Below are positions 1 to 64,000 of a stretch of 64,000 bases of DNA, piece by piece. The notes below the pieces were generated by a model. That model did not search any database, was not told the DNA's origin, and saw only the letters and a program-made list of their open reading frames with translations. A program made the translations under genes and the position numbers. The stretch comes from Watersipora subatra (taxonomy: Eukaryota; Bryozoa; Gymnolaemata; Cheilostomatida; Watersiporidae). The stretch spans positions 57,615,526 to 57,679,525 of the forward strand of contig NC_088717.1 of the NCBI RefSeq assembly GCF_963576615.1, given 5' to 3'. Position 1 is the stretch's first letter. Every line of letters begins with the position of its first letter.

Positions 1-299
1 CTATTAACAATGGGTGAATAAGGTGCAAAAGCTTCAAAGTATAAGTCTATGGATTCATCACTCGACATGCATGTTTGCGATAAACGCCTCAGCTTATGCT
101 GTCCGTGTCCTCTTTCATCATAAGCTTTCGGTGCTCAAATACAAAGGCAGTTGTATATTGATCAATTCATCTACAAAAGAAACAAATTCAATTCTATAAA
201 GTGTGACGTATGAAGAGGAGGTCTACGACACGCTGTTCATTCACAGCAGTGAGAAGAGAATACTTTTGTTAGTGCCTGCCTCGCAGTTTTAAAAGCAGC
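1..299. other. upstream flank of channel gene, no gene seen
   Basis: No coding region is supported here. A pyrimidine-containing CAG at about 287-289, 10 bases before the start codon at 300, resembles a 3' splice site, so a non-coding 5' exon may lie further upstream, possibly outside the window. No TATA box or other promoter element was convincing. Confidence 0.4.
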
Positions 300-504
300 A
301 TGTCTTGGTATAGTGGTCAAGCGTCGAGCAGGAACTTGCAAGACCCTTACGTCCGTAAGCCATGGAAAGATGAGCCTACCAACTACAGTCGCTCGGCGAG
401 TGTAGATAGCCTTAGAGAGGGAAGCATTTGTCAGAGACTTCCGAGAACACCCCTACCTGCTGAAAGAGAACGCGACGGTTTAAGACAGCAACATCCTAGA
501 GAAG
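300..504 (+). CDS. channel exon 1 (aa 1-68)
   Basis: Encodes the start of the cytosolic N-terminus, beginning MSWYSGQAS. It is Ser/Arg/Pro-rich with no recognised domain. The donor is GAAG|GTAACT, phase 1, and joins exon 2 in frame. The start was chosen as the first ATG after the in-frame upstream TAG. It is the least certain exon because this region is not conserved in the family. Confidence 0.7.
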
Positions 505-3500
505 GTAACTCTGACTGTACAGTTGATAGTTTTCTAATTATAAACACTATTTGAGTTTGTTTCTTATGGCAGCTTTTCATTACACTCTATGTTTCGGCAT
601 CATGGTCTAAAAGAAACATAATTGGTATATCAAACGTGTTTTTATTAGTTAGATTGTAAAAGATTCTATGGAGAAGGTTGACTTGGATTCTGGTCGTTAT
701 TTATAGCAACAGGCGTACTGTTAGGTTATTATGTGTGCAGTATATTAAGATGAGTAGTGGGCTAAGGAACTGTAATCTTACCGCAGGATATCTATGAGTA
801 ATTAATTAGTCTGTCGTTGGAGAGAGAAAGGTGAGTGGGATGACTTCTCTACCAGGCTCTTGCCTTTTTCCAGTACAGAGAGTTAGCATATTCACGAATA
901 CACTCCATTCAGAGCCATTTTAGTTACTGCTGTTTATGCTATTTTAATGGCTAGCTAGTGAATGAAAGTGCTGTGACAGTGGTAGTCAATGAAGCTCGTC
1001 CGTTGTCATTACTAACCCATCTCCTAGTAAAATCACTCACTCTACTGCACAGCGACGTGCTCAGTTTGTTTTTGTTCTTATTCATGACTTTGAGCCACAC
1101 AAGAGCGCTATCTCCATAAAGGTAAATGCATATCGTGTTGATGTTCTGCTTGCTGGAACTAAAATAAGATCTAGGATACAAATGTATTAGTGCGTAGTGG
1201 AAGTTAAAGGGTTGGTAATGTACTTCATACACTAAGCTCAGTGGAGTTAGTAAAGCAACTGGTGTCATGGTGAATAAAACTTTTCGCTCAAGTGCAAGAC
1301 ACTCTTCGCTCACGTTGGTCAAGACACTCTTCACTCACGTTGGTCAAGACAAAGGCATTTCATTTGGCTTTTGACAGTCCTCACTGCAGTTTGCCAGAAA
1401 TTTGATTACAAAGGTTTTTGACTAAATGATTTATACTGATTTGTCAAGTTCAAACCTGGTTTTTCGTATGAGTAGAGCCAACCTCCAACTGCTAAAAACA
1501 GTATTTATTAATGTTGGAGTATTTACACTACTGCTCAACTGATAACTTCCAATTTATTTAGTAAACAAATTTTGTAACTGCTAAATATAGCTACTTTTAA
1601 TCATATTTAAATATATAATTTATATATACTTGTTAGAATATTACTTTACAAAATGACTCAAAGAACAAAGCTGTTTCTATGTTTGTTGGACTACTAAAGT
1701 ATAACAGGGGAAGTCATATATAGGTCATTTATATAGTATATATAGTCATATAAACTAATTGAATGCTACAGGAAACGAGTTTAGGCCAATAAACAATCCG
1801 ATAGCAATGAGCACTGTCCACACCACTCCTAATGACATTTCCCTTCAAATAAACTCCAAACAGCCCAGCTCTAACAGAACAACACAGAACCAGAGTCGTG
1901 TCGAGTCACCTCGCATTGTAAGCAAGGCGTATGGGTTCAACCTGCCAACATCTGAACGTCTGAGAACACGCAATGCTCAGGTACAAACTTATAGTAAATG
2001 TGTCCTTCTAGTCAAGTTGTCTCCAATTAGTTAAATTGTTAGTTGGTTTCACTAAATCGGTAGCTGCAAATAACAGGTTGGGAAAGAGCTCACCGAGAAG
2101 GCAGCAGTTCTGACAAGAAGCTATTCAACGGGTGAAACTATAGCCATTACTTCAGGCCTTATAATTCGTGGATTCACTGAGAAGACAACTACACATGGAA
2201 TTCCTCACATATATTTTGCTACAGGTACGCTTTCGCTTGCTCCATTTTTGTTTAACATGGTTTTGAGGATATTACACATTTATTAGTTGTAGCTGTGTGC
2301 TGGGCGTTGTTCTTATATTGAAGCCAGATAAGGTATTGAAAGTATTTCATAATGCATGAGTATGGATTGTTAACTACTCCTTTTCCTGTCTATGCGCAGA
2401 AGTCTTCCATTTGCATTAGAGTCTGTTATTATACTCTTCAGCAGTTTCACGATTTGTTATGTAATCTCAGAAAAGATCAGTGCTGGATATTGGCGTAGCT
2501 GCCTAATCAGCATGGTTCAGTGACCCGGCAGCATTCAAACACAACCTATGATAGAAAGTCAACACTCGTGTAGGCCTATTCTGTTTGGGCTATTAGCCGT
2601 CCATCAATAGGCCTGCTATATAAATGGTGAGAGTAACATCAATCATGCGTGGCCTCAATTCTAATCACATAACCAAATTTAGTAAACGAAATAGTGGGTA
2701 GTGCCCTCATTTCTATTGTAGGCTTGATAAAGAAACTCGTTTGGGCAGTTGTGACAATCGCAGCCCTTGTGGCTCTCTGCCTCCATCTTTATCTCCTCAT
2801 CTCTAGCTGGAAAGAGAATGCTATTGGAACAAGACAGGTCTCGACACAAAAACGAAAGTTAATATTTCCTGGTAGGTGAACCTTTTACTATCAGTTTTTT
2901 TTCTTGGTAAAAATTCATATGCAGTTATAGACAGAAGAAAATAAAGAACAATGTATTAGAAAGACAGACTCTGTGGTTGTTTATATTGGACATGCACTAA
3001 CATGTGCTTGTTTTCCTTCTGCATATAGGCTAGCATAATAATTATTTCCTGAGAGTCTAGCCTTCAGTAAGCTTTAATAAATGAATTATAAATTGGCCAA
3101 GAAAATCAAGTTGCCATGCTTATTATAATAAATGTAAACATCAGACATACTTCGGCCTCAATCTGAAGGAATTTGAGGTTTCCAAGAAATGCAGCTAAAT
3201 TCGGTAGGCTGGTCTTGTTGATTTTACAATTGGCTTTAGCCTTTCTTATAGCTGGCTCAATTAGTATTGACATAAGCTAGGTTGTCAACCAGAATTAGGA
3301 GGTTGTATAAGATAATCTTAGATCTGATATTTAAAACTGATTGTTGACATAAGAAATGGGTTAAGGAATTTTATTATTGTATCATTAAACTGCATGTTAA
3401 GCACACAAGTTTCTTTCCAATTACGATTGGCTACTCATTTTCGTTAGCCTATCATGATAGGCTACTCTCTAACCAATCATAATTGGCTGCTCATTTTCCC

Positions 3501-6500
3501 CGCCAAACTTTCGTTCATCGCTTTTTTCTGCTCTATCATTCTCGACCACTAAATGGGATTCCAAATTTTATATATTTAAGGAGAAACTAAACATTTAAAC
3601 AACATTCTATGGTCTGAACATGCTACAGTTTGAGCATTCTATAATTTGAACATTCTATGGTTTGAGCATTCTATGATTGAACATTCTATCATTTAAACAT
3701 TCTATGGTTTGAACATTCTATGATTTGAACATTCTATGATTTGAACATTCTATAATTTGAACATTCTATGGTTTGAACATTCTATGGTAATCCTTAGTAA
3801 CCTTAACTAATTAAAGTCATAACTTAATGTTACATAATACTTTTTGCAGCAGTTGTCACAATGATTTGTAGCATTTGATATTTCATCCTATAAATACCAT
3901 AATGTTGCCCTAAGCTGATCAAGATAGTTCTTCTTCACTTGTGAGTAAATAAAGAAAACAAATATTTTGCTGTACTCAACAGGGTTTCAGGATGTTCTAG
4001 TTACTTATATTCGAGGGGTTTGGGCAATGCCTGGCAAATTGAGTGTCTGCTTAGCTTACCGCAAGCAGAGGCTGTGTATGTTTCTAAGAGTACTTATGTA
4101 TAAAAATGCTTCTGCGATTCTGGCTGGACAAGTCTGACCTAGGTGGCAAGGAAACTTTAACAACTGACGATCAATTTTAAGATCGGATGCTATGTCTGTC
4201 ACCACTTGTGGCCCCTTTTGGGAATTGCACCCAACCTGCTGGACACATTTCAGGTCTATTAGACAACTCGGATAAATCTGTTCTTTACAGTAAATAACAG
4301 TCAGAGGCACTTCTGGTTGATTCATTTTATATGATAACAGGTAGAGATCTGAGCCCGATATGGCAGATGAACACCCATACATATTTTTTGAGAAAGCTAT
4401 GTTCACACTACAGCACTGTAGTTTTAGTACTATTTTAGGCTTTTGTTGATGCTCAGTGGAATATTATAATATTTCACTTATTATAATATACATATTATAA
4501 CATTGTAAATGAAAATTGTGCAATTCATGTAGAAATGCTATGAAGTCGCCGTGTTGTACTTTTAAGATCTCAAAATTACGATAGTCAAATTTTGTTTCGT
4601 GAACTGCTATCTTGTCCTATAGTCAGCCAACCACCTCGTTGCTGTAGTGTGCTGCATGTAAAACTAAAACCATGTCAATCTTTTTATTGACGGCTGCCAC
4701 TATGTGCAACTTTCTATTTACAGCTGTCACCGTGTGCAACTTTCTATTTACAGCTGTCACCGTGTGCAACTTTCTATTCACAGCTGTCACCGTGTGCAAC
4801 TTTCTATTTACAGCTGTCACTGTGTGCAACTTTCTATTTACAACTGTCACCGTGTGCAACTTTCTATTTACAGCTGTTACCATGGCCAACTTTCTATTTA
4901 CAACTGTCACGGCGTGCAACTTTCTATTTACAGCTGTCACCGTGGGCAACTTTCTATTCACAGCTGTCACCGTGTGCAACTTTCTATTTACAGCTGTCAC
5001 CGTGTGCAACTTTCTATTTACAGCTGTTACCGTGGGCAACTTTCTATTCACAGCTGTCACCATGTGCAACTTTCTATTTACAGCTGTCACCGTGTGCAAC
5101 TTTCTATTCACAGCTGTTACCGTGGGCAACTTTCTATTCACAGCTGTTACCGTGGGCAACTTTCTATTCACAGCTGTCACCGTGTGCAACTTTCTATTTA
5201 CAGCTGTCACCGTGTGCAACTTTCTATTCACAGCTGTTACCGTGTGCAACTTTCTATTTACAGCTGTCACCGTGGGCAACTTTCTATTTACAACTGTCAC
5301 CATGTGCAACTTTCTATTTACAGCTGTCACCGTGTGCAACTTTCTATTTACAGCTGTTACCGTGGGCAACTTTGTATTTACAGCTGCCACTATGTGCAAC
5401 TTTCTATTTACAGCTGTCACCGTGGGCAACTTTCTATTCACAGCTGTCACCGTGTGCAACTTTCTATTTACAGCTGTCACCGTGTGCAACTTTCTATTTA
5501 CAGCTGTTACCGTGGGCAACTTTCTATTCACAGCTGTCACCATGTGCAACTTTCTATTTACAGCTGTCACCGTGTGCAACTTTCTATTCACAGCTGTTAC
5601 CGTGTGCAACTTTCTATTTACAGCTGTCACCGTGGGCAACTTTCTATTTACAACTGTCACCATGTGCAACTTTCTATTTACAGCTGTCACCGTGTGCAAC
5701 TTTCTATTTACAGCTGTTACCGTGGGCAACTTTGTATTTACAGCTGCCACTATGTGCAACTTTCTATTTACAGCTGTCACCGTGTGCAACTACAACACTC
5801 TGAGGGTTTCTACAATAAATAATTACATTAAACTTGGATCACTCGTGGATGAAGCATCCCAGCAGTCTAATGGGTCGAGTGACAGAGCCTCCTTAAGAAT
5901 GGATCTCATTGGAGAGCTAGCAAAAGGTATGTTGTAATGTTTTGCTTATGATTGTTACTGCACTTAGTATTCTTGCACATCGTATTCTTTTTTATGTACC
6001 AAGGTTATAAAGGAAAGATAATTCCAAAGCTTCCCAATACTCTCTCTCTCACAGTCAGTCGTTTCAACAATAACTGTTTTATGCTTTAGGCATTTTCATC
6101 GACTTCCAAGTAGCGCTGTATTCTGCTTTCTTTTGCCATATGTTTTGGGTATAGCTTCCAATACTGCATGTACATGTTTTCTCTTTGTTTAATAAACTTT
6201 TTTTAAGGATAAATGCTAACACAAACATTGCTGTTAAAATGCATGCATTTTAAAAATGTTTGATGACCTTTAGAGTTCACCACATTGGAGGATGATGAAT
6301 TTAAAGACTTAGGACACAATGCCAGTGAATTAGCCCTCTTCTGCTCCTTTTACGGCGAGTCGTGTGAAAGTGAATACTTTCGTTACTTGAGAGATCCTCG
6401 CTATGGGAATTGTATCACCTTTAATTCTGGTCGCTTGGAGACGAGTGATGAGAGTGCGTCAGTCACTAAAATACCTTTAAAGGCTTCAAGCCTCACTGGC

Positions 6501-9500
6501 CCAGAGAGTGGTGAGTATTTAAATAGCTCTTTACAAACCACCAGTTACCACTCAGAAGTTAACACTAAAATTAATGCGCGTTATAAGGAAGGACAACTGC
6601 TAATAAGCAACAGTCAGAGGTATTGCTGAAAGTGAACTCAGGGAAATCTGGCCATAGTTTATAATCTATTTTTCAGCATTCCTTTAAATTGGTTTTAAAT
6701 TCAAGTTGCCTGTAATTCATTAGATTTGACAATTCTTATCGTGATTCAACCGGTATCAGCTTTGTGCAAGCTTGCCTAACCTAAACACGCAAGCATGCCT
6801 AACCTAAACATACAAGCATGCCTAACCTAAACACGCAAGCATGCCTAACCTAAACATGCAAGCATGCCTAACCTAAACACGCAAGCATGCCTAACCTAAA
6901 CACGCAAGCATGCCTAATCTAAACACGCAAGCATGCCTAACCTAAACACGCAAGCATGCCTAACCTAAACACGCAAGCATGCCTAACCTAAACATACAAG
7001 CATGCCTAACCTAAACATGCAAGCATGCCTAACCTAAACATACAAGCATGCCTAACCTAAACATGCAAGCATGCCTAACCTAAACATGCAAGCATGCCTA
7101 ACCTAAACACGCAAGCATGCCTAACCTAAACATGCAAGCATGCCTAACCTAAACATGCAAGCATGCCTAACCTAAACACGCAAGCATGCCTAACCTAAAC
7201 ACGCAAGCATGCCTAACCTAAACATACAAGCATGCCTAACCTAAACATACAAGCATGCCTAACCTAAACATGCAAGCATGCCTAACCTAAACATGCAAGC
7301 ATGCCTAACCTAAACATACAAGCATGCCTAACCTAAACATGCAAGCATGCCTAACCTAAACATGCAAGCATGCCTAACCTAAACACGCAAGCATGCCTAA
7401 CCTAAACATGCAAGCATGCCTAACCTAAACATGCAAGCATGCCTAACCTAAACACGCAAGCATGCCTAACCTAAACACGCAAGCATGCCTAACCTAAACA
7501 TACAAGCATGCCTAACCTAAACATACAAGCATGCCTAACCTAAACATGCAAGCATGCCTAACCTAAACATGCAAGCATGCCTAACCTAAACACGCAAGCA
7601 TGCCTAACCTAAACATGCAAGCATGCCTAACCTAAACATGCAAGCATGCCTAACCTAAACACGCAAGCATGCCTAACCTAAACACGCAAGCATGCCTAAC
7701 CTAAACATGCGAGCATGCCTAACCTAAACACGCGAGCATGCCTAACCTAAACATACAAGCATGCCTAACCTAAACATGCAAGCATGCCTAACCTAAACAT
7801 GCAAGCATGCCTAACCTAAACACGCAAGCATGCCTAACCTAAACATGCAAGCATGCCTAACCTAAACATGCAAGCATGCCTAACCTAAACACGCAAGCAT
7901 GCCTAATCTAAACACGCAAGCATGCCTAACCTAAACACGCAAGCATGCCTAACCTAAACACGCAAGCATGCCTAACCTAAACATACAAGCATGCCTAACC
8001 TAAACATGCAAGCATGCCTAACCTAAACATACAAGCATGCCTAACCTAAACATGCAAGCATGCCTAACCTAAACATGCAAGCATGCCTAACCTAAACACG
8101 CAAGCATGCCTAACCTAAACATGCAAGCATGCCTAACCTAAACATGCAAGCATGCCTAACCTAAACACGCAAGCATACCTAACCTAAACATGCAAGCATG
8201 CCTAACCTAAACATGCAAGCATGCCTAACCTAAACACGCAAGCATGCCTAATCTAAACACGCGAGCATGCCTAACCTAAACACGCAAGCATGCCTAACCT
8301 AAACACGCAAGCATGCCTAACCTAAACATGCGAGCATGCCTAACCTAAACACGCGAGCATGCCTAACCTAAACATACAAGCATGCCTAACCTAAACATGC
8401 AAGCATGCCTAACCTAAACATGCAAGCATGCCTAACCTAAACATGCAAGCATGCCTAACCTAAACACGCGAGCATGCCTAACCTAAACACGCGAGCATGC
8501 CTAACCTAAACATACAAGCATGCCTAACCTAAACATGCAAGCATGCCTAACCTAAACATACAAGCATGCCTAACCTAAACATGCAAGCATGCCTAACCTA
8601 AACATGCAAGCATGCCTAACCTAAACACGCAAGCATGCCTAACCTAAACATGCAAGCATGCCTAACCTAAACATACAAGCATGCCTAACCTAAACACGCA
8701 AGCATGCCTAACCTAAACATGCAAGCATGCCTAACCTAAACATGCAAGCATGCCTAATCTAAACACGCAAGCATGCCTAACCTAAACATACAAGCATGCC
8801 TAACCTAAACATTCAAGCATGCCTAACCTAAACACGCAAGCATGCCTAACCTAAACATGCAAGCATGCCTAACCTAAACATGCAAGCATGCCTAATCTAA
8901 ACACGCAAGCATGCCTAACCTAAACATACAAGCATGCCTAACCTAAACATGCAAGCATGCCTAACCTAAAAGTAATATTTTTATTACAACTCAAAATCAT
9001 TCCATTTCTAGTGTTTATACATAAGGTGCTTAGTTGTAGTGAACTATGGTTATTGTGAATTATGGATATAATGAACCATTGGTACAGTGAAGCATGGCTA
9101 TAATAAACTTTGGAGTGACTACTCTCTCAAGCACATCATGTGGATCTAAAGAGGCGAAGAACACAACTCTAACATCACCATGCTCTGCTCATACAGTTTT
9201 GTGGTTTTGTAGGTCTATCTTTTGTGATTTTCGTGGAGCAGTATGAATATATTCCTGTGCTGACACCCGCTGTCGGAGCTCTCATAGTCGTTCACAATCA
9301 GTCCGTAATGCCTTTCCCAGACCAGAATGGTATTTCTGTCACTGCGCAGACTCTCGTCAATATAGGAATCAGAAAGGTAAATAATGGGCTCGCTAAAAGA
9401 TGTGTTTTGATCCTTTTTCTGGCTACGCGAGATACTTACTCCTTTAGTCTTGCACACATGGAGTTCTTTTCACAATGTTGTTTCGGTGATACGTGATCAG

Positions 9501-12500
9501 TATGGTAATTACTCTATCGAGGACCTCTAAATGAGTTCAATAAAAAACAGCGTACTTCTTACTTTTAGCGTTCAGTTTTCATAGATTCAAAACAAAAAAT
9601 ATTTATGAATATTTCAGGCCATGATATTGCCATGCATATGCTATTTTAGCGCTGTCAATGGACCCTACTAAACTTGCTTATTGCGTGTGATCATATGCCT
9701 CAGTCAAGATAAAACTATTTCAATTTTTCTAAAACGATGAAAAGTACAAGATTAAAATCCAAACACTTTACATGAACCAAATGAAGTAACACCTCACATT
9801 AAGAGAATTCGCAAGTACCCCGCATTAGAACAGCTAACAAATCTTATTGCATCATACGTACTTTGAACTAATGAACTTTGAACTAATAAGATGGTGGCTT
9901 CGCACATGTTTGCCCTCCAGTAGTCTATCTATTTGTTAGAAAATTCAATGGAAGTTTAGAGAAAAGTTTCAAGAAAGTTTAGTTTAGAGAAAGTTTAGTT
10001 TTATAATCTTTTATAGCTTCCTCTGTTGTTCCTAGTTTTAAATTAAATGCCTGTATAATAAATATGCTGAAGGAGCAGCCTTGACAAAGTGTATGCTTTG
10101 AGTTGAGTCTCCTGTTAAACCAAAGTTAGGAAAAGTGTTTAGTGACAAAGATTCCTGAATCAATTTATGAAGTTATTAATAGCAATTCAATAGTTCCAAT
10201 ATGCCGGCTACGCTCATAGCAGTACAAAGTGTGTTGTGCTCAGTCACATGCAAACTGTTATGAAAGTAAAATACCAGAATCTGTCTGTACTAGACAATAC
10301 TTACATCTGGGCTAACTGTTAACTGTTAACTGTTAACTGTTTCACTGCTACTTACAAGTAATAAAAAGTAGATTTACGTATCTTTTCAGAAACTGTTAGT
10401 TTGAGCTCTTAAATATTATTCAAAAGTAATATTCAGGGTATGGTATGTTTTGTCAGGAAGTTCACGAGCGACTTTCAGGGAAATATGGAAACTGCACTGG
10501 AAATGATGACAATACCAATAACATATATCATCCAAAGTATCAGGTATGCTAATAATATTTAAATATTTATATATCATCAGAAGTGCACTCTATAATAGTT
10601 CTATACTTGTATATCATCAGAAATACAAGGTATCTTTATAATAGTTGTATACTTGTATATCATCAGAAGTACAAGGTATCTTTATAATAGTTCTATACTT
10701 ATATATCATCAGGAAATACAAGGTATCTTTATAATAGTTCTATACTTATATATCATCAGGAAATACAAGGTATCTTTATAATAGTTCTATACTTATATAT
10801 CATCAGGAAATACAAGGTATCTTTATAATAGTTCTATACTTGTATATCATCAGGAAATACAAGGTATCTTTATAATAGTTGTATACTTATATATCATCAG
10901 GAAATACAAGGTATCTTTATAATAGTTCTATACTTGTATATCATCAGGAAGTACAAGGTATCTTTATAATAGTTGTATACTTATATATCATCAGGAAGTA
11001 CAAGGTATCTTTATAATAGTTCTATACTTGTATATCATCAGGAAGTACAAGGTATCTTTATAATAGTTCTATACTTATATATCATCAGGAAATACAAGGT
11101 ATCTTTATAATAGTTGTATACTTGTATATCATCAGGAAGTACAAGGTATCTTTATAATAGTTCTATACTTATATATTATCAGGAAGTACAAGGTATCTTT
11201 ATAATAGTTGTATACTTATATATCATCAGGAAGTACAAGGTATCTTTATAATAGTTCTATACTTATATATCATCAGAAGTACAAGGTATCTTTATAATAG
11301 TTGTATACTTATATATCATCAGGAAGTACAAGGTATCTTTATAATAGTTCTATACTTGTATATCATCAGGAAATATATCATCAGGAAATACAAGGTATCT
11401 TTATAATAGTTGTATACTTGTATATCATCAAAAGTACAAGGTATCTTTATAATAGTATTTGTATACTCATATACGTATTACATGTTAATTCACATGTTTT
11501 AGGTGAGTTATTCACAAACAGCCTGTTTAAAGACTTGTTTCCAAAGACAAGTAGCTAAAGATTGTGACTGCTATATATCCACAGTACCATATGATCACCG
11601 AAGTGAAGTATTTGTTGGTCTGCCAGAGCTATCCGTGTGTGACGATACCATTGCATCTGTTGGTGAGTAGATATTAATAAAACTTGAGGAAACGTTCATA
11701 TTCACAGTGAAATTTGACTATGAGCATTGGGTATTGTGTCAAAACTGAGCCATTTCATTTTATAAAGCGTATTATTCAAAATGAACTATCAAACGCTCCA
11801 TTTATTCACCTCATTTCTTGCAGCTAGCTGTCTCGCTAGGGTGCGGGACAACTACGAGGATCACACAATCTCTTGTGATTATTGTCATAATGCATGCTAT
11901 GAGACTGAGTTTCCCTACAGTATCTCCACAGCCTCGTGGCCCGCTGAATCATATTTAGTATGTTTATTCCTTTCATGCTTATATTTATTGCTAGTATTTC
12001 TCTTTAACTTCATCGTGAAAAATCCTGATTGTGCTTCTTGTGGAAATTTTTTCTTATATTCATCATGGAAAATCTAACTGTGCTCATTGTGAGAATTTTT
12101 GTTCATATTAATTGCGGGAATTCTTCATTGTGTTCAATATCGTGGCTTCTACTTCAATTGTTGCATTGAGCTAATATCGTGTTTTTAAGGATGATTTGAT
12201 AGTCGATCTGATCAGCAACTATCCTGACCTGATGAAACGGATTCGAAAGAAGGCTAGAAGCACAGAAGATGGCCAACCACAACTTACTAATTCTGAAGTC
12301 AATGAACAAGTAAGTGTTCATATTTTATTTATGTTGAAAGCTGCATGTTTCTAATGAACCCAGTTACCAGGCTTCCAGGCTAACTTGCCTCTATATATAT
12401 ATATATATATATATATTTCTCAAAGGATGTCTGTCATCTGTCTGTCATTCCAGCTATAGTTATTATTAGAATAGCCGTAGCTGGACAACAATGCTGACAC

Positions 12501-14847
12501 AACGTCATGGCCTACCACCATTAGAAGCCTAGCGCCTATTAACTAGCTCACTGGAATTACTAGCTTACTAGCTCAGAATTAGTAAACTAACTAGTTCACT
12601 AGCTTACTTAGTTTGTAAGCTGATTTTTAACACCCGGGCAACGCCGGAAGACAAAGCTAGTTACTAATAAAGTTCTCTTCACTAATATTTGTCTCAATTG
12701 CTGCCTAGACCTAGCTAAATGATTGAACTGAGAACTACAGATAAAAGTTGCTCTTTTTTGGGCTTTGCCGTCCAACTGTAACTTGCAATCACCTCTATTC
12801 TCAAGTCTCTCAATATTTGCTATAAAGTTCAGTGAAATACTTGTCTCATTTTATAACTAGCCGGTAGAGTATGGTGTCTAGAGTATTTTAAATATTATAG
12901 ATTTTTAAGTAAAAGTATAAAAACTGATAGAAACTAAACATAAAATAAACTTTAAATTATGTGCATAGTAAGTTACACTAAAGATCTCTATTAGTCATTT
13001 TACTACATCACCTATCTATTTTATCTCCTGTGTTACTACGGCTAGACATCAATTTATTTCTTTAACATAGACAAACTTTAACAATGGAAGCCTATTTTTT
13101 ATTGCTTAATACCTAATTAATTTGATATGTTAAATTGAGTTTTTTGCATAGCTTTGTATATAATGCATTTTTTAATGCTATCACATGCAATTACTAGAAT
13201 AAGTTTTTGAAAAATGGAGTGAGGTAAACGAAACACACTGTATTTTAATAAGATTGCACTAACGCGCAATAGTTTTGACGTACCAAGCAAACATAGAAAC
13301 AAATAAACATTGTATTTCAAGTTTTAACTTTTTAATTTAGCTTTTGTAAGTTTGCGAATTTCAAGTTAAAATATTGAATAAACCTTGAATTAGAAATAGT
13401 TCTTACAGAATAAACCTTGAATTAGAAATAGTTCTTACAGAATAAACCTCAAAATAGTGATTCACAAAAGTTTCAAACTACTTTTTGCTGCAACAAATAG
13501 ACGCGCAACATGACAATTGTATTCAGTTACTTAAAAAACAACCATATGATTTTTATTACTAAGCATTCACTTTGTTTCTTAATTATACTGTAACTTCTTG
13601 AGAATTAATGTAGGTGAGAATCGGTTTCAGCATAATCAATCCTCTCTCTATACAATGAACCAACGTTTTACTTGCAAAAAGCCGGAAAGAGGTCACAACT
13701 CCATCAAGTCAATGTATGAAACTATTTTTATCAGTGAGTGTAAGTTATACTGTAAATAAAAGACAACCACAGTAATTTTCATAAACATCGGGTTAGTGAC
13801 ACAACAGTTGAAAGAAAAGAAAAAATTATAGCAGGATTTATAGTATGAGAGAATTAAAAACAGAATAACGATTGCAAGATGTACTCAATAAATAGTTTGA
13901 TAAGGTATAGTCTTATTCCACTTCTCAGTCAATCATAGTGTAGGTGAGTATGCAATGACTTTCTGACAATGGCTATCAGAGTTTAGTAATAAAAGGCCTC
14001 TATTGAAAATGTAATGATTGATGGGTTACTTCTAACTGAGTTCAAAGGTCAAGTGGCATCCTTTAGAAAACATCTAATCTATAAAAGCATGATGAAGAAT
14101 GCGTAATACACAAATAAATAGTATAAGGGGAAAGTATCAGATTAACTGTTTAGTTTAAAAGAAGTAGGATGATGTGAAAAATATATTTATGGAGTAAATT
14201 TTGTACAGTTATTAGAAAAGAATATTATACTATGGCAAACAGCAGCTGTGATTGTTGGTACTTTGTATAAATAGGATTATTTTCCATAGAGCAAAGTGGA
14301 CCAGTTTTTAAGTGCTGCGTTTAAAAGGTTTTAATTGAAAACCAAAATACAACTGTATAATCTATGCTTTAGGTGAAGAGCATTGTCAAATCCAACTTTC
14401 TACAAGTAAACATCTACTATGAACGACTACAGCAGGTTACATACGAAGAAGTAGCTCTATATGATGATTACCAATTTGCTTCTGATTTAGGTATGTATAG
14501 ATCTATGATGATGTTAGACATTGGAATGGCTGTAATTAGGTTACGCAATCCTTAATAACGTGACACTGTAAAATTAAAAAATTTGTATTTGTAAATTTAT
14601 CCTAGAGCAAATATTGTTTTTAGGGGCAACTCACTTATGCTGTACAGCGACTACTGAGCTCATTGTCTTTGTGTCTACATATTTGCATTCTTTCTATTTG
14701 TTAGGTGGATCATTTGGACTTTGGGTTGGCTGGTCTATAATCACCATGATAGAGTTCATAGAAGTGCTAATAGATCTGTTGGTATATTTTTGCTTTGGCT
14801 GCTGTGGATACAAGAAATACAAATCCCCTAAAAAACAAAGTATGTAA
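300..14847 (+). CDS. DEG/ENaC family sodium channel subunit, 13 exons, complete
   Basis: This gene encodes a trimeric amiloride-sensitive-type cation channel subunit of the plasma membrane (degenerin/ENaC/ASIC superfamily). The spliced CDS is 2028 nt (675 aa), and all 12 junction phases agree. Visible in order: a long cytosolic N-terminus (1-177), the His-Gly gating motif at 178-179 (THGIPH), TM1 at about 193-213, the post-TM1 motif FPAVTVCN at 236-243, a Cys-rich extracellular domain including the ACYETEFPYS...SWP motif in exon 10, TM2 at about 633-656 with a G-W-S filter at 637-639, and a short Lys-rich C-tail. The start ATG at 300 follows an in-frame TAG. Gating stimulus and ion selectivity cannot be read from sequence; it could be an ASIC-, FaNaC- or degenerin-type subunit. 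The C-tail could be longer, because AAAgtatgt just before the stop resembles a donor site. Family assignment is certain; exact orthology is unknown. Confidence 0.93.
505..1771. other. channel intron 1, nothing recognised
   Basis: Contains only a 26-bp direct duplication at about 1292-1346 (CACTCTTCRCTCACGTTGGT). A minus-strand open frame here has no family features. Confidence 0.5.
1772..1980 (+). CDS. channel exon 2 (aa 69-138)
   Basis: Continues the polar N-terminal cytosolic tail, rich in Asn, Ser, Thr and Gln with no conserved motif. The acceptor is GCTACAG| and the donor CTCAG|GTACAA. Its 209 nt restores phase 0 for exon 3. Confidence 0.75.
2077..2224 (+). CDS. channel exon 3, HG gating motif (aa 139-187)
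   Basis: Carries the conserved pre-TM1 segment, with FTEKTTTHGIPHIYFAT ending the exon. The His-Gly pair at 178-179 (codons at 2194-2199) is the conserved gating motif of the DEG/ENaC family. Acceptor AACAG|, donor ACAG|GTACGC, phase 1. Confidence 0.9.
2722..2871 (+). CDS. channel exon 4, TM1 (aa 188-237)
   Basis: Encodes the first transmembrane helix (about LVWAVVTIAALVALCLHLYL), then SSW and a charged stretch ending in Phe-Pro. I chose the acceptor at 2720-2721 because it has a good pyrimidine tract and joins exon 3 in phase 1. The frame is open further upstream to 2694, but no good acceptor is there. Confidence 0.9.
3601..3787. repeat. 16-17-bp tandem repeat, about 11 copies, channel intron 4
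   Basis: Degenerate units of GAACATTCTATGGTTT and similar. The remaining left part of the intron (2872-3600 and 3788-4680) shows no coding sequence or further array. Confidence 0.88.
4681..5790 (+). repeat. 30-bp minisatellite of 37 units built from the exon 5 acceptor
   Basis: Thirty-seven head-to-tail 30-bp units lie at the end of intron 4. Each consists of TTTCTATTTACAG followed by CTGTCACCGTGTGCAAC. This copies the pyrimidine tract and AG of the true exon 5 acceptor (AG at 5772-5773) and the first 18 exon bases. The first unit is degenerate (GACGG in place of ACAG) and four units carry ACAACT instead of ACAGCT, leaving 32 intact AGs including the genuine one. The array is stop-free in the gene's frame from 4672 to 5937. 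It is also open in other frames because 30 is a multiple of 3, so openness alone does not prove coding use. Confidence 0.97.
5774..5926 (+). CDS. channel exon 5, post-TM1 motif (aa 238-288)
   Basis: Joins exon 4 to complete FPAVTVCNYNTLR, the conserved motif following TM1 in DEG/ENaC channels. The acceptor lies inside the last unit of the 30-bp array, so the biological 5' end of this exon may vary in steps of 30 nt. The donor is AAAAG|GTATGT, phase 1. I annotate the shortest form, which matches family length. Confidence 0.88.
6274..6510 (+). CDS. channel exon 6, extracellular domain (aa 289-367)
   Basis: Part of the extracellular domain, with CSFYGESCESEYF and GNCITFNSG, the conserved Cys-containing segment followed by a G-x-C-x-T/V-F-N motif typical of this family. 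Acceptor CTTTAG|, donor GAGTG|GTGAGT, 237 nt, phase 1 on both sides. Confidence 0.92.
6764..8970. repeat. 23-bp minisatellite, about 95 copies, in channel intron 6
   Basis: The unit is CTAACCTAAAC, then RYG or RTA variants, then CAAGCATGC. Each unit contains the palindrome GCATGC and, on the minus strand, a TTTAGGTTAGG block that resembles telomeric repeats. Variants (CACGCAAG, CATGCAAG, CATACAAG, CACGCGAG) recur in blocks, indicating segmental duplications inside the array. It begins about 250 bp into the intron, so it is not tied to a splice junction. Confidence 0.97.
9213..9376 (+). CDS. channel exon 7, extracellular domain (aa 368-422)
   Basis: Begins with the family motif G-L-x-x-V-x-x-V-E-Q-Y-E-Y (GLSFVIFVEQYEY), then a segment ending in ISVTAQTLVNIGIRK, which corresponds to the palm and beta-ball region of ASIC-type channels. 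Acceptor TTGTAG|, donor AAAG|GTAAAT, ending in phase 0. Confidence 0.92.
9377..10456. other. channel intron 7, nothing recognised
   Basis: AT-rich; a short AACTGTT tandem tract at about 10311-10341 is the only pattern noted. Confidence 0.5.
10457..10543 (+). CDS. channel exon 8 (aa 423-451)
   Basis: A short 87-nt exon containing the conserved YGNC segment (KYGNCTGND), the start of the disulphide-rich thumb. Acceptor TGTCAG|, donor TATCAG|GTATGC. The final exon bases and the donor look like the founding unit of the 47-bp array that follows. Confidence 0.88.
10525..11470. repeat. 47-bp minisatellite, about 19 copies, seeded on exon 8 donor
   Basis: Units read TATATATCATCAG, then GAAGTACAAG|GTATC, then TTTATAATAGTTCTATACT, with a period of 46-48 bp. 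The exon 8 end ACATATATCATCC-AAAGTATCAG|GTATGCTAATAAT aligns with the unit, including the GTAT donor core, so nearly every unit carries a donor-like CAAG|GTATCT. Reading through from exon 8 meets TAA at the third codon, so use of any copied donor would truncate the protein. Confidence 0.93.
11503..11662 (+). CDS. channel exon 9, Cys-rich thumb (aa 452-504)
   Basis: Encodes SQTACLKTCFQRQVAKDCDCY, the C-x(3)-C-x(n)-C-x-C disulphide ladder of the DEG/ENaC thumb, then a segment with an additional Cys (LSVCDDT). Acceptor TTTTAG|, donor TTG|GTGAGT, phase 1. Confidence 0.93.
11824..11957 (+). CDS. channel exon 10, SWP motif (aa 505-549)
   Basis: Contains CDYCHNACYETEFPYSIS and TASWP. The C-x(2)-C-x(3)-C-Y...Y-x(n)-S-x-x-S-W-P arrangement is the clearest signature of DEG/ENaC channels before TM2. 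Acceptor CTTGCAG|, donor TTTA|GTATGT, ending in phase 0. Confidence 0.95.
12190..12309 (+). CDS. channel exon 11 (aa 550-589)
   Basis: Forty codons of polar sequence (DDLIVDLISNYPDLM...) forming the variable thumb/palm insert before the terminal palm strands. Acceptor TTTTTAAG|, donor GAACAA|GTAAGT, phase 0 on both sides. Confidence 0.82.
12310..14372. other. channel intron 11: small repeats only
   Basis: Holds a (TA)n tract at 12389-12414 and a fragment with ACCCGGGCAACGCCGG at about 12630, which also occurs at about 51130 and, inverted and diverged, at about 55070 (an interspersed repeat end). A 32-bp direct duplication lies at about 13376-13450. No extra coding exon is supported. Confidence 0.6.
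14373..14490 (+). CDS. channel exon 12 (aa 590-628)
   Basis: Encodes the terminal palm strand leading to TM2, including VNIYYERLQQVTYEE and DDYQFASDLG, matching the family's F/Y-x(n)-Y-x(n)-LLSDIGG region. Acceptor CTTTAG|, donor TTTAG|GTATGT, phase 1. Confidence 0.92.
14705..14847 (+). CDS. channel exon 13, TM2 and stop (aa 629-675)
   Basis: Encodes GGSFGLWVGWSIITMIEF followed by a hydrophobic helix and a cytosolic FGCCGYKKYK tail ending at TAA 14845-14847. The selectivity-filter triplet is Gly637-Trp638-Ser639, with Trp (TGG at 14731-14733) where many family members have a small residue. Acceptor TTTGTTAG|. Confidence 0.93.
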
Positions 14848-15089
14848 TGTACTGTGGCAGCATTTAATCTGTTGCTTGGACGATGCCTTATAACTTTGCA
14901 ATACGCTTTTTGCGTTTTATTACCTCGACTATCAATTACATTTTTCTATTTATTATATCTTTTTATCCCAAAACTTGCAATTCTATTGCCAGTTCAATCT
15001 ACTTACAATCATAAAATTTGTTACTTGACCTTTAACCTTGGCCTTATTTTCAACTACTTTAATATTTTTAGAAAAAATTATATGTCATC

Positions 15090-15095
15090 AATAAA
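15090..15095 (+). terminator. polyadenylation signal AATAAA for channel gene
   Basis: A canonical AATAAA lies 243 bp after the channel stop codon, on the coding strand. It is a reasonable 3' end signal but the cleavage site is inferred. Confidence 0.5.
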
Positions 15096-18000
15096 GATTT
15101 TATTCAATAGCAACACTGTTAAGCTTAATCATGCGAATTATATCATCTGTATTAAGACAGAACAAGTGGAGACAACATTGAACTAACCCAAGAGAGACAT
15201 GACTTGATACAAGAGACACCCGTGGCTCACCATAAACCTCATAAGTTCCTTGACTGCCATGAGTGACTGTGATTGCTTAGAGCTATCCCCCCCGTCCGTG
15301 CTTAGAGCTAATGCTTGCTCAGTGCTCATATTCAAACCTTCATTTCTGTGTAAATTTTTCGAACTCTGTTAGCTAATTCTTTTCTATTATTACAATTATA
15401 GTGACAATTATCGTTGTAATTGTTTTTTTGCGATTTGGCTCTGAGCTGATGATTATTCGCTCAAGTGCTGCTTCTTGTCTTCCTTTGTGACTTACTGATT
15501 TGTTTAATGCTGCTCTCTGATTTGCTCATGTTTCTGTAACAAATGTTGTTCAAATTCTAACCATTCTGATTTGTTATGAGCGTCATCCATATTTATTCTG
15601 ATTTCATTCATTTTTATTTAGACAATTTAATCCAATCTACGAGCTGGTTAGGAGAGAGTTGTCTCATCATTAAAAATATATTCATTTGACATCAATAGTG
15701 AATAATTTATGTAACACATGGCTATCAACACTACATTGAAGTTATGGTTTGTAAGACTAAAATTTTAATTAATAATAAATATAATTAAATATATGCAATA
15801 AAATAATTTTTTTAATCAATCGAAAAAGTAGAAGCAATAATATATTCACTATTCAACTGGTAAATATTGTTAATAAAAACTAAAGTAATAGCTGCTATGT
15901 CACTCATATCTATAAACAAAATTTAGCAAAAAAATTCCAATCAAGTAGTTTGTGGATTTTCATTTAGAGATCATCCTCTGCATTAACCTAAAGAATTTTG
16001 CGATTTTATGTGTGTTTTATAAATGAATGTGTATATAAATGTGTGAAACAAGCCTTTGTTTTTAGACAAAATGATTTTGAGTAAAATATTGAGGTAAATA
16101 ATTAATTTTATAATCCCTCGTACTCAAAATATGAAAATATGTAAACATACCACAATCAAGGAACAGTATTATCTGCAGCAGACATATAATATTAATAGTT
16201 AACAATTTAAGAATAACAATAATTTAACAACATATTTATGGCGTGTGTAATTTTACCTAATACTTTTAATAAAAAATACCTGAATGGCAATCAAATTAAA
16301 TTGTTGGGTAAATACTTCTTGAACCTGAATTCAAGTATACAAGCTTGCTTCTTTTGGAGTTGTCATTTCGACGCAGATCGCACAAAACGAATGAGACTCG
16401 TGAATGAATTTTGCGATTAAACTGAATCAAAGATTTTAGGTCTCCAACTAGCGATTCCACTAAGCTTCCTTGTAACTGTTTTTGTATAAAACTCTTAATA
16501 GAGGTGTTTGCTCGCTACATCTGATTGGACAGTTAATTTCTTAATGTATGTATTTTTTGCTGTTGAGCATATTTTTCATGATTTTGAAATGAAATGAATA
16601 AAAATAATAATTTTTATTTTAAAATAATTTAAGAACAATATATAAAACAACTACTGTTTTTATATTCTATAATTGTCCCTAACGAATCAATCAACGACGC
16701 CTTGAACAGACCTGTTAGTATATTGCTCGTATTCGATGACCTGGGATGTTTGGTTTCGGTAGTTTCCAATCCTGTAGCTCGTGTCGAATCACTTACGTAA
16801 TTATATGTAGTTATCGTTCAAATTTGGTTGAAACATGGTTTCAAAAATTCTGACTTGTTCGTCAAAGAATGTTTTGTACATATGTGATCACCATGTTTAG
16901 CTTCAAAGCTGAAAAGAAGCAGTCTAATTTGTTGATTAATGAAAGTGTATAATTAGACATTAGCACAGCTCTTTTTTAAGAACAACCAGTTTTTAGTGAC
17001 AAGTGTTCGGTTGTTATAAGGACAAGTTGCTGCCATATGAAGAGTGCAATGATAGTATACCTTTTTCTGTGTGATTGAATATAACCACTTTCTCGTCAAT
17101 AATCTTGGACCGTTGATCACATCAATGATATAAACCCTCGGGGTTGTATATATCATTGATCATATACTGTATAAATTTGTATCAATGAAGGTTTTTGTTG
17201 GTGGGAATTATGTATTTGGGTGTAAATCAACAACACAGCTTGTTAGCGTGAATATTTTTTGGTTATCAGCATACTTTTGTGTTGGATATAATTACAGTCT
17301 ACTGCAGTGACTATTTTGAAAACGTTAATTGCCTGTTAATGACTACATTGGGAAATAAAAAAATTTATTAATAAATAAACTAACTAACTTTAAAAAAAAT
17401 CGAGTGGGCTACATCATTTATATCTACTGTTTTTGTCAGTAGGCTTATTTTATGCACCATGTTTTGTCTATTTTGATTAAATGTGTTACATACAGTTGTG
17501 GCTGCCATGTATATCTCATTTACAGCATAAAATGTCAAGTAATTTATTGCTCCATATGCTTTGTACGTAGAATTTACATATTGTTAAAATGCAGCACACT
17601 TTCAAATATGTTCACAGATTTGAAATCACTTATGTAACTTTTCAAAGTTTTTTTCTTGGGTGACACCCAAAAAGTTAATGGGCTGTTTGGTTTCTTCCAC
17701 CATGTGTTGGTACAAAACTTAGGTTTCAAAATCTAGGAAATATCTTTAGGAAAGTGAACTGTTTTCGCATAGTAGCGGTGTACTAGCTCAAGTTTGACAG
17801 TGCTCTTTAGGAAGACTCATTGTATTTCAGCAACAAGTTAACTAGTTTTGCAAATGACTCGCTCATTTTTTTATAATGGACAAAAACTGAGAGCCAATAA
17901 TCAACTAAACTAAAAAGTTAAATAAGTATTATGTTTCTTGACTTATAGTGCTTTTATGGCGCCCATTGATTCAGCGGTTCTGATTTTAGAAGAAAACATA
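15096..18000. other. intergenic DNA, no gene seen
   Basis: AT-rich with no conserved coding sequence. A short inverted repeat at about 17121-17160 (ATCAATGATATA and its reverse complement around a C/G-rich loop) could form a hairpin. Short open frames here show no family resemblance. Confidence 0.6.
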
Positions 18001-18995
18001 CTGTAAAACCTCTATTTGAACGCCATGGTGTTCCGTTTTTCAAATCTTTTCTAATAGTAGCGTTTTTATTAGAGGTGACGTTCGAATAAAGGATGGTGCT
18101 GTATTTTTCGACGAGCTCATCAAATTTTTGTGAAAATAAATTTAACCTTTTTTGCGGGCGAAACGGTGCTAATGTCGCCTGTTGCTTATAATTATCACTC
18201 TTCTTTGGGCAGAGTGACATTAATGCTGTCAGCCTCAACATTTTTGCTAAACCATTTTTCATTAATATTAGTAAAAGATGGTGCAGTAAATCTCTGCAAT
18301 TTATGCGGCGATTTACTGCACCATTAAACCGAAGGTCTGATGTTCCTTGTTTACCTTGGTCAAAGTATCAGACCGAGTTAAACAAGGAACTAAAGTAAAA
18401 AAATATTACTCGGATACCGTTCGTTAACAAATATTTTGATGATGCCGCTTTAAAAAAAAACAACCGAAAGCTTTAGAGTTAGAAAACGGACATAACGTTT
18501 TTAATTTAAAACATTTACTTTTAAAATTAAGTTAGCCATAATAATGGCTGTTATTGCGTGTTCCTGAAGAGTATGCTCATCACGCATCAAAACGCTGTAA
18601 ATTCTTCAGATAAGATTGAACCACATGGACGAATCTGAAAACAATAGATCAAATTTAGATCTTAGTGACTTCAAATCATAGTGCAGTTCTGGTAATTGTG
18701 ACAATCGATCTTCTCAGGTACATCGTCACTAAAACCGTGGCAACAACTACAGGTACAAAGAAAAAATGGATTGCTATTGATATAACTGAGTCATTATTAG
18801 TACTATTCTGTGGACACTTTTCTACTGATCACGTTATTATTGGTTCGTAAAGATCAAAGAATGTAAAAGTAGTGAGCAAAAAGAGGTGGCATTCAATTGA
18901 AGGGTGACGCTGTATTTTCCAGTCCTCCTATTGCAGTGGTGTTCTGTTAGAGGTGGCGTTCAAATAAAGGTAGCATCTAAATAGAGGTTTTACGG
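18001..18995. mobile_element. TA-flanked TIR element, family CYGTAAAACCTC, copy 1
   Basis: The 995-bp element starts CTGTAAAACCTCTATTT and ends with the inverse AAATAGAGGTTTTACGG, directly flanked by TA on both sides (17999-18000 and 18996-18997). The TA target duplication suggests Tc1/mariner-type mobilisation. It has no transposase ORF and is therefore non-autonomous. The interior has a local hairpin around GTGCAGTAAAT/ATTTACTGCAC at 18281-18321. A second family member lies at 36711. Confidence 0.85.
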
Positions 18996-18997
18996 TA

Positions 18998-21108
18998 GTT
19001 TTCAACTGATCATGTGACAAATATTAAGTGAGTATCTTAGCAGTTTTTATAGCGCCATGTTAGTCATCACTATTCATCTCTACCCATTCACTTAAGACAT
19101 TTTGCTGCTGCTCAATAAACTTTTTTATGAATGTGCATGCTTTTTTTTACCTGAAACATTGAATATCAACCCAAGCTATTGCAGGAGCTTATCAGAAACA
19201 CTCAGTGTGTTGTTCGTTAACAAGTTGAAACAGTTAACCCACTGAGCTCTGCGTAACAAAATTCATAGTATACAATGCTGCACCCAGGCTGACTAACTGT
19301 GATCGTGTGCAGGCCCATTGTACAAGTTTCAAACATGCTTACAAACATGGGGAGCATTGAATATATTTGGTTTCTGTTTTTCCACATCACATCAGCTACA
19401 TATTTGAGTTGAATGACTATCTGTAATAACTGTTTGATGATATTCCATTTCTTGTCTGTTTACATGAATACGCTGCAGAGATTTACTGCACCGTCTTTTA
19501 CTAATATTAGTTTGCTAGGGCTGTATATACTCTTCATTATTTTGGAAAGCATCACACATTTCCCTCTCAGAATTGTATCTAGGGAGTTATACCTCTATAG
19601 TTTTTTCTATGTTTGATTGAAAATATGTTTTGATTTTAGGGTAGTTCGTCTATTTGTTTTAGAATGAAATTGAGTGTTTGCTAGTGTTCAGGACGTTTTC
19701 TAGCCTATGCTGGTGTTTCCCAGTTATATACTAGGGTGTGTTAGTGTTCCCTAGAGCATAACAAAGGGCTATTCACCATTGTTTCAACTTACTTCAGTAC
19801 AAAACTTATGTAATCTTATAAAATTTGTGCTGGCTTCTTGATAACATCAATTGTTAAAATGGCTACTTCAACAGTGTTACATAATCACCAATATATATCT
19901 GAACATTGGTTGACAAGAGAATAGGCGAGTTGTGGAAATGCTGCTAGACAAAGGCTGTATTTAATAGTTCATAAGGCTTTAAGCTGAAGCTCACTGACGA
20001 AATGTTCAAGAAAATTGGGGGCGACAATGCCGGGGCTGACGCTAACACATTTGCATGTATAAGAAGTGCTTGATATTTTCATCTTAGCGTTGATAGGATT
20101 GGCTAGCATATCATTAGCGAGTATGTTTTAAAACCAAATCCGAAATGTGCTGAAAGAAGGTAGTTAAACTTGCAAGAAAAACTGAATTGCTCTAAAATAC
20201 TATGTTGATATTCGGAACCAAAAATTGTTTTATAAGCAAAACTATTAAAAACAAATATTGAAAAATTGTAGAATTCATATTAAAATTGATTTCTATAAAT
20301 GCCAAAAACAAAAGATTATATTGGTGTCTGATGCCTGCAGTGTGTTTCACAGAGCGTTTATCGTAAGACTGATTGCAGTATTAGTTTTCTTTAGACTATT
20401 AGAGTTTCTCACATCTTCTGCTGTCAAGTAATTTCTTGTAACCATAATTCTAATTTCAAGAAGTTAGTAAAATCCACTTGAAGCATGCTATTCATTATCG
20501 TGATCAACTAGCTGGTCATTATTGGCAATTATGCTGCTATGAAGGTGTCATTTTTATTTACAGAACTTTCGTGATTTATTGTCATTTATTGTAGTTATGC
20601 GCATTTTACTTTAATTTCAAATTACTTGAATATAAAATGCATCAAATTGAAATGGTTTGAATATTTATGTTACGGTAACAATTACAAGATACACGGTTTT
20701 GAAGCGAGCTTTGGTTTGCTTTTTTGAATCTTCCAACATTATTAATTTCATTTATTAAACTATCTTGTGTTGGTAATATTTTGAAAGATGTAAGTAGTAA
20801 CCTACATTAAAAATTTACATGTTTGTATTAGTGCGTAATTTCATTAACTGGAAAGCTTTATGATGGATAATTTCAGTGCATGGGAACAGTTTTTTTCGGG
20901 TAACGTTTGACTTTGCAATCAATTTGAAACATTTGAACGGCTATTTTCTCACAAACAGCTTTGAGTGTTTATTTATTGGTGTCTGATTCTTGAAAGAACA
21001 TTTGGAGGAGGCCTTGTCATTTAGCTCTGCATTAACAATGTGAATGTGCTAATAGTTAGCTATACAAAGATGGTCATTGATGATAAGACTGCATTATTTT
21101 GTTCTAGA
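18998..21108. other. intergenic DNA upstream of UBE3A
   Basis: No gene is supported. At 19473-19510 there is a near-perfect 37-bp inverted copy of 18263-18298, which lies inside the adjacent transposon. The UBE3A promoter and non-coding first exon could be in this stretch but no element stands out. Confidence 0.5.
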
Positions 21109-21113
21109 GTGAA

Positions 21114-21175
21114 ATGGAGGTTGATGAACAGGGAGAGGCTTCCGACTCGGCTCTGTCTCCTCTCGAAACCAAACT
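21114..21175 (+). CDS. UBE3A: UBE3A exon 1 coding part (aa 1-20)
   Basis: Begins [20 protein letters not shown]. The ATG lies 5 bases after an acceptor-like GTTCTAG at 21102-21108, so a non-coding 5' exon upstream is likely. The donor CAAACT|GTGAGT ends in phase 2 and joins exon 2 to give Leu. Confidence 0.8.
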
Positions 21176-24100
21176 GTGAGTCGTCTGCGGAGTTGTCATA
21201 CATACATAACTAACAGTTTTAGATGTTAAATATTAAACATAGCGGAGTGTTTGGTGTGCTTCACCGGTTCAGTTCGGTTGCAACGAGTTTGTTCATGATC
21301 ATAGAGCCAAGTCGCGGTTTCGTTGTTGCTCATTCACTCTATTCTTACTTTCATTTCAGGTAGATAACACTTGACTCTACCCATAATTAGTTTCATTCTC
21401 TATATCAATCAAACAATGCGAGCATCATTTTAAATGTTCGGCTAAATTCTTTTATGTTTCACTTTATATTATCAGTTCAACTATGTTATGTCAAGTTTCA
21501 CTTTCCACTATCAGTTCCACTATACTATGTCGTTTCACTTATTATCAGTTTAACTATTCTATGCAAAGTTTCACTTTATATTATAAGCTCAACTATACTA
21601 TGTGAAGTTTCACTTTACACTGTATATTATTAGCTAAACTTTGCTATGTCAAGTGTCACTTTACATTATTAGTTCAACTATGATATGCTTTATCTGGAAA
21701 GCTGAATATCTGAACTAAGAATGTTGCAATTTCAAGTAATAAAAAATAGGTAGTTGTTTCTTTTTCTGATTTAAGATAAACTTAATACGATGCTTTTCTG
21801 AGTCAGCATTTCACTCATTCTTAGACAGAACGAGTGAATGCTGCCAACTGTACACTCTTACAGTTCTAATAGTGCCTCTTGTAAGTTTGTATAGAAAAAA
21901 CTGAAGTATTGAGCCATTTCTAGGTATTTCACATAAGTAGGTCACCGTAAGTTTTAAAATTGCACACTTTTGGTTTATGTAATATGAAATACTTTTTTTT
22001 GGGAGGTATATTTATTTATTAGAACAAACTACAACGTGTAAATTATTCTTAGTTTCCCTTAATGATAGGGTTGATGCTGACTAGCATTCCACTCACAGCC
22101 ATATTGACTCTCCGTTTGCGTGCTCCTTATGGTGATAGGTATATCATATGCCTGGCTAGTAGCCAATACTGTATGGTTTGCTCGTTATGATATAAGATAG
22201 GCCTTATAGGGTTACCAATGTTGCCAGGCAAAAAAGTCCTAAGGAGTTGATTGAACAATATTTCAAGTTGCTGACTCAGGGATGTGGAAATGCTGTGTGC
22301 TCTAACAAATACTGCGCATCCTCTGCTCACTTTTACAAAAGGACATCTGTCTCTCCGAATGAGGCAGCAATAGAGGCGATAAGACTAGTGAAGCAGGTGG
22401 GTTGTCTGCCCTTGATGACGAGTTGCATGGTTGTTATTATTGACATCTGGCTTATGTTCAGGAAATGGGTATTTTTAGCCAGAGGTTTCACGACATGGGT
22501 CTATTCAAGCTCAGTTATATGTGATTCTCTGATATGATTGAATTGCAAATGCTGAATAATTGATTTATTTTGACAAGTGACCAGAACAAACCATAAATGA
22601 TCATCCAAGAGTTTGCCCTGTCTTAGAAAATAGCGGTGGAGTGCACAGTCGCACGGGAGACGATGGTTACCCAACCGACTCCTTCCACCAGTAGCTCCAC
22701 AGATGCTTTCACCCAGCAAAGTTCATCCGTTAGCTGTAAGGCTACTCCACCTTCCACAGTGACACCCCTTTCCCACACTCTCATCTTGGATACCATAAAA
22801 GAGTGCAAGAAACATGAGAATTGGTCGGAACTCGTGCGTCTCATTGGTCGATCATTTAGGTAGGTTTCAATCAACCTTGTTCTGTCGCTACTCTCATTGG
22901 CGACACGCGCTGTTAGCATCGCTCGTGTGATGTCATGGAGTCGCCAACGGTTGCGCCTAGCATTGTGTGTAAACAAACATGTCGGTCTATGTTGGTAGAG
23001 AAGACGCTTATGCATCTGCATTTTGTCAAAGATTTTGTTCCCATAAACATAATCCTGATTCCATTTTATTCATTTCTAGTGCAAAAAGATTTTATGTAAG
23101 GCTAGTACCCTGACAGTCTCAAGTGCCGTGAAAGATCGTCAGGTGTGTCAAAGTGCGGTGAATAACTGTATGCGTAATAATTATAAAACCCTGCAAGACA
23201 CACAATCGGTGCAGTTGATAGTGTGCCGGTCATTATGTCGAACGTTATGGGTTCAAATCCCGCATGAAGTGATCTTTTTCTCCATTCTCCAACCATGATT
23301 TCAAATGGACGGGTGTAGCTTTAATTATTGTGAGGATTTGTTTTTGCGCGCCATCGATAGGTCTTCACACAAACGACTACTTACGGTGTATATGAATAAA
23401 GATAGTCTTGCCTGTAGCAAATGTGTAAAGGGCACTCAACAAAGTGGTGCAACTCATGGAATATTTCAGTGTATTTCTCTAACTGATCATATCTGTTAAG
23501 AGTGAAAGCTTTTCTGTTGTTGATCATTTCCCAAACTCAAATTCCTCTTCCTGAAGTCGTCTAACATTCGAAACGCGACATTATTTCCATTGAGCATAAG
23601 TATAGCTATGCGAATGGCGGCTGAAGGGCTATTGCTGCTACCAATTTGTTGATTATCTCTAATAGATATTTAATACGGTGAAGATATTTCAATAAGGATA
23701 GTGAAACTTGACAAAGGCCAATTCTCATTGGTATGGTGGCTGGTCGTGGCCATTTAGAATTTTCTACCCGACACCACGTAGATGTTGTTCTTTCTTAAAA
23801 TTCGCGTGTTCTCGACCCGAGATTATAAACATCTCAGGTCGAGATGTAATAATTCTCAGGTCGAGATTATGAGGTTTTTAAATAGCCACCATACATTGGT
23901 CAATATATGCCATTTATTTATGTCGGCATGTTTAGTCATTGTAAATGTCTACGCTGTGCATTCGCTATGAATTTTATTGATGTATGTAAAGCCGCGGCTT
24001 GAGTATATAGGCAGCAGGTGTAGCAGCGTTATGGTATGTATACTAGTAGGGATGTGAGTGTTTCATTCAGTTAATGTTTCTGAATTATCTTTTACATCAC

Positions 24101-27100
24101 ACATGATCATTTCATAATCTTAACTCCAATTAGAAGAGATAAACCAGGCTAGAGGAAGTGCATCACTTCCATGAGAAAAGTTTTATAGATGCTCTTAGTG
24201 TGAAACGCAAGGAAGTCAGTTTAATGTTAGTTTAATACCACTACTTGCAGCTCGTTCAATCTGTGGTGCTTAGAATGGCTGAAAATACTTTGCACATCAG
24301 GAAGGAATGATTTTTCAAATAAATCGCTGTATCCATTCGAAAACTAACACATCGGCGGTAGTTTGTTGTTGTTTTCTTGATTTGGATGACCTCTAACCTT
24401 TGACACTTTGAGTCCTTCTCAAGAACTCGAAGTTTGCATTACTCAGTCAGTATGATTCATCTTATCATTTTATGTTGATTATAATTGGTTTCGAGCCAAC
24501 TAATTCTCCAGACATACATATAAAAAGATCACAGAGTTATTTAGACAGTAGAATCTCGCTTACAGACAGATGTTAAGTAAAAGTACACTGTCTAGGTCTG
24601 TTAACTGAAATCATGAGATGATGGATAGTGAGATACATAACCTGGTGATATTCATGGGCGACTAACTCCATATTTAAGTAACCCTAACATGATGCGCACT
24701 AAGGTTCCTCATAACCATCTTGTTGTTGTAGTCAGATAGATGTGCTGCTGCAGAGCTTTAGAAAAGAAGATGATTCCAACTCTACACTGGATATGACATC
24801 ACTACAAGCTGCATATACCGACCTCTTCTCACTCTCAGATAATATATTCACTTCTGCGCTCTGTAACGCTATTACAACCCTCTCCACTGGCCTTGCTATT
24901 GGTGAGCATGCAATTTTCTCGTCTTTTTCATGTGCATTTTATTCAACCATGTGCCCCTTGTTTCCTTTGCATAGCTTTATCTGTCCACCCTCTTCTAATG
25001 CCTAGATTAATACTTTCTACGTCTCTCATAGTTGAGATCTAGCTTTATTCACTGTAAGTTTTGCAAGTCCCCGTGTGGCAGTGAAAAGCTTGGATATAGA
25101 AGCATAAACGCATTTTATTTGACTAACTACGAGTGTTAGCCGTTCTGATTGGCCAGTTGGCTTATGAGTGCCGACTCTCTGATCTCTTCAGCTTTTCTAG
25201 CCGGTGTTAGTAGTCAATAAGCGTGACTACCAACTAGTAAGCATTTTTATATTGACAGAACTGCAGTATAGGATAGCCTATGAGAGAGACCCAAAGATTG
25301 TGAACATCATCCTCATCATTCTTTCGCTACCTGTAATTGGCTCTCCAGAGTTTATTGGTGAGTCTGTTACCATGTATGTGTTACCATGTATATACACCAG
25401 GGCATTGTTATAGATGTTATACAGTTGTACATGGCTTACAAGTCTCACTTAGACACAGCATAGATGTGTATAAGGAGAGATCTGATCTAGCGTTTCCTGA
25501 CTGTAATAGCGCCATAGAGTAGATCTGCTAGGTTCTTAGAGTAGATCTGCTAGGTTCTTAGAGTAGATCTGCTAGGTTCTTAGAGTAGATCTGCTAGGTT
25601 CTTAGAGTAGATCTGCTAGGTTCTTAGAGTAGATCTGCTAGGTTCTTAGAGTAGATCTGCTAGGTTCTTAGAGTAGATCTGCTAGGTTCTTAGAGTAACG
25701 CTGAGCTTATAAGACTTTGTTTACCATCTTGGTAAGAGAAGGAGTTGTCTCCTGCTGTTGTGAAGGAGATCAGTCTCTCATCGGTTTCGTATCCAACTGT
25801 TGAAGTCTTGCAACCATTTTATCTTTTTTGTGTTTTGTCTTGACAAGGCGCATGTGGGGTATTGTAGAGCAAGCTTATCCAGAATTCCTCAAGGCTGTCA
25901 CCTATCTGCCACTTCAAGGTCAGAAGACGCTCGTTCAGACATTCGTAAGGATGGGTAAAGAATACCAGAGGTCATTGCTTTTCTCCCTCCAGACATTGAT
26001 CACCGTAAAAATTGTTTCTCATGATGAGTGGGGGTCACGACACCTTAATAATGATGACTCTATAACCAGCGCTGCCAAGGTATGCTCGTCTTCCCAGTGA
26101 GCTTAAATAAAGGTACCGTAAGTCCTCATGCTCAAGCCGCGCGGCTTGTGCTCAAAAACAGATGACTCACGAAAGAAAAAATAATTCTCCAACAAGCCGC
26201 GTATGCCCACAGACCGCGGCTAATGACTGAGGTTTTGTCATCCTTGACCCCCTTCGGGAGCGAGAGTGTTAAGACGGGTTTCGTTATACCCCTGTCCTCT
26301 TGAATAAGAAACCAGGCTACATCAGTACACATGAAAATAATTTTCTTTTACTTTCAAGTTCGAATTAAAATTCTTAAGCACTTGCATCAATAACTTATTT
26401 ACTATGTCTCAGCTAGATTTTTATTGCACTGTTAGAGAGCTTAACGTTTATGGAAAGATGCCGGTCAAGAATGAAAAGGTGTTAATTACCTATGACTGTG
26501 GTGAGTTAAACATGAGCGACAAATTCTTCTTTATTCTAAAGTATTCCATAAACATGAAACATGACCTTGAAAACAAACGAGTAGGTCGCCAAAACCCCGT
26601 ACATAAAAGTGTATCATGACTGCCATTCTATGGTTACAGCGCGGAACTGAGCAGAGACCGCATTTATCGAGAAGCCGCCCTGGGCCCCACGTACGTTTTA
26701 AAAACTTGGCTTTAGCCGCGGCTTATGACCTTGAACCAGAAGCCGCGCCCAACGACAGGCCGCGCGGCTTGAGCATAAGGACTTACGGTAATGCTATTCG
26801 TTTAGCGTGTGGAGCCGAATCAGAAGTTGTCTTCTCCTGATACTATGAGTAATTAAGACTACCTATCCAGCTTGTTAGTGTTTAGAGGTGCATTATTAAC
26901 ATACTTGCAGACGTATTATAGCGGTTTTTATGGTGTGAAATATATAGCTCTTTACAAAGTCTTATATTGAGATGTCATGGTCAGAGGTTTACTTGTAGAT
27001 GATGAAACTGGTCTATTACGCGTCTCTACTAGGGGGTGAAATGGATACCCCCGAGATGCAGTTCAGGGAAAAAGAGCATTATACTATTTTAAAGAAAAGT

Positions 27101-30100
27101 GTTCAGGAGTTCATTCAGAGTGAGTCATTGTGTTTATTACAACTTTCCTATGGTAGTCATGGCGTTTATTACAACTTTCCTATCGTAGTCATCGTGTTTA
27201 TTACAACTTTCCTATCATAGTCAAGGCATTTATTACAACTTTCCTATCGTAGTCATGGCGTTTATTACAACTTTCCTATCAGGGGCATGGTGTTTATTGC
27301 AACTTTCCTATCAGTCATGACGTTTATTACCACTTATGGTAGTCATGGCGTTTATCACAACTTTTCTATCATAGTCATGGCGTTGTGTTGGCCCGCTGGC
27401 TAAAGACTAAGACTAGAGCCCCTTGTGGGGATTATTTAACGCATAGATAGATCATGTGACTCATCAATTATTGATTTTGTCAATCTCAGTAGTTTTGTCC
27501 ACATGGGTTGTGTGAAAGTCAAACAACATGAACTTGATAAGAAAGTAGTTGACAGCAATTGGTTGAAGAGGACAGATAAATCCTTGCTTTAATATCATTG
27601 ATTTTGAGGACAGATAAATCCTTGTTTTAATATCATAGATTTTGGTTGGGGACAGATAAATCCTTGCTTTAATATCATTGACTGGTCGAAGAGGACAGAT
27701 AAATCCTTGCTTTAATATCATTGACTTTGCTTGGAGAGGACAGATAAATCCTTGCTTTAACATCATTGACTGGTCGAAGAGGACAGATAAATCCTTGCTT
27801 TAATATCATTGACTTTGCTTGGAGAGGACAGATAAATCCTTGCTTTAACATCATTGACTTTGATTGAAGAGGACAGATAAATCTTTGCTTTAATATCATT
27901 GACTTTGGTTGAAGAGGACAGATAAATCCTTGCTTTAATATCATTGACTTTGGTTGAAGAGGACAGATAAATCCTTGCTTTAATATCATTGACTTTTCAA
28001 GTTTCCCATTGATAGAATCGCACATCATTTGCTTTGCTTGTTTATCGTTTGGTATAGACTCATTAGCAGGGCCATGCTATTTGATCTTTGGTATATGACA
28101 TATATATACAGTCAAACATGGATAACTCAGCCACGGATATTTCAAATACATTGTTAACTCGAACGGATTCTTTGGTCCGTTCCTACGCAATGATAAATTG
28201 CTTTAGATAACTCGAACTTAACACGGTTAACTCAAACAGTTTTTTGCCGAAGGAACAAACTTAAAACAAACTTTGGTTTGTTTTAATCCGAAGGAATTTA
28301 CATTAATCGCGGAGCTACGACTACTCTGCCTTCCTAGCGAGTAAAGTGCTCCCTATAGGTATATAGTGTACATATATTTCCCCCGTACCGTATAATGGAA
28401 CCAATTAGGAGACCGTATAAAACCTGATTAATGGGGTCGCTAACACGTCAGCTAAGTTACGCCCAAACTAAAAACGTTAAAAAGTATTAGCGATAAAAAT
28501 TTAATAAAGATCGACACAACGTGCATAATGCATATTGTAAGAGTGATTATATGTGGATATATAAGGATAACACACCTTTTCACAGACTACACTCGATAGG
28601 TTTTTTAAATGAAACAACTACTCAGATGTGAAGCATGCGTTTTTGGATTGGTCGTAAATGTTTACTCGTGTGAAGTTTTAAAAATTATCCGAAAATTTAG
28701 ATATTTTTCTGTCAGCTAAGATTTGTTTGTGGTTTTAGGTGATGTGACTGCCGAGATGTTTTAAGATTAAAATTGGCAAAATTGATTCCTGTTAAAACGC
28801 TCAGAAGAAAAAGATGGATTTTTTTTCTGAGTGTTTCGACGACGATCAAGTTTTGCCAATTTTAATCTGGAAACGTCCTGGCGGTCACATCGCATAAAAC
28901 AACAAACAAATCTCAAGGGATAGAAAAATCTCTATACTTTCTGATAAAAAAATTTTAAACTTTGCATTAGAAGCATTTTATTTAAAGCAAGCCATTCATG
29001 CTTTTGATTTATATTATAGTTTGTATATGTACGTGTATCTACTAATAAATACATGACTTATGACAGTGCTCTGACAACTTGAACGCTCTGATAACTCGAA
29101 CACTTTCACTCGGTCCCGTGAAGTTTGAGTTATCCATGTTTGACTGTATATATATATGGCATATATAATATTGACATCATGTGTACATTGTCATGTACAT
29201 TGGTTACTGCTATTATTCATATAGAAGAGACCGGTGAGTGCAATTTGATTGTGTTGCTTTCAACTGTCTTTTACTTTACATTTCTGTTAAAAATTCTTTG
29301 TAGCCAAACTCTGACCGCATTCATAATCGATGCGTTTGTTTTTTATTATCCACTCAAATTATTAAAAGTGTATGGCACCGCTAGTGGTACATTTTTGACC
29401 TTGACCCCAGGTGCAACGGAGAGCACTGGCAAGGACAGGGCAGAGTCTAAAGAAGATCCTTTGGCCTTAGCTCTGGGCGTAAAGCCATTGGATAGCCGGA
29501 ATGCACTCATACCCAGACATGAGTTTATCAACAGTGCTGTAAACGATACTCTAGAGATGGATGTTGATTTCACATACTTTCGTTCAGAAGGAAAAAGGGT
29601 ATTCAATTGACTCATTCACCTGTAAAGCCATTTTGCTGCTGATTTCCTGAGGCCATCTATTCTATTGTTTCTGTCCCACAATCCTGACTATATTTTCAGA
29701 AATCCGTGCTATATTTCAGCAGTTACCCCCTCTTTGCTATGTTTATTTATAACATCTAGTGCTATCCACTCAACTTTGTTAGTCTACTATCAGCAACCTA
29801 CTAAAATCATCACCTTCGCTATATCAGTATTATAGCACTGTTACATGTATATCATAAAATATTCTCTCTGCTATGACGACCTACCAATCATGCTACATTC
29901 TAAATTGAGCGTTCTATTTTTTCAGTTTTTTATCATCATCAAATCGTAGTAGTTATCCTCTCTCCTCTATCAGGCTCGTAGCAATGCTATTTCTGAAGAG
30001 TTGTCTTTTCTATTATCGGTCTGCTGTCAGTGTTATATTGTAGAAATTATCAGACACTTTACCAAGTCGATACTTCAACACTGCTAAATGCTGAGTCTAT

Positions 30101-33100
30101 GGTCGTCTCTCTATAGTCATAAGGTTCATAGAGTCATAAGCTTGCTTTAGGAGTCATTCTCTCTATTATGTGAGCTCTACTTTATGGAGGTGTTGTCCAC
30201 TCTGTTTAGTAAAATTGCTGTATCCTACAAGTTTGTTGTTTTAGCCTTGTAAACTGCTTTACTTTAGTAGTAATCTTTTGTGAAGCTTTAGTTGTTATAT
30301 TCTAGGAGTTTTCTTCTTTATGTCAGTTTCGTGTCACAGCAAATAATATGCTTCAACCCTATTAGTTAGTTCATAGTTCATGGTTTTAAAAATTGGTTTC
30401 TATTTAGTTAGTTTGTCATTTTATTTTAACATGATAAACCACTATGGAATCTGTTCATTTTTTGCAATTTTAGTGTGGAGTAAAGAATAATACTTGTAGT
30501 TTCATCGCTATGAAAATTAACTGCTGAATGTGATGGCGATGGATTATATTTGTGTCTATGACCGAAGTTTTTGTAGCAATATGTTAAAAATTCTAAACAT
30601 TGTAACAAACATTGACAAAGTCAAATTTACAATCTTTTTGCTCTGTATGCTGGCAATATTAGATGGTTGGATTGTTGCAAACGATGTTATGGGACTTGTT
30701 TTGAATTGATGAACATGGGCCAGAGATTCGTCTACCCATGTCTTGTATAAAGAATAACGCCATTAGATAGAGAAATGAGAATATCACAAAATGATGGAAT
30801 GTGATAGGATGATGCGTTATCATGGGATACTTTACCAATGCTTATAGGAGGCCAGGCATCCATAATTGCAACTCGGTGTAGACAATGTACACGGAATGAA
30901 GTATTATACTGTAGCCGTAAGCAAGTGTTGGCGGGAGTACACAACTACCGAATGCAATTTGGTAGCCAGTTTGCATCAACACTTGGCTGATAAAGCAACT
31001 CTTAAGACTATTGCTTTTAAAGTTTTCATGCTCTTTTCGTTTCGCTTTGGAAATAGTTTGTAGCGATGTTCTAATTACTTAAATAGGTTTTTGAATGAAT
31101 TTATAAAATATTTTTACTTGAGTTTTTTCAGTAAATAAATAGTTCATGAAAGATTGTCTTTCTTCATTCCCGTCTCACTTCGGAAAGGTTGTTGATGCTT
31201 ATCTTGACACCGCGAAAACTAAGATATTCTCTTCTCTGTTTCTCTAGTTTTTAGCATGGCTGTCCTTTCCTTTCTATCATCGACCACATTTCGTTGTTTT
31301 ATACTTTTAGTTTTCCTTTATCAGCCACCCTTTCCTGCTCAACACGGCTACAAAGAACCTTGCTTTGTACTACGACAGCCGAGTGAGGATGTTGAGTGAA
31401 AGAAGGTCAGCCATTCTGTCTAGTTTGATCAGCGGTGGCCAACATGTCCCTAACCTTAGACTCAGAGTAAGGAGAGATCATCTTATAGATGACGCACTGG
31501 TTGAGGTATGCGCTGAGATACCCTCCTTTCCGCTATAGAATTCGTGCTTGACTCTTTTTCTACATTGTTGTAAAGAAATTGTCACAGTCTATATTAGAAC
31601 ACCTGATTGGAGTTTACGTCATGATGATGTTACCACCACGAGCATTATGGAAAGTATGCATGGACCTCTGACAATTTTGTTACAGTTATGTGCCATGTTG
31701 ACATTCAGCTGCAGTTGTGTGCCGTGTTGACATGCAGTTACAGTTGTCTGCCCTATTGACATTCAGCTGCAGTTGTCTGCCGTGTTGGCCTTCAGTTGCA
31801 GTTGTCTGTCATGTTGACATTGAGTTGCAGTTGTGCCTTATGTTGAATAGTACCTGGGATTTAATAATGACTTAAGAAATTACACGATTGGTTGGTTGCA
31901 GACTCTGGGATGTTTGTACACAATGAGGAATCCAAACTGTATACAACTGGGCTAAATAATCTTATGACCTGCATATCAACCAACATGCATTAATGTTAAT
32001 TGGTTGGACCGGGGATATTCTTGGGCAGGACATTGGTTGGACAGGGCACTTAGTAAATTGTTAATAAACAGGTGCCCGCAGATGTTTGTTCTTCAAATTG
32101 CATGCATGATTCATCAGATTGGAGTACAATAGCCACTTGTTGTTTATTTTGATCTGACAACTTCCAAGATCCTTTTTCAGGGTCACCAATTATTTCCAAG
32201 AATATTTCAAACTCTGTTACAGAGATTTCACAAAATTATCTAGTTGAGAGCATAGACATAGAGCATAATAGACACATGAGTATGGGAGCTTTAATTTTTC
32301 ATCAATATCAGTTGCACATTCCCTTTTATTGAAAAAAATTGAGTCCAAGTTGCTTCATATTGGAAACTTGCTCCATATTAATCACTTGAAATTATTGCAT
32401 CTAATAGTATACAGTTTGGGGTGGTTTCTAGTGTGACTAATGCAGTATTTCATTTCTATTGTCTACAGACTCCAAAAATATAAGGTGGTTTCCTAAAAGT
32501 TGATGACTTTGTAACCATAATTTTTAATAGAAGCCGTGACATCTAGAAGCGCATAAAATTAGCCAGAAAACATTGGTTTTTTCACCTTCCAAAACCTTGA
32601 CCTTCAAAAGAAAAGTTATTGGGCATTCTAATGCAAAAAACTACATAGGCTGTAAATATTGGTTTCCGCAACTTTGGAAAAGTAAGTTACTGGTATATGT
32701 ATGTTGTAAGTGAGGGGGAGAAGTCCTAAACTAGTACGTTTATGTGTTAGTTGATAGGACTGAAAGTGATAAATAAATCATTAGTCGTAGCATCATGGCT
32801 CACCCTTGTATCTATGTATTCTACCATGGCTGCAGTCGCTCTGGCCTGTATGTTGTATCCATGCATCCTACTATGGCTACAGCCGCTCTGGCCCGTATGT
32901 TGTATCTATGTATTCTACCATGGCTGCTGTCGCTCTGGCCCGTATGTTGTATCTATGCATCCTACCATGGCTGCAGCCGCTCTGGCGCGTATGTTGTATC
33001 TATGCATCCTGCCATGGCTGCAGCCGCTCTGGCGCGTATGTTGTATCTATGCATCCTGCCATGGCTGCTGTCGCTCTGGCCCGTATGTTGTATCTATGCA

Positions 33101-36100
33101 TCCTACCATGGCTGCAGCCGCTCTGGCGCGTATGTTGTATCTATGCATCCTGCCATGGCTGCAGCCACTCTGGCGTGTATGTTGTATCTATGCATCTTAC
33201 CATGGCTGCAGCCGCTCTGGCGCGTATGTTGTATCTATGTATCCTACCATGGCTGCAGTCGCTCCGGCCCATATGTTGTATCTATGCATCCTACCATGGC
33301 TATCGCGTATGGTTCTTATTCGCTGAACAGTTGCATCACACTTTAGGTGCACTGAAATATACGTCTCTAAAGGGTAATGAACACTCGTTTCTGTGTCATG
33401 CATATGCATACTTTTTATGACACCGTGAATGGGCAAGTTTGGCAATCAAAAGTGTGTATTTTTGAAAAACTTTAGAGGCTGTTAGATTTCAAATTTGCTC
33501 ATGATGATTCTAGATCACGGGAAACTTGTGTTCAACAGTGTATTAATACTTTCGCTATCCAATTATTTTTTTTCTGGGGCATAATTGAATGTTGGTAAAA
33601 TCTAGTATCTAAAAGTCCATTTATTTACCATTTGTACAGGCGCGGTAGTTGTAATGGGTCTGAGACAACTGGTCCATTTGTACAGGCTCGGTAGTTGTAA
33701 TGGGTCTGAAACAACTGGTAATTGTACCATTTACCATTTGTACAGGCTCGGTAGTTGTAATGGGTCTGAGACAACTGGTAATTGTACTATTTACCAATTG
33801 TACAGGCTCGGTAGTTGTAATGGGTCTGAGACAACTGGTAATTGTACCATTTACCAATTGTACAGGCTCGGTAGTTGTAATGGGTCTGAGACAACTGGTA
33901 ATTGTACCATTTACCGGTTGTACAGGCTCGGTAGTTGTAATGGGTCTGAGACAACTGGTAATTGTACCATTTACCATTTGTACAGGCTCGGTAGTTGTAA
34001 TGGGTCTGAAACAACTGGTAATTGCTAAGAAGAAATTGCGATAAAAAACATTTTTGCAAAGTGAAGCTCAAGGTGTGCTGTAAACATGTTTTCTATTGGC
34101 TCAACCGTTTAATTCTAGACATGATAGGCTAATTGATTAACTACTCACTAATCAGAAGTGTTTTATACGAAGCCTACTAAATGTAGACTTTTGCAGGTTT
34201 TAATAGATATTTGTCCTAAAGCCGTACCGCGTAGCTTTCGGCCATTTGCAAACTCTGCCGAGTACGCAATGAGTTAATTATCTCACCCGATAATATCGGA
34301 ATATCAGGCTGAATATACTTTCATGAGTATTAGCTGCTACACTTTTGGAAACCTTGATCTTATTTATAACTGTCAGTTGGAGGTAGCGTACATGGACAAC
34401 CCTAATGACCTAAAGAAACAGCTCTATGTCGAGTTCGAAGGAGAGCAGGGAATTGATGAGGGAGGCGTATCAAAAGAGTTTTTTCAACTTATCACTGAGG
34501 AGATCTTCAACCCTGATTTTGGTTGGTGCTCAGTCTTGTGTTCAGATAGATCTCAATCTAGCAATTTAGAAACATTATTTTTAAAAAGTATTTTAATCAC
34601 CCTTCTATATAAGGTTTCACATGGCAAAATTGATGCACTTGTATTCAGTTATACCCTAGGACACTTATGTATTCGCGTCATCTAACTTTCGCGTTTTCGC
34701 CTTTTAACTTTCGTCATTCATCTCGCGAAAATTTCATGAGCGAAACCAAACTATCATAACGAATGAGCGAAAACGCGAAATTAAATAGCTTTGTTCATTG
34801 ATATCCACAATAAAATCGTCATATTGGAAATGCAGGTAACCTTTGTGTGTGGTTGGGCTCATTTGGGCAATTTCTGCTAAACTCATTATAGCTAATACGC
34901 TGACTGAGCAGCGTGGCAAAGCAAATTGAGATAACAAGTTCTTTTGGAAAAGCAGGCCTGTATTCCCTGGTTGCAAATTGGGGCAGCTAATGTTAGGCGA
35001 CTAGTTATGAGCATCTGGCTGTTTGGAGGGGCGGTATCAGCCCCCTAAACAGGTTTCTTTCATGTAGGGCCTCAACCGGGCATCTCACGTAAAGTTTTAA
35101 AAGATTTCACTGGAAAGTATAAACATTTTTTCTATTATTTGATATTTGTTTGTTTTAGGTGATGTGACTGCTAGGACGTTTTCAGATTAATATAGGCTAA
35201 ACTTGACCGCAGTTGAAACGCTCAGAAAAAAGACATCTTTTTTCTTTTGAGCGTTTCAACAAAGATCAATTTTGCCGATTTTCTTTTTAGTTCATCCGAA
35301 GGTTTTTACGCTTTCGTTGGGCCATTGCCAAACGGATGATTGGTAAAACTTGACCTTTTGCAAACCTTTATAAAAGTCGTTAACAAATATATTTTGCCAA
35401 TCATGATAATAATGACGCCCAAGAACTATTAAAAGTTAACGTTTATCTCTCTGGCTTGGAATAAAGTGATATTCTACAGCGATAAAAACCGTTCCCGTAG
35501 CCGTTGGGCAAATAACTGTTCAAGTTAATGATGTTGAGGTCGAGTTATCTAAAGCAGTTTATCATTACGTGGGAACGGACCAAACAAATCCGTTCAAGTT
35601 AACCAAGTGTTCGTGATAAAATTTTACATTTTATCTGAAGGCGAGTTCTCCAAGTTTGACTATACTTAGCCACCAAAAATTCCTAAAAAGTTGGGGCGGC
35701 TCAGCCGGCCAGCCGCCCCAGGGAATACGGGCCTGTGGAAAAGCCAAGACAAATGAGGAAGATGATGCTATTAGTTTAGTCACTGAATTTGTAACTGATG
35801 AGGATGAAAGTCTGGTAGGGAAAGTTTTAAAATGGAATAATAATTATTGTAGCGATGAATTTTATTACCAACCAAAAACAATAACAACCTTGGGCCATGG
35901 CCACCGCGTGCTATAAATACTTGAGATATAATATTGGTGCCACATCAGTCACGGCAGCAAGGGCAAGGACCTAGACGTCATTGATAGTCCAAGAAACAAA
36001 TAACAGCAAGCGATCAAGTTGCATTGTCGATCTCGCCCACACATTTCTACCCGCGGTTCACAAATACAAACTAGTCCTAAATTGAAAAGAATTTTTACTA

Positions 36101-39100
36101 GTGAACTGGACCTGAGGAATCCAAATATGTATGATCTAATGCATTTATTTTCACATCACTATATTTTTGCACTCATCAGATCCGCGAAATTAAGTTGCAG
36201 CGAAATTTTACTCTGTGTGCTACTCACGAAACTAAATACTAGCGAAATATAAGTGTCCTAGGGTATGGACTTGAAATTTTGAAATAAAACATGGAGGTCT
36301 GTGAGTACTTTTGACAATGAATGATGAGAAATCATCACGTGTTAGTATCAGTAACAAATCTACTCCAGTTAAAGGTTTTCCTAATAAGGTCATAATAAAG
36401 TGCTGTCAAACTGTTCTGCAGGAATGTTCGTGTACGATGCTGACACAAGACAGTTCTGGTTCAACCCTGATTCATTCGAAAATGAAGCGCAATTCACTCT
36501 GGTTGGGATCCTTCTCGGCCTTGCCATCTATAACAACATTATTCTAGACGTGAGGTTCCCCATGGTCATCTACCGGAAGCTCATGGGCAAGCTCGGTACT
36601 ATTCATGACCTGCGCTCCTCTCATCCTGTGAGTCTCAAGTTCAGGAGAATTACTGTTGTTTGGGGGATTAGTTTAAAGGTTGACTTGCAACAAAATTCAC
36701 ATTACAGTTACCGTAAAACCTCTAATTGAACACCATGGCGCTCTATTTTTCAACCTTTTCCTTATAGTAGCGGTCAATTGGAGGCGGCTTTCAAATAGAG
36801 GCTGACGGTCTATTTTTTAAACCTATTGAGGCAAGCTATTTTTTCAATGGCTCGTCAGAATTTTCGGAAAATAAATTTAGCCCTATTACAAGCGAATCGA
36901 ATGTCGACTATATTTTGCCCTGTTTTTTCGGTGGACCGATATTGAACATTTTGAATGCTATAAATTTGCTAACTTACCTCTAACTTGTCAAACGTCTTTT
37001 AATAAATGTGCATTAAAAAACCGAGAAATATCTCTACTAGTTGATATCTATTGCTTGCAATTGGCCTGCGATGATATTATAGTATGTGTCCTTCTTTGCA
37101 ATTCGTTGGCATTTTTTTTTTTCATTTTAAATTTGAAGACATATATTTACTTTCTATCTATATTTAACATTGTTGAATAAAAGCTCTTTGCACTCACTGA
37201 TATGTTTGCTACAGTTTGCAGCCAAAACTAGCTTTTTATGTGCACTAGAAGTAGAGTTATGAGCGTCGATTCATTGTAAGCTGTGTTGAGATAGCCGCAA
37301 GGATGCTATTTAAAAACATGCTATAAATCTGCATATTTATAAGGTATACAGCAATAATCTATCAAATGGTACAAATATATATTCATGAACAAGTGACATA
37401 AACGAACCATACTTATTTTACATGCAGAAACAAAAATTAACATTTTTGAAACAAAAATATTTCCATTGTTTGCTCGGATAGCTGCGTTCTAATTGTTGCT
37501 CTCGATGGAACGAACATCTTCTAATTGTCCCATACCTTCAACAATATCTTTTGGCCTCAACTCTTCTTCTGCACTGCTGAACTAGTCGATATTAGCGTCC
37601 AAACGGGTTTTGACAGAAAAAATTTCACGCGCTGCATTTAGTACTAATACATCGCGTGAAAGTTTTGCTCACAATAAACGTAACTTTTCGTCCAAAACTT
37701 GCGAACCGGTTTTTATATGCATGTCCTTCCAAGTATTAGGCCCCAGTTAAACAAGAAACTACTATAATTAGCCTGAGGCAGTTACTAGTTTTTTCTATGG
37801 CGTTGCTTTCAAAGTTCCATCTACCATCGTAAATTCAAACCGTTTTTTATATACAGTATGTAGGATAATTCGAAGTAGAAAGACCGCGTTAAACATAGAG
37901 CTACCACTAGCCTGAGACCGTTATTGCTATGGTGTTGCTTTCAAAGTTTTAATGAAAAAGCAACACGCTTCGGAATTGGACAACGAGAGAATTAATTGTT
38001 ATTGATATATACGTATCATTATTAATACGATTTTGTGGACACTTTTCTACTGATCAGTTGATATTATGGGCTCGTCAAGATTAAATAATGTGAAAGTTGC
38101 GGTCAAAGGGAGGTGGCATTCAATAACTTCAATTGGAGAGTGGCGGTCTATTTTTCAATCCTTTTCTCAGGGTGACGGTCAATTGGAGGTGACGGTCAAA
38201 TAGAGGTGGCGTTCAATAAGAGGTTTTACGGTATTTGGTATCAAAAGATTCGCCATGTCTTACTCTGTTGTGTTGTAGATGCGAAATATTTAGAAATGTG
38301 ACTACAAGCCCTTAAAAGCTCAAAAACGAACAGTTAATCGTAGCCATCACGAAAATGGCCGTAGGTTGGAATCCCTTATTTTGATGACGTATTCAATCGG
38401 ACTTGGTTATTGTTTTGACACATGATGTTTTCACGTGAAATGAGAGGCCAATAAAAGGCTCAATATAAAACATGACGTAGCACTAGTTTACGACAAGCCC
38501 TTCGGGTTTTACTTACCGGAAAGCCCTTATCAAATATAGATGCTCACTGCTTTACAGTTTCGCTTCAATTTGGTCTAGTCATCTAGTCGTAATCTGATCA
38601 TGTGACCCATACTTCCTGCCAAATAGCGCGAACAATTTCTGCAACATTTTTTGACTATCACAGGTGACCAACAGGCTCATCATGTTGATCAGAGGGTGAT
38701 ATGCACTCCTACGAGTTAAGGTTAAAAAATTAAACAAATTTTCACGGTAGGCTTTGAGATATCAGTGCTCAAAATGACAGCATTACAATGATGATGAAAT
38801 AGGACAATAAGAAATAATAATAAGGACAATAACATGGTTTTATTGAATGTGTGCAGTATATTTGTGAATATACTTCGACGAATGAGGTTGCGTGTAAGTG
38901 TAAACAGAAGCCATCATGTTCAACTACGTCCCATTTTAGCTGTTATGGAAATGGATTCCAACCTACTGCGTTTTTGTGATGGCTGCGATTAACTGTTAGT
39001 TTTTGAGCTTTTAAGAGCTTTTCATCACATTTCCACATATTTTGCACCTACAACACAACAGAGTAAGACATAGTGAATCTTTTGATACCAAATAACTGTA

Positions 39101-42100
39101 ATGTGAATTTTGTTGCTAGTCAACCTTTAACTTTTATTATCCAACCTCTCTGGTGTTCATGTCACTTTCCCTCACCTGTTGTTCATGTCACTTTCTCTCA
39201 CCTGCTGTTCATGTCACTTTTTCTCACCTGTTGTTAATGTCACTTTTTCTCATCTCTTGTTCATGTCACTTTCTCCCCACCTGTTGTTCATGTCACTTTT
39301 TCTCACCTGTTGTTCATGTCACTTTTTCTCACCTGTTGTTCATGTCACTTTTTCTCACCTGTTGTTCATATCACTTTCTCCTCACCTGTTGTTCATGTCA
39401 CTTTTTCTCACCTGTTGTTCATGGCACTTTTTCTCACCTGTAACAGTTGTTCATGTCACTTGCTCCTCACCTGTTGTTCATGTCACTTTTTCTCATCTGT
39501 TGTTCATGTCACTTTCTTTCACCTGGTGTGGCAGAGCCTTTGGAAATTATCTCATGAAGGTTATACACTTCAGCTCAGTTTGACTAATGTCTCAGAATTT
39601 CTATGACTTGAACTCTGTTGTGTTTGCAATTATTGGTCTGGCGATGGATTTGTCACCTCTTGCAAACATGATAGTCGTGGTTTATCAATTAAAGTAATTT
39701 TATCCTATGGATATGTTTTACCTGTTACACGTTTTCTACTAGGTTATTGACTCTTGTTTTACAGCATTTTCTGATTGTTGTCAACCATTTTTAATCACTG
39801 CATATTTTAACCAAAACCGTTTGAGAAATTCCTAACTTTTTTCTAGCTTTCACTAAAGGACTGGAATTTTTCAGTATTGTTTCACAGCGGTTGCATTTGC
39901 ACTTCCTTGACATTCGACTTTGCAGCTGTGTCGATAAAGCAAATGAAGACTTATTGATATGCACAACCATCGTTATTTCAGGTGCTGCACTCATCACTTC
40001 AGCAGCTTCTCGAGTACGAAGGCGATGTTGAGGAGGACTTTATGACATCTTTTGTTCTCAGCAGGAAGAACATGTTTGGGGAAATTATCTCCCACTCGCT
40101 TAAGGAAGGCGGTGCAGAAACTTTTGTGACTAACGATAACAGAAAGGTCAGTAGCTAACTTGAAAGACACATGATATACTAGTGGACAGTCGTATACCAT
40201 ATTATCTGGATTCGAAATGTACGTGTAGTTAGTATTCTTGGAGAGAAACTGCAATAATCACGGGCTAGCTAGTCAAGAAGTATTATTTGACATTTATAAG
40301 GAAGAATGCAGCTAATAGTCAAATTTCTGTACAGACTTCTAGCACAAAGACAGCATAGTTAATCATTTGCATTGCTGGATATGTTAAAGGTTGACTTGCA
40401 ACAAAATTTACATAACAGTTATTTGGTATTAAAAGATTCACTATGTCTTACTTTGCTGTGTTGTAGGTGCAAAATATGTGGAAATTTGATTACAAGCCGT
40501 TTAAAAGCTAAAAAACGAACAGTTAATCGCAGCCACATGAGACCACCGTAGTTTGGAATCTCTTTCCAAAACGGCTCAAATGGGATGTAGTTGTACAAGA
40601 TGGCTTCTGTTTACATTTTTACGCAACAAAATATTTTCACAAATATATTTCACGCAATCAATAAAACCATGTCTATCGTTCTTACGCGTCTATTTTATCG
40701 TCATTGTAATGCTTTCACTTTCAGCACTGATATCCTATAACCTACCGTAAAATTTCATTTAGATTTTCAACCTTAGCTCGAAAGAGTACATATCATTGTC
40801 TGATAAACATGACGAGCCTGGGGGTGATCTGTGATAGTCGAAAAATGCTGCAGAAATTATTCGTGAAGTATGGGTCACATGATCAGATTACGACTAGACA
40901 ATTAGACCAAGCCAAAACTGTAAAGTAGTGAGCATCTATATTTGATACGGGTTTTCCGGTAGAAGATGAAGTGTTGGTCAGAAACTAGTGCTACGAGAAG
41001 TTTTATATTGAGCCTTTTCATGGCCTTTCAATTCACGTGAAAACATATGTGACAAAACAATAACGAAATGTAATGATTATGTCAGATAAATAAACTGATT
41101 CCAATCTACGGCAGCTTTTCGTTTTTGAGCTTTTAAGAGCTTGTAATCACATTTCCACATATTTTGCACCTACAACACAGCAGAGCAAGACATGGTGAAT
41201 CTTTTGATACAAAATAACTGTAATGTGAATTTTGTTGCAAGCCAACCATTAACAGTACAACGGCTAGATTAAACAGTGTACCTATCTTGGTATGTTGATT
41301 TTATTATAAAAGTCAAGCGAAATAGCAATCATAGTTGAGTAACTGCAGTTAATCACCCAGTGCATGGCTAAAAATTGTTTTCAGACGTAGCAAGGAGCAA
41401 TCAGATCATTTGTTTTATTGTGATGGAAGTTGGACATGTGAGCAATCTTATACAGATTAGTCAATATCAAATCAAAAAACTAAGCGAGGCCGGTGTCCAC
41501 AGACAGCTATCATCGATGCGATCAAGTGAGCAGGTCTGGAACTTAACTGTAGATAGTGAGCATGTGTCTCATAACTTACCTGCAAATAGTGAGCAGGTGT
41601 CTAATAACTTAATTGTAGATAGTGAGCAGGTGTCTCATAACTCAACTGTAGATAGTGAGCAGGTGTCTCATAACTTACCTACAAATAGTGAGCAGGTGTC
41701 TCATAACTTAACTGTAAATAGTGAGCATGTGTCTCATAACTTACCTGCAAATAGTGAGCAGGTGTCTAATAACTTAACTGTAGATAGTAAGCAGGTGTCT
41801 CATAACTTAACTGTAGATAGTGAGCAGGTGTCTCATAACTTAACTGTAGATAGTGAGCATGTGTCTCATAACTTAACTGTAGATAGTGAGCATGTGTCTC
41901 ATAACTTAACTGTAGATAGTGAGCATGTGTCTCATAACTTACCTGCAAATAGTGAGCAGGTGTCTAATAACTTACCTGTAGATAGTGAGCAGGTGTCTCA
42001 TAACTTACCTAAAAATAGTGAGCAGGTGTCTCATAACTTAACTGTAGATAGTGAGCATGTGTCTCATAACTTACCTGCAAATAGTGAGCAGGTGTCTAAT

Positions 42101-45100
42101 AACTTAACTGTAGATAGTGAACAGGCGTCTCATAACTTACCTACAAATAGTGAGCAGGTGTCTAATAACTTACCTGTAGATAGTGAGCAGGCGTCTCATA
42201 ACTTATCTGTAGATAGTGAGCAGGTGTCTCATAACTTACCTGTAGATAGTGAGCAGGTGTCTCATAACTTAATTGTAGATAGTGAGCAGGTGTCTCATAA
42301 CTTAACTGTAGATAGTGAGCATGTGTCTCATAACTTACCTGCAAATAGTGAGCAGGTGTCTAATAACTTAACTGTAGATAATGAGCAGGTGTCTCATAAC
42401 TTACCTACAAATAGTGAGCAGGTGTCTCATAACTTAACTGTAGATAGTGAGCATGTGTCTCATAACTTACCTGCAAATAGTGAGCAGGTGTCTAATAACT
42501 TAACTGTAGATAGTGAACAGGCGTCTCATAACTTACCTACAAATAGTGAGCAGGTGTCTCATAACTTACCTGTAGATAGTGAGCAGGTGTCTCATAACTT
42601 ACCTACAAATAGTGAGCAGGTGTCTAATAATTTACCTGTAGATAGTGAGCAGGTGTCTCATAACTTACCTGTAGATAGTGAGCAGGTGTCTCATAACTTA
42701 ACTGTAGATAGTGAGCAGGTGTCTCATAACTTAACTGTAGATAGTGAGTAGGTGTCTCAACTTAACTGTAGATAGTGAGCAGGTGTCTCATAACTTACCT
42801 GCAAATAGTGAGCAGGTGTCTAATAACTTACCTGTAGATAGTGAGCAGGTGTCTAATAACTTACCTGTAGATAGTGAGCAGGTGTCTAATAACTTACCTA
42901 CAAATAGTGAGCAGGTGTCTAATAACTTACCTGTAAATAGTGAGCAGGTGTCTCATAACCTAACTGTTGAAACTGTTTGATCAGAGCTATGGTAGGTCAT
43001 CTTATACTGACGGCTAGCTGATCAATTAATTTCTTATTGTAGGAATATTGTGACATGTACGTCGACTATCTTCTAAATCAAATGGTGGAGAAACAGTTCA
43101 ACGCTTTCTACAAGGGATTTCATATGGTAACAGATGAGAGTCCCATGGAAAGCCTCTTTACTCCCGAAGAGGTTGAGGAGTTGGTGTGTGGCAGCGATGA
43201 TTGGGATCTGCAGGCCATGGTATGCATGTCTCATACGATTCTATTGAACCTTTACTCACTGACTGAACATGGCATGCGTGTTGTCTCATACGATTCTATT
43301 GAACCTTTACTCACTGACTGAATGTGGTATACATGTTGTCTCATACGATTCTATTGAACCTTTACACCTTGACTGAACATGGTATACATGTTGTCTCATA
43401 TGATTCTATTGAACCTTTACTCACTGACTGAACATGGGATACATGTTGTCTCATACGATTCTATTGAACCTTTACTCCTTGACTGAACGTGGTATACATG
43501 CTGTCTCATATGATTCTATTGAACCTTTACTCACTGACTGAACGTATTATACATGCTGTCTCATATGATTCTATTGAACCTTTACTCATTGACTGAACGT
43601 ATTATACATGCTGTCTCATATGATTCTATTGAACCTTTACTCACTGACTGAACGTGGTATACATGTTGTCTCATATGATTCTATTGAACCTTTACTCATT
43701 GACTGAACGTGGTATACATGCTGTCTCAAATGATTCTATTGAACCTTTACTCATTGACTGAACGTTGTATACATGTTGTCTCATATGATTCTATTGAACC
43801 TTTACTCATTGACTGAACATGGTATACATGTTGTCTCACATGATTCTATTGAACCTTTACTCACTGACTGAACGTGGTATACATGTTGTCTCATATGATT
43901 CTATTGAACCTTTACTCAATGACTGAACGTGGTATACATGTTGTCTCATATGATTCTATTGAACCTTTACTCATTGACTGAACGTGGTATACATGCTGTC
44001 TCACATGATTCTATTGAACCTTTACTCACTGACTGAACGTGGTATACATGTTGTCTCACATGATTCTATTGAACCTTTACTCACTGACTGAACGTGGTAT
44101 ACATGTTGTCTCATATGATTCTATTGAACCTTTACTCAATGACTGAACGTGGTATACATGTTGTCTCATATGATTCTATTGAACCTTTACTCATTGACTG
44201 AACGTATTATACATGCTGTCTCATATGATTCTATTGAACCTTTACTCACTGACTGAACGTGGTATACATGTTGTCTCATATGATTCTATTGAACCTTTAC
44301 TCATTGACTGAACGTGGTATACATGCTGTCTCAAATGATTCTATTGAACCTTTACTCATTGACTGAACGTTGTATACATGTTGTCTCATATGATTCTATT
44401 GAACCTTTACTCATTGACTGAACATGGTATACATGTTGTCTCACATGATTCTATTGAACCTTTACTCACTGACTGAACGTGGTATACATGTTGTCTCATA
44501 TGATTCTATTGAACCTTTACTCAATGACTGAACGTGGTATACATGTTGTCTCATATGATTCTATTGAACCTTTACTCATTGACTGAACGTGGTATACATG
44601 CTGTCTCATATGATTCTATTGAACCTTTACTCATTGACGGAACGTGGTGTGGTATACATGCTGTCTCATATGATTCTATTGAACCTTTACTCATTGACTG
44701 AACGTTGTATACATGTTGTCTCATATGATTCTATTGAACCTTTACTCATTGACTGCACGTGGTATACATGCTGTCTCAAATGATTCTATTGAACCTTTAC
44801 TCACTGATTGAACGTGGTATACATGTTGTCTCATATGATTCTATTGAACCTTTACTCAATGACTGAACGTTGTATACATGTTGTCTCATATGATTCTATT
44901 GAACCTTTACTCATTGACTGAACGTGGTATACATGCTGTCTCATATGATTCTATTGAACCTTTACTCATTGACGGAACGTGGTGTGGTATACATGCTGTC
45001 TCATATGATTCTATTGAACCTTTACTCATTGACTGAACGTTGTATACATGTTGTCTCATATGATTCTATTGAACCTTTACTCATTGACTGCACGTGGTAT

Positions 45101-46912
45101 ACATGCTGTCTCAAATGATTCTATTGAACCTTTACTCATTGACTGAACGTGGTATACATGTTGTCTCATATGATTCTATTGAACCTTTACTCATTGACTG
45201 AACATTGTATACATGTTGTCTCATATGATTCTATTGAACCTTTACTCATTGACTGAATGTGGTATACATGTTGTCTCATATGATTCTATTGAACCTTTAC
45301 TCACTGACTGAACATGGCATGCGTGTTGTCTCATACGATTCTATTGAACCTTTACTCTCTGACTGAACAGAAGTAGTTATTATGTAAGACTGATATGGTA
45401 TGAAACAGAATACTTTTAATATTAGACATGTGAATTATGCTTTAAAAAAGTGAGAATTTGAACTGTACAACACCCAGTTAGATTGTAAAACTAATAGTTC
45501 ATGTTTTGTGATTTACAAATGCATAATATGAACCTTGTATGATGTGCATATCAGTTGGCACAATGGTACTAGCCACTTGCACATCGTGTGTAGCAGTGCA
45601 AATTAGCATATAGGTTTGTACTTTCATTGGTCAGCACATGCAATCTCTGAATGCAACACTTTTTTCGACAAAAACATCAGCCATTTTGTAGCAAAAGTTT
45701 TGCCTAAGTATTAGCAAAATTTGTAACCAGCAGGTGTAAATAGTCCCTTCCTGGCATGTATTCTCCTTGTCCTACAGGAGAACTCCACTGAGTATGATGG
45801 TGGATTTGATAGTGAAAGCGAAACCATTAAACATTTTTGGGAGGTTGTGCACAATATGTCCGTTGAAGATCAGAAGAGGTTACTTCAGTTCGTTTCTGGT
45901 AAGTTGCTGCAGATATTTCTGTTGTGGGAGGCAACCCTACATAATGGGGCGGCAACCCTACATAATAGGGCATAGTTCTACAGCTATAGAATTTGAACAT
46001 TGGTCAGAAAATCTGAAGTGAAATTTTTTCTAATGAAATTTTTCCGAATAAGTTTTTCGAAACAGCGCAGTTTGTACATCGGTACGAATTTCCCCAATTA
46101 TCTTTGACATTGTTTAGTTCTATGGTGATGGAAGGATTTTAAACAGCACTTCACACTCTAATTTTTTAACTTAAAAATCATGGCTCTTGAGACCATCAGG
46201 GCTCATGGTTGTAGTGATGAATTGAAACTACAAATAACAGAGAAACATGAGCATCACACATCTTCAGATAATTCTTCATCAATCTTTGAAGCCACGTTGT
46301 AGTTATTGTGAGGAGGAATGTGAAAATGATGTGGAGAAATTACTGTGATGCAGTTCAAAAAAGTTTCAACATTAAAACAAAAATATTATGCTAATTTAAA
46401 GTACAGACAGTTCAATTTTGACTAGCTTCTTATTTCTATGACCATCCCTACCTAGATCACATCCGTTTTCTGATCACCAAGTTTACACGTGTCCCAAAGT
46501 GCGAGTGTTGACATATGAAGTTGATTTGTTCCGATATTTGCTTTGTATGTTGAGGCTTGACTGTACACATAACAAGCTTACCAAACAAAAATCTGGCGGT
46601 ATCAACTATAATCTAGATAAAGCTAATAACAATAATGATATAGTTGAATTCCAGAGCTAATTCGATTGTATTATCATTCTCTCATAATATTATTATTGTC
46701 ATTGATTGTGAGCAGGCAGCGACCGGGTGCCTGTTGGTGGCCTTGCCAAGCTGAAATTGGTCATAGCCAAAAATGGTCCCGACTCCGACAGACTTCCTAC
46801 CTCCCACACCTGCTTCAACGTGCTCTTGCTACCAGATTACAATAACCTAGAAAAACTTAAGGAAAGGCTTCTGCTAGCCATCACTCACGCTAAAGGGTTT
46901 GGCATGCTATAG
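21114..46912 (+). CDS. UBE3A: UBE3A/E6AP HECT-type E3 ubiquitin ligase, 15 coding exons, complete
   Basis: Encodes an 819-residue orthologue of UBE3A (human about 850-875), which takes ubiquitin from an E2 onto a catalytic cysteine and then to substrate lysines. The spliced CDS is 2460 nt, and all 14 junction phases agree. Domains in order: a short acidic N-terminus, an AZUL zinc finger (about 24-90) with [11 protein letters not shown] plus a fourth Cys in exon 3, a middle region, then the HECT domain (about 470-819). The HECT domain has [21 protein letters not shown] in the N-lobe and SHTCFN in the C-lobe. Cys787 (TGC 46811-46813) sits 32 residues before the end, exactly as in human. The C-terminus KGFGML is also conserved. 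Introns carry at least nine minisatellites and several DNA transposons. Orthology is secure; UBE3A has paralogues in the HECT family, but none with AZUL plus this HECT. Confidence 0.97.
21460..21685. repeat. degenerate about 40-bp repeat, 5-6 copies, UBE3A intron 1
   Basis: Units containing GTTTCACTTTATATTATCAG and TTCAACTATACTATG recur with indels. The rest of intron 1 (to 22227) shows nothing recognised. Confidence 0.7.
22228..22396 (+). CDS. UBE3A: UBE3A exon 2, AZUL zinc finger (aa 21-77)
   Basis: Encodes [28 protein letters not shown], three of the four zinc-ligand cysteines of the AZUL domain that recruits proteasome subunit PSMD4/Rpn10 in human E6AP. Acceptor TTGCCAG|, donor AAGCAG|GTGGGT, ending in phase 0. 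Confidence 0.95.
22627..22859 (+). CDS. UBE3A: UBE3A exon 3 (aa 78-154)
   Basis: Supplies the fourth AZUL cysteine (VECT), a Ser/Thr/Pro/Gln-rich linker, and then [14 protein letters not shown], matching the LIGRVFSS region of human UBE3A. Acceptor GTCTTAG|, donor TTTAG|GTAGGT, phase 2. Confidence 0.92.
22860..24731. other. UBE3A intron 3
   Basis: Apart from the tRNA-like module it contains a local inverted and direct repeat of CTCAGGTCGAGAT and its complement at about 23815-23870. No additional exon is needed because exons 3 and 4 join in phase. Confidence 0.6.
23206..23280 (+). repeat. tRNA-like module, copy 1, in UBE3A intron 3
   Basis: Shows an A-box-like GCAGTTGATAGTGTG and a B-box-like GGTTCAAATCC about 40 bp apart, followed by a T-run (CTTTTTC). 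It is too diverged for a functional tRNA. It is most likely the tRNA-derived part of a SINE or composite repeat; compare the copies at 50744 and 55325. Confidence 0.6.
24732..24901 (+). CDS. UBE3A: UBE3A exon 4 (aa 155-211)
   Basis: Encodes [15 protein letters not shown]... then a helical stretch ITSL.. to TGLAI, matching the human VQSFRK segment and the DIDAIRRVYTRLLS-like region. The acidic insert present in human is much shorter here. Acceptor GTTGTAG|, donor TATTG|GTGAGC, phase 1. Confidence 0.9.
25259..25357 (+). CDS. UBE3A: UBE3A exon 5 (aa 212-244)
   Basis: Encodes [16 protein letters not shown] and a hydrophobic helix ending SPEFI, equivalent to human LTYHNVYSRDPNYLNLF..HSPEYL. Acceptor TTGACAG|, donor TATTG|GTGAGT, phase 1 on both sides. 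Confidence 0.93.
25515..25696. repeat. 22-bp tandem repeat, 8 copies, UBE3A intron 5
   Basis: The unit AGTAGATCTGCTAGGTTCTTAG is nearly identical in all copies. It begins about 155 bp after the exon 5 donor and is not similar to the junction. Confidence 0.95.
25868..26079 (+). CDS. UBE3A: UBE3A exon 6 (aa 245-315)
   Basis: Encodes [20 protein letters not shown] and [16 protein letters not shown] to [11 protein letters not shown], matching human [33 protein letters not shown] and NDDDAIVAASK. The acceptor ATTGTAG at 25861-25867 was fixed by phase. Donor CCAAG|GTATGC, phase 0. Confidence 0.95.
26116..26788. mobile_element. TA-flanked MITE with CCGTAAGTCC ends, UBE3A intron 6
   Basis: The 673-bp element has terminal inverted repeats of about 32 bp (CCGTAAGTCCTCATGCTCAA at the left, the inverse at the right), both containing the GC-rich block GCCGCGCGGC. 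It is flanked by TA (26114-26115 and 26789-26790). There is no transposase. It is GC-richer than its surroundings. Confidence 0.88.
26999..27119 (+). CDS. UBE3A: UBE3A exon 7 (aa 316-355)
   Basis: Encodes [17 protein letters not shown], matching human LKMVYYANVVGGEVDT, then a polar linker to EFIQ. Acceptor CTTGTAG|, donor CAGA|GTGAGT, phase 1. A minisatellite starts right at the donor. Confidence 0.93.
27120..27385. repeat. about 32-bp repeat, 8 copies, starting at exon 7 donor
   Basis: Units of TAGTCATGGCGTTTATTAC then AACTTTCCTATC. The first unit begins at the genuine donor (GTGAGTCATTGTGTTTATTAC), where later units have GTAGTCAT in place of GTGAGTCAT. The copied sites are weaker donors than the original. 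Confidence 0.88.
27560..28003. repeat. 34-46-bp repeat, about 10 copies, UBE3A intron 7
   Basis: Units share GGACAGATAAATCCTTGC then TTTAATATCATTGA, with spacers varying between copies (TGGTCGA, TTTGCTTGGA, TTTGGTTGA). It is open on the minus strand for over 100 codons, but only as a by-product of the repeat. Confidence 0.93.
28109..29146. mobile_element. pogo/Tigger-like TIR element, copy 1, UBE3A intron 7
   Basis: The 1038-bp element runs from CAGTCAAACATGGATAACTC to its exact inverse, flanked by TATA runs with TA on both sides (28107-28108 and 29147-29148). CAGT ends and TA duplication fit Tc1/mariner, pogo/Tigger-type elements. No transposase. The centre (about 28738-28897) is a large imperfect palindrome with arms of about 75 bp. 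A rearranged relative lies at about 35085-35661. Confidence 0.88.
29411..29598 (+). CDS. UBE3A: UBE3A exon 8 (aa 356-418)
   Basis: Encodes [20 protein letters not shown] and [20 protein letters not shown], matching human [20 protein letters not shown] and [20 protein letters not shown]. Acceptor ACCCCAG|, donor AAAGG|GTATTC, ending in phase 0. Confidence 0.95.
29599..31310. other. UBE3A intron 8, nothing recognised
   Basis: AT-rich intron with no repeats array, transposon ends or coding sequence that I could support. Confidence 0.5.
31311..31505 (+). CDS. UBE3A: UBE3A exon 9 (aa 419-483)
   Basis: Encodes [32 protein letters not shown] and [17 protein letters not shown], closely following human UBE3A up to the start of the HECT domain. 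Acceptor CTTTTAG|, donor GTTGAG|GTATGC, phase 0. Confidence 0.96.
31670..31850. repeat. 29-30-bp repeat, about 6 copies, UBE3A intron 9
   Basis: Degenerate units of TTGTGTGCCATGTTGACATT then CAGCTGCAG, 165 bp into the intron. Confidence 0.8.
32800..33305. repeat. 47-bp minisatellite, about 11 copies, UBE3A intron 9
   Basis: Units of CTCTGGCGCGTATGTTGTAT then CTATGCATCC, then TACCATGGCTGCAGCCG. Three forward frames are open for 180-200 codons, an effect of a regular stop-poor unit rather than evidence for a protein. Each unit carries CCATGG and CTGCAG palindromes. Confidence 0.95.
33625..34028. repeat. 60-bp minisatellite, 6-7 copies, UBE3A intron 9
   Basis: Units of GTACAGGCTCGGTAGTTGTA then ATGGGTCTGAGACAACTGG, then TAATTGTACCATTTACCATT. 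Each unit contains TTGTACAG, a weak 3'-splice-like site. It ends about 350 bp before exon 10. Confidence 0.95.
34377..34521 (+). CDS. UBE3A: UBE3A exon 10, HECT N-lobe (aa 484-531)
   Basis: Encodes [36 protein letters not shown] and EEIFNPDF, almost identical to human. Acceptor ACTGTCAG|. The donor TTTTG|GTTGGT is a weak GT site, but phase 1 and homology require it. Confidence 0.96.
35085..35661. mobile_element. pogo/Tigger-like element, copy 2, truncated, UBE3A intron 10
   Basis: Its right part, from about 35535, is the inverse of 28109-28250, ending GAGTTCTCCAAGTTTGACTA. Its left part, from about 35085, matches 28675-28800 in direct orientation, including the GTGATGTGACTGC hairpin arm. The internal order differs from copy 1, so this is a rearranged or incomplete copy. 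Confidence 0.7.
35692..35721. other. GC-rich hairpin
   Basis: TGGGGCGGCT and AGCCGCCCCA form a perfect 10-bp stem around a 9-base loop, just beyond the truncated transposon, in otherwise AT-rich intron DNA. A terminator, structured RNA or transposon remnant are all possible; nothing decides. Confidence 0.6.
36422..36627 (+). CDS. UBE3A: UBE3A exon 11, HECT (aa 532-600)
   Basis: Encodes [35 protein letters not shown] and [15 protein letters not shown] to SSHP, the core of the HECT N-lobe that contacts the E2. Acceptor TCTGCAG|, donor CATCCT|GTGAGT, phase 0. Confidence 0.97.
36677..39126. mobile_element. TTAA-flanked long-TIR element, copy 1, interrupted, UBE3A intron 11
   Basis: Starts AGGTTGACTTGCAACAAAAT and ends with its inverse, flanked by TTAA (36673-36676 and 39127-39130). 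The inverted repeats extend about 150 bp. Removing the nested element at 36711-38231 leaves about 927 bp, matching the intact copy at 40388. TTAA duplication is typical of piggyBac-type transposition, but the ends do not look like classical piggyBac. No transposase. Confidence 0.85.
36711..38231. mobile_element. CYGTAAAACCTC element, copy 2, nested insertion
   Basis: A 1521-bp element with CCGTAAAACCTCTAATTG at the left and the inverse at the right, flanked by TA at 36709-36710 and 38232-38233. It interrupts the TTAA element at its CAGT-TA-TTTGG sequence. It is longer than copy 1 and carries internal repeats of GAGGTGGCGGTCAA-like subterminal sequence. No intact transposase ORF was seen. Confidence 0.88.
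39150..39530. repeat. 26-bp minisatellite, about 15 copies, UBE3A intron 11
   Basis: Units of CACCTGTTGTTCATGTCACT then TTTTCT, with C/T-rich variants. It starts about 25 bp after the end of the TTAA-flanked element. Confidence 0.93.
39982..40146 (+). CDS. UBE3A: UBE3A exon 12, HECT (aa 601-655)
   Basis: Encodes [20 protein letters not shown], then KNMFGE to VTNDNRK, matching human [20 protein letters not shown] and ITNENRK. Acceptor ATTTCAG|, donor AGAAAG|GTCAGT, phase 0. Confidence 0.95.
40388..41248. mobile_element. TTAA-flanked long-TIR element, copy 2, UBE3A intron 12
   Basis: An 861-bp uninterrupted relative of the element at 36677. TTAA is at 40384-40387 and 41249-41252, with AGGTTGACTTGCAACAAAAT at the left and the inverse (ending GCCAACCA) at the right. 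Long inverted arms with TATTTTGCACCTACAACACA motifs. No transposase. Confidence 0.85.
41530..42968. repeat. 33-bp minisatellite, about 43 copies, UBE3A intron 12
   Basis: Units of GTAGATAGTGAGCAGGTGTC then TCATAACTTAACT (11 codons, [11 protein letters not shown] if read). A 458-codon open frame runs through it from 41375. Homology shows UBE3A exon 12 joins exon 13 directly, so the array is intronic unless rarely included. On the minus strand many units contain CTACAG|GTAAGT, a perfect 5' splice consensus. Confidence 0.95.
43043..43219 (+). CDS. UBE3A: UBE3A exon 13, HECT (aa 656-714)
   Basis: Encodes [40 protein letters not shown] and [14 protein letters not shown], matching human [20 protein letters not shown] and ICGSRNLDFQAL. 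Acceptor ATTGTAG|, donor GCCATG|GTATGC, phase 0. A 55-bp array starts on this donor. Confidence 0.96.
43214..45365. repeat. 55-bp minisatellite, about 39 copies, seeded on exon 13 donor
   Basis: Units of GTATACATGTTGTCTCATAT then GATTCTATTGAACCTTTACT, then CATTGACTGAACGTG. The first unit includes the true donor ATG|GTATGCATG, so most later units repeat GTG|GTATACATG. Higher-order structure is visible: a block at about 43595 recurs at 44200 (605 bp, 11 units), and 44589-44783 recurs exactly at 44924-45118 (335 bp). Reading through from exon 13 reaches TGA at about 43321. Confidence 0.96.
45778..45898 (+). CDS. UBE3A: UBE3A exon 14, HECT C-lobe hinge (aa 715-754)
   Basis: Encodes [20 protein letters not shown] and [19 protein letters not shown], matching human [20 protein letters not shown]. 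Acceptor CCTACAG|, donor TCTG|GTAAGT, phase 1. Confidence 0.97.
46716..46912 (+). CDS. UBE3A: UBE3A exon 15, catalytic Cys and stop (aa 755-819)
   Basis: Encodes [34 protein letters not shown] and [11 protein letters not shown] then TAG. The thioester cysteine is TGC at 46811-46813. Acceptor GAGCAG|. Confidence 0.98.
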
Positions 46913-47607
46913 GTAAAATAGGAAATCATATGCTGCTGGCTCAGTTGCCTAGATATGAAACTTCGTAGCCTCGGCTCATACGTAGCTGCTACAACTTAAA
47001 GCCATGGTTCTGAGCGAGAACAGGTCAGCGAAGTTGGCTTCAATGATACGAATACATTGTCTTGCTGTTTGCCCAGTGATCATGATATTTGTAATATTAA
47101 ATATTACGGGGATTATTTGTATGTAAAACAATCATACTCTATTACCCCCACTCTAAATCATTGCTTTAAAGCTTATGTTTCTGTCAACCGGTTTGTCATC
47201 AGTATATTTTTCCTTTGGCACTTCTATTTTAAGGTCTGAACAATGTTAAAGCAATTGTCGTAGTGTTAAATACTGCGCATTGTTCAATGATGAAATTATT
47301 TCTAGTTGTTTTGCATGTTGTGAGAAAACATTCTGTAGGAAGCTCTCATTCGTTGGCTCTGTTGTTATTATTTATGTTCTTGCTGACCCACACACTGATA
47401 TATGCTCACCCATATACCTCGGTATGAATTATTTCGTATCGGCTTATGAAATATTTGTTTAAAATCATAGCAATTGTGAAGTTAAAATCCATTATTTTAC
47501 CAATTTATCAGTGCTTTTCTACTATCTGTGTCCATGGCATAGTTGAGAAAAAGAATTGCATCAATGAGTGATAACCATTATTATGCTTCTGGTCTTCATT
47601 GAAGCAA

Positions 47608-47613
47608 AATAAA
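47608..47613 (+). terminator. UBE3A: polyadenylation signal AATAAA for UBE3A
   Basis: AATAAA lies about 695 bp after the UBE3A stop. Cleavage would fall at about 47625-47640, almost touching the POLR1A stop codon at 47663-47665 on the other strand. Confidence 0.6.
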
Positions 47614-47662
47614 GAAAGCTATAAACATAACGCTATTTATAGTTATCTCGTGTGTAGTATTC

Positions 47663-47784
47663 TCATTCCTCCACTAATCTGTCTCCCTTGCTCACTGTCA
47701 CACACTCAAATGATCCTGTCCCAACCTTTACCGTTCTTCCAACGACAATCCTAGCAGATGGAGAGTCCAAATCATCAACGGCAC
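47663..47784 (-). CDS. POLR1A: POLR1A last exon and stop (fragment aa 511-550)
   Basis: Encodes [20 protein letters not shown] then [17 protein letters not shown] and TGA, matching the human ending [21 protein letters not shown] with a longer charged tail. Acceptor CATACAG|. Confidence 0.95.
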
Positions 47785-50700
47785 CTGTATGATAAAGAAC
47801 TGACATGCTGATCTTGTTGATGTCTGCTGGTAAGAGGGGTTGGCACAGATAAAAGTAGCAGCATCTTATTATGCAATAAAAATATGTTTATGAAAAGCTA
47901 AAAAATTAGGTCTGTGAGCTGGTCAAGCAAGCCTTGCTGACTTCACATTCAATCATTGGAATGTACAACAGTGGTCACCAGTTATTAGATTTACCAAAAA
48001 ATATGGATGCTGAGTGCTGTTGTACTTATCTGTACATTTCTTATAAAATATGACAGTGAGCACGCCATGAATTCAGCAATTATCTGGTTAGAAAAAACCC
48101 AATAATGTGACAATGGTATCATTGTCACGTTAGGGGGGTCACATCACATTGTCACATCATTGTCACCCTTGTCACAACAAGGGTATCGGGGCCTGTTAAT
48201 CATCTTCTAGTGAGTGAATTTCATTGCATTTGGTTTTTCGCTAGCAGGTTGAATCACGGGGCCTGCATTTTATATAGGTAACCAGTGGTAGGTAATAGTG
48301 AAACTTAACCCTTTCGCTGCCGTATATGCATTTATGTGTTTTCTAGGGTTGACTACCGCATACGCATTTTTGCGACTTTCCCAGCAATTGCTTTGTAACT
48401 TAATTTTATTATTCGTTGACAACATAACCCACGGTCTTTAAGACTTTTATGAAATTGACAGTGTTGTCTGAAGATTTCTCTATAAGATTAGCCTAAAACA
48501 ACGAAGCAATTTTAAATTATTGTTTGAGAATTCCTACTCTAAAAATGAATATTTTTGTGTAAGTTTTGTTAAGTACTGCGGGAGTCAGAAAACAGGTAAT
48601 TAGTTATGTTGATGACATTACAGCCAATTCAGAAAACAGGTAATTAGTTATGTTGATGACATTGCAGCCAATTCAGATTCAAATTTTCATGATTATACAG
48701 ATAATTAAAGTAGCAGCACTGTCTCTGATAGTGGTGAAAGTAATGGTTTTGTAAGAGTAAGGAACATTGTAGAGGATCGTTTTAGCTTCGCATTGATCGT
48801 AGCTTCACATAGCTTTATCATCGCACAAAGTATAGATACATTGAATTTTTGCATTGCAATGTTGGTAAAAATGTTGGCAAAATAAAATATGTAACAAAAA
48901 TGTTCTAGATAGAGATTGAAATTGAAAAAATACTGTATACATATCATGAAGCAATATCGGCAATTTTCGGTAAAATGGCTGGCACTAGGCCAATAGCCGA
49001 ATTTGTACATGGTTGGCAGTGAAAGGGTTAAATAAAACAACATCTGTTAGTTTCAGTTAAAGGCCAACAATAAATATTACCTGATGTTTACTTTGTTATT
49101 GCTCTCTTGCTAGGAGTACTGGTATTAGCCAGTAAAGGAGTTCATCAATTTTTACATGTAGGATTACATACAATATCACACTTCTATTCCTTATGAGGTT
49201 CGTCAGCTCATAAACCGTACAGGCGTTGCGTTATAACACTAGCAATGCGATCAGTAGAAAAACCACCTGTTCTCTAGTCTCTCCAGACCATGTAAACAGG
49301 TATCTGTAGAGAGACATATGCGACCAGGTGTCCACAAGTGTCATGCATGACATGTGGGTACTCACCCGCTAACATTGTCTGCTTGAGAAACATTGTGGAA
49401 GCTTCGTAGGTCATTTTCTGCAATGATGAGGCGTGAGAGAGGAGACCCGATCTATTGAAAGCCTTGTATTTTCCGTCAAATGTCAGATAATCAGCTATTA
49501 GGGAGAGATGCCTGTAGTTGACTGTGATGCCATACGCTGCGAACACATCTCGGATTTCCTGCAAGCAACATAGACTACCACTTAATCTGTATACAGAAAA
49601 TAGAAAACAGGAAACCTATTCTTGCATGAGCAATACAGTTGTGAATTGTATTCTGCCTACCGGGCACATACTATAATGTATATACAAGGAGTGAGTAGCA
49701 AGTTTTAATCTAAAAACCTTTGACTGTATCTTACTTAACAAGACTCGAAGTTGTCGTTTTGACACAGCTGAAACCTAAAAATCATGAACATGAAAAGGGC
49801 CCACCCTACCCACTAGCTTGAATCAATTAAATGTAGATCAGAACTAACATTTTGCTATGAAAATTTAGGCAGAAGCCATAGAACGAAGAAACACTGCGCT
49901 GATGGTTATTTATGAGTAGATGTATTTCCTCACTAGCATAATTCTAGTTGTAAGGCCTAGCTACACACACAGACAAAATGCAGAGGCAACGCGTAGTGTA
50001 CATATTCACTGTGGCTACAGTCACTGACACTGTTATACATGTATGATACATCGTGTTGAGTAATAGAATGACGAATAAAAGTTGGCCTTAGTTGTGTGAA
50101 GGCTACAACGTTCTGGATAATCCATTAGTGTTGTTGTTAGTGTTATCAAAGTACCATCATGTATTAAAGAAAAAATGGGTAATTATAAAAATACAGGAAT
50201 CAACTTCAGGAAAAATGGGGTTACTACAGGTACTTTACAATCTATCTAAAAGGTTTTAACTGTTAAGAATTTACAAAAGTGGCCTTCATATATCGGTTAC
50301 AGAAATGCCTTTGTCCATATGTAAATACTTGTTGGCATGAAGCCACATCATCATCGTTTAAATGCAAACCTTAAATAAAATGAAATCATTTATTTTAGCC
50401 AATCACAGATCCATCAGCAATATCGTGCTCGATGTAAACGAACAAAGCATTTTTGTTAGTGTGTCTAGCCGCACCTTACGAATCTGGTGAGCAGGCAAAT
50501 TGTGATAAAACAAGCTTTCTCACCTTGATGAGGACCCGACAGGCAGCCTCGATACCGTAATTTTCAGCCATTGCATGAATATCATTGGTGTAGAGCTTGC
50601 TGATGTCTAGTATGCTGTCATACTGCAGCATCCGCTGAAATAAATTATTATTAAAGGCATGTACACTAAAAAATCTATGTACATAAATATGAGTGTCTGT

Positions 50701-53700
50701 CATTTGTATGTCCAATTACAGAGATAAAATCTAATAACGAAAAATCTGCTCCCCACTGGGATTGAACTCAGAGCCTCCACAGCTGCAGACCTGTGAGCTA
50801 ACCACTAGGCCAAGTGGCTGCATTGCTATACAAGGGAATAACTGTGCATACTGCATACCAATACACCTGCCAATTTTTATTGCCACTCGTTAAACTTGCA
50901 TGCTTCATCTAGCACGCTTGAAGATCATGATGCAATCTCAATATAAAGCTGGCTCAAATTATCATAGAGGCTCTTATTATAGTAAATATCTAGACTAGCT
51001 TAAGTTACTAGCTTAAGTTACTAGCTTAAGTTACTAGCTTAAGTTACTAGCTTAAGTTACTCAAATTCATTGGGTAAAGAAACTTTTTGCCAAATGAAAA
51101 TAAATTTTTTATGCCAAAACTTTTTTTATTACCCGTGCAACGCCCGACATTTATTAGTATGGTGTAAGAGGTATCTGATGTTCTGTTAACTATGCCATGA
51201 GCAGATATCTGGCACACTATTAACCATGTCATAAAAGGTATCTGGCACACGATTAACTAAGTCATAATAGGTGTCTAGCACACTATTAACTGTATCAGAA
51301 GCAGTATCTGGTATGGCGTATAACTAGACAACATCCCATTTCCTTTGTTTTACCAATTTTCCTAACCTGAATGTTCACACCATCAGTCTTCAGTCTAGGA
51401 GGATCATCCTTGCACTTTGGCTCAGTGAGAATAGCTTTACTGACACCCCGTACAACTTTCTCCGGATCACAGACTAAAGTAGCCCTAGCTACACTTTCAA
51501 TAACTGGAGTCATATCCACTTCTGTATTTGACAGTGGGTACTACAAAAGAAGCCCGCAACCCTAAAGATCACACAACGTAAACATCGTGGTAAACAGACA
51601 TTTGATAAAGCATTGACAAAAGGAGCCAGACACTTACAACAATTAGAATTTGAATGCAAGTTTTACAATGACAAACAAACGCTTCATCTTATAAACTTTC
51701 TGACGCTAATAATAACATCAATTCATCGAAAGATGGCTAATGCTCAACAGTGTTGAATTATCTGCACACATTCGGCGCACTGCATGTAGTTACCATTATT
51801 ACAATATTACACAAGCCATGAATACTTGTAGACTACTCCCTCTTTTTATCTGTGTAGGTGTCTCTGAACATGTACTACAGTGCCCCCTAGGGTTATGATT
51901 AACCTGTTATACGATTTTTTCGCCTTACGATGAGGATTACTCAAATGTTTTTTCGACCTTGCCATGCAACATTTTTTCGCCATACGATATCATCAAAAAT
52001 TTCTCGCAAATTTCAAATTTGGCAGTCGGTGTGCTGAATACGTGGAAATAACAAAGATGCCGATTTGCTATTAGCCAAAATCCCTACCACAACGCGTGAA
52101 AGAGATACGATTCTCTCTCACTCACTCTCAGTTCAGCGTTATTCATTATTATAAAAACGAAACCGGAAAACGGTGATAAAATTTTAGCCGATGACAAAGT
52201 TGAAGTTTAGTAAGATACATACTAAAACTTACCGTAGCTTCAACTATGTGTTTCATAAGCTAAGTTAATTTAAGTTAAATTCAACGTTTGTTATACATCC
52301 GCCTCAAAGGTAAGAACTCCCTACGGTACATACTGCACAAAGTCCATTGTAATGTTACATTTTATCGCGGATCATAACCACTAAATTAAGTTACTGTAGA
52401 TAACTATAGTTACTAAGGTTAACATATTATTTTGTTACTAATTTTTAATATGTACAGTACGCATATAAAATATGTTTGCATTAGATAATTATTATGGGTT
52501 TCCATACCCTTCTACATGTATATGACATCTTCGCCTTACGATGGCAACACTGGAATGAATTAAAATCGTATGGAGAAGGTCCACTGTACTAGTGTTATGT
52601 ACACTAATACCTTTAGAAACGAGCTTAATTTGTTCCGAAACTGAGCTCGTATATCAATTCACTTGTATATCAAATCAGATTTTCCAATATAAACACTTCT
52701 AAAAAACACCTAAATGGGTATTATCAATTTTGTAACTTTTTCAAACTGACCAAATGAGAAAGACCAAGTGATGTTGTTCTCGAAAGCAGCCTCTAGTATA
52801 CTCATCCACCTAGCGGCCACATTGAGTACTGTTTTACATTTTTATATCTTGGAAATATCATGTCTCGTACCTCGAGGCAAAAGCTTGCCCAGAATTTTCC
52901 TCGTATCTCAAATTGCTTGTATGTAGGGATGCTCTTATCTCAATGTATTACTGAACTAGTAATATGTGCGTAGCCTGGCTTTAAATTTACTTTTTAAACC
53001 ACTGTCATAAAAGAAATGCATGTTTCCAAAGAACTACAAGGTAACGAGTACCATTGGTTCAAATGCAAATGGCAGTACAATTGAAGTTTAAATAGGACAA
53101 CAGATTTACAAGTTCATTACTTCTTTATTCGACATGGTGAGTCATACTAGTGACCTAAATACCATCTTTTCTTAACCAACTAACGCAATCACTCAACCTT
53201 ACCTTGAATGTGATCTGACACCAGCGCTCCTCACCAACATCATAAGAATATCCCACAACTCCAGGCACCCTAACTACAGCCTGCAAATAAAGCATCTTAT
53301 AGCACCAGATTGAAGCACATTGTTTATCCATAGTTTAAAAAGTACTTCAAGGGAGACGATACCAACTTAATGGGTGCAGCAGGTTGCTGGCATCTTATTA
53401 GTCACGGATTAAAACAACTACGTGTGAGGTCGCTAATTAGGTTGTGAGAAAAACAAGAAGCTAACCGCAATTCTCTTTGGGTCTACTTCCTGTTGTTTCT
53501 CAGCAGCCTCACGGAATCGCTTGAGGCGTTTCTTGGCGGAAAGGCTGTCGGGTTGATCCATCGTGTAGTCTTCCACATCAGAATTCTCTTCGGCATCCGT
53601 TGAGAAAGCTGACTCGCCATCTGAAGAAACAACATGTGAGACTTGGGCACATTGAGATCATAATCACACCATAATGATTAGCTGTACGTTAGGTTGATAA

Positions 53701-56700
53701 CTTGCACGGGAACCAACATACTGAAAACTAGCAAGCTAGAGGATTTGAGTATTAATGAGTTTTCAAAACTTGTTGTATACATTGAAACTGTGGAGTTCAG
53801 AGGATGTATATGCAGGTATTAGAGCAGGGGTTCCCAACCAGGGAGCAACTCCCCCTAGAAGGGAATTTTAAATATACAAGGGGGAACAGAGGTGTCTGAT
53901 TTGATAAATTTTTAATTTATGCCCTGCAGTGCCGTGTGAGTTCGGGTTTAATCATTTGACATTTTTGTTTTATCTATAACACTAGTTGCTAATAATGAGC
54001 CATTAGTCAGAACCCAGATATATGTGAACACATCCATCCAGATTTTGATTGGATAGTAAGTTAACCTAATCATAAACCAATTCACCGCCCTGCCGAAGGT
54101 CATGTATTGTTGTGTGTTGTATGCGTGCTACATAAAAATTAATAATACGTTGTTACATGTTTAGATATGTACAATAAAATGGGATTATAATTTGTATCAG
54201 TTGTTTTTAGTCATGTGAGTTAAAAGTGCGTGAAGAATCAAATTTATGAAACGGCGTAAGAGGGAACTGAATGAAAAAGGTTAAGAGCCCCTGTACTAGA
54301 GTTTGAAGAGAGTAATAACTAGTGAGTTACAACTGAAACCTTTAAAGTACTCTTGTTCAGTAAGTTTGGAGAGATAATGATGACTTGCAGTGCAGTAGTT
54401 TGCCTATCATCTCATGATCTCCACTATTCATTCAATTTCACTTCAATTCAATCGCAGTTTTCAAACAGAACTTGAATATGGAGAAATAATAATAGCTGTC
54501 TTTGACCCAGTCTGAATTAGTCATGAATTAAAAACTTAAAAAAATATTGCTTTACTAAAACAAAGCAAATTAAAATTATAACAACTATAGAAGTTGATAA
54601 TTACAGACTAACAATTACAGATTATACATACTATATATATACAGACTATACGTACAGAATATGCGCACAGAGTATACTCCCAGACTATACATATATAAGC
54701 AATAGATTACATAGAGCGGTAGAAGACAGGCAATGACATACCTGGCTCATCACTCGATATCTCATCACCAAGGAGCTCAGCAATTTCATCCTCCTCACCA
54801 TCATACTCTCGCTCCTCATCCATCCTCTCCAAGTCTTTACCCGCCTGCAACATAGCCATGGTCATTAAATTGTTACTCAGTCAGCATGCAGTGAAACCTA
54901 ATACTTTGCTATGCAAGACCATTTAGTCATTGTATTTCATAAGTAAGTAAGCATGCAACAAGTGGACATAACCTTACATTATGGTTTCTTAGCACACAAT
55001 TAGACTCCATTAACTTTCACAGACAAATGTAGAGAACCTAACTTATAGTAATACTAGGTGAATACCCGACATTGCACACGTAATAAAAAAGTTTATGCAT
55101 AGAAAATTTACTTTTACTTACAGTCCAAGTTTCTTTACCCAATGAATTTAAGTAACGTAGGCTAGAACCATAATAAAGGCCGCTATAATGATAACTTAAG
55201 CCAGTGTTATAGAAAGATTGCATCATGATCTTTAAGCAATGGCGAGCTGATGTGTCAACATTTTAATCGGCATTGACGGTTGGAAGGTGCATAAGTATGT
55301 TTACAATTATTCATCACTATGGTCAGTTGGACACGTAGTCCATCAGTTTAGGATGCCTGCTTGCAGAGCTGGAGGTTCCGAGTTCAAATCCAGTGCAAAC
55401 TGGATTTTTGTCCTTAAAATTGTATCGCTATAACTGAACACACAAATGACAGACCAACACTGAGATTTATATACAGTGCGCCCGCGAGTTCCGATGACCT
55501 TGTTGTTTTTTTACGTGGAACATGGTGTTTTTCCGCCCTACCCATACAACAGTTTTTTTCACGATACCGATATCAACAAAAAATTTTCTCGAATATCAAA
55601 TTTGGCCGTCAACGTGCTGAATACATTGAAATAACAAATATGCTGTATTCGCCAAAATACCTTACGCAACGCATGAAATAGATACGATGCTCGATCTCTC
55701 TCAGTTCGAAGTTATTCATAATTAGTTGCAGCGCACCTTCAGGATATGATTACCTTGATATGTATATGATTTTTTCCCTTTACGAAGTAAAACATGATGA
55801 TGTTTTCACCTCACCATACAAATTGTTTTTCACCATACGAATTGTTTTTCACCATACGAATTGTTTTTCACCAAATAAATTCAACAAAATTTTTGCCCGA
55901 GTTCAAATTTGGCAGTCGATGTGCTTATTACGTACGTCAAAATAACAAAGACCCCAAGATGCAGTTCGCCAAAAATATTTTGGCAATGCTTGAAAGAGAA
56001 ATGATGATCGATTTCTCTCAGTTGAGCAATTCTCATGTAATAAAGTAATATTTTTCTTTCAAAACCATTAGCAAAGTTGGAGTTGCGATCTCTACCTACG
56101 GAAGGTCTGGTAGCCAGATAACTTCTATTAGCCTGCTAACAAAAATCCAATTCATTACGAAAACAGCATTGTTGGATGGGTTTTCTTGCCGAGTTAGGTT
56201 GAAAAATGTTTTAAACGGGCCTGCTGAAAGTTATGGTGAAAGTGAAGACCCAAAACTGATAGGTGATGAAATTTTAGTGATCAAAAGTTGAATAACTTGA
56301 AAAATTGAAATTCAGCAAAATCGTTAAAAAATACATACAAAAACTTAGCTTTTCGTGTGTGTGTTTGGTAAGCTAAACTTATTTGAAGTGAATCCAAAGT
56401 TTTTGTTACACGTAAGTCTGTCTTGAAGGTAAAAACTTTCTACGATACGTACTACTGCTCATAGACATTGTAACGTTACACTTTAATGCAGATCAACCAA
56501 TAAATTCACTAAATATAATAAAGTTACTGTAGGTAACTATAGTTACTAGGATTAACATTTTTGATGGATAGCTTCTGGTGGAACAGTAACCTTCTTGATA
56601 CACACATGCACGCACACACTTCTATGCAAGAGTTGTTATTATTAATTCTACATATTAAGGATTTTTATTGTGTTTTCTCAGTTCATATTAATTGTATCAC

Positions 56701-59700
56701 TACCGAATCATATTTTATTGTAATCATAGCAAAACAGACTCAATTTAGCTAATACTTGCTAATTATTTCACTTTTACATCTAAACCTTTTTATAGTCGTT
56801 TTATTTTTACTTTATTTGACCTGCACGAAACATTTTCCTCATGATATGAAGTTTGAAAGGTACGGTTGTTTGACAAAGTTTGAAAACCTTCACAGTTGTT
56901 TTATTTTCTTTCTTAGACTATTTCAACTACACAAAAGGCCACAAAACACTTTTCTCATGATATGTAGTTTGAAAGTTAGAATGGCAAATGTTGTTATATG
57001 TTAAATACAAATCAATTTTCTGTCCAAAGACTTTCTTTTTATCAGGGCATCGCCGAGTAGCACAGCTAGTACCACTCTATACGAAATTTTCGCCTTACGA
57101 TGCCAACACTAGAACGAATTAAAATCGTATAGCGAAGGTCCTCTGTATATAGATATGATATGCATTCGTACCACAGCATCGTGGTCAACTCCTGCTTCTT
57201 TTATGGCAGCCTCCAGCTCATCGTTCTCAGCAGCTGGTAAAAGTTCATCTTCTTCCTCACCATCCGATGCACCTTGATGTAAATTATCCTTTTCCACAGT
57301 CAGCGCATTGAGCAGTCTGGAGTGAAACGGATAAGTACAAGATGATTGATGGCTAACACACCAGTTTACCTGAAGATTGCACACTGTATGTCCTATTGGC
57401 TTTACAAATAGGTTAATATTTTATGAACCAGAAATATCAAAACATCAGCCATTCAGACACCAATTCAGTGACTTCCACTAAACGAATCCAGATATTTTGT
57501 GTTGGATAGTTGAGGTTGATATATTTTGATACGGAATAGATAAATAAGATATAGTGGAGCTTCTACTTATGATCACCTTTACATATAAATTTTACAAAAT
57601 ACGTGAAATTTAAACAAATATTTTATCAACCTTTGAAGTACATGTAGTTGTCACCGTATTAATTGTGAAGTTGTTCAAAACATTGTAATTTATTTACTAA
57701 CTGAAGATTAAAAATAAAAAGTAGTGAAAACAATAAAAATATATGCTATGTGAAATTAAGCTTCACCCTAGTCTATGTTGGAGTACAGTGCTTATCTTCA
57801 CTTCCAAACATATACCTCGCTCATTACATCTTTACGGTAACCGTAACAATTTACTTAACAATGTAACAATAAAAAATAGCAATAAAAAATTATTTATTTT
57901 TATTATTATTATAGTTTTTACATTTCAATTAGTTTTTTGATTGTCTTTTTATATTATATTTTTACATTATATGTTACACATACCTGAAGTACTTATCATC
58001 AAACCTTTTTTATTTAACCATTCATATTTTATTTAGAATTTATTTAGGCTGTGATATGAAATATACATAATATATTCAAGTAGGAACATTTATTTCGATA
58101 TATGATGGTTTGACACACAAAGCAAATCTCAAAAAAAAAACTTGCATGTAAATGGTTGCACATACACAAAAGTTTTTTTAATGACTACAAGAAATATGTT
58201 TTAATAATTGAATTTAATAATGCTATTAAACAGAAGTATTACACTACATTCCTAGCCTGTGATTGGTGGTGATGATTTTCATTGCTGTTAATGTGAAACA
58301 GAAAATCTATTATTAACATTGTGATTATAACAAAAAATACTCAGTGAATTTATCAGCTGCCTTGGTCAGATATGAATAACAATATTTCACATCATCAGTT
58401 TCACATTTATTTAAGAAATAATTAGTAATCAGATGACACTGATTCAGATGGTACTTGATCTCTATATGAGAACTGATACCAGGGTTTAGATATACATAAT
58501 AACAAAGCCAGAGCAGGGGACATCAATGCACACCTAGTGGTGATTGAGGAACGACTCATTGCATACAACTTAACAGTGAACCTATTCGTTGTGAAGGTTC
58601 TGTAGAACACATCTACCAGAAGGTTGCTTCACCTTGTCATTTTAGCACACAGTAGGTTTCTTAACACGCAATAAGTTCCCTTACCACACAATAGGTTCCC
58701 TTACCACACAATAGGTTCCCTTAACACACAGTAGGTTCCCTTAACACACAATAGGTTATCTTAACACGCAATAGGTTCCCTTAACACACAATAGGTTATC
58801 TTAACACACAATAGGTTCCCTTAACACGCAATAGGTTATCTTAACACACAATAGGTTCATAAACTCACATCAGTGCAGACATCTGAAGATAATAGAGTTC
58901 ATAACATACGTACTTGAGATCCTGGTTTAGTTGCATAGCTTTGGCGTATGCAGTGGCTATGGCTGCCACGAATGTCCCCTCGACATGCCGTAGCACAAGC
59001 TTAGGTGTGAGGAGGCATCTGCCAGCATATTGGTCGGGAGAGAGGAACTGTAAGGTGATTACGTGCTCCTTGCCCCATTCACTGGTGAAGAATTAGAGAG
59101 TCTATCAGTGTTCAAGTGACAACTAGACTCGCGTGTACGAAAGATTTCAACAGATTACAAAAATTAAATGGGTCAAAAAATGATAATAAAATAAAAACGG
59201 AGTGAAAGAGTGACGCTATGGTTACAATATTTAAAAACTTGTCAATTTTATAGTTAGCTAGTACCTGATCTACAGTTAACAAGCAGCAGAAGTACCAGGA
59301 TTAATATTATTTTATCTCATGCGAACTTGAAGAGAATGATGAATATTCTTTAAATTTTAAATAAAACACCGGTCATGGTTACATGGTGAGATACAACCGG
59401 TCATGGTTACATGTTGAGATACAACCAGTCATGGTTACATGATGAGATACAACCAGTCACGGCTACATGGTGAGATACAACAACGTAACCATTATTTAAG
59501 AACATTGTGGAACAATTCGAGGGAATGTTATACTCAGAATGACTGAATCATTCTACGATTTTATTTAAATTAATATGTTTCAAACATAGAATCTCTACGT
59601 ATGAGAACTTTGAAAAGAACTACAAGAACAGCTAATATTATGAATTGACGTTTTAAATGGATTTGTTAGATATTATAATATTTCTTGGTATTATCAACTT

Positions 59701-62700
59701 TCCTTATTATATGTACACTATGTTTAAGATGTTTGTTTACTCCTAACTATGTACATGTAAGTAAAATAGCAACACTCAGGTTTACTCTATGCCTAAGTCA
59801 AAAGTTATATTAACAGCAACAATGTCTGTATTACCTGTCCATAACAATTCAGAAATGCGAATAATATTCTGTACTAATTTATAGAAAAGTTCTTCCATTT
59901 GTATTGGGATTGTGATTAATTGTCAAATTACACTATTCCACTTTAATTAGTTTTACAATACTACCGCAGGAGCAGGCAACTACTAGATAGCCTTGGTAGT
60001 GTATCTATTATGACAAGTGGAATTTATCCTAAGATTTTAGCAGAAGTGATGATTGGTGTTTAACCAATACGATTCACCTTCATGGCTGTCAAGACCAAAG
60101 TCTACATTTGACTACACTAGTATGTATTAAAATGTCACTACTTAGTTTAACAGAAAAAACTACAGCTACTAGTAACCAAGTTACTAAAAGTGGCATAAGG
60201 GTGCACCATGGGGACCATCAGCAGTCTGAAGTTAAATTCTTATATCTGTATTACCTGGCAGGTCCTTTGGTAATGAGACGGGTTGATATATCAGCAGTCT
60301 CTAGCAGCTAAAATTATATAGATGAAAATGATAGCCTATTGTCTGTAGTAATTATATTGGGATCACACATCAAATACAACGATCAAAAATACTACTCTGA
60401 AAGGGAATGGTGACACGTGTTACCCAGGAACCAACTATCATTAACATATCGTTATGAGATGTGTTACCTAGGAACCAACTGTCATTAACATATCGCTATG
60501 AGATATGTTACCTAGGCACCAACTGCCAGTAACATATCACTATGAGATGTGTTACCTAGGCACCAACTATTATTAACATATCACTATGAGATATGTTAGC
60601 TAGGAACCAACTATCATTAACATATCGTTATGAGATGTGTTACCTAGGAACCAACTGTCATTAACATATCTGCAATTAAAGACTATACCAGCTAATAACA
60701 GACTGATAGCTGCCCATGAAGAAGCAAGTAGCCTACTATGGAGCTGATCAGAGTGACTGCATACACTGTCATACCAACACAGAGAAACCATCACTAGAAA
60801 GTACTAGATGATATCTTACTGTCAAGATTATAGACAATATAATACTGAGTTAAATTGGCTACTTGTTTAGTAGAGTAGCAGATGGTTGTTGATGAAAACA
60901 ATTTCTACATGCTATAATAATAGCGCTGACAGTTTGACCTCAATACCTGCCACAAACTGTAAGGCGCCTGCTGCCACCCACCTCGGAGAGTCGAACAGTG
61001 GTGAGCTTCAGCTGGAGATTTTTTGCCCGGCGAATTGCATGTTTGGTTTTCAGAAAGGGAATGTCCATAAATGGCGTCTTTTGGGTCTTGCTGGCCACCA
61101 TAAGCAACTCTCTGAGACGGGGAATACCTAGTGTCACATTCATCTCTCCTCTGCCAGCAAAGTGAAAAGTGTTCAGGGTCATCTGCGTCGACGGTTCACC
61201 AATTGACTGCAATGTAAAAATTAATAGGATCAAACCAACATCTAGCCGTTTATATTTTGTACCTACTCGTCACTCTGCGGCACAGCAGTGACATTCGTCA
61301 CTAGTACCAATCAACTAACAAAAACTCATCTTTGTCTAGTGATCAAGTGAATGAACAGCGGCTGAGCAGTAGTAGAATATATAACTATGTTTAGACAACT
61401 CCAGCATAAGACGAATGCCGCAAGTTTGCTAACAACCTACAAGTACATGTGCAATGTGACGATTTTGTATGATATAATATTGTTTTTAGCAATCGAGGTT
61501 AATGACCTTACAAGCCAGCTTGCATAAAGCAATGAGTGTGTATTTTATTATAATATTATTTAATAAAATTATTTATTTTATAATTATATTATTATAATAT
61601 TGATTAGGTTGAACAAAATAATGAAGCTTAGTTCCTATTGTTAAGGCATGATGAGGCCCACATGCGCAGTAGCACTACAGCTAGTCGAGGCGCTGGGCCC
61701 ACATGAATTGGCAAACGTAAACAGCAGGTCTTCCCTCTAGGAATCTAGGTTTAATAAATAACTTTTCATATTAACTCTAAAACTAGTAAATGCAGAGGTT
61801 TTGCGTAAGTCTATTGGAAGACTGTTCCATCGTGATGGTACGCTGTATTCGATTGTTTTTTGACCCGAGGCAGTATAAAATAATGTAAAGGTAGATTGGT
61901 TTCTAATAATCTGGTGTTATAGTGTGAATCTCTCTTGGTTTCGTCATCACTTGAATAAAATTTTGAATGAGCTACCAAGAGAATTCTATACTATTAAGTT
62001 CTATACGATAAAGTTTGTCAACAGGCAACACAGACAGCTGAACAAACAGGGACCGAGATGAAGTTAGCGGCGGTTTATTAAATATTATGCGCATTAGACG
62101 CTTTTGTGATATTAGTATTTTTTTTAAATAACAAAATGAAGCATTTCCCCAGGACTCAAAACAGTAACTAATTTTTGAGTTAATAAACGCATTGTATATT
62201 AGTTTCATAATACTTCTGGGTACAAATTTAGAACATCTACTAATCAGGCTGACATAGATCCTATCTGCTTATTTAGTTTATTAATGTGTGTGTCCCATAT
62301 CAGATGACTGCCCAAATGAATTCCTCAGAATTTGATTGAAGATGTCTCAACTCCGAATCAAATAATTTTATAGATTTGTCTAATTTAATTTTCTTTTAAT
62401 GATTTCTCATTATCATGTACATTGTTTTGTCCATGTTTACAGTTAATTTATTTGTATTACACAATTGTTCAATTTTTTAAATTCATTTTTTTTTAAATTT
62501 CAAATTTTTTTAAGTTTGTTATTGACTATATCAATGTCATTATTCAAATTGTTAGACTCAAAAAATAAATTTGTGTCGTCAGCATATAGTATAGGTTTTA
62601 GATGATCAATAGATAACACAAGATCATTAATATATATTAAGAATAAGGTTGACCCAGGATATAACCTTGAGGAACGCCGGAATTTATACTTGAAAAGCTA

Positions 62701-63363
62701 GATTTATAGTTTTCTATAAAGGTTACTTGTTTTCTATATTCCAAGTAGTTTTTTATCCAGTGAATAGAATAGAAGACGATGAAAAGGGAATATATTTTAA
62801 TTTGTGAATGAGTATATTGTGGTCAATGGTGTCAAAAGCCTTACTAAAATCAAGAAATATCCCTAATAGTCCTCTGCCATGGTTCATCATCGATAAAACT
62901 TTATTTGTGAGCTCAATTAATGCTTGGCTAGCGTTTCAATTTTTTCTAAAACCAACTTGTAGTGAAATGTATTATTCATAAATAGTAATAACCACAACAA
63001 CTACAAGCTTACAAGGTAATCAACACAATGATTTCAACTAGAATACGAGATCAGTTATCTCTGGTCTAAGATTAACGATCATACTGGACTTCCTGCCTAT
63101 TGATATAGGAGACTTCCAACTATGTCATCAATCAGATTTAGTGTATTGAGTCAACATTCAGTGTAAGCGTTATCAAGAGTTTCAACTCTTCACATCACCA
63201 CAACTTAACAGCATGAGTTAATAGTGAGTGAACTTACCTGTGCAGCTAGAATACCGACACCATCACCCGGTTCGACTCTACTTCTGCAGCCGTAGAGAGA
63301 TACAAGTTCCTCGAGCTGATCAGCAGTTATCTTACCATATTCTCCCTCTTCCTGCACTAGTAA
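47663..63363 (-). CDS. POLR1A: POLR1A, largest subunit of RNA polymerase I, C-terminal 12 exons, 5' end outside window
   Basis: Encodes the last 550 residues of the catalytic subunit RPA1, which transcribes pre-rRNA in the nucleolus (human protein 1720 aa). The 1653 coding nt visible have all 11 junctions in phase. Diagnostic blocks: the bridge-helix/trigger-loop segment [20 protein letters not shown] and [11 protein letters not shown] in exon 61206-60982; acidic linkers; [48 protein letters not shown]; and the terminal VGTGSFE block. The Pol I-type C-terminus without heptad repeats rules out POLR2A. The order of blocks follows human POLR1A throughout. Introns hold a piggyBac-like element, a hAT-like element, two TA elements, tRNA-like repeats and a LINE fragment. 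Confidence 0.95.
48309..49027. mobile_element. piggyBac-like MITE, TTAA-flanked, POLR1A last intron
   Basis: Ends are CCCTTTCGCTGCC and the inverse GGCAGTGAAAGGG (12 of 13 positions), flanked exactly by TTAA at 48305-48308 and 49028-49031. TTAA plus CCCTTT is the hallmark of piggyBac-type elements. It is 719 bp with no transposase. An internal 44-bp direct duplication occurs at about 48587-48674. Confidence 0.87.
49366..49558 (-). CDS. POLR1A: POLR1A exon (fragment aa 447-510)
   Basis: Encodes [36 protein letters not shown] and [19 protein letters not shown], equivalent to human [20 protein letters not shown]. Acceptor CTTGCAG|, donor GCGG|GTGAGT, phase 1. Confidence 0.97.
50524..50634 (-). 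CDS. POLR1A: POLR1A exon (fragment aa 410-446)
   Basis: Encodes [20 protein letters not shown] then [11 protein letters not shown], nearly identical in pattern to human [30 protein letters not shown]. Acceptor ATTTCAG|, donor ATCAAG|GTGAGA, phase 0. Confidence 0.96.
50744..50822 (-). repeat. tRNA-like module, copy 2, POLR1A intron
   Basis: On the minus strand it has A-box-like TGGCCTAGTGGTTAGCTC, B-box-like GAGTTCAATCCCAG and a following T-run (GATTTTTCG). It is part of a composite repeat that continues to about 51165 on the + strand and is shared in inverted orientation with 55043-55410. Confidence 0.65.
50823..51165. repeat. body of composite interspersed repeat, copy A
   Basis: Shares GATCATGATGCAATCT, TTAAGTTACT and AAATTCATTGGGTAAAGAAA blocks and the ACCCGTGCAACGCCCGAC end with the inverted copy at 55043-55260. 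Contains a 13-bp tandem AGCTTAAGTTACT (5 copies) at 50997-51061, absent from the other copy. Confidence 0.7.
51367..51540 (-). CDS. POLR1A: POLR1A exon (fragment aa 352-409)
   Basis: Encodes [20 protein letters not shown] and [17 protein letters not shown] to TDGVNIQ, matching human LPLMKINFDMSSLVVSLA, KGITRCLLNE and NTEGINL. Acceptor TTTGTAG|, donor ATTCAG|GTTAGG. Confidence 0.93.
51878..52586. mobile_element. TA-flanked CAGTG-end element, copy 1, POLR1A intron
   Basis: A 709-bp element starting CAGTGCCCCCTAGG and ending AAGGTCCACTG, flanked by TA at 51876-51877 and 52587-52588. Subterminal motifs TATACGATTTTTTCGCCTTA and CGCCTTACGATGGCAACACT recur in copy 2 at 55474. It fits a Tc1/mariner-type non-autonomous element. 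Confidence 0.8.
53203..53280 (-). CDS. POLR1A: POLR1A exon (fragment aa 326-351)
   Basis: A 78-nt exon encoding [20 protein letters not shown] then QITFK, matching human [21 protein letters not shown]. Acceptor TTGCAG|, donor TTCAAG|GTAAGG, phase 0. Confidence 0.92.
53466..53620 (-). CDS. POLR1A: POLR1A exon (fragment aa 274-325)
   Basis: Encodes [20 protein letters not shown], then a basic stretch [17 protein letters not shown] (possible nuclear localisation) and VDPKRIA. Acceptor CTTCAG|, donor TTGCG|GTTAGC. Confidence 0.88.
53825..54294. mobile_element. hAT-like MITE with 8-bp target duplication, POLR1A intron
   Basis: A 470-bp element beginning CAGGGGTTCCCAACC and ending GGTTAAGAGCCCCTG. 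It is flanked by TATTAGAG (53817-53824) and TACTAGAG (54295-54302), an 8-bp target duplication with one mismatch. CAGGGG ends and 8-bp duplications are typical of hAT elements. No transposase. Confidence 0.9.
54742..54844 (-). CDS. POLR1A: POLR1A exon, acidic linker (fragment aa 240-273)
   Basis: Encodes [20 protein letters not shown] and [13 protein letters not shown], a continuation of the acidic linker. Acceptor TTGCAG|, donor CCAG|GTATGT, phase 1. Confidence 0.88.
55043..55260. repeat. body of composite interspersed repeat, copy B (inverted)
   Basis: The reverse complement of the 50890-51165 type sequence: it holds the inverses of GATCATGATGCAATCT and AAATTCATTGGGTAAAGAAA and a diverged inverse of the ACCCGTGCAACGCC end. 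It is followed on the right by the tRNA-like module. Confidence 0.68.
55325..55410 (+). repeat. tRNA-like module, copy 3, POLR1A intron
   Basis: TAGTCCATCAGTTTAGGA acts as a possible A box and GAGTTCAAATCCAG as a B box, followed by GGATTTTTG. It has the same arrangement relative to the composite repeat body as the copy at 50744. Confidence 0.62.
55474..57145. mobile_element. TA-flanked CAGTG-end element, copy 2, POLR1A intron
   Basis: A 1672-bp relative of the element at 51878, flanked by TA (55472-55473 and 57146-57147). The right end CGCCTTACGATGCCAACACT ... AAGGTCCTCTG matches copy 1. A second start-like segment (GCAGCGCACCTTCAGG) at about 55728 suggests a nested or duplicated left end. 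A 19-bp ATTGTTTTTCACCATACGA tandem repeat lies at 55805-55872. Confidence 0.75.
57172..57316 (-). CDS. POLR1A: POLR1A exon, acidic linker (fragment aa 191-239)
   Basis: Encodes [14 protein letters not shown] then a Glu/Asp-rich stretch ([20 protein letters not shown]) to VDHDAV. It corresponds to the acidic, poorly conserved linker of POLR1A. Acceptor CTCCAG|, donor GCTGTG|GTACGA. A TA-flanked transposon ends only about 25 bp beyond the donor. Confidence 0.88.
58650..58862. repeat. 21-bp tandem repeat, about 10 copies, POLR1A intron
   Basis: Units of CTTAACACACAATAGGTTCCC with CCC/ATC alternation. It lies about 50 bp from the exon at 58914 on its donor side but shares no sequence with the junction. 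Confidence 0.92.
58914..59081 (-). CDS. POLR1A: POLR1A exon (fragment aa 135-190)
   Basis: Encodes [20 protein letters not shown] then a helical stretch ending AMQLNQDL, equivalent to human QLRFQFLPHAYY.. and the following helix. Acceptor TCACCAG|, donor CTCAA|GTACGT, phase 2. Confidence 0.9.
59375..59480. repeat. 28-29-bp tandem repeat, 4 copies, POLR1A intron
   Basis: Units of GGTCATGGTTACATGGTGAG then ATACAACC. Adjacent AT-rich intron DNA from 59481 to 60254 shows nothing else. Confidence 0.88.
60255..60307 (-). CDS. POLR1A: POLR1A 53-nt exon (fragment aa 118-134)
   Basis: A very short exon encoding [17 protein letters not shown]. It was found because the flanking exons do not join in phase without it. 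With it, both junctions are in phase and the gap versus human POLR1A is filled. Acceptor ATTTTAG|, donor GCCAG|GTAATA. Confidence 0.85.
60410..60680. repeat. 44-bp tandem repeat, 6 copies, POLR1A intron
   Basis: Units of AGGAACCAACTATCATTAAC then ATATCGTTATGAGATGTGTTACCT, about 100 bp upstream of the 53-nt exon's acceptor on the minus strand. Confidence 0.92.
60982..61206 (-). CDS. POLR1A: POLR1A exon, trigger loop (fragment aa 43-117)
   Basis: Encodes [20 protein letters not shown] and [19 protein letters not shown], the trigger-loop region of the largest subunit, ending VRLSE. Acceptor ATTGCAG|, donor TCCGAG|GTGGGT. Confidence 0.97.
61760..62960 (-). pseudogene. degenerate LINE reverse-transcriptase fragment, POLR1A intron
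   Basis: Reading the minus strand from 62960 downwards: [35 protein letters not shown] with a following frameshift, [10 protein letters not shown] (the Y-x-D-D catalytic motif of reverse transcriptase) and, at 62208-61972, [23 protein letters not shown] followed by [13 protein letters not shown]. These are the palm and thumb blocks of a non-LTR retrotransposon, probably of the Jockey/CR1 type. A nonsense codon and at least one frameshift show that it is dead. It lies in the same orientation as POLR1A. Confidence 0.85.
63238..63363 (-). CDS. POLR1A: POLR1A exon, first visible (fragment aa 1-42)
   Basis: Encodes [20 protein letters not shown] then [14 protein letters not shown], the P-G-x-x-V-G-x-x-A-A-Q motif leading into the conserved SIGEPSTQM block. 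Acceptor CTTTCAG|, donor GCACAG|GTAAGT on the minus strand. Confidence 0.95.
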
Positions 63364-64000
63364 CTGAAAGAGTGGTAAGTCATCAACAGCGACCATAGCC
63401 TCCTACATCCAGTCTGTGTGGACCACAGGCTACATGTTTAGTTTCTCAGTATACTTTAACAACAAGAGGTTGGCACCTACTCTAAGTCATTTTTTTCAAA
63501 TGCGCATTAAATGAGATGATAGAGCTGGATAGGAGGAATGGCTATTGATAGGACTGATACACACTGGCCTTGACATTGACCATAGCTTCGATGGGATGCA
63601 TGAGTGTGCGCTAGCTAGAAGGTCTCTACCTGAGTCACAAAATAGGAGAAACTCACACAGCAGGTACAACTTTATATTTCAAGCACACCATGTGAATAAC
63701 ATAAGAATGGAAACCATAAATAAGTAGCATAGTTATTTCTACAATTTGGGCCATAATTCTTAACAAAATAACCTGCAGGTAATAAGAAAACTACTTCCAC
63801 TCTTTAGGATGAAGAGCCAAGGCAGGTACAACTTCTTTTCTCACATGGCATGCCCTCCTCATTACTCGCATATGCAAGCATGAGCTAGATTACTGGTGCA
63901 TGCTTGCTGAAAGCGAAAATTTCAACTTTTCGTTGTAATTGTCTGAGATATTACTCCATGAAAACCCTAATATGTCGGTTTACACTAGAGGAGTCCGATA
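63364..64000. other. POLR1A intron at window edge, no exon supported
   Basis: By homology the next upstream POLR1A exon should lie further right on the minus strand. I could not find a convincing exon in this stretch; a donor-like CTCAG|GTAGAG at about 63630 has no recognisable coding sequence before it. Confidence 0.45.

Follow-up and report, generated by a model that had tools for sequence, protein, structure and literature searches.

A probable mirage minisatellite at a 3' splice site of a DEG/ENaC channel gene in the bryozoan Watersipora subatra

Within the window analyzed here—a stretch of 64,000 nucleotides of Watersipora subatra DNA, C10:57615526-57679525 in genome coordinates—the border of intron 4 and exon 5 of a DEG/ENaC channel gene is repeated in 37 tandem units of 30 bp. 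We regard this array as probably a mirage minisatellite: the exon-proximal copy works as acceptor, the array is tolerated, and the upstream units are minor splice sites at most. The observations behind this reading are the array itself, the lack of a second place for it among the best genome matches, block duplications among its units, and a gene model that uses the last AG. The array belongs to a known kind, of which it is a frame-neutral member with many copies.

The host gene and its annotated acceptor

The joined exons of the array-bearing gene match PF00858 with E=9.7e-68 over profile positions 19-454 of 455; the ASC Pfam domain, by which DEG/ENaC channels are recognized, covers the whole length. 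Judged by this predicted product, the gene is intact and encodes a DEG/ENaC channel, the family that the earlier note on this DNA had named. The product also matches FMRFamide-gated, ENaC, and ASIC chains, and it is 98% identical over 98% of the query to P0001, the 680-aa NCBI protein "acid-sensing ion channel 1A-like isoform X2 [Watersipora subatra]", all residues of which but one map to the coding segments (Table 1).

Exon 5 is 153 nt long, has its donor at 5927, and opens with the codons (G)CT GTC ACC GTG TGC AAC, part of the FPAVTxCN motif. Since P0001—one NCBI model, isoform X2, representative of a five-sequence cluster—joins LIFP to AVTVCNYN with zero repeat residues between, the annotated transcript uses the AG of unit 37. 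The signature of such last-site splicing would be exon 4 running through CTGTCACCGTGTGCAAC directly into TACAACAC. Farther downstream, intron 6 of the channel gene bears a 23-bp x 96 minisatellite (6765-8970). Rfam (at the gathering threshold) and ARAGORN returned nothing on the window.

Table 1. Positions of the channel gene, its array, and other arrays near splice junctions. Positions without a locus handle are those of the window; handles (L) denote DEG/ENaC loci of the genome survey, C2 the contig that carries a tandem gene pair.
Feature	Position	Strand	Remarks
DEG/ENaC (ASC family) channel gene, 13 coding segments	300..15263	+	PF00858 match; mapping of P0001
Exon 4, TM1	2722..2871	+	ends ...KLIFP plus G (phase 1), donor CCTG/gtaggt
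Intron 4 (last acceptor used)	2872..5773	+	P0001 join
30-bp junction array, 37 units	4680-5789	+	tandem-repeat analysis
First AG of the array, unit 2	4722..4723	+	use would add 350 residues
AG of unit 37, acceptor of the annotated model	5772..5773	+	P0001 join
Exon 5	5774..5926	+	starts (G)CTGTCACC = AVTVCNYN; follows AG 5772-5773
Donor-side array, 32 bp x 8.4, abutting only	27123..27384	+	from intron +4 of putative donor CAGA/gtgagt, 27119/27120
UBE3A-like exon	43043..43219	+	donor GCCATG/gtatgc; joined to next exon, gap-free to E6AP, E=3.9e-34
Donor-side array, 55 bp x 38.8	43227..45368	+	starts at intron +8 of the UBE3A-like exon
C2 27-bp acceptor array, one copy	L040 6698-9991 into L041 1-507		123 in-register units, AG in 117/123
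Acceptor array, 33 bp x 5	L042, before exon 6		AGs 6440, 6473, 6506, 6539, 6572
Donor array, 54/48 bp	L045, 8094-9121	-	20 near-identical copies of exon end + donor
Donor array, 22 bp x 14	L044, 4754-5061		strong donor GAG/GTAAGT, end of TM1 exon
Not counted: 33 bp after an exon	L010, L032, L037, L039, L041		partly overlapping each other
Not counted: 21 bp	L023, twice
Not counted: 16/24 bp	L045:1454-1802

Anatomy of the array

The units follow each other head to tail with 90% matches and 0% indels. Each consists of 14 nt of intron end (CTTTCTATTTACAG) and 16 nt of exon 5 start (CTGTCACCGTGTGCAA) and thus spans the exon–intron border, as a mirage does; the splice signals demanded of a mirage unit are present as well, with an intact AG in 32 of the 37 units. 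Both observations bear out the earlier note, which had described in-frame copies of the exon 5 acceptor together with the AVTVCN codons and had counted 32 preserved AGs. The AG is lost to GG in unit 1 and to AA in units 6, 8, 21, and 33. Ten units (2, 3, 11, 14, 18, 22, 27, 30, 34, and 37) are letter-identical, i.e., the unit in use shares all its 30 bp with nine others, and the 14-nt acceptor is found exactly in 20/37 units, or in 30/37 if a common T/C variant is allowed.

Over 1080 bp the lag-30 self-identity is 0.907; none of 20 control sequences generated by a first-order Markov model of the first 20 kb exceeded 0.319, and a chance origin of the array is excluded. Units 18-24 recur exactly as units 30-36, and units 9-14 as units 25-30; such block duplications without a change favor recent unequal exchange and hint at the instability in length, between haplotypes or cells, that marks mirages. 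The most diverged unit is unit 1, with six differences from the consensus; the edges of tandem arrays are often their most diverged parts. In a genome search with a three-unit query, which scored the best candidates and skipped simple repeats, 17 of 17 best matches fell on this array and none elsewhere.

No stop interrupts the gene frame between 4648 and 5937. Frame openness was rejected as evidence, since four of the six frames are stop-free over the units, one of them from 4691 onward—a caution already voiced in the earlier note. Unit variation gives no support to selection on these copies, and it is compatible with weak use. Of 14 distinct variant types, six are synonymous in the gene's reading frame, against a mean expectation of 4.3 (P=0.21), and of the 29 pairs of neighboring positions, 19 are more conserved than the AG, with two equal (the AG itself included). 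Zero gene-frame stops are expected in 92% of column permutations (P=0.92).

A proposed origin and mode of splicing

We propose that a 30-bp stretch over the intron 4/exon 5 border was duplicated in tandem and that the array expanded after this first duplication, probably via unequal exchange. The exon-side copy would have retained the old order of intron end and exon start. As splicing at the last AG gives the original mRNA, the array would be tolerated.

How the last AG might be recognized can be outlined with the scanning model, which PMC1431707 describes as taking the first AG after the branch point as 3' splice site, bar AGs within ~12-15 nt. Because the previous AG lies only 30 nt upstream, the branch point of unit 37 must then be located in roughly the last 45 nt, inside the repeat. 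Among the yUnAy matches there, the TTTAC of unit 36 alone is placed at a usable distance, its A being 33 nt upstream of 5773; unit 37 has a TTTAC of its own, which adjoins the AG and ends 2 nt before it. Hence, the branch point serving unit 37 would lie within unit 36. Since every unit has the same branch site, pyrimidine run, and AG, the intron would hold ~30 complete acceptors that differ mainly by position. The last copy would be preferred by this position, probably through exon definition involving the donor of exon 5, which lies 153 nt farther on.

Further junction arrays in this genome

The channel gene is not the only place with such an array, which the earlier note had not foreseen: six further arrays at splice junctions were found, one of which only abuts its junction. 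The array behind the UBE3A-like exon has a unit length of 55 bp, which is not divisible by three. The border letters CATG-GTATAC, or close variants of them, recur in its later units; the first unit shows a 3-nt length difference, and of 31 anchored units, 24 keep GTATAC. The 32-bp array adjoins a putative donor border and does not span it, and the exon before it is UBE3A-like by weak identity (a 9.1-bit stretch). Also in this part of the window, a 33-bp x 43 array with a unit length divisible by three (41540-42967) overlaps a 459-codon open frame (41372-42748) and ends about 76 bp before the UBE3A-like exon; it is not junction-spanning. The minus strand from ~49000 to 64000 holds open frames that may encode an RNA polymerase I large subunit (POLR1A), and those at 61975-62935, minus strand, we take to resemble reverse transcriptase fragments.

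A PF00858 search of the genome gave 57 matches, of which 30 were read with 1.5-kb flanks, together with 16 longer stretches. The 78 exon-like DEG/ENaC matches in 46 loci yielded 12 exon–array rows within 60 bp or overlapping. The arrays of L042, L044, and L045:8094-9121 were counted as junction arrays; the nine other rows were not, as they start inside the intron. At L042, the gene frame is free of stops, with six and eight in the other frames, and the chosen exon 5 donor is phase 1 and fits the last AG, both donor and acceptor being putative. The L045 units read ...TTCTCTCAAG/GTATAT or GTACAT and carry a gene-frame TAG in nearly every unit.

The 27-bp acceptor array of C2 came from a separate observation and is absent from the 12-row list. 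It precedes the homologous AVTxCN exon in both genes of a tandem DEG/ENaC pair. In the copy with 123 units, the gene frame has 0 stops in 1124 codons (column permutation P=0.49), with 45 and 209 stops in the other forward frames and 5, 120, and 236 in the reverse frames. The array ends in two degenerate units, the final one of which looks like the exon start (ATGTGACCCTAT vs CTGTGACTCTAT). No annotated protein was found for the pair, with 46 word-sharing candidates and none of them scored (length range about 550-1750).

Arrays at the AVTxCN border itself are found in two of the seven loci observed to have an intron there (the window, the C2 pair counted once, L042, L043, L045, L051, and L060); L044 and L046 lack an intron at this border. 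In a comparison with myosin genes, which covered 6 of 75 matches in two small stretches, no array lay within 60 bp.

Acceptor-side and donor-side arrays

All three acceptor arrays (30, 27, and 33 bp) have units divisible by three and are stop-free in the gene frame, whereas none of the four donor-side arrays (55 bp; 32 bp, abutting; 54/48 bp with in-frame stops; 22 bp) combines both properties. Fisher's exact test, one-sided, gives 1/35 for this asymmetry, 1/20 without the abutting array, and 1/15 without the discovery array—values that are post hoc, from a tiny sample, and with zero stops unsurprising in the C2 and window arrays by permutation. As background, 23 of 65 arrays have a unit length divisible by three, junction arrays included.

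There is a rationale for such an asymmetry: the first-met copy of a duplicated acceptor is the wrong one, while the exon-side copy of a duplicated donor is the right one. The donor-side arrays with stops or frameshifting units tell us that extra splice sites are tolerated. Against plain tolerance stands that all three acceptor arrays are divisible by three and open, which tolerance does not require. It is conceivable, if rather doubtful, that acceptor-side arrays leak at a low rate, such that only frame-neutral, stop-free arrays survive, and that donor-side arrays escape this filter. Post hoc as it is, the small asymmetry leaves room for a ladder of inserts in the form of sporadic upstream use, short of a demonstrated isoform series.

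Alternative explanations

The earlier note had raised such a ladder as one of two possibilities: many of the acceptors would be used, regulated or not, and the channels would be lengthened after TM1 by n x 10 residues (AVTVCNFLFT). The 32 equivalent in-frame acceptors, the nine other units that match the used one letter for letter, and the frame-neutral acceptor arrays set against the donor-side ones all speak for it, and there is a precedent in the human ABCA7 VNTR at a donor GT, for which PMC5954066 describes transcripts that keep exactly one unit. However, P0001 uses the last acceptor, and a 1030-aa query with a 350-residue insert revealed no insert isoform among the 7995 protein candidates scored—those sharing most words, from database lengths of about 566-1802 aa—and returned P0001 plus four distant proteins. 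The unit variants show no codon or AG constraint, and the inserts would be long, hydrophobic, and placed within the FPAVTxCN motif. We therefore consider the ladder unlikely, keeping in mind that read mappers treat repeat acceptors badly and minor use would escape them. Far less probable still is that the first AG, in unit 2, is the only one in use, in which case a branch point above the array and scanning to 4722 would lengthen every channel by 350 residues: 4722 is indeed the first AG past the array start and ACTAAAAC is located just above (5' of) the array, but P0001 contradicts such a transcript.

Two further explanations question the array as such, and to both we give hardly any credence. 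Assemblies are known to be error-prone at tandem arrays, and the present array might be an artefact or have been collapsed or expanded; yet its 1.1 kb carry distinct unit variants, the other junction arrays differ in sequence, and the assembly is reported as HiFi with QV 63.2 (PMC12902671). In a genome so rich in minisatellites—the 64-kb window alone holds 19 non-overlapping arrays (10 bp x 4 or more)—a plain intronic one might end at an exon by coincidence, but the unit itself holds 16 coding nt of exon 5 together with the acceptor. This leaves a tolerated mirage minisatellite as the reading we prefer.

Relation to known systems

In amphioxus, mirages are described as tandem repeats across exon–intron borders of Adh3 and globin genes, on both intron sides, that leave regular splicing undisturbed (PMC3087553), and PGBD5 is reported to bear one as well (PMC3902484). 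The members there—Adh3, the globins BflGb6 and BflGb9, troponin C, and PGBD5—belong to another phylum. BflGb6 is given with six and three units in two haplotypes (PMC3087553), as opposed to 37 and 123 acceptor units in Watersipora, whose units are short, divisible by three, and open in the gene frame. The acceptor units of BflGb6 are 150-160 bp long and not clearly multiples of three; hence, the frame rule is not obviously valid for it.

The VNTR in intron 18 of human ABCA7 is described as an array of 25-bp units in which the first GT serves as donor of exon 18, with a one-unit-retaining transcript (PMC5954066). It differs in lying on the donor side and in a unit length that is not a multiple of three, so that retention of one unit shifts the frame; for that VNTR, allele lengths and disease risk have been determined. 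NAGNAG and other tandem acceptors likewise are competing in-frame acceptors (PMC3250501), with two sites 3 nt apart, as compared with 32 sites 30 nt apart here, each with its own branch-point region. Duplicated splice signals are also part of intron gain by tandem duplication (PMC2812944), in contrast to which nothing here points to a new intron, and of internal tandem repeats at exon–intron borders in human segmental duplications (PMC4974935). Our literature search found no bryozoan report of junction-spanning arrays, which proves little.

Implications

Models of 3' splice site choice—scanning, AG competition, and exon definition—have been tested largely with engineered sites. Here, one natural intron offers 32 near-identical, frame-neutral acceptors, and as nine units match the used one in all 30 letters, position must decide the choice among them. 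The earlier note's view of the locus as a natural test of 3' splice site choice hence holds for these 32 look-alike acceptors. The sister arrays (27 bp x 123 and 33 bp x 5) and the donor-side arrays serve as internal controls in the same genome. If the asymmetry between the two sides holds genome-wide, it would provide a measure of leakiness for each kind of site. And if acceptor-side arrays do leak, Watersipora would carry a low-level ladder of n x 10-residue channel variants, the spread of which would be set by copy number and differ between colonies.
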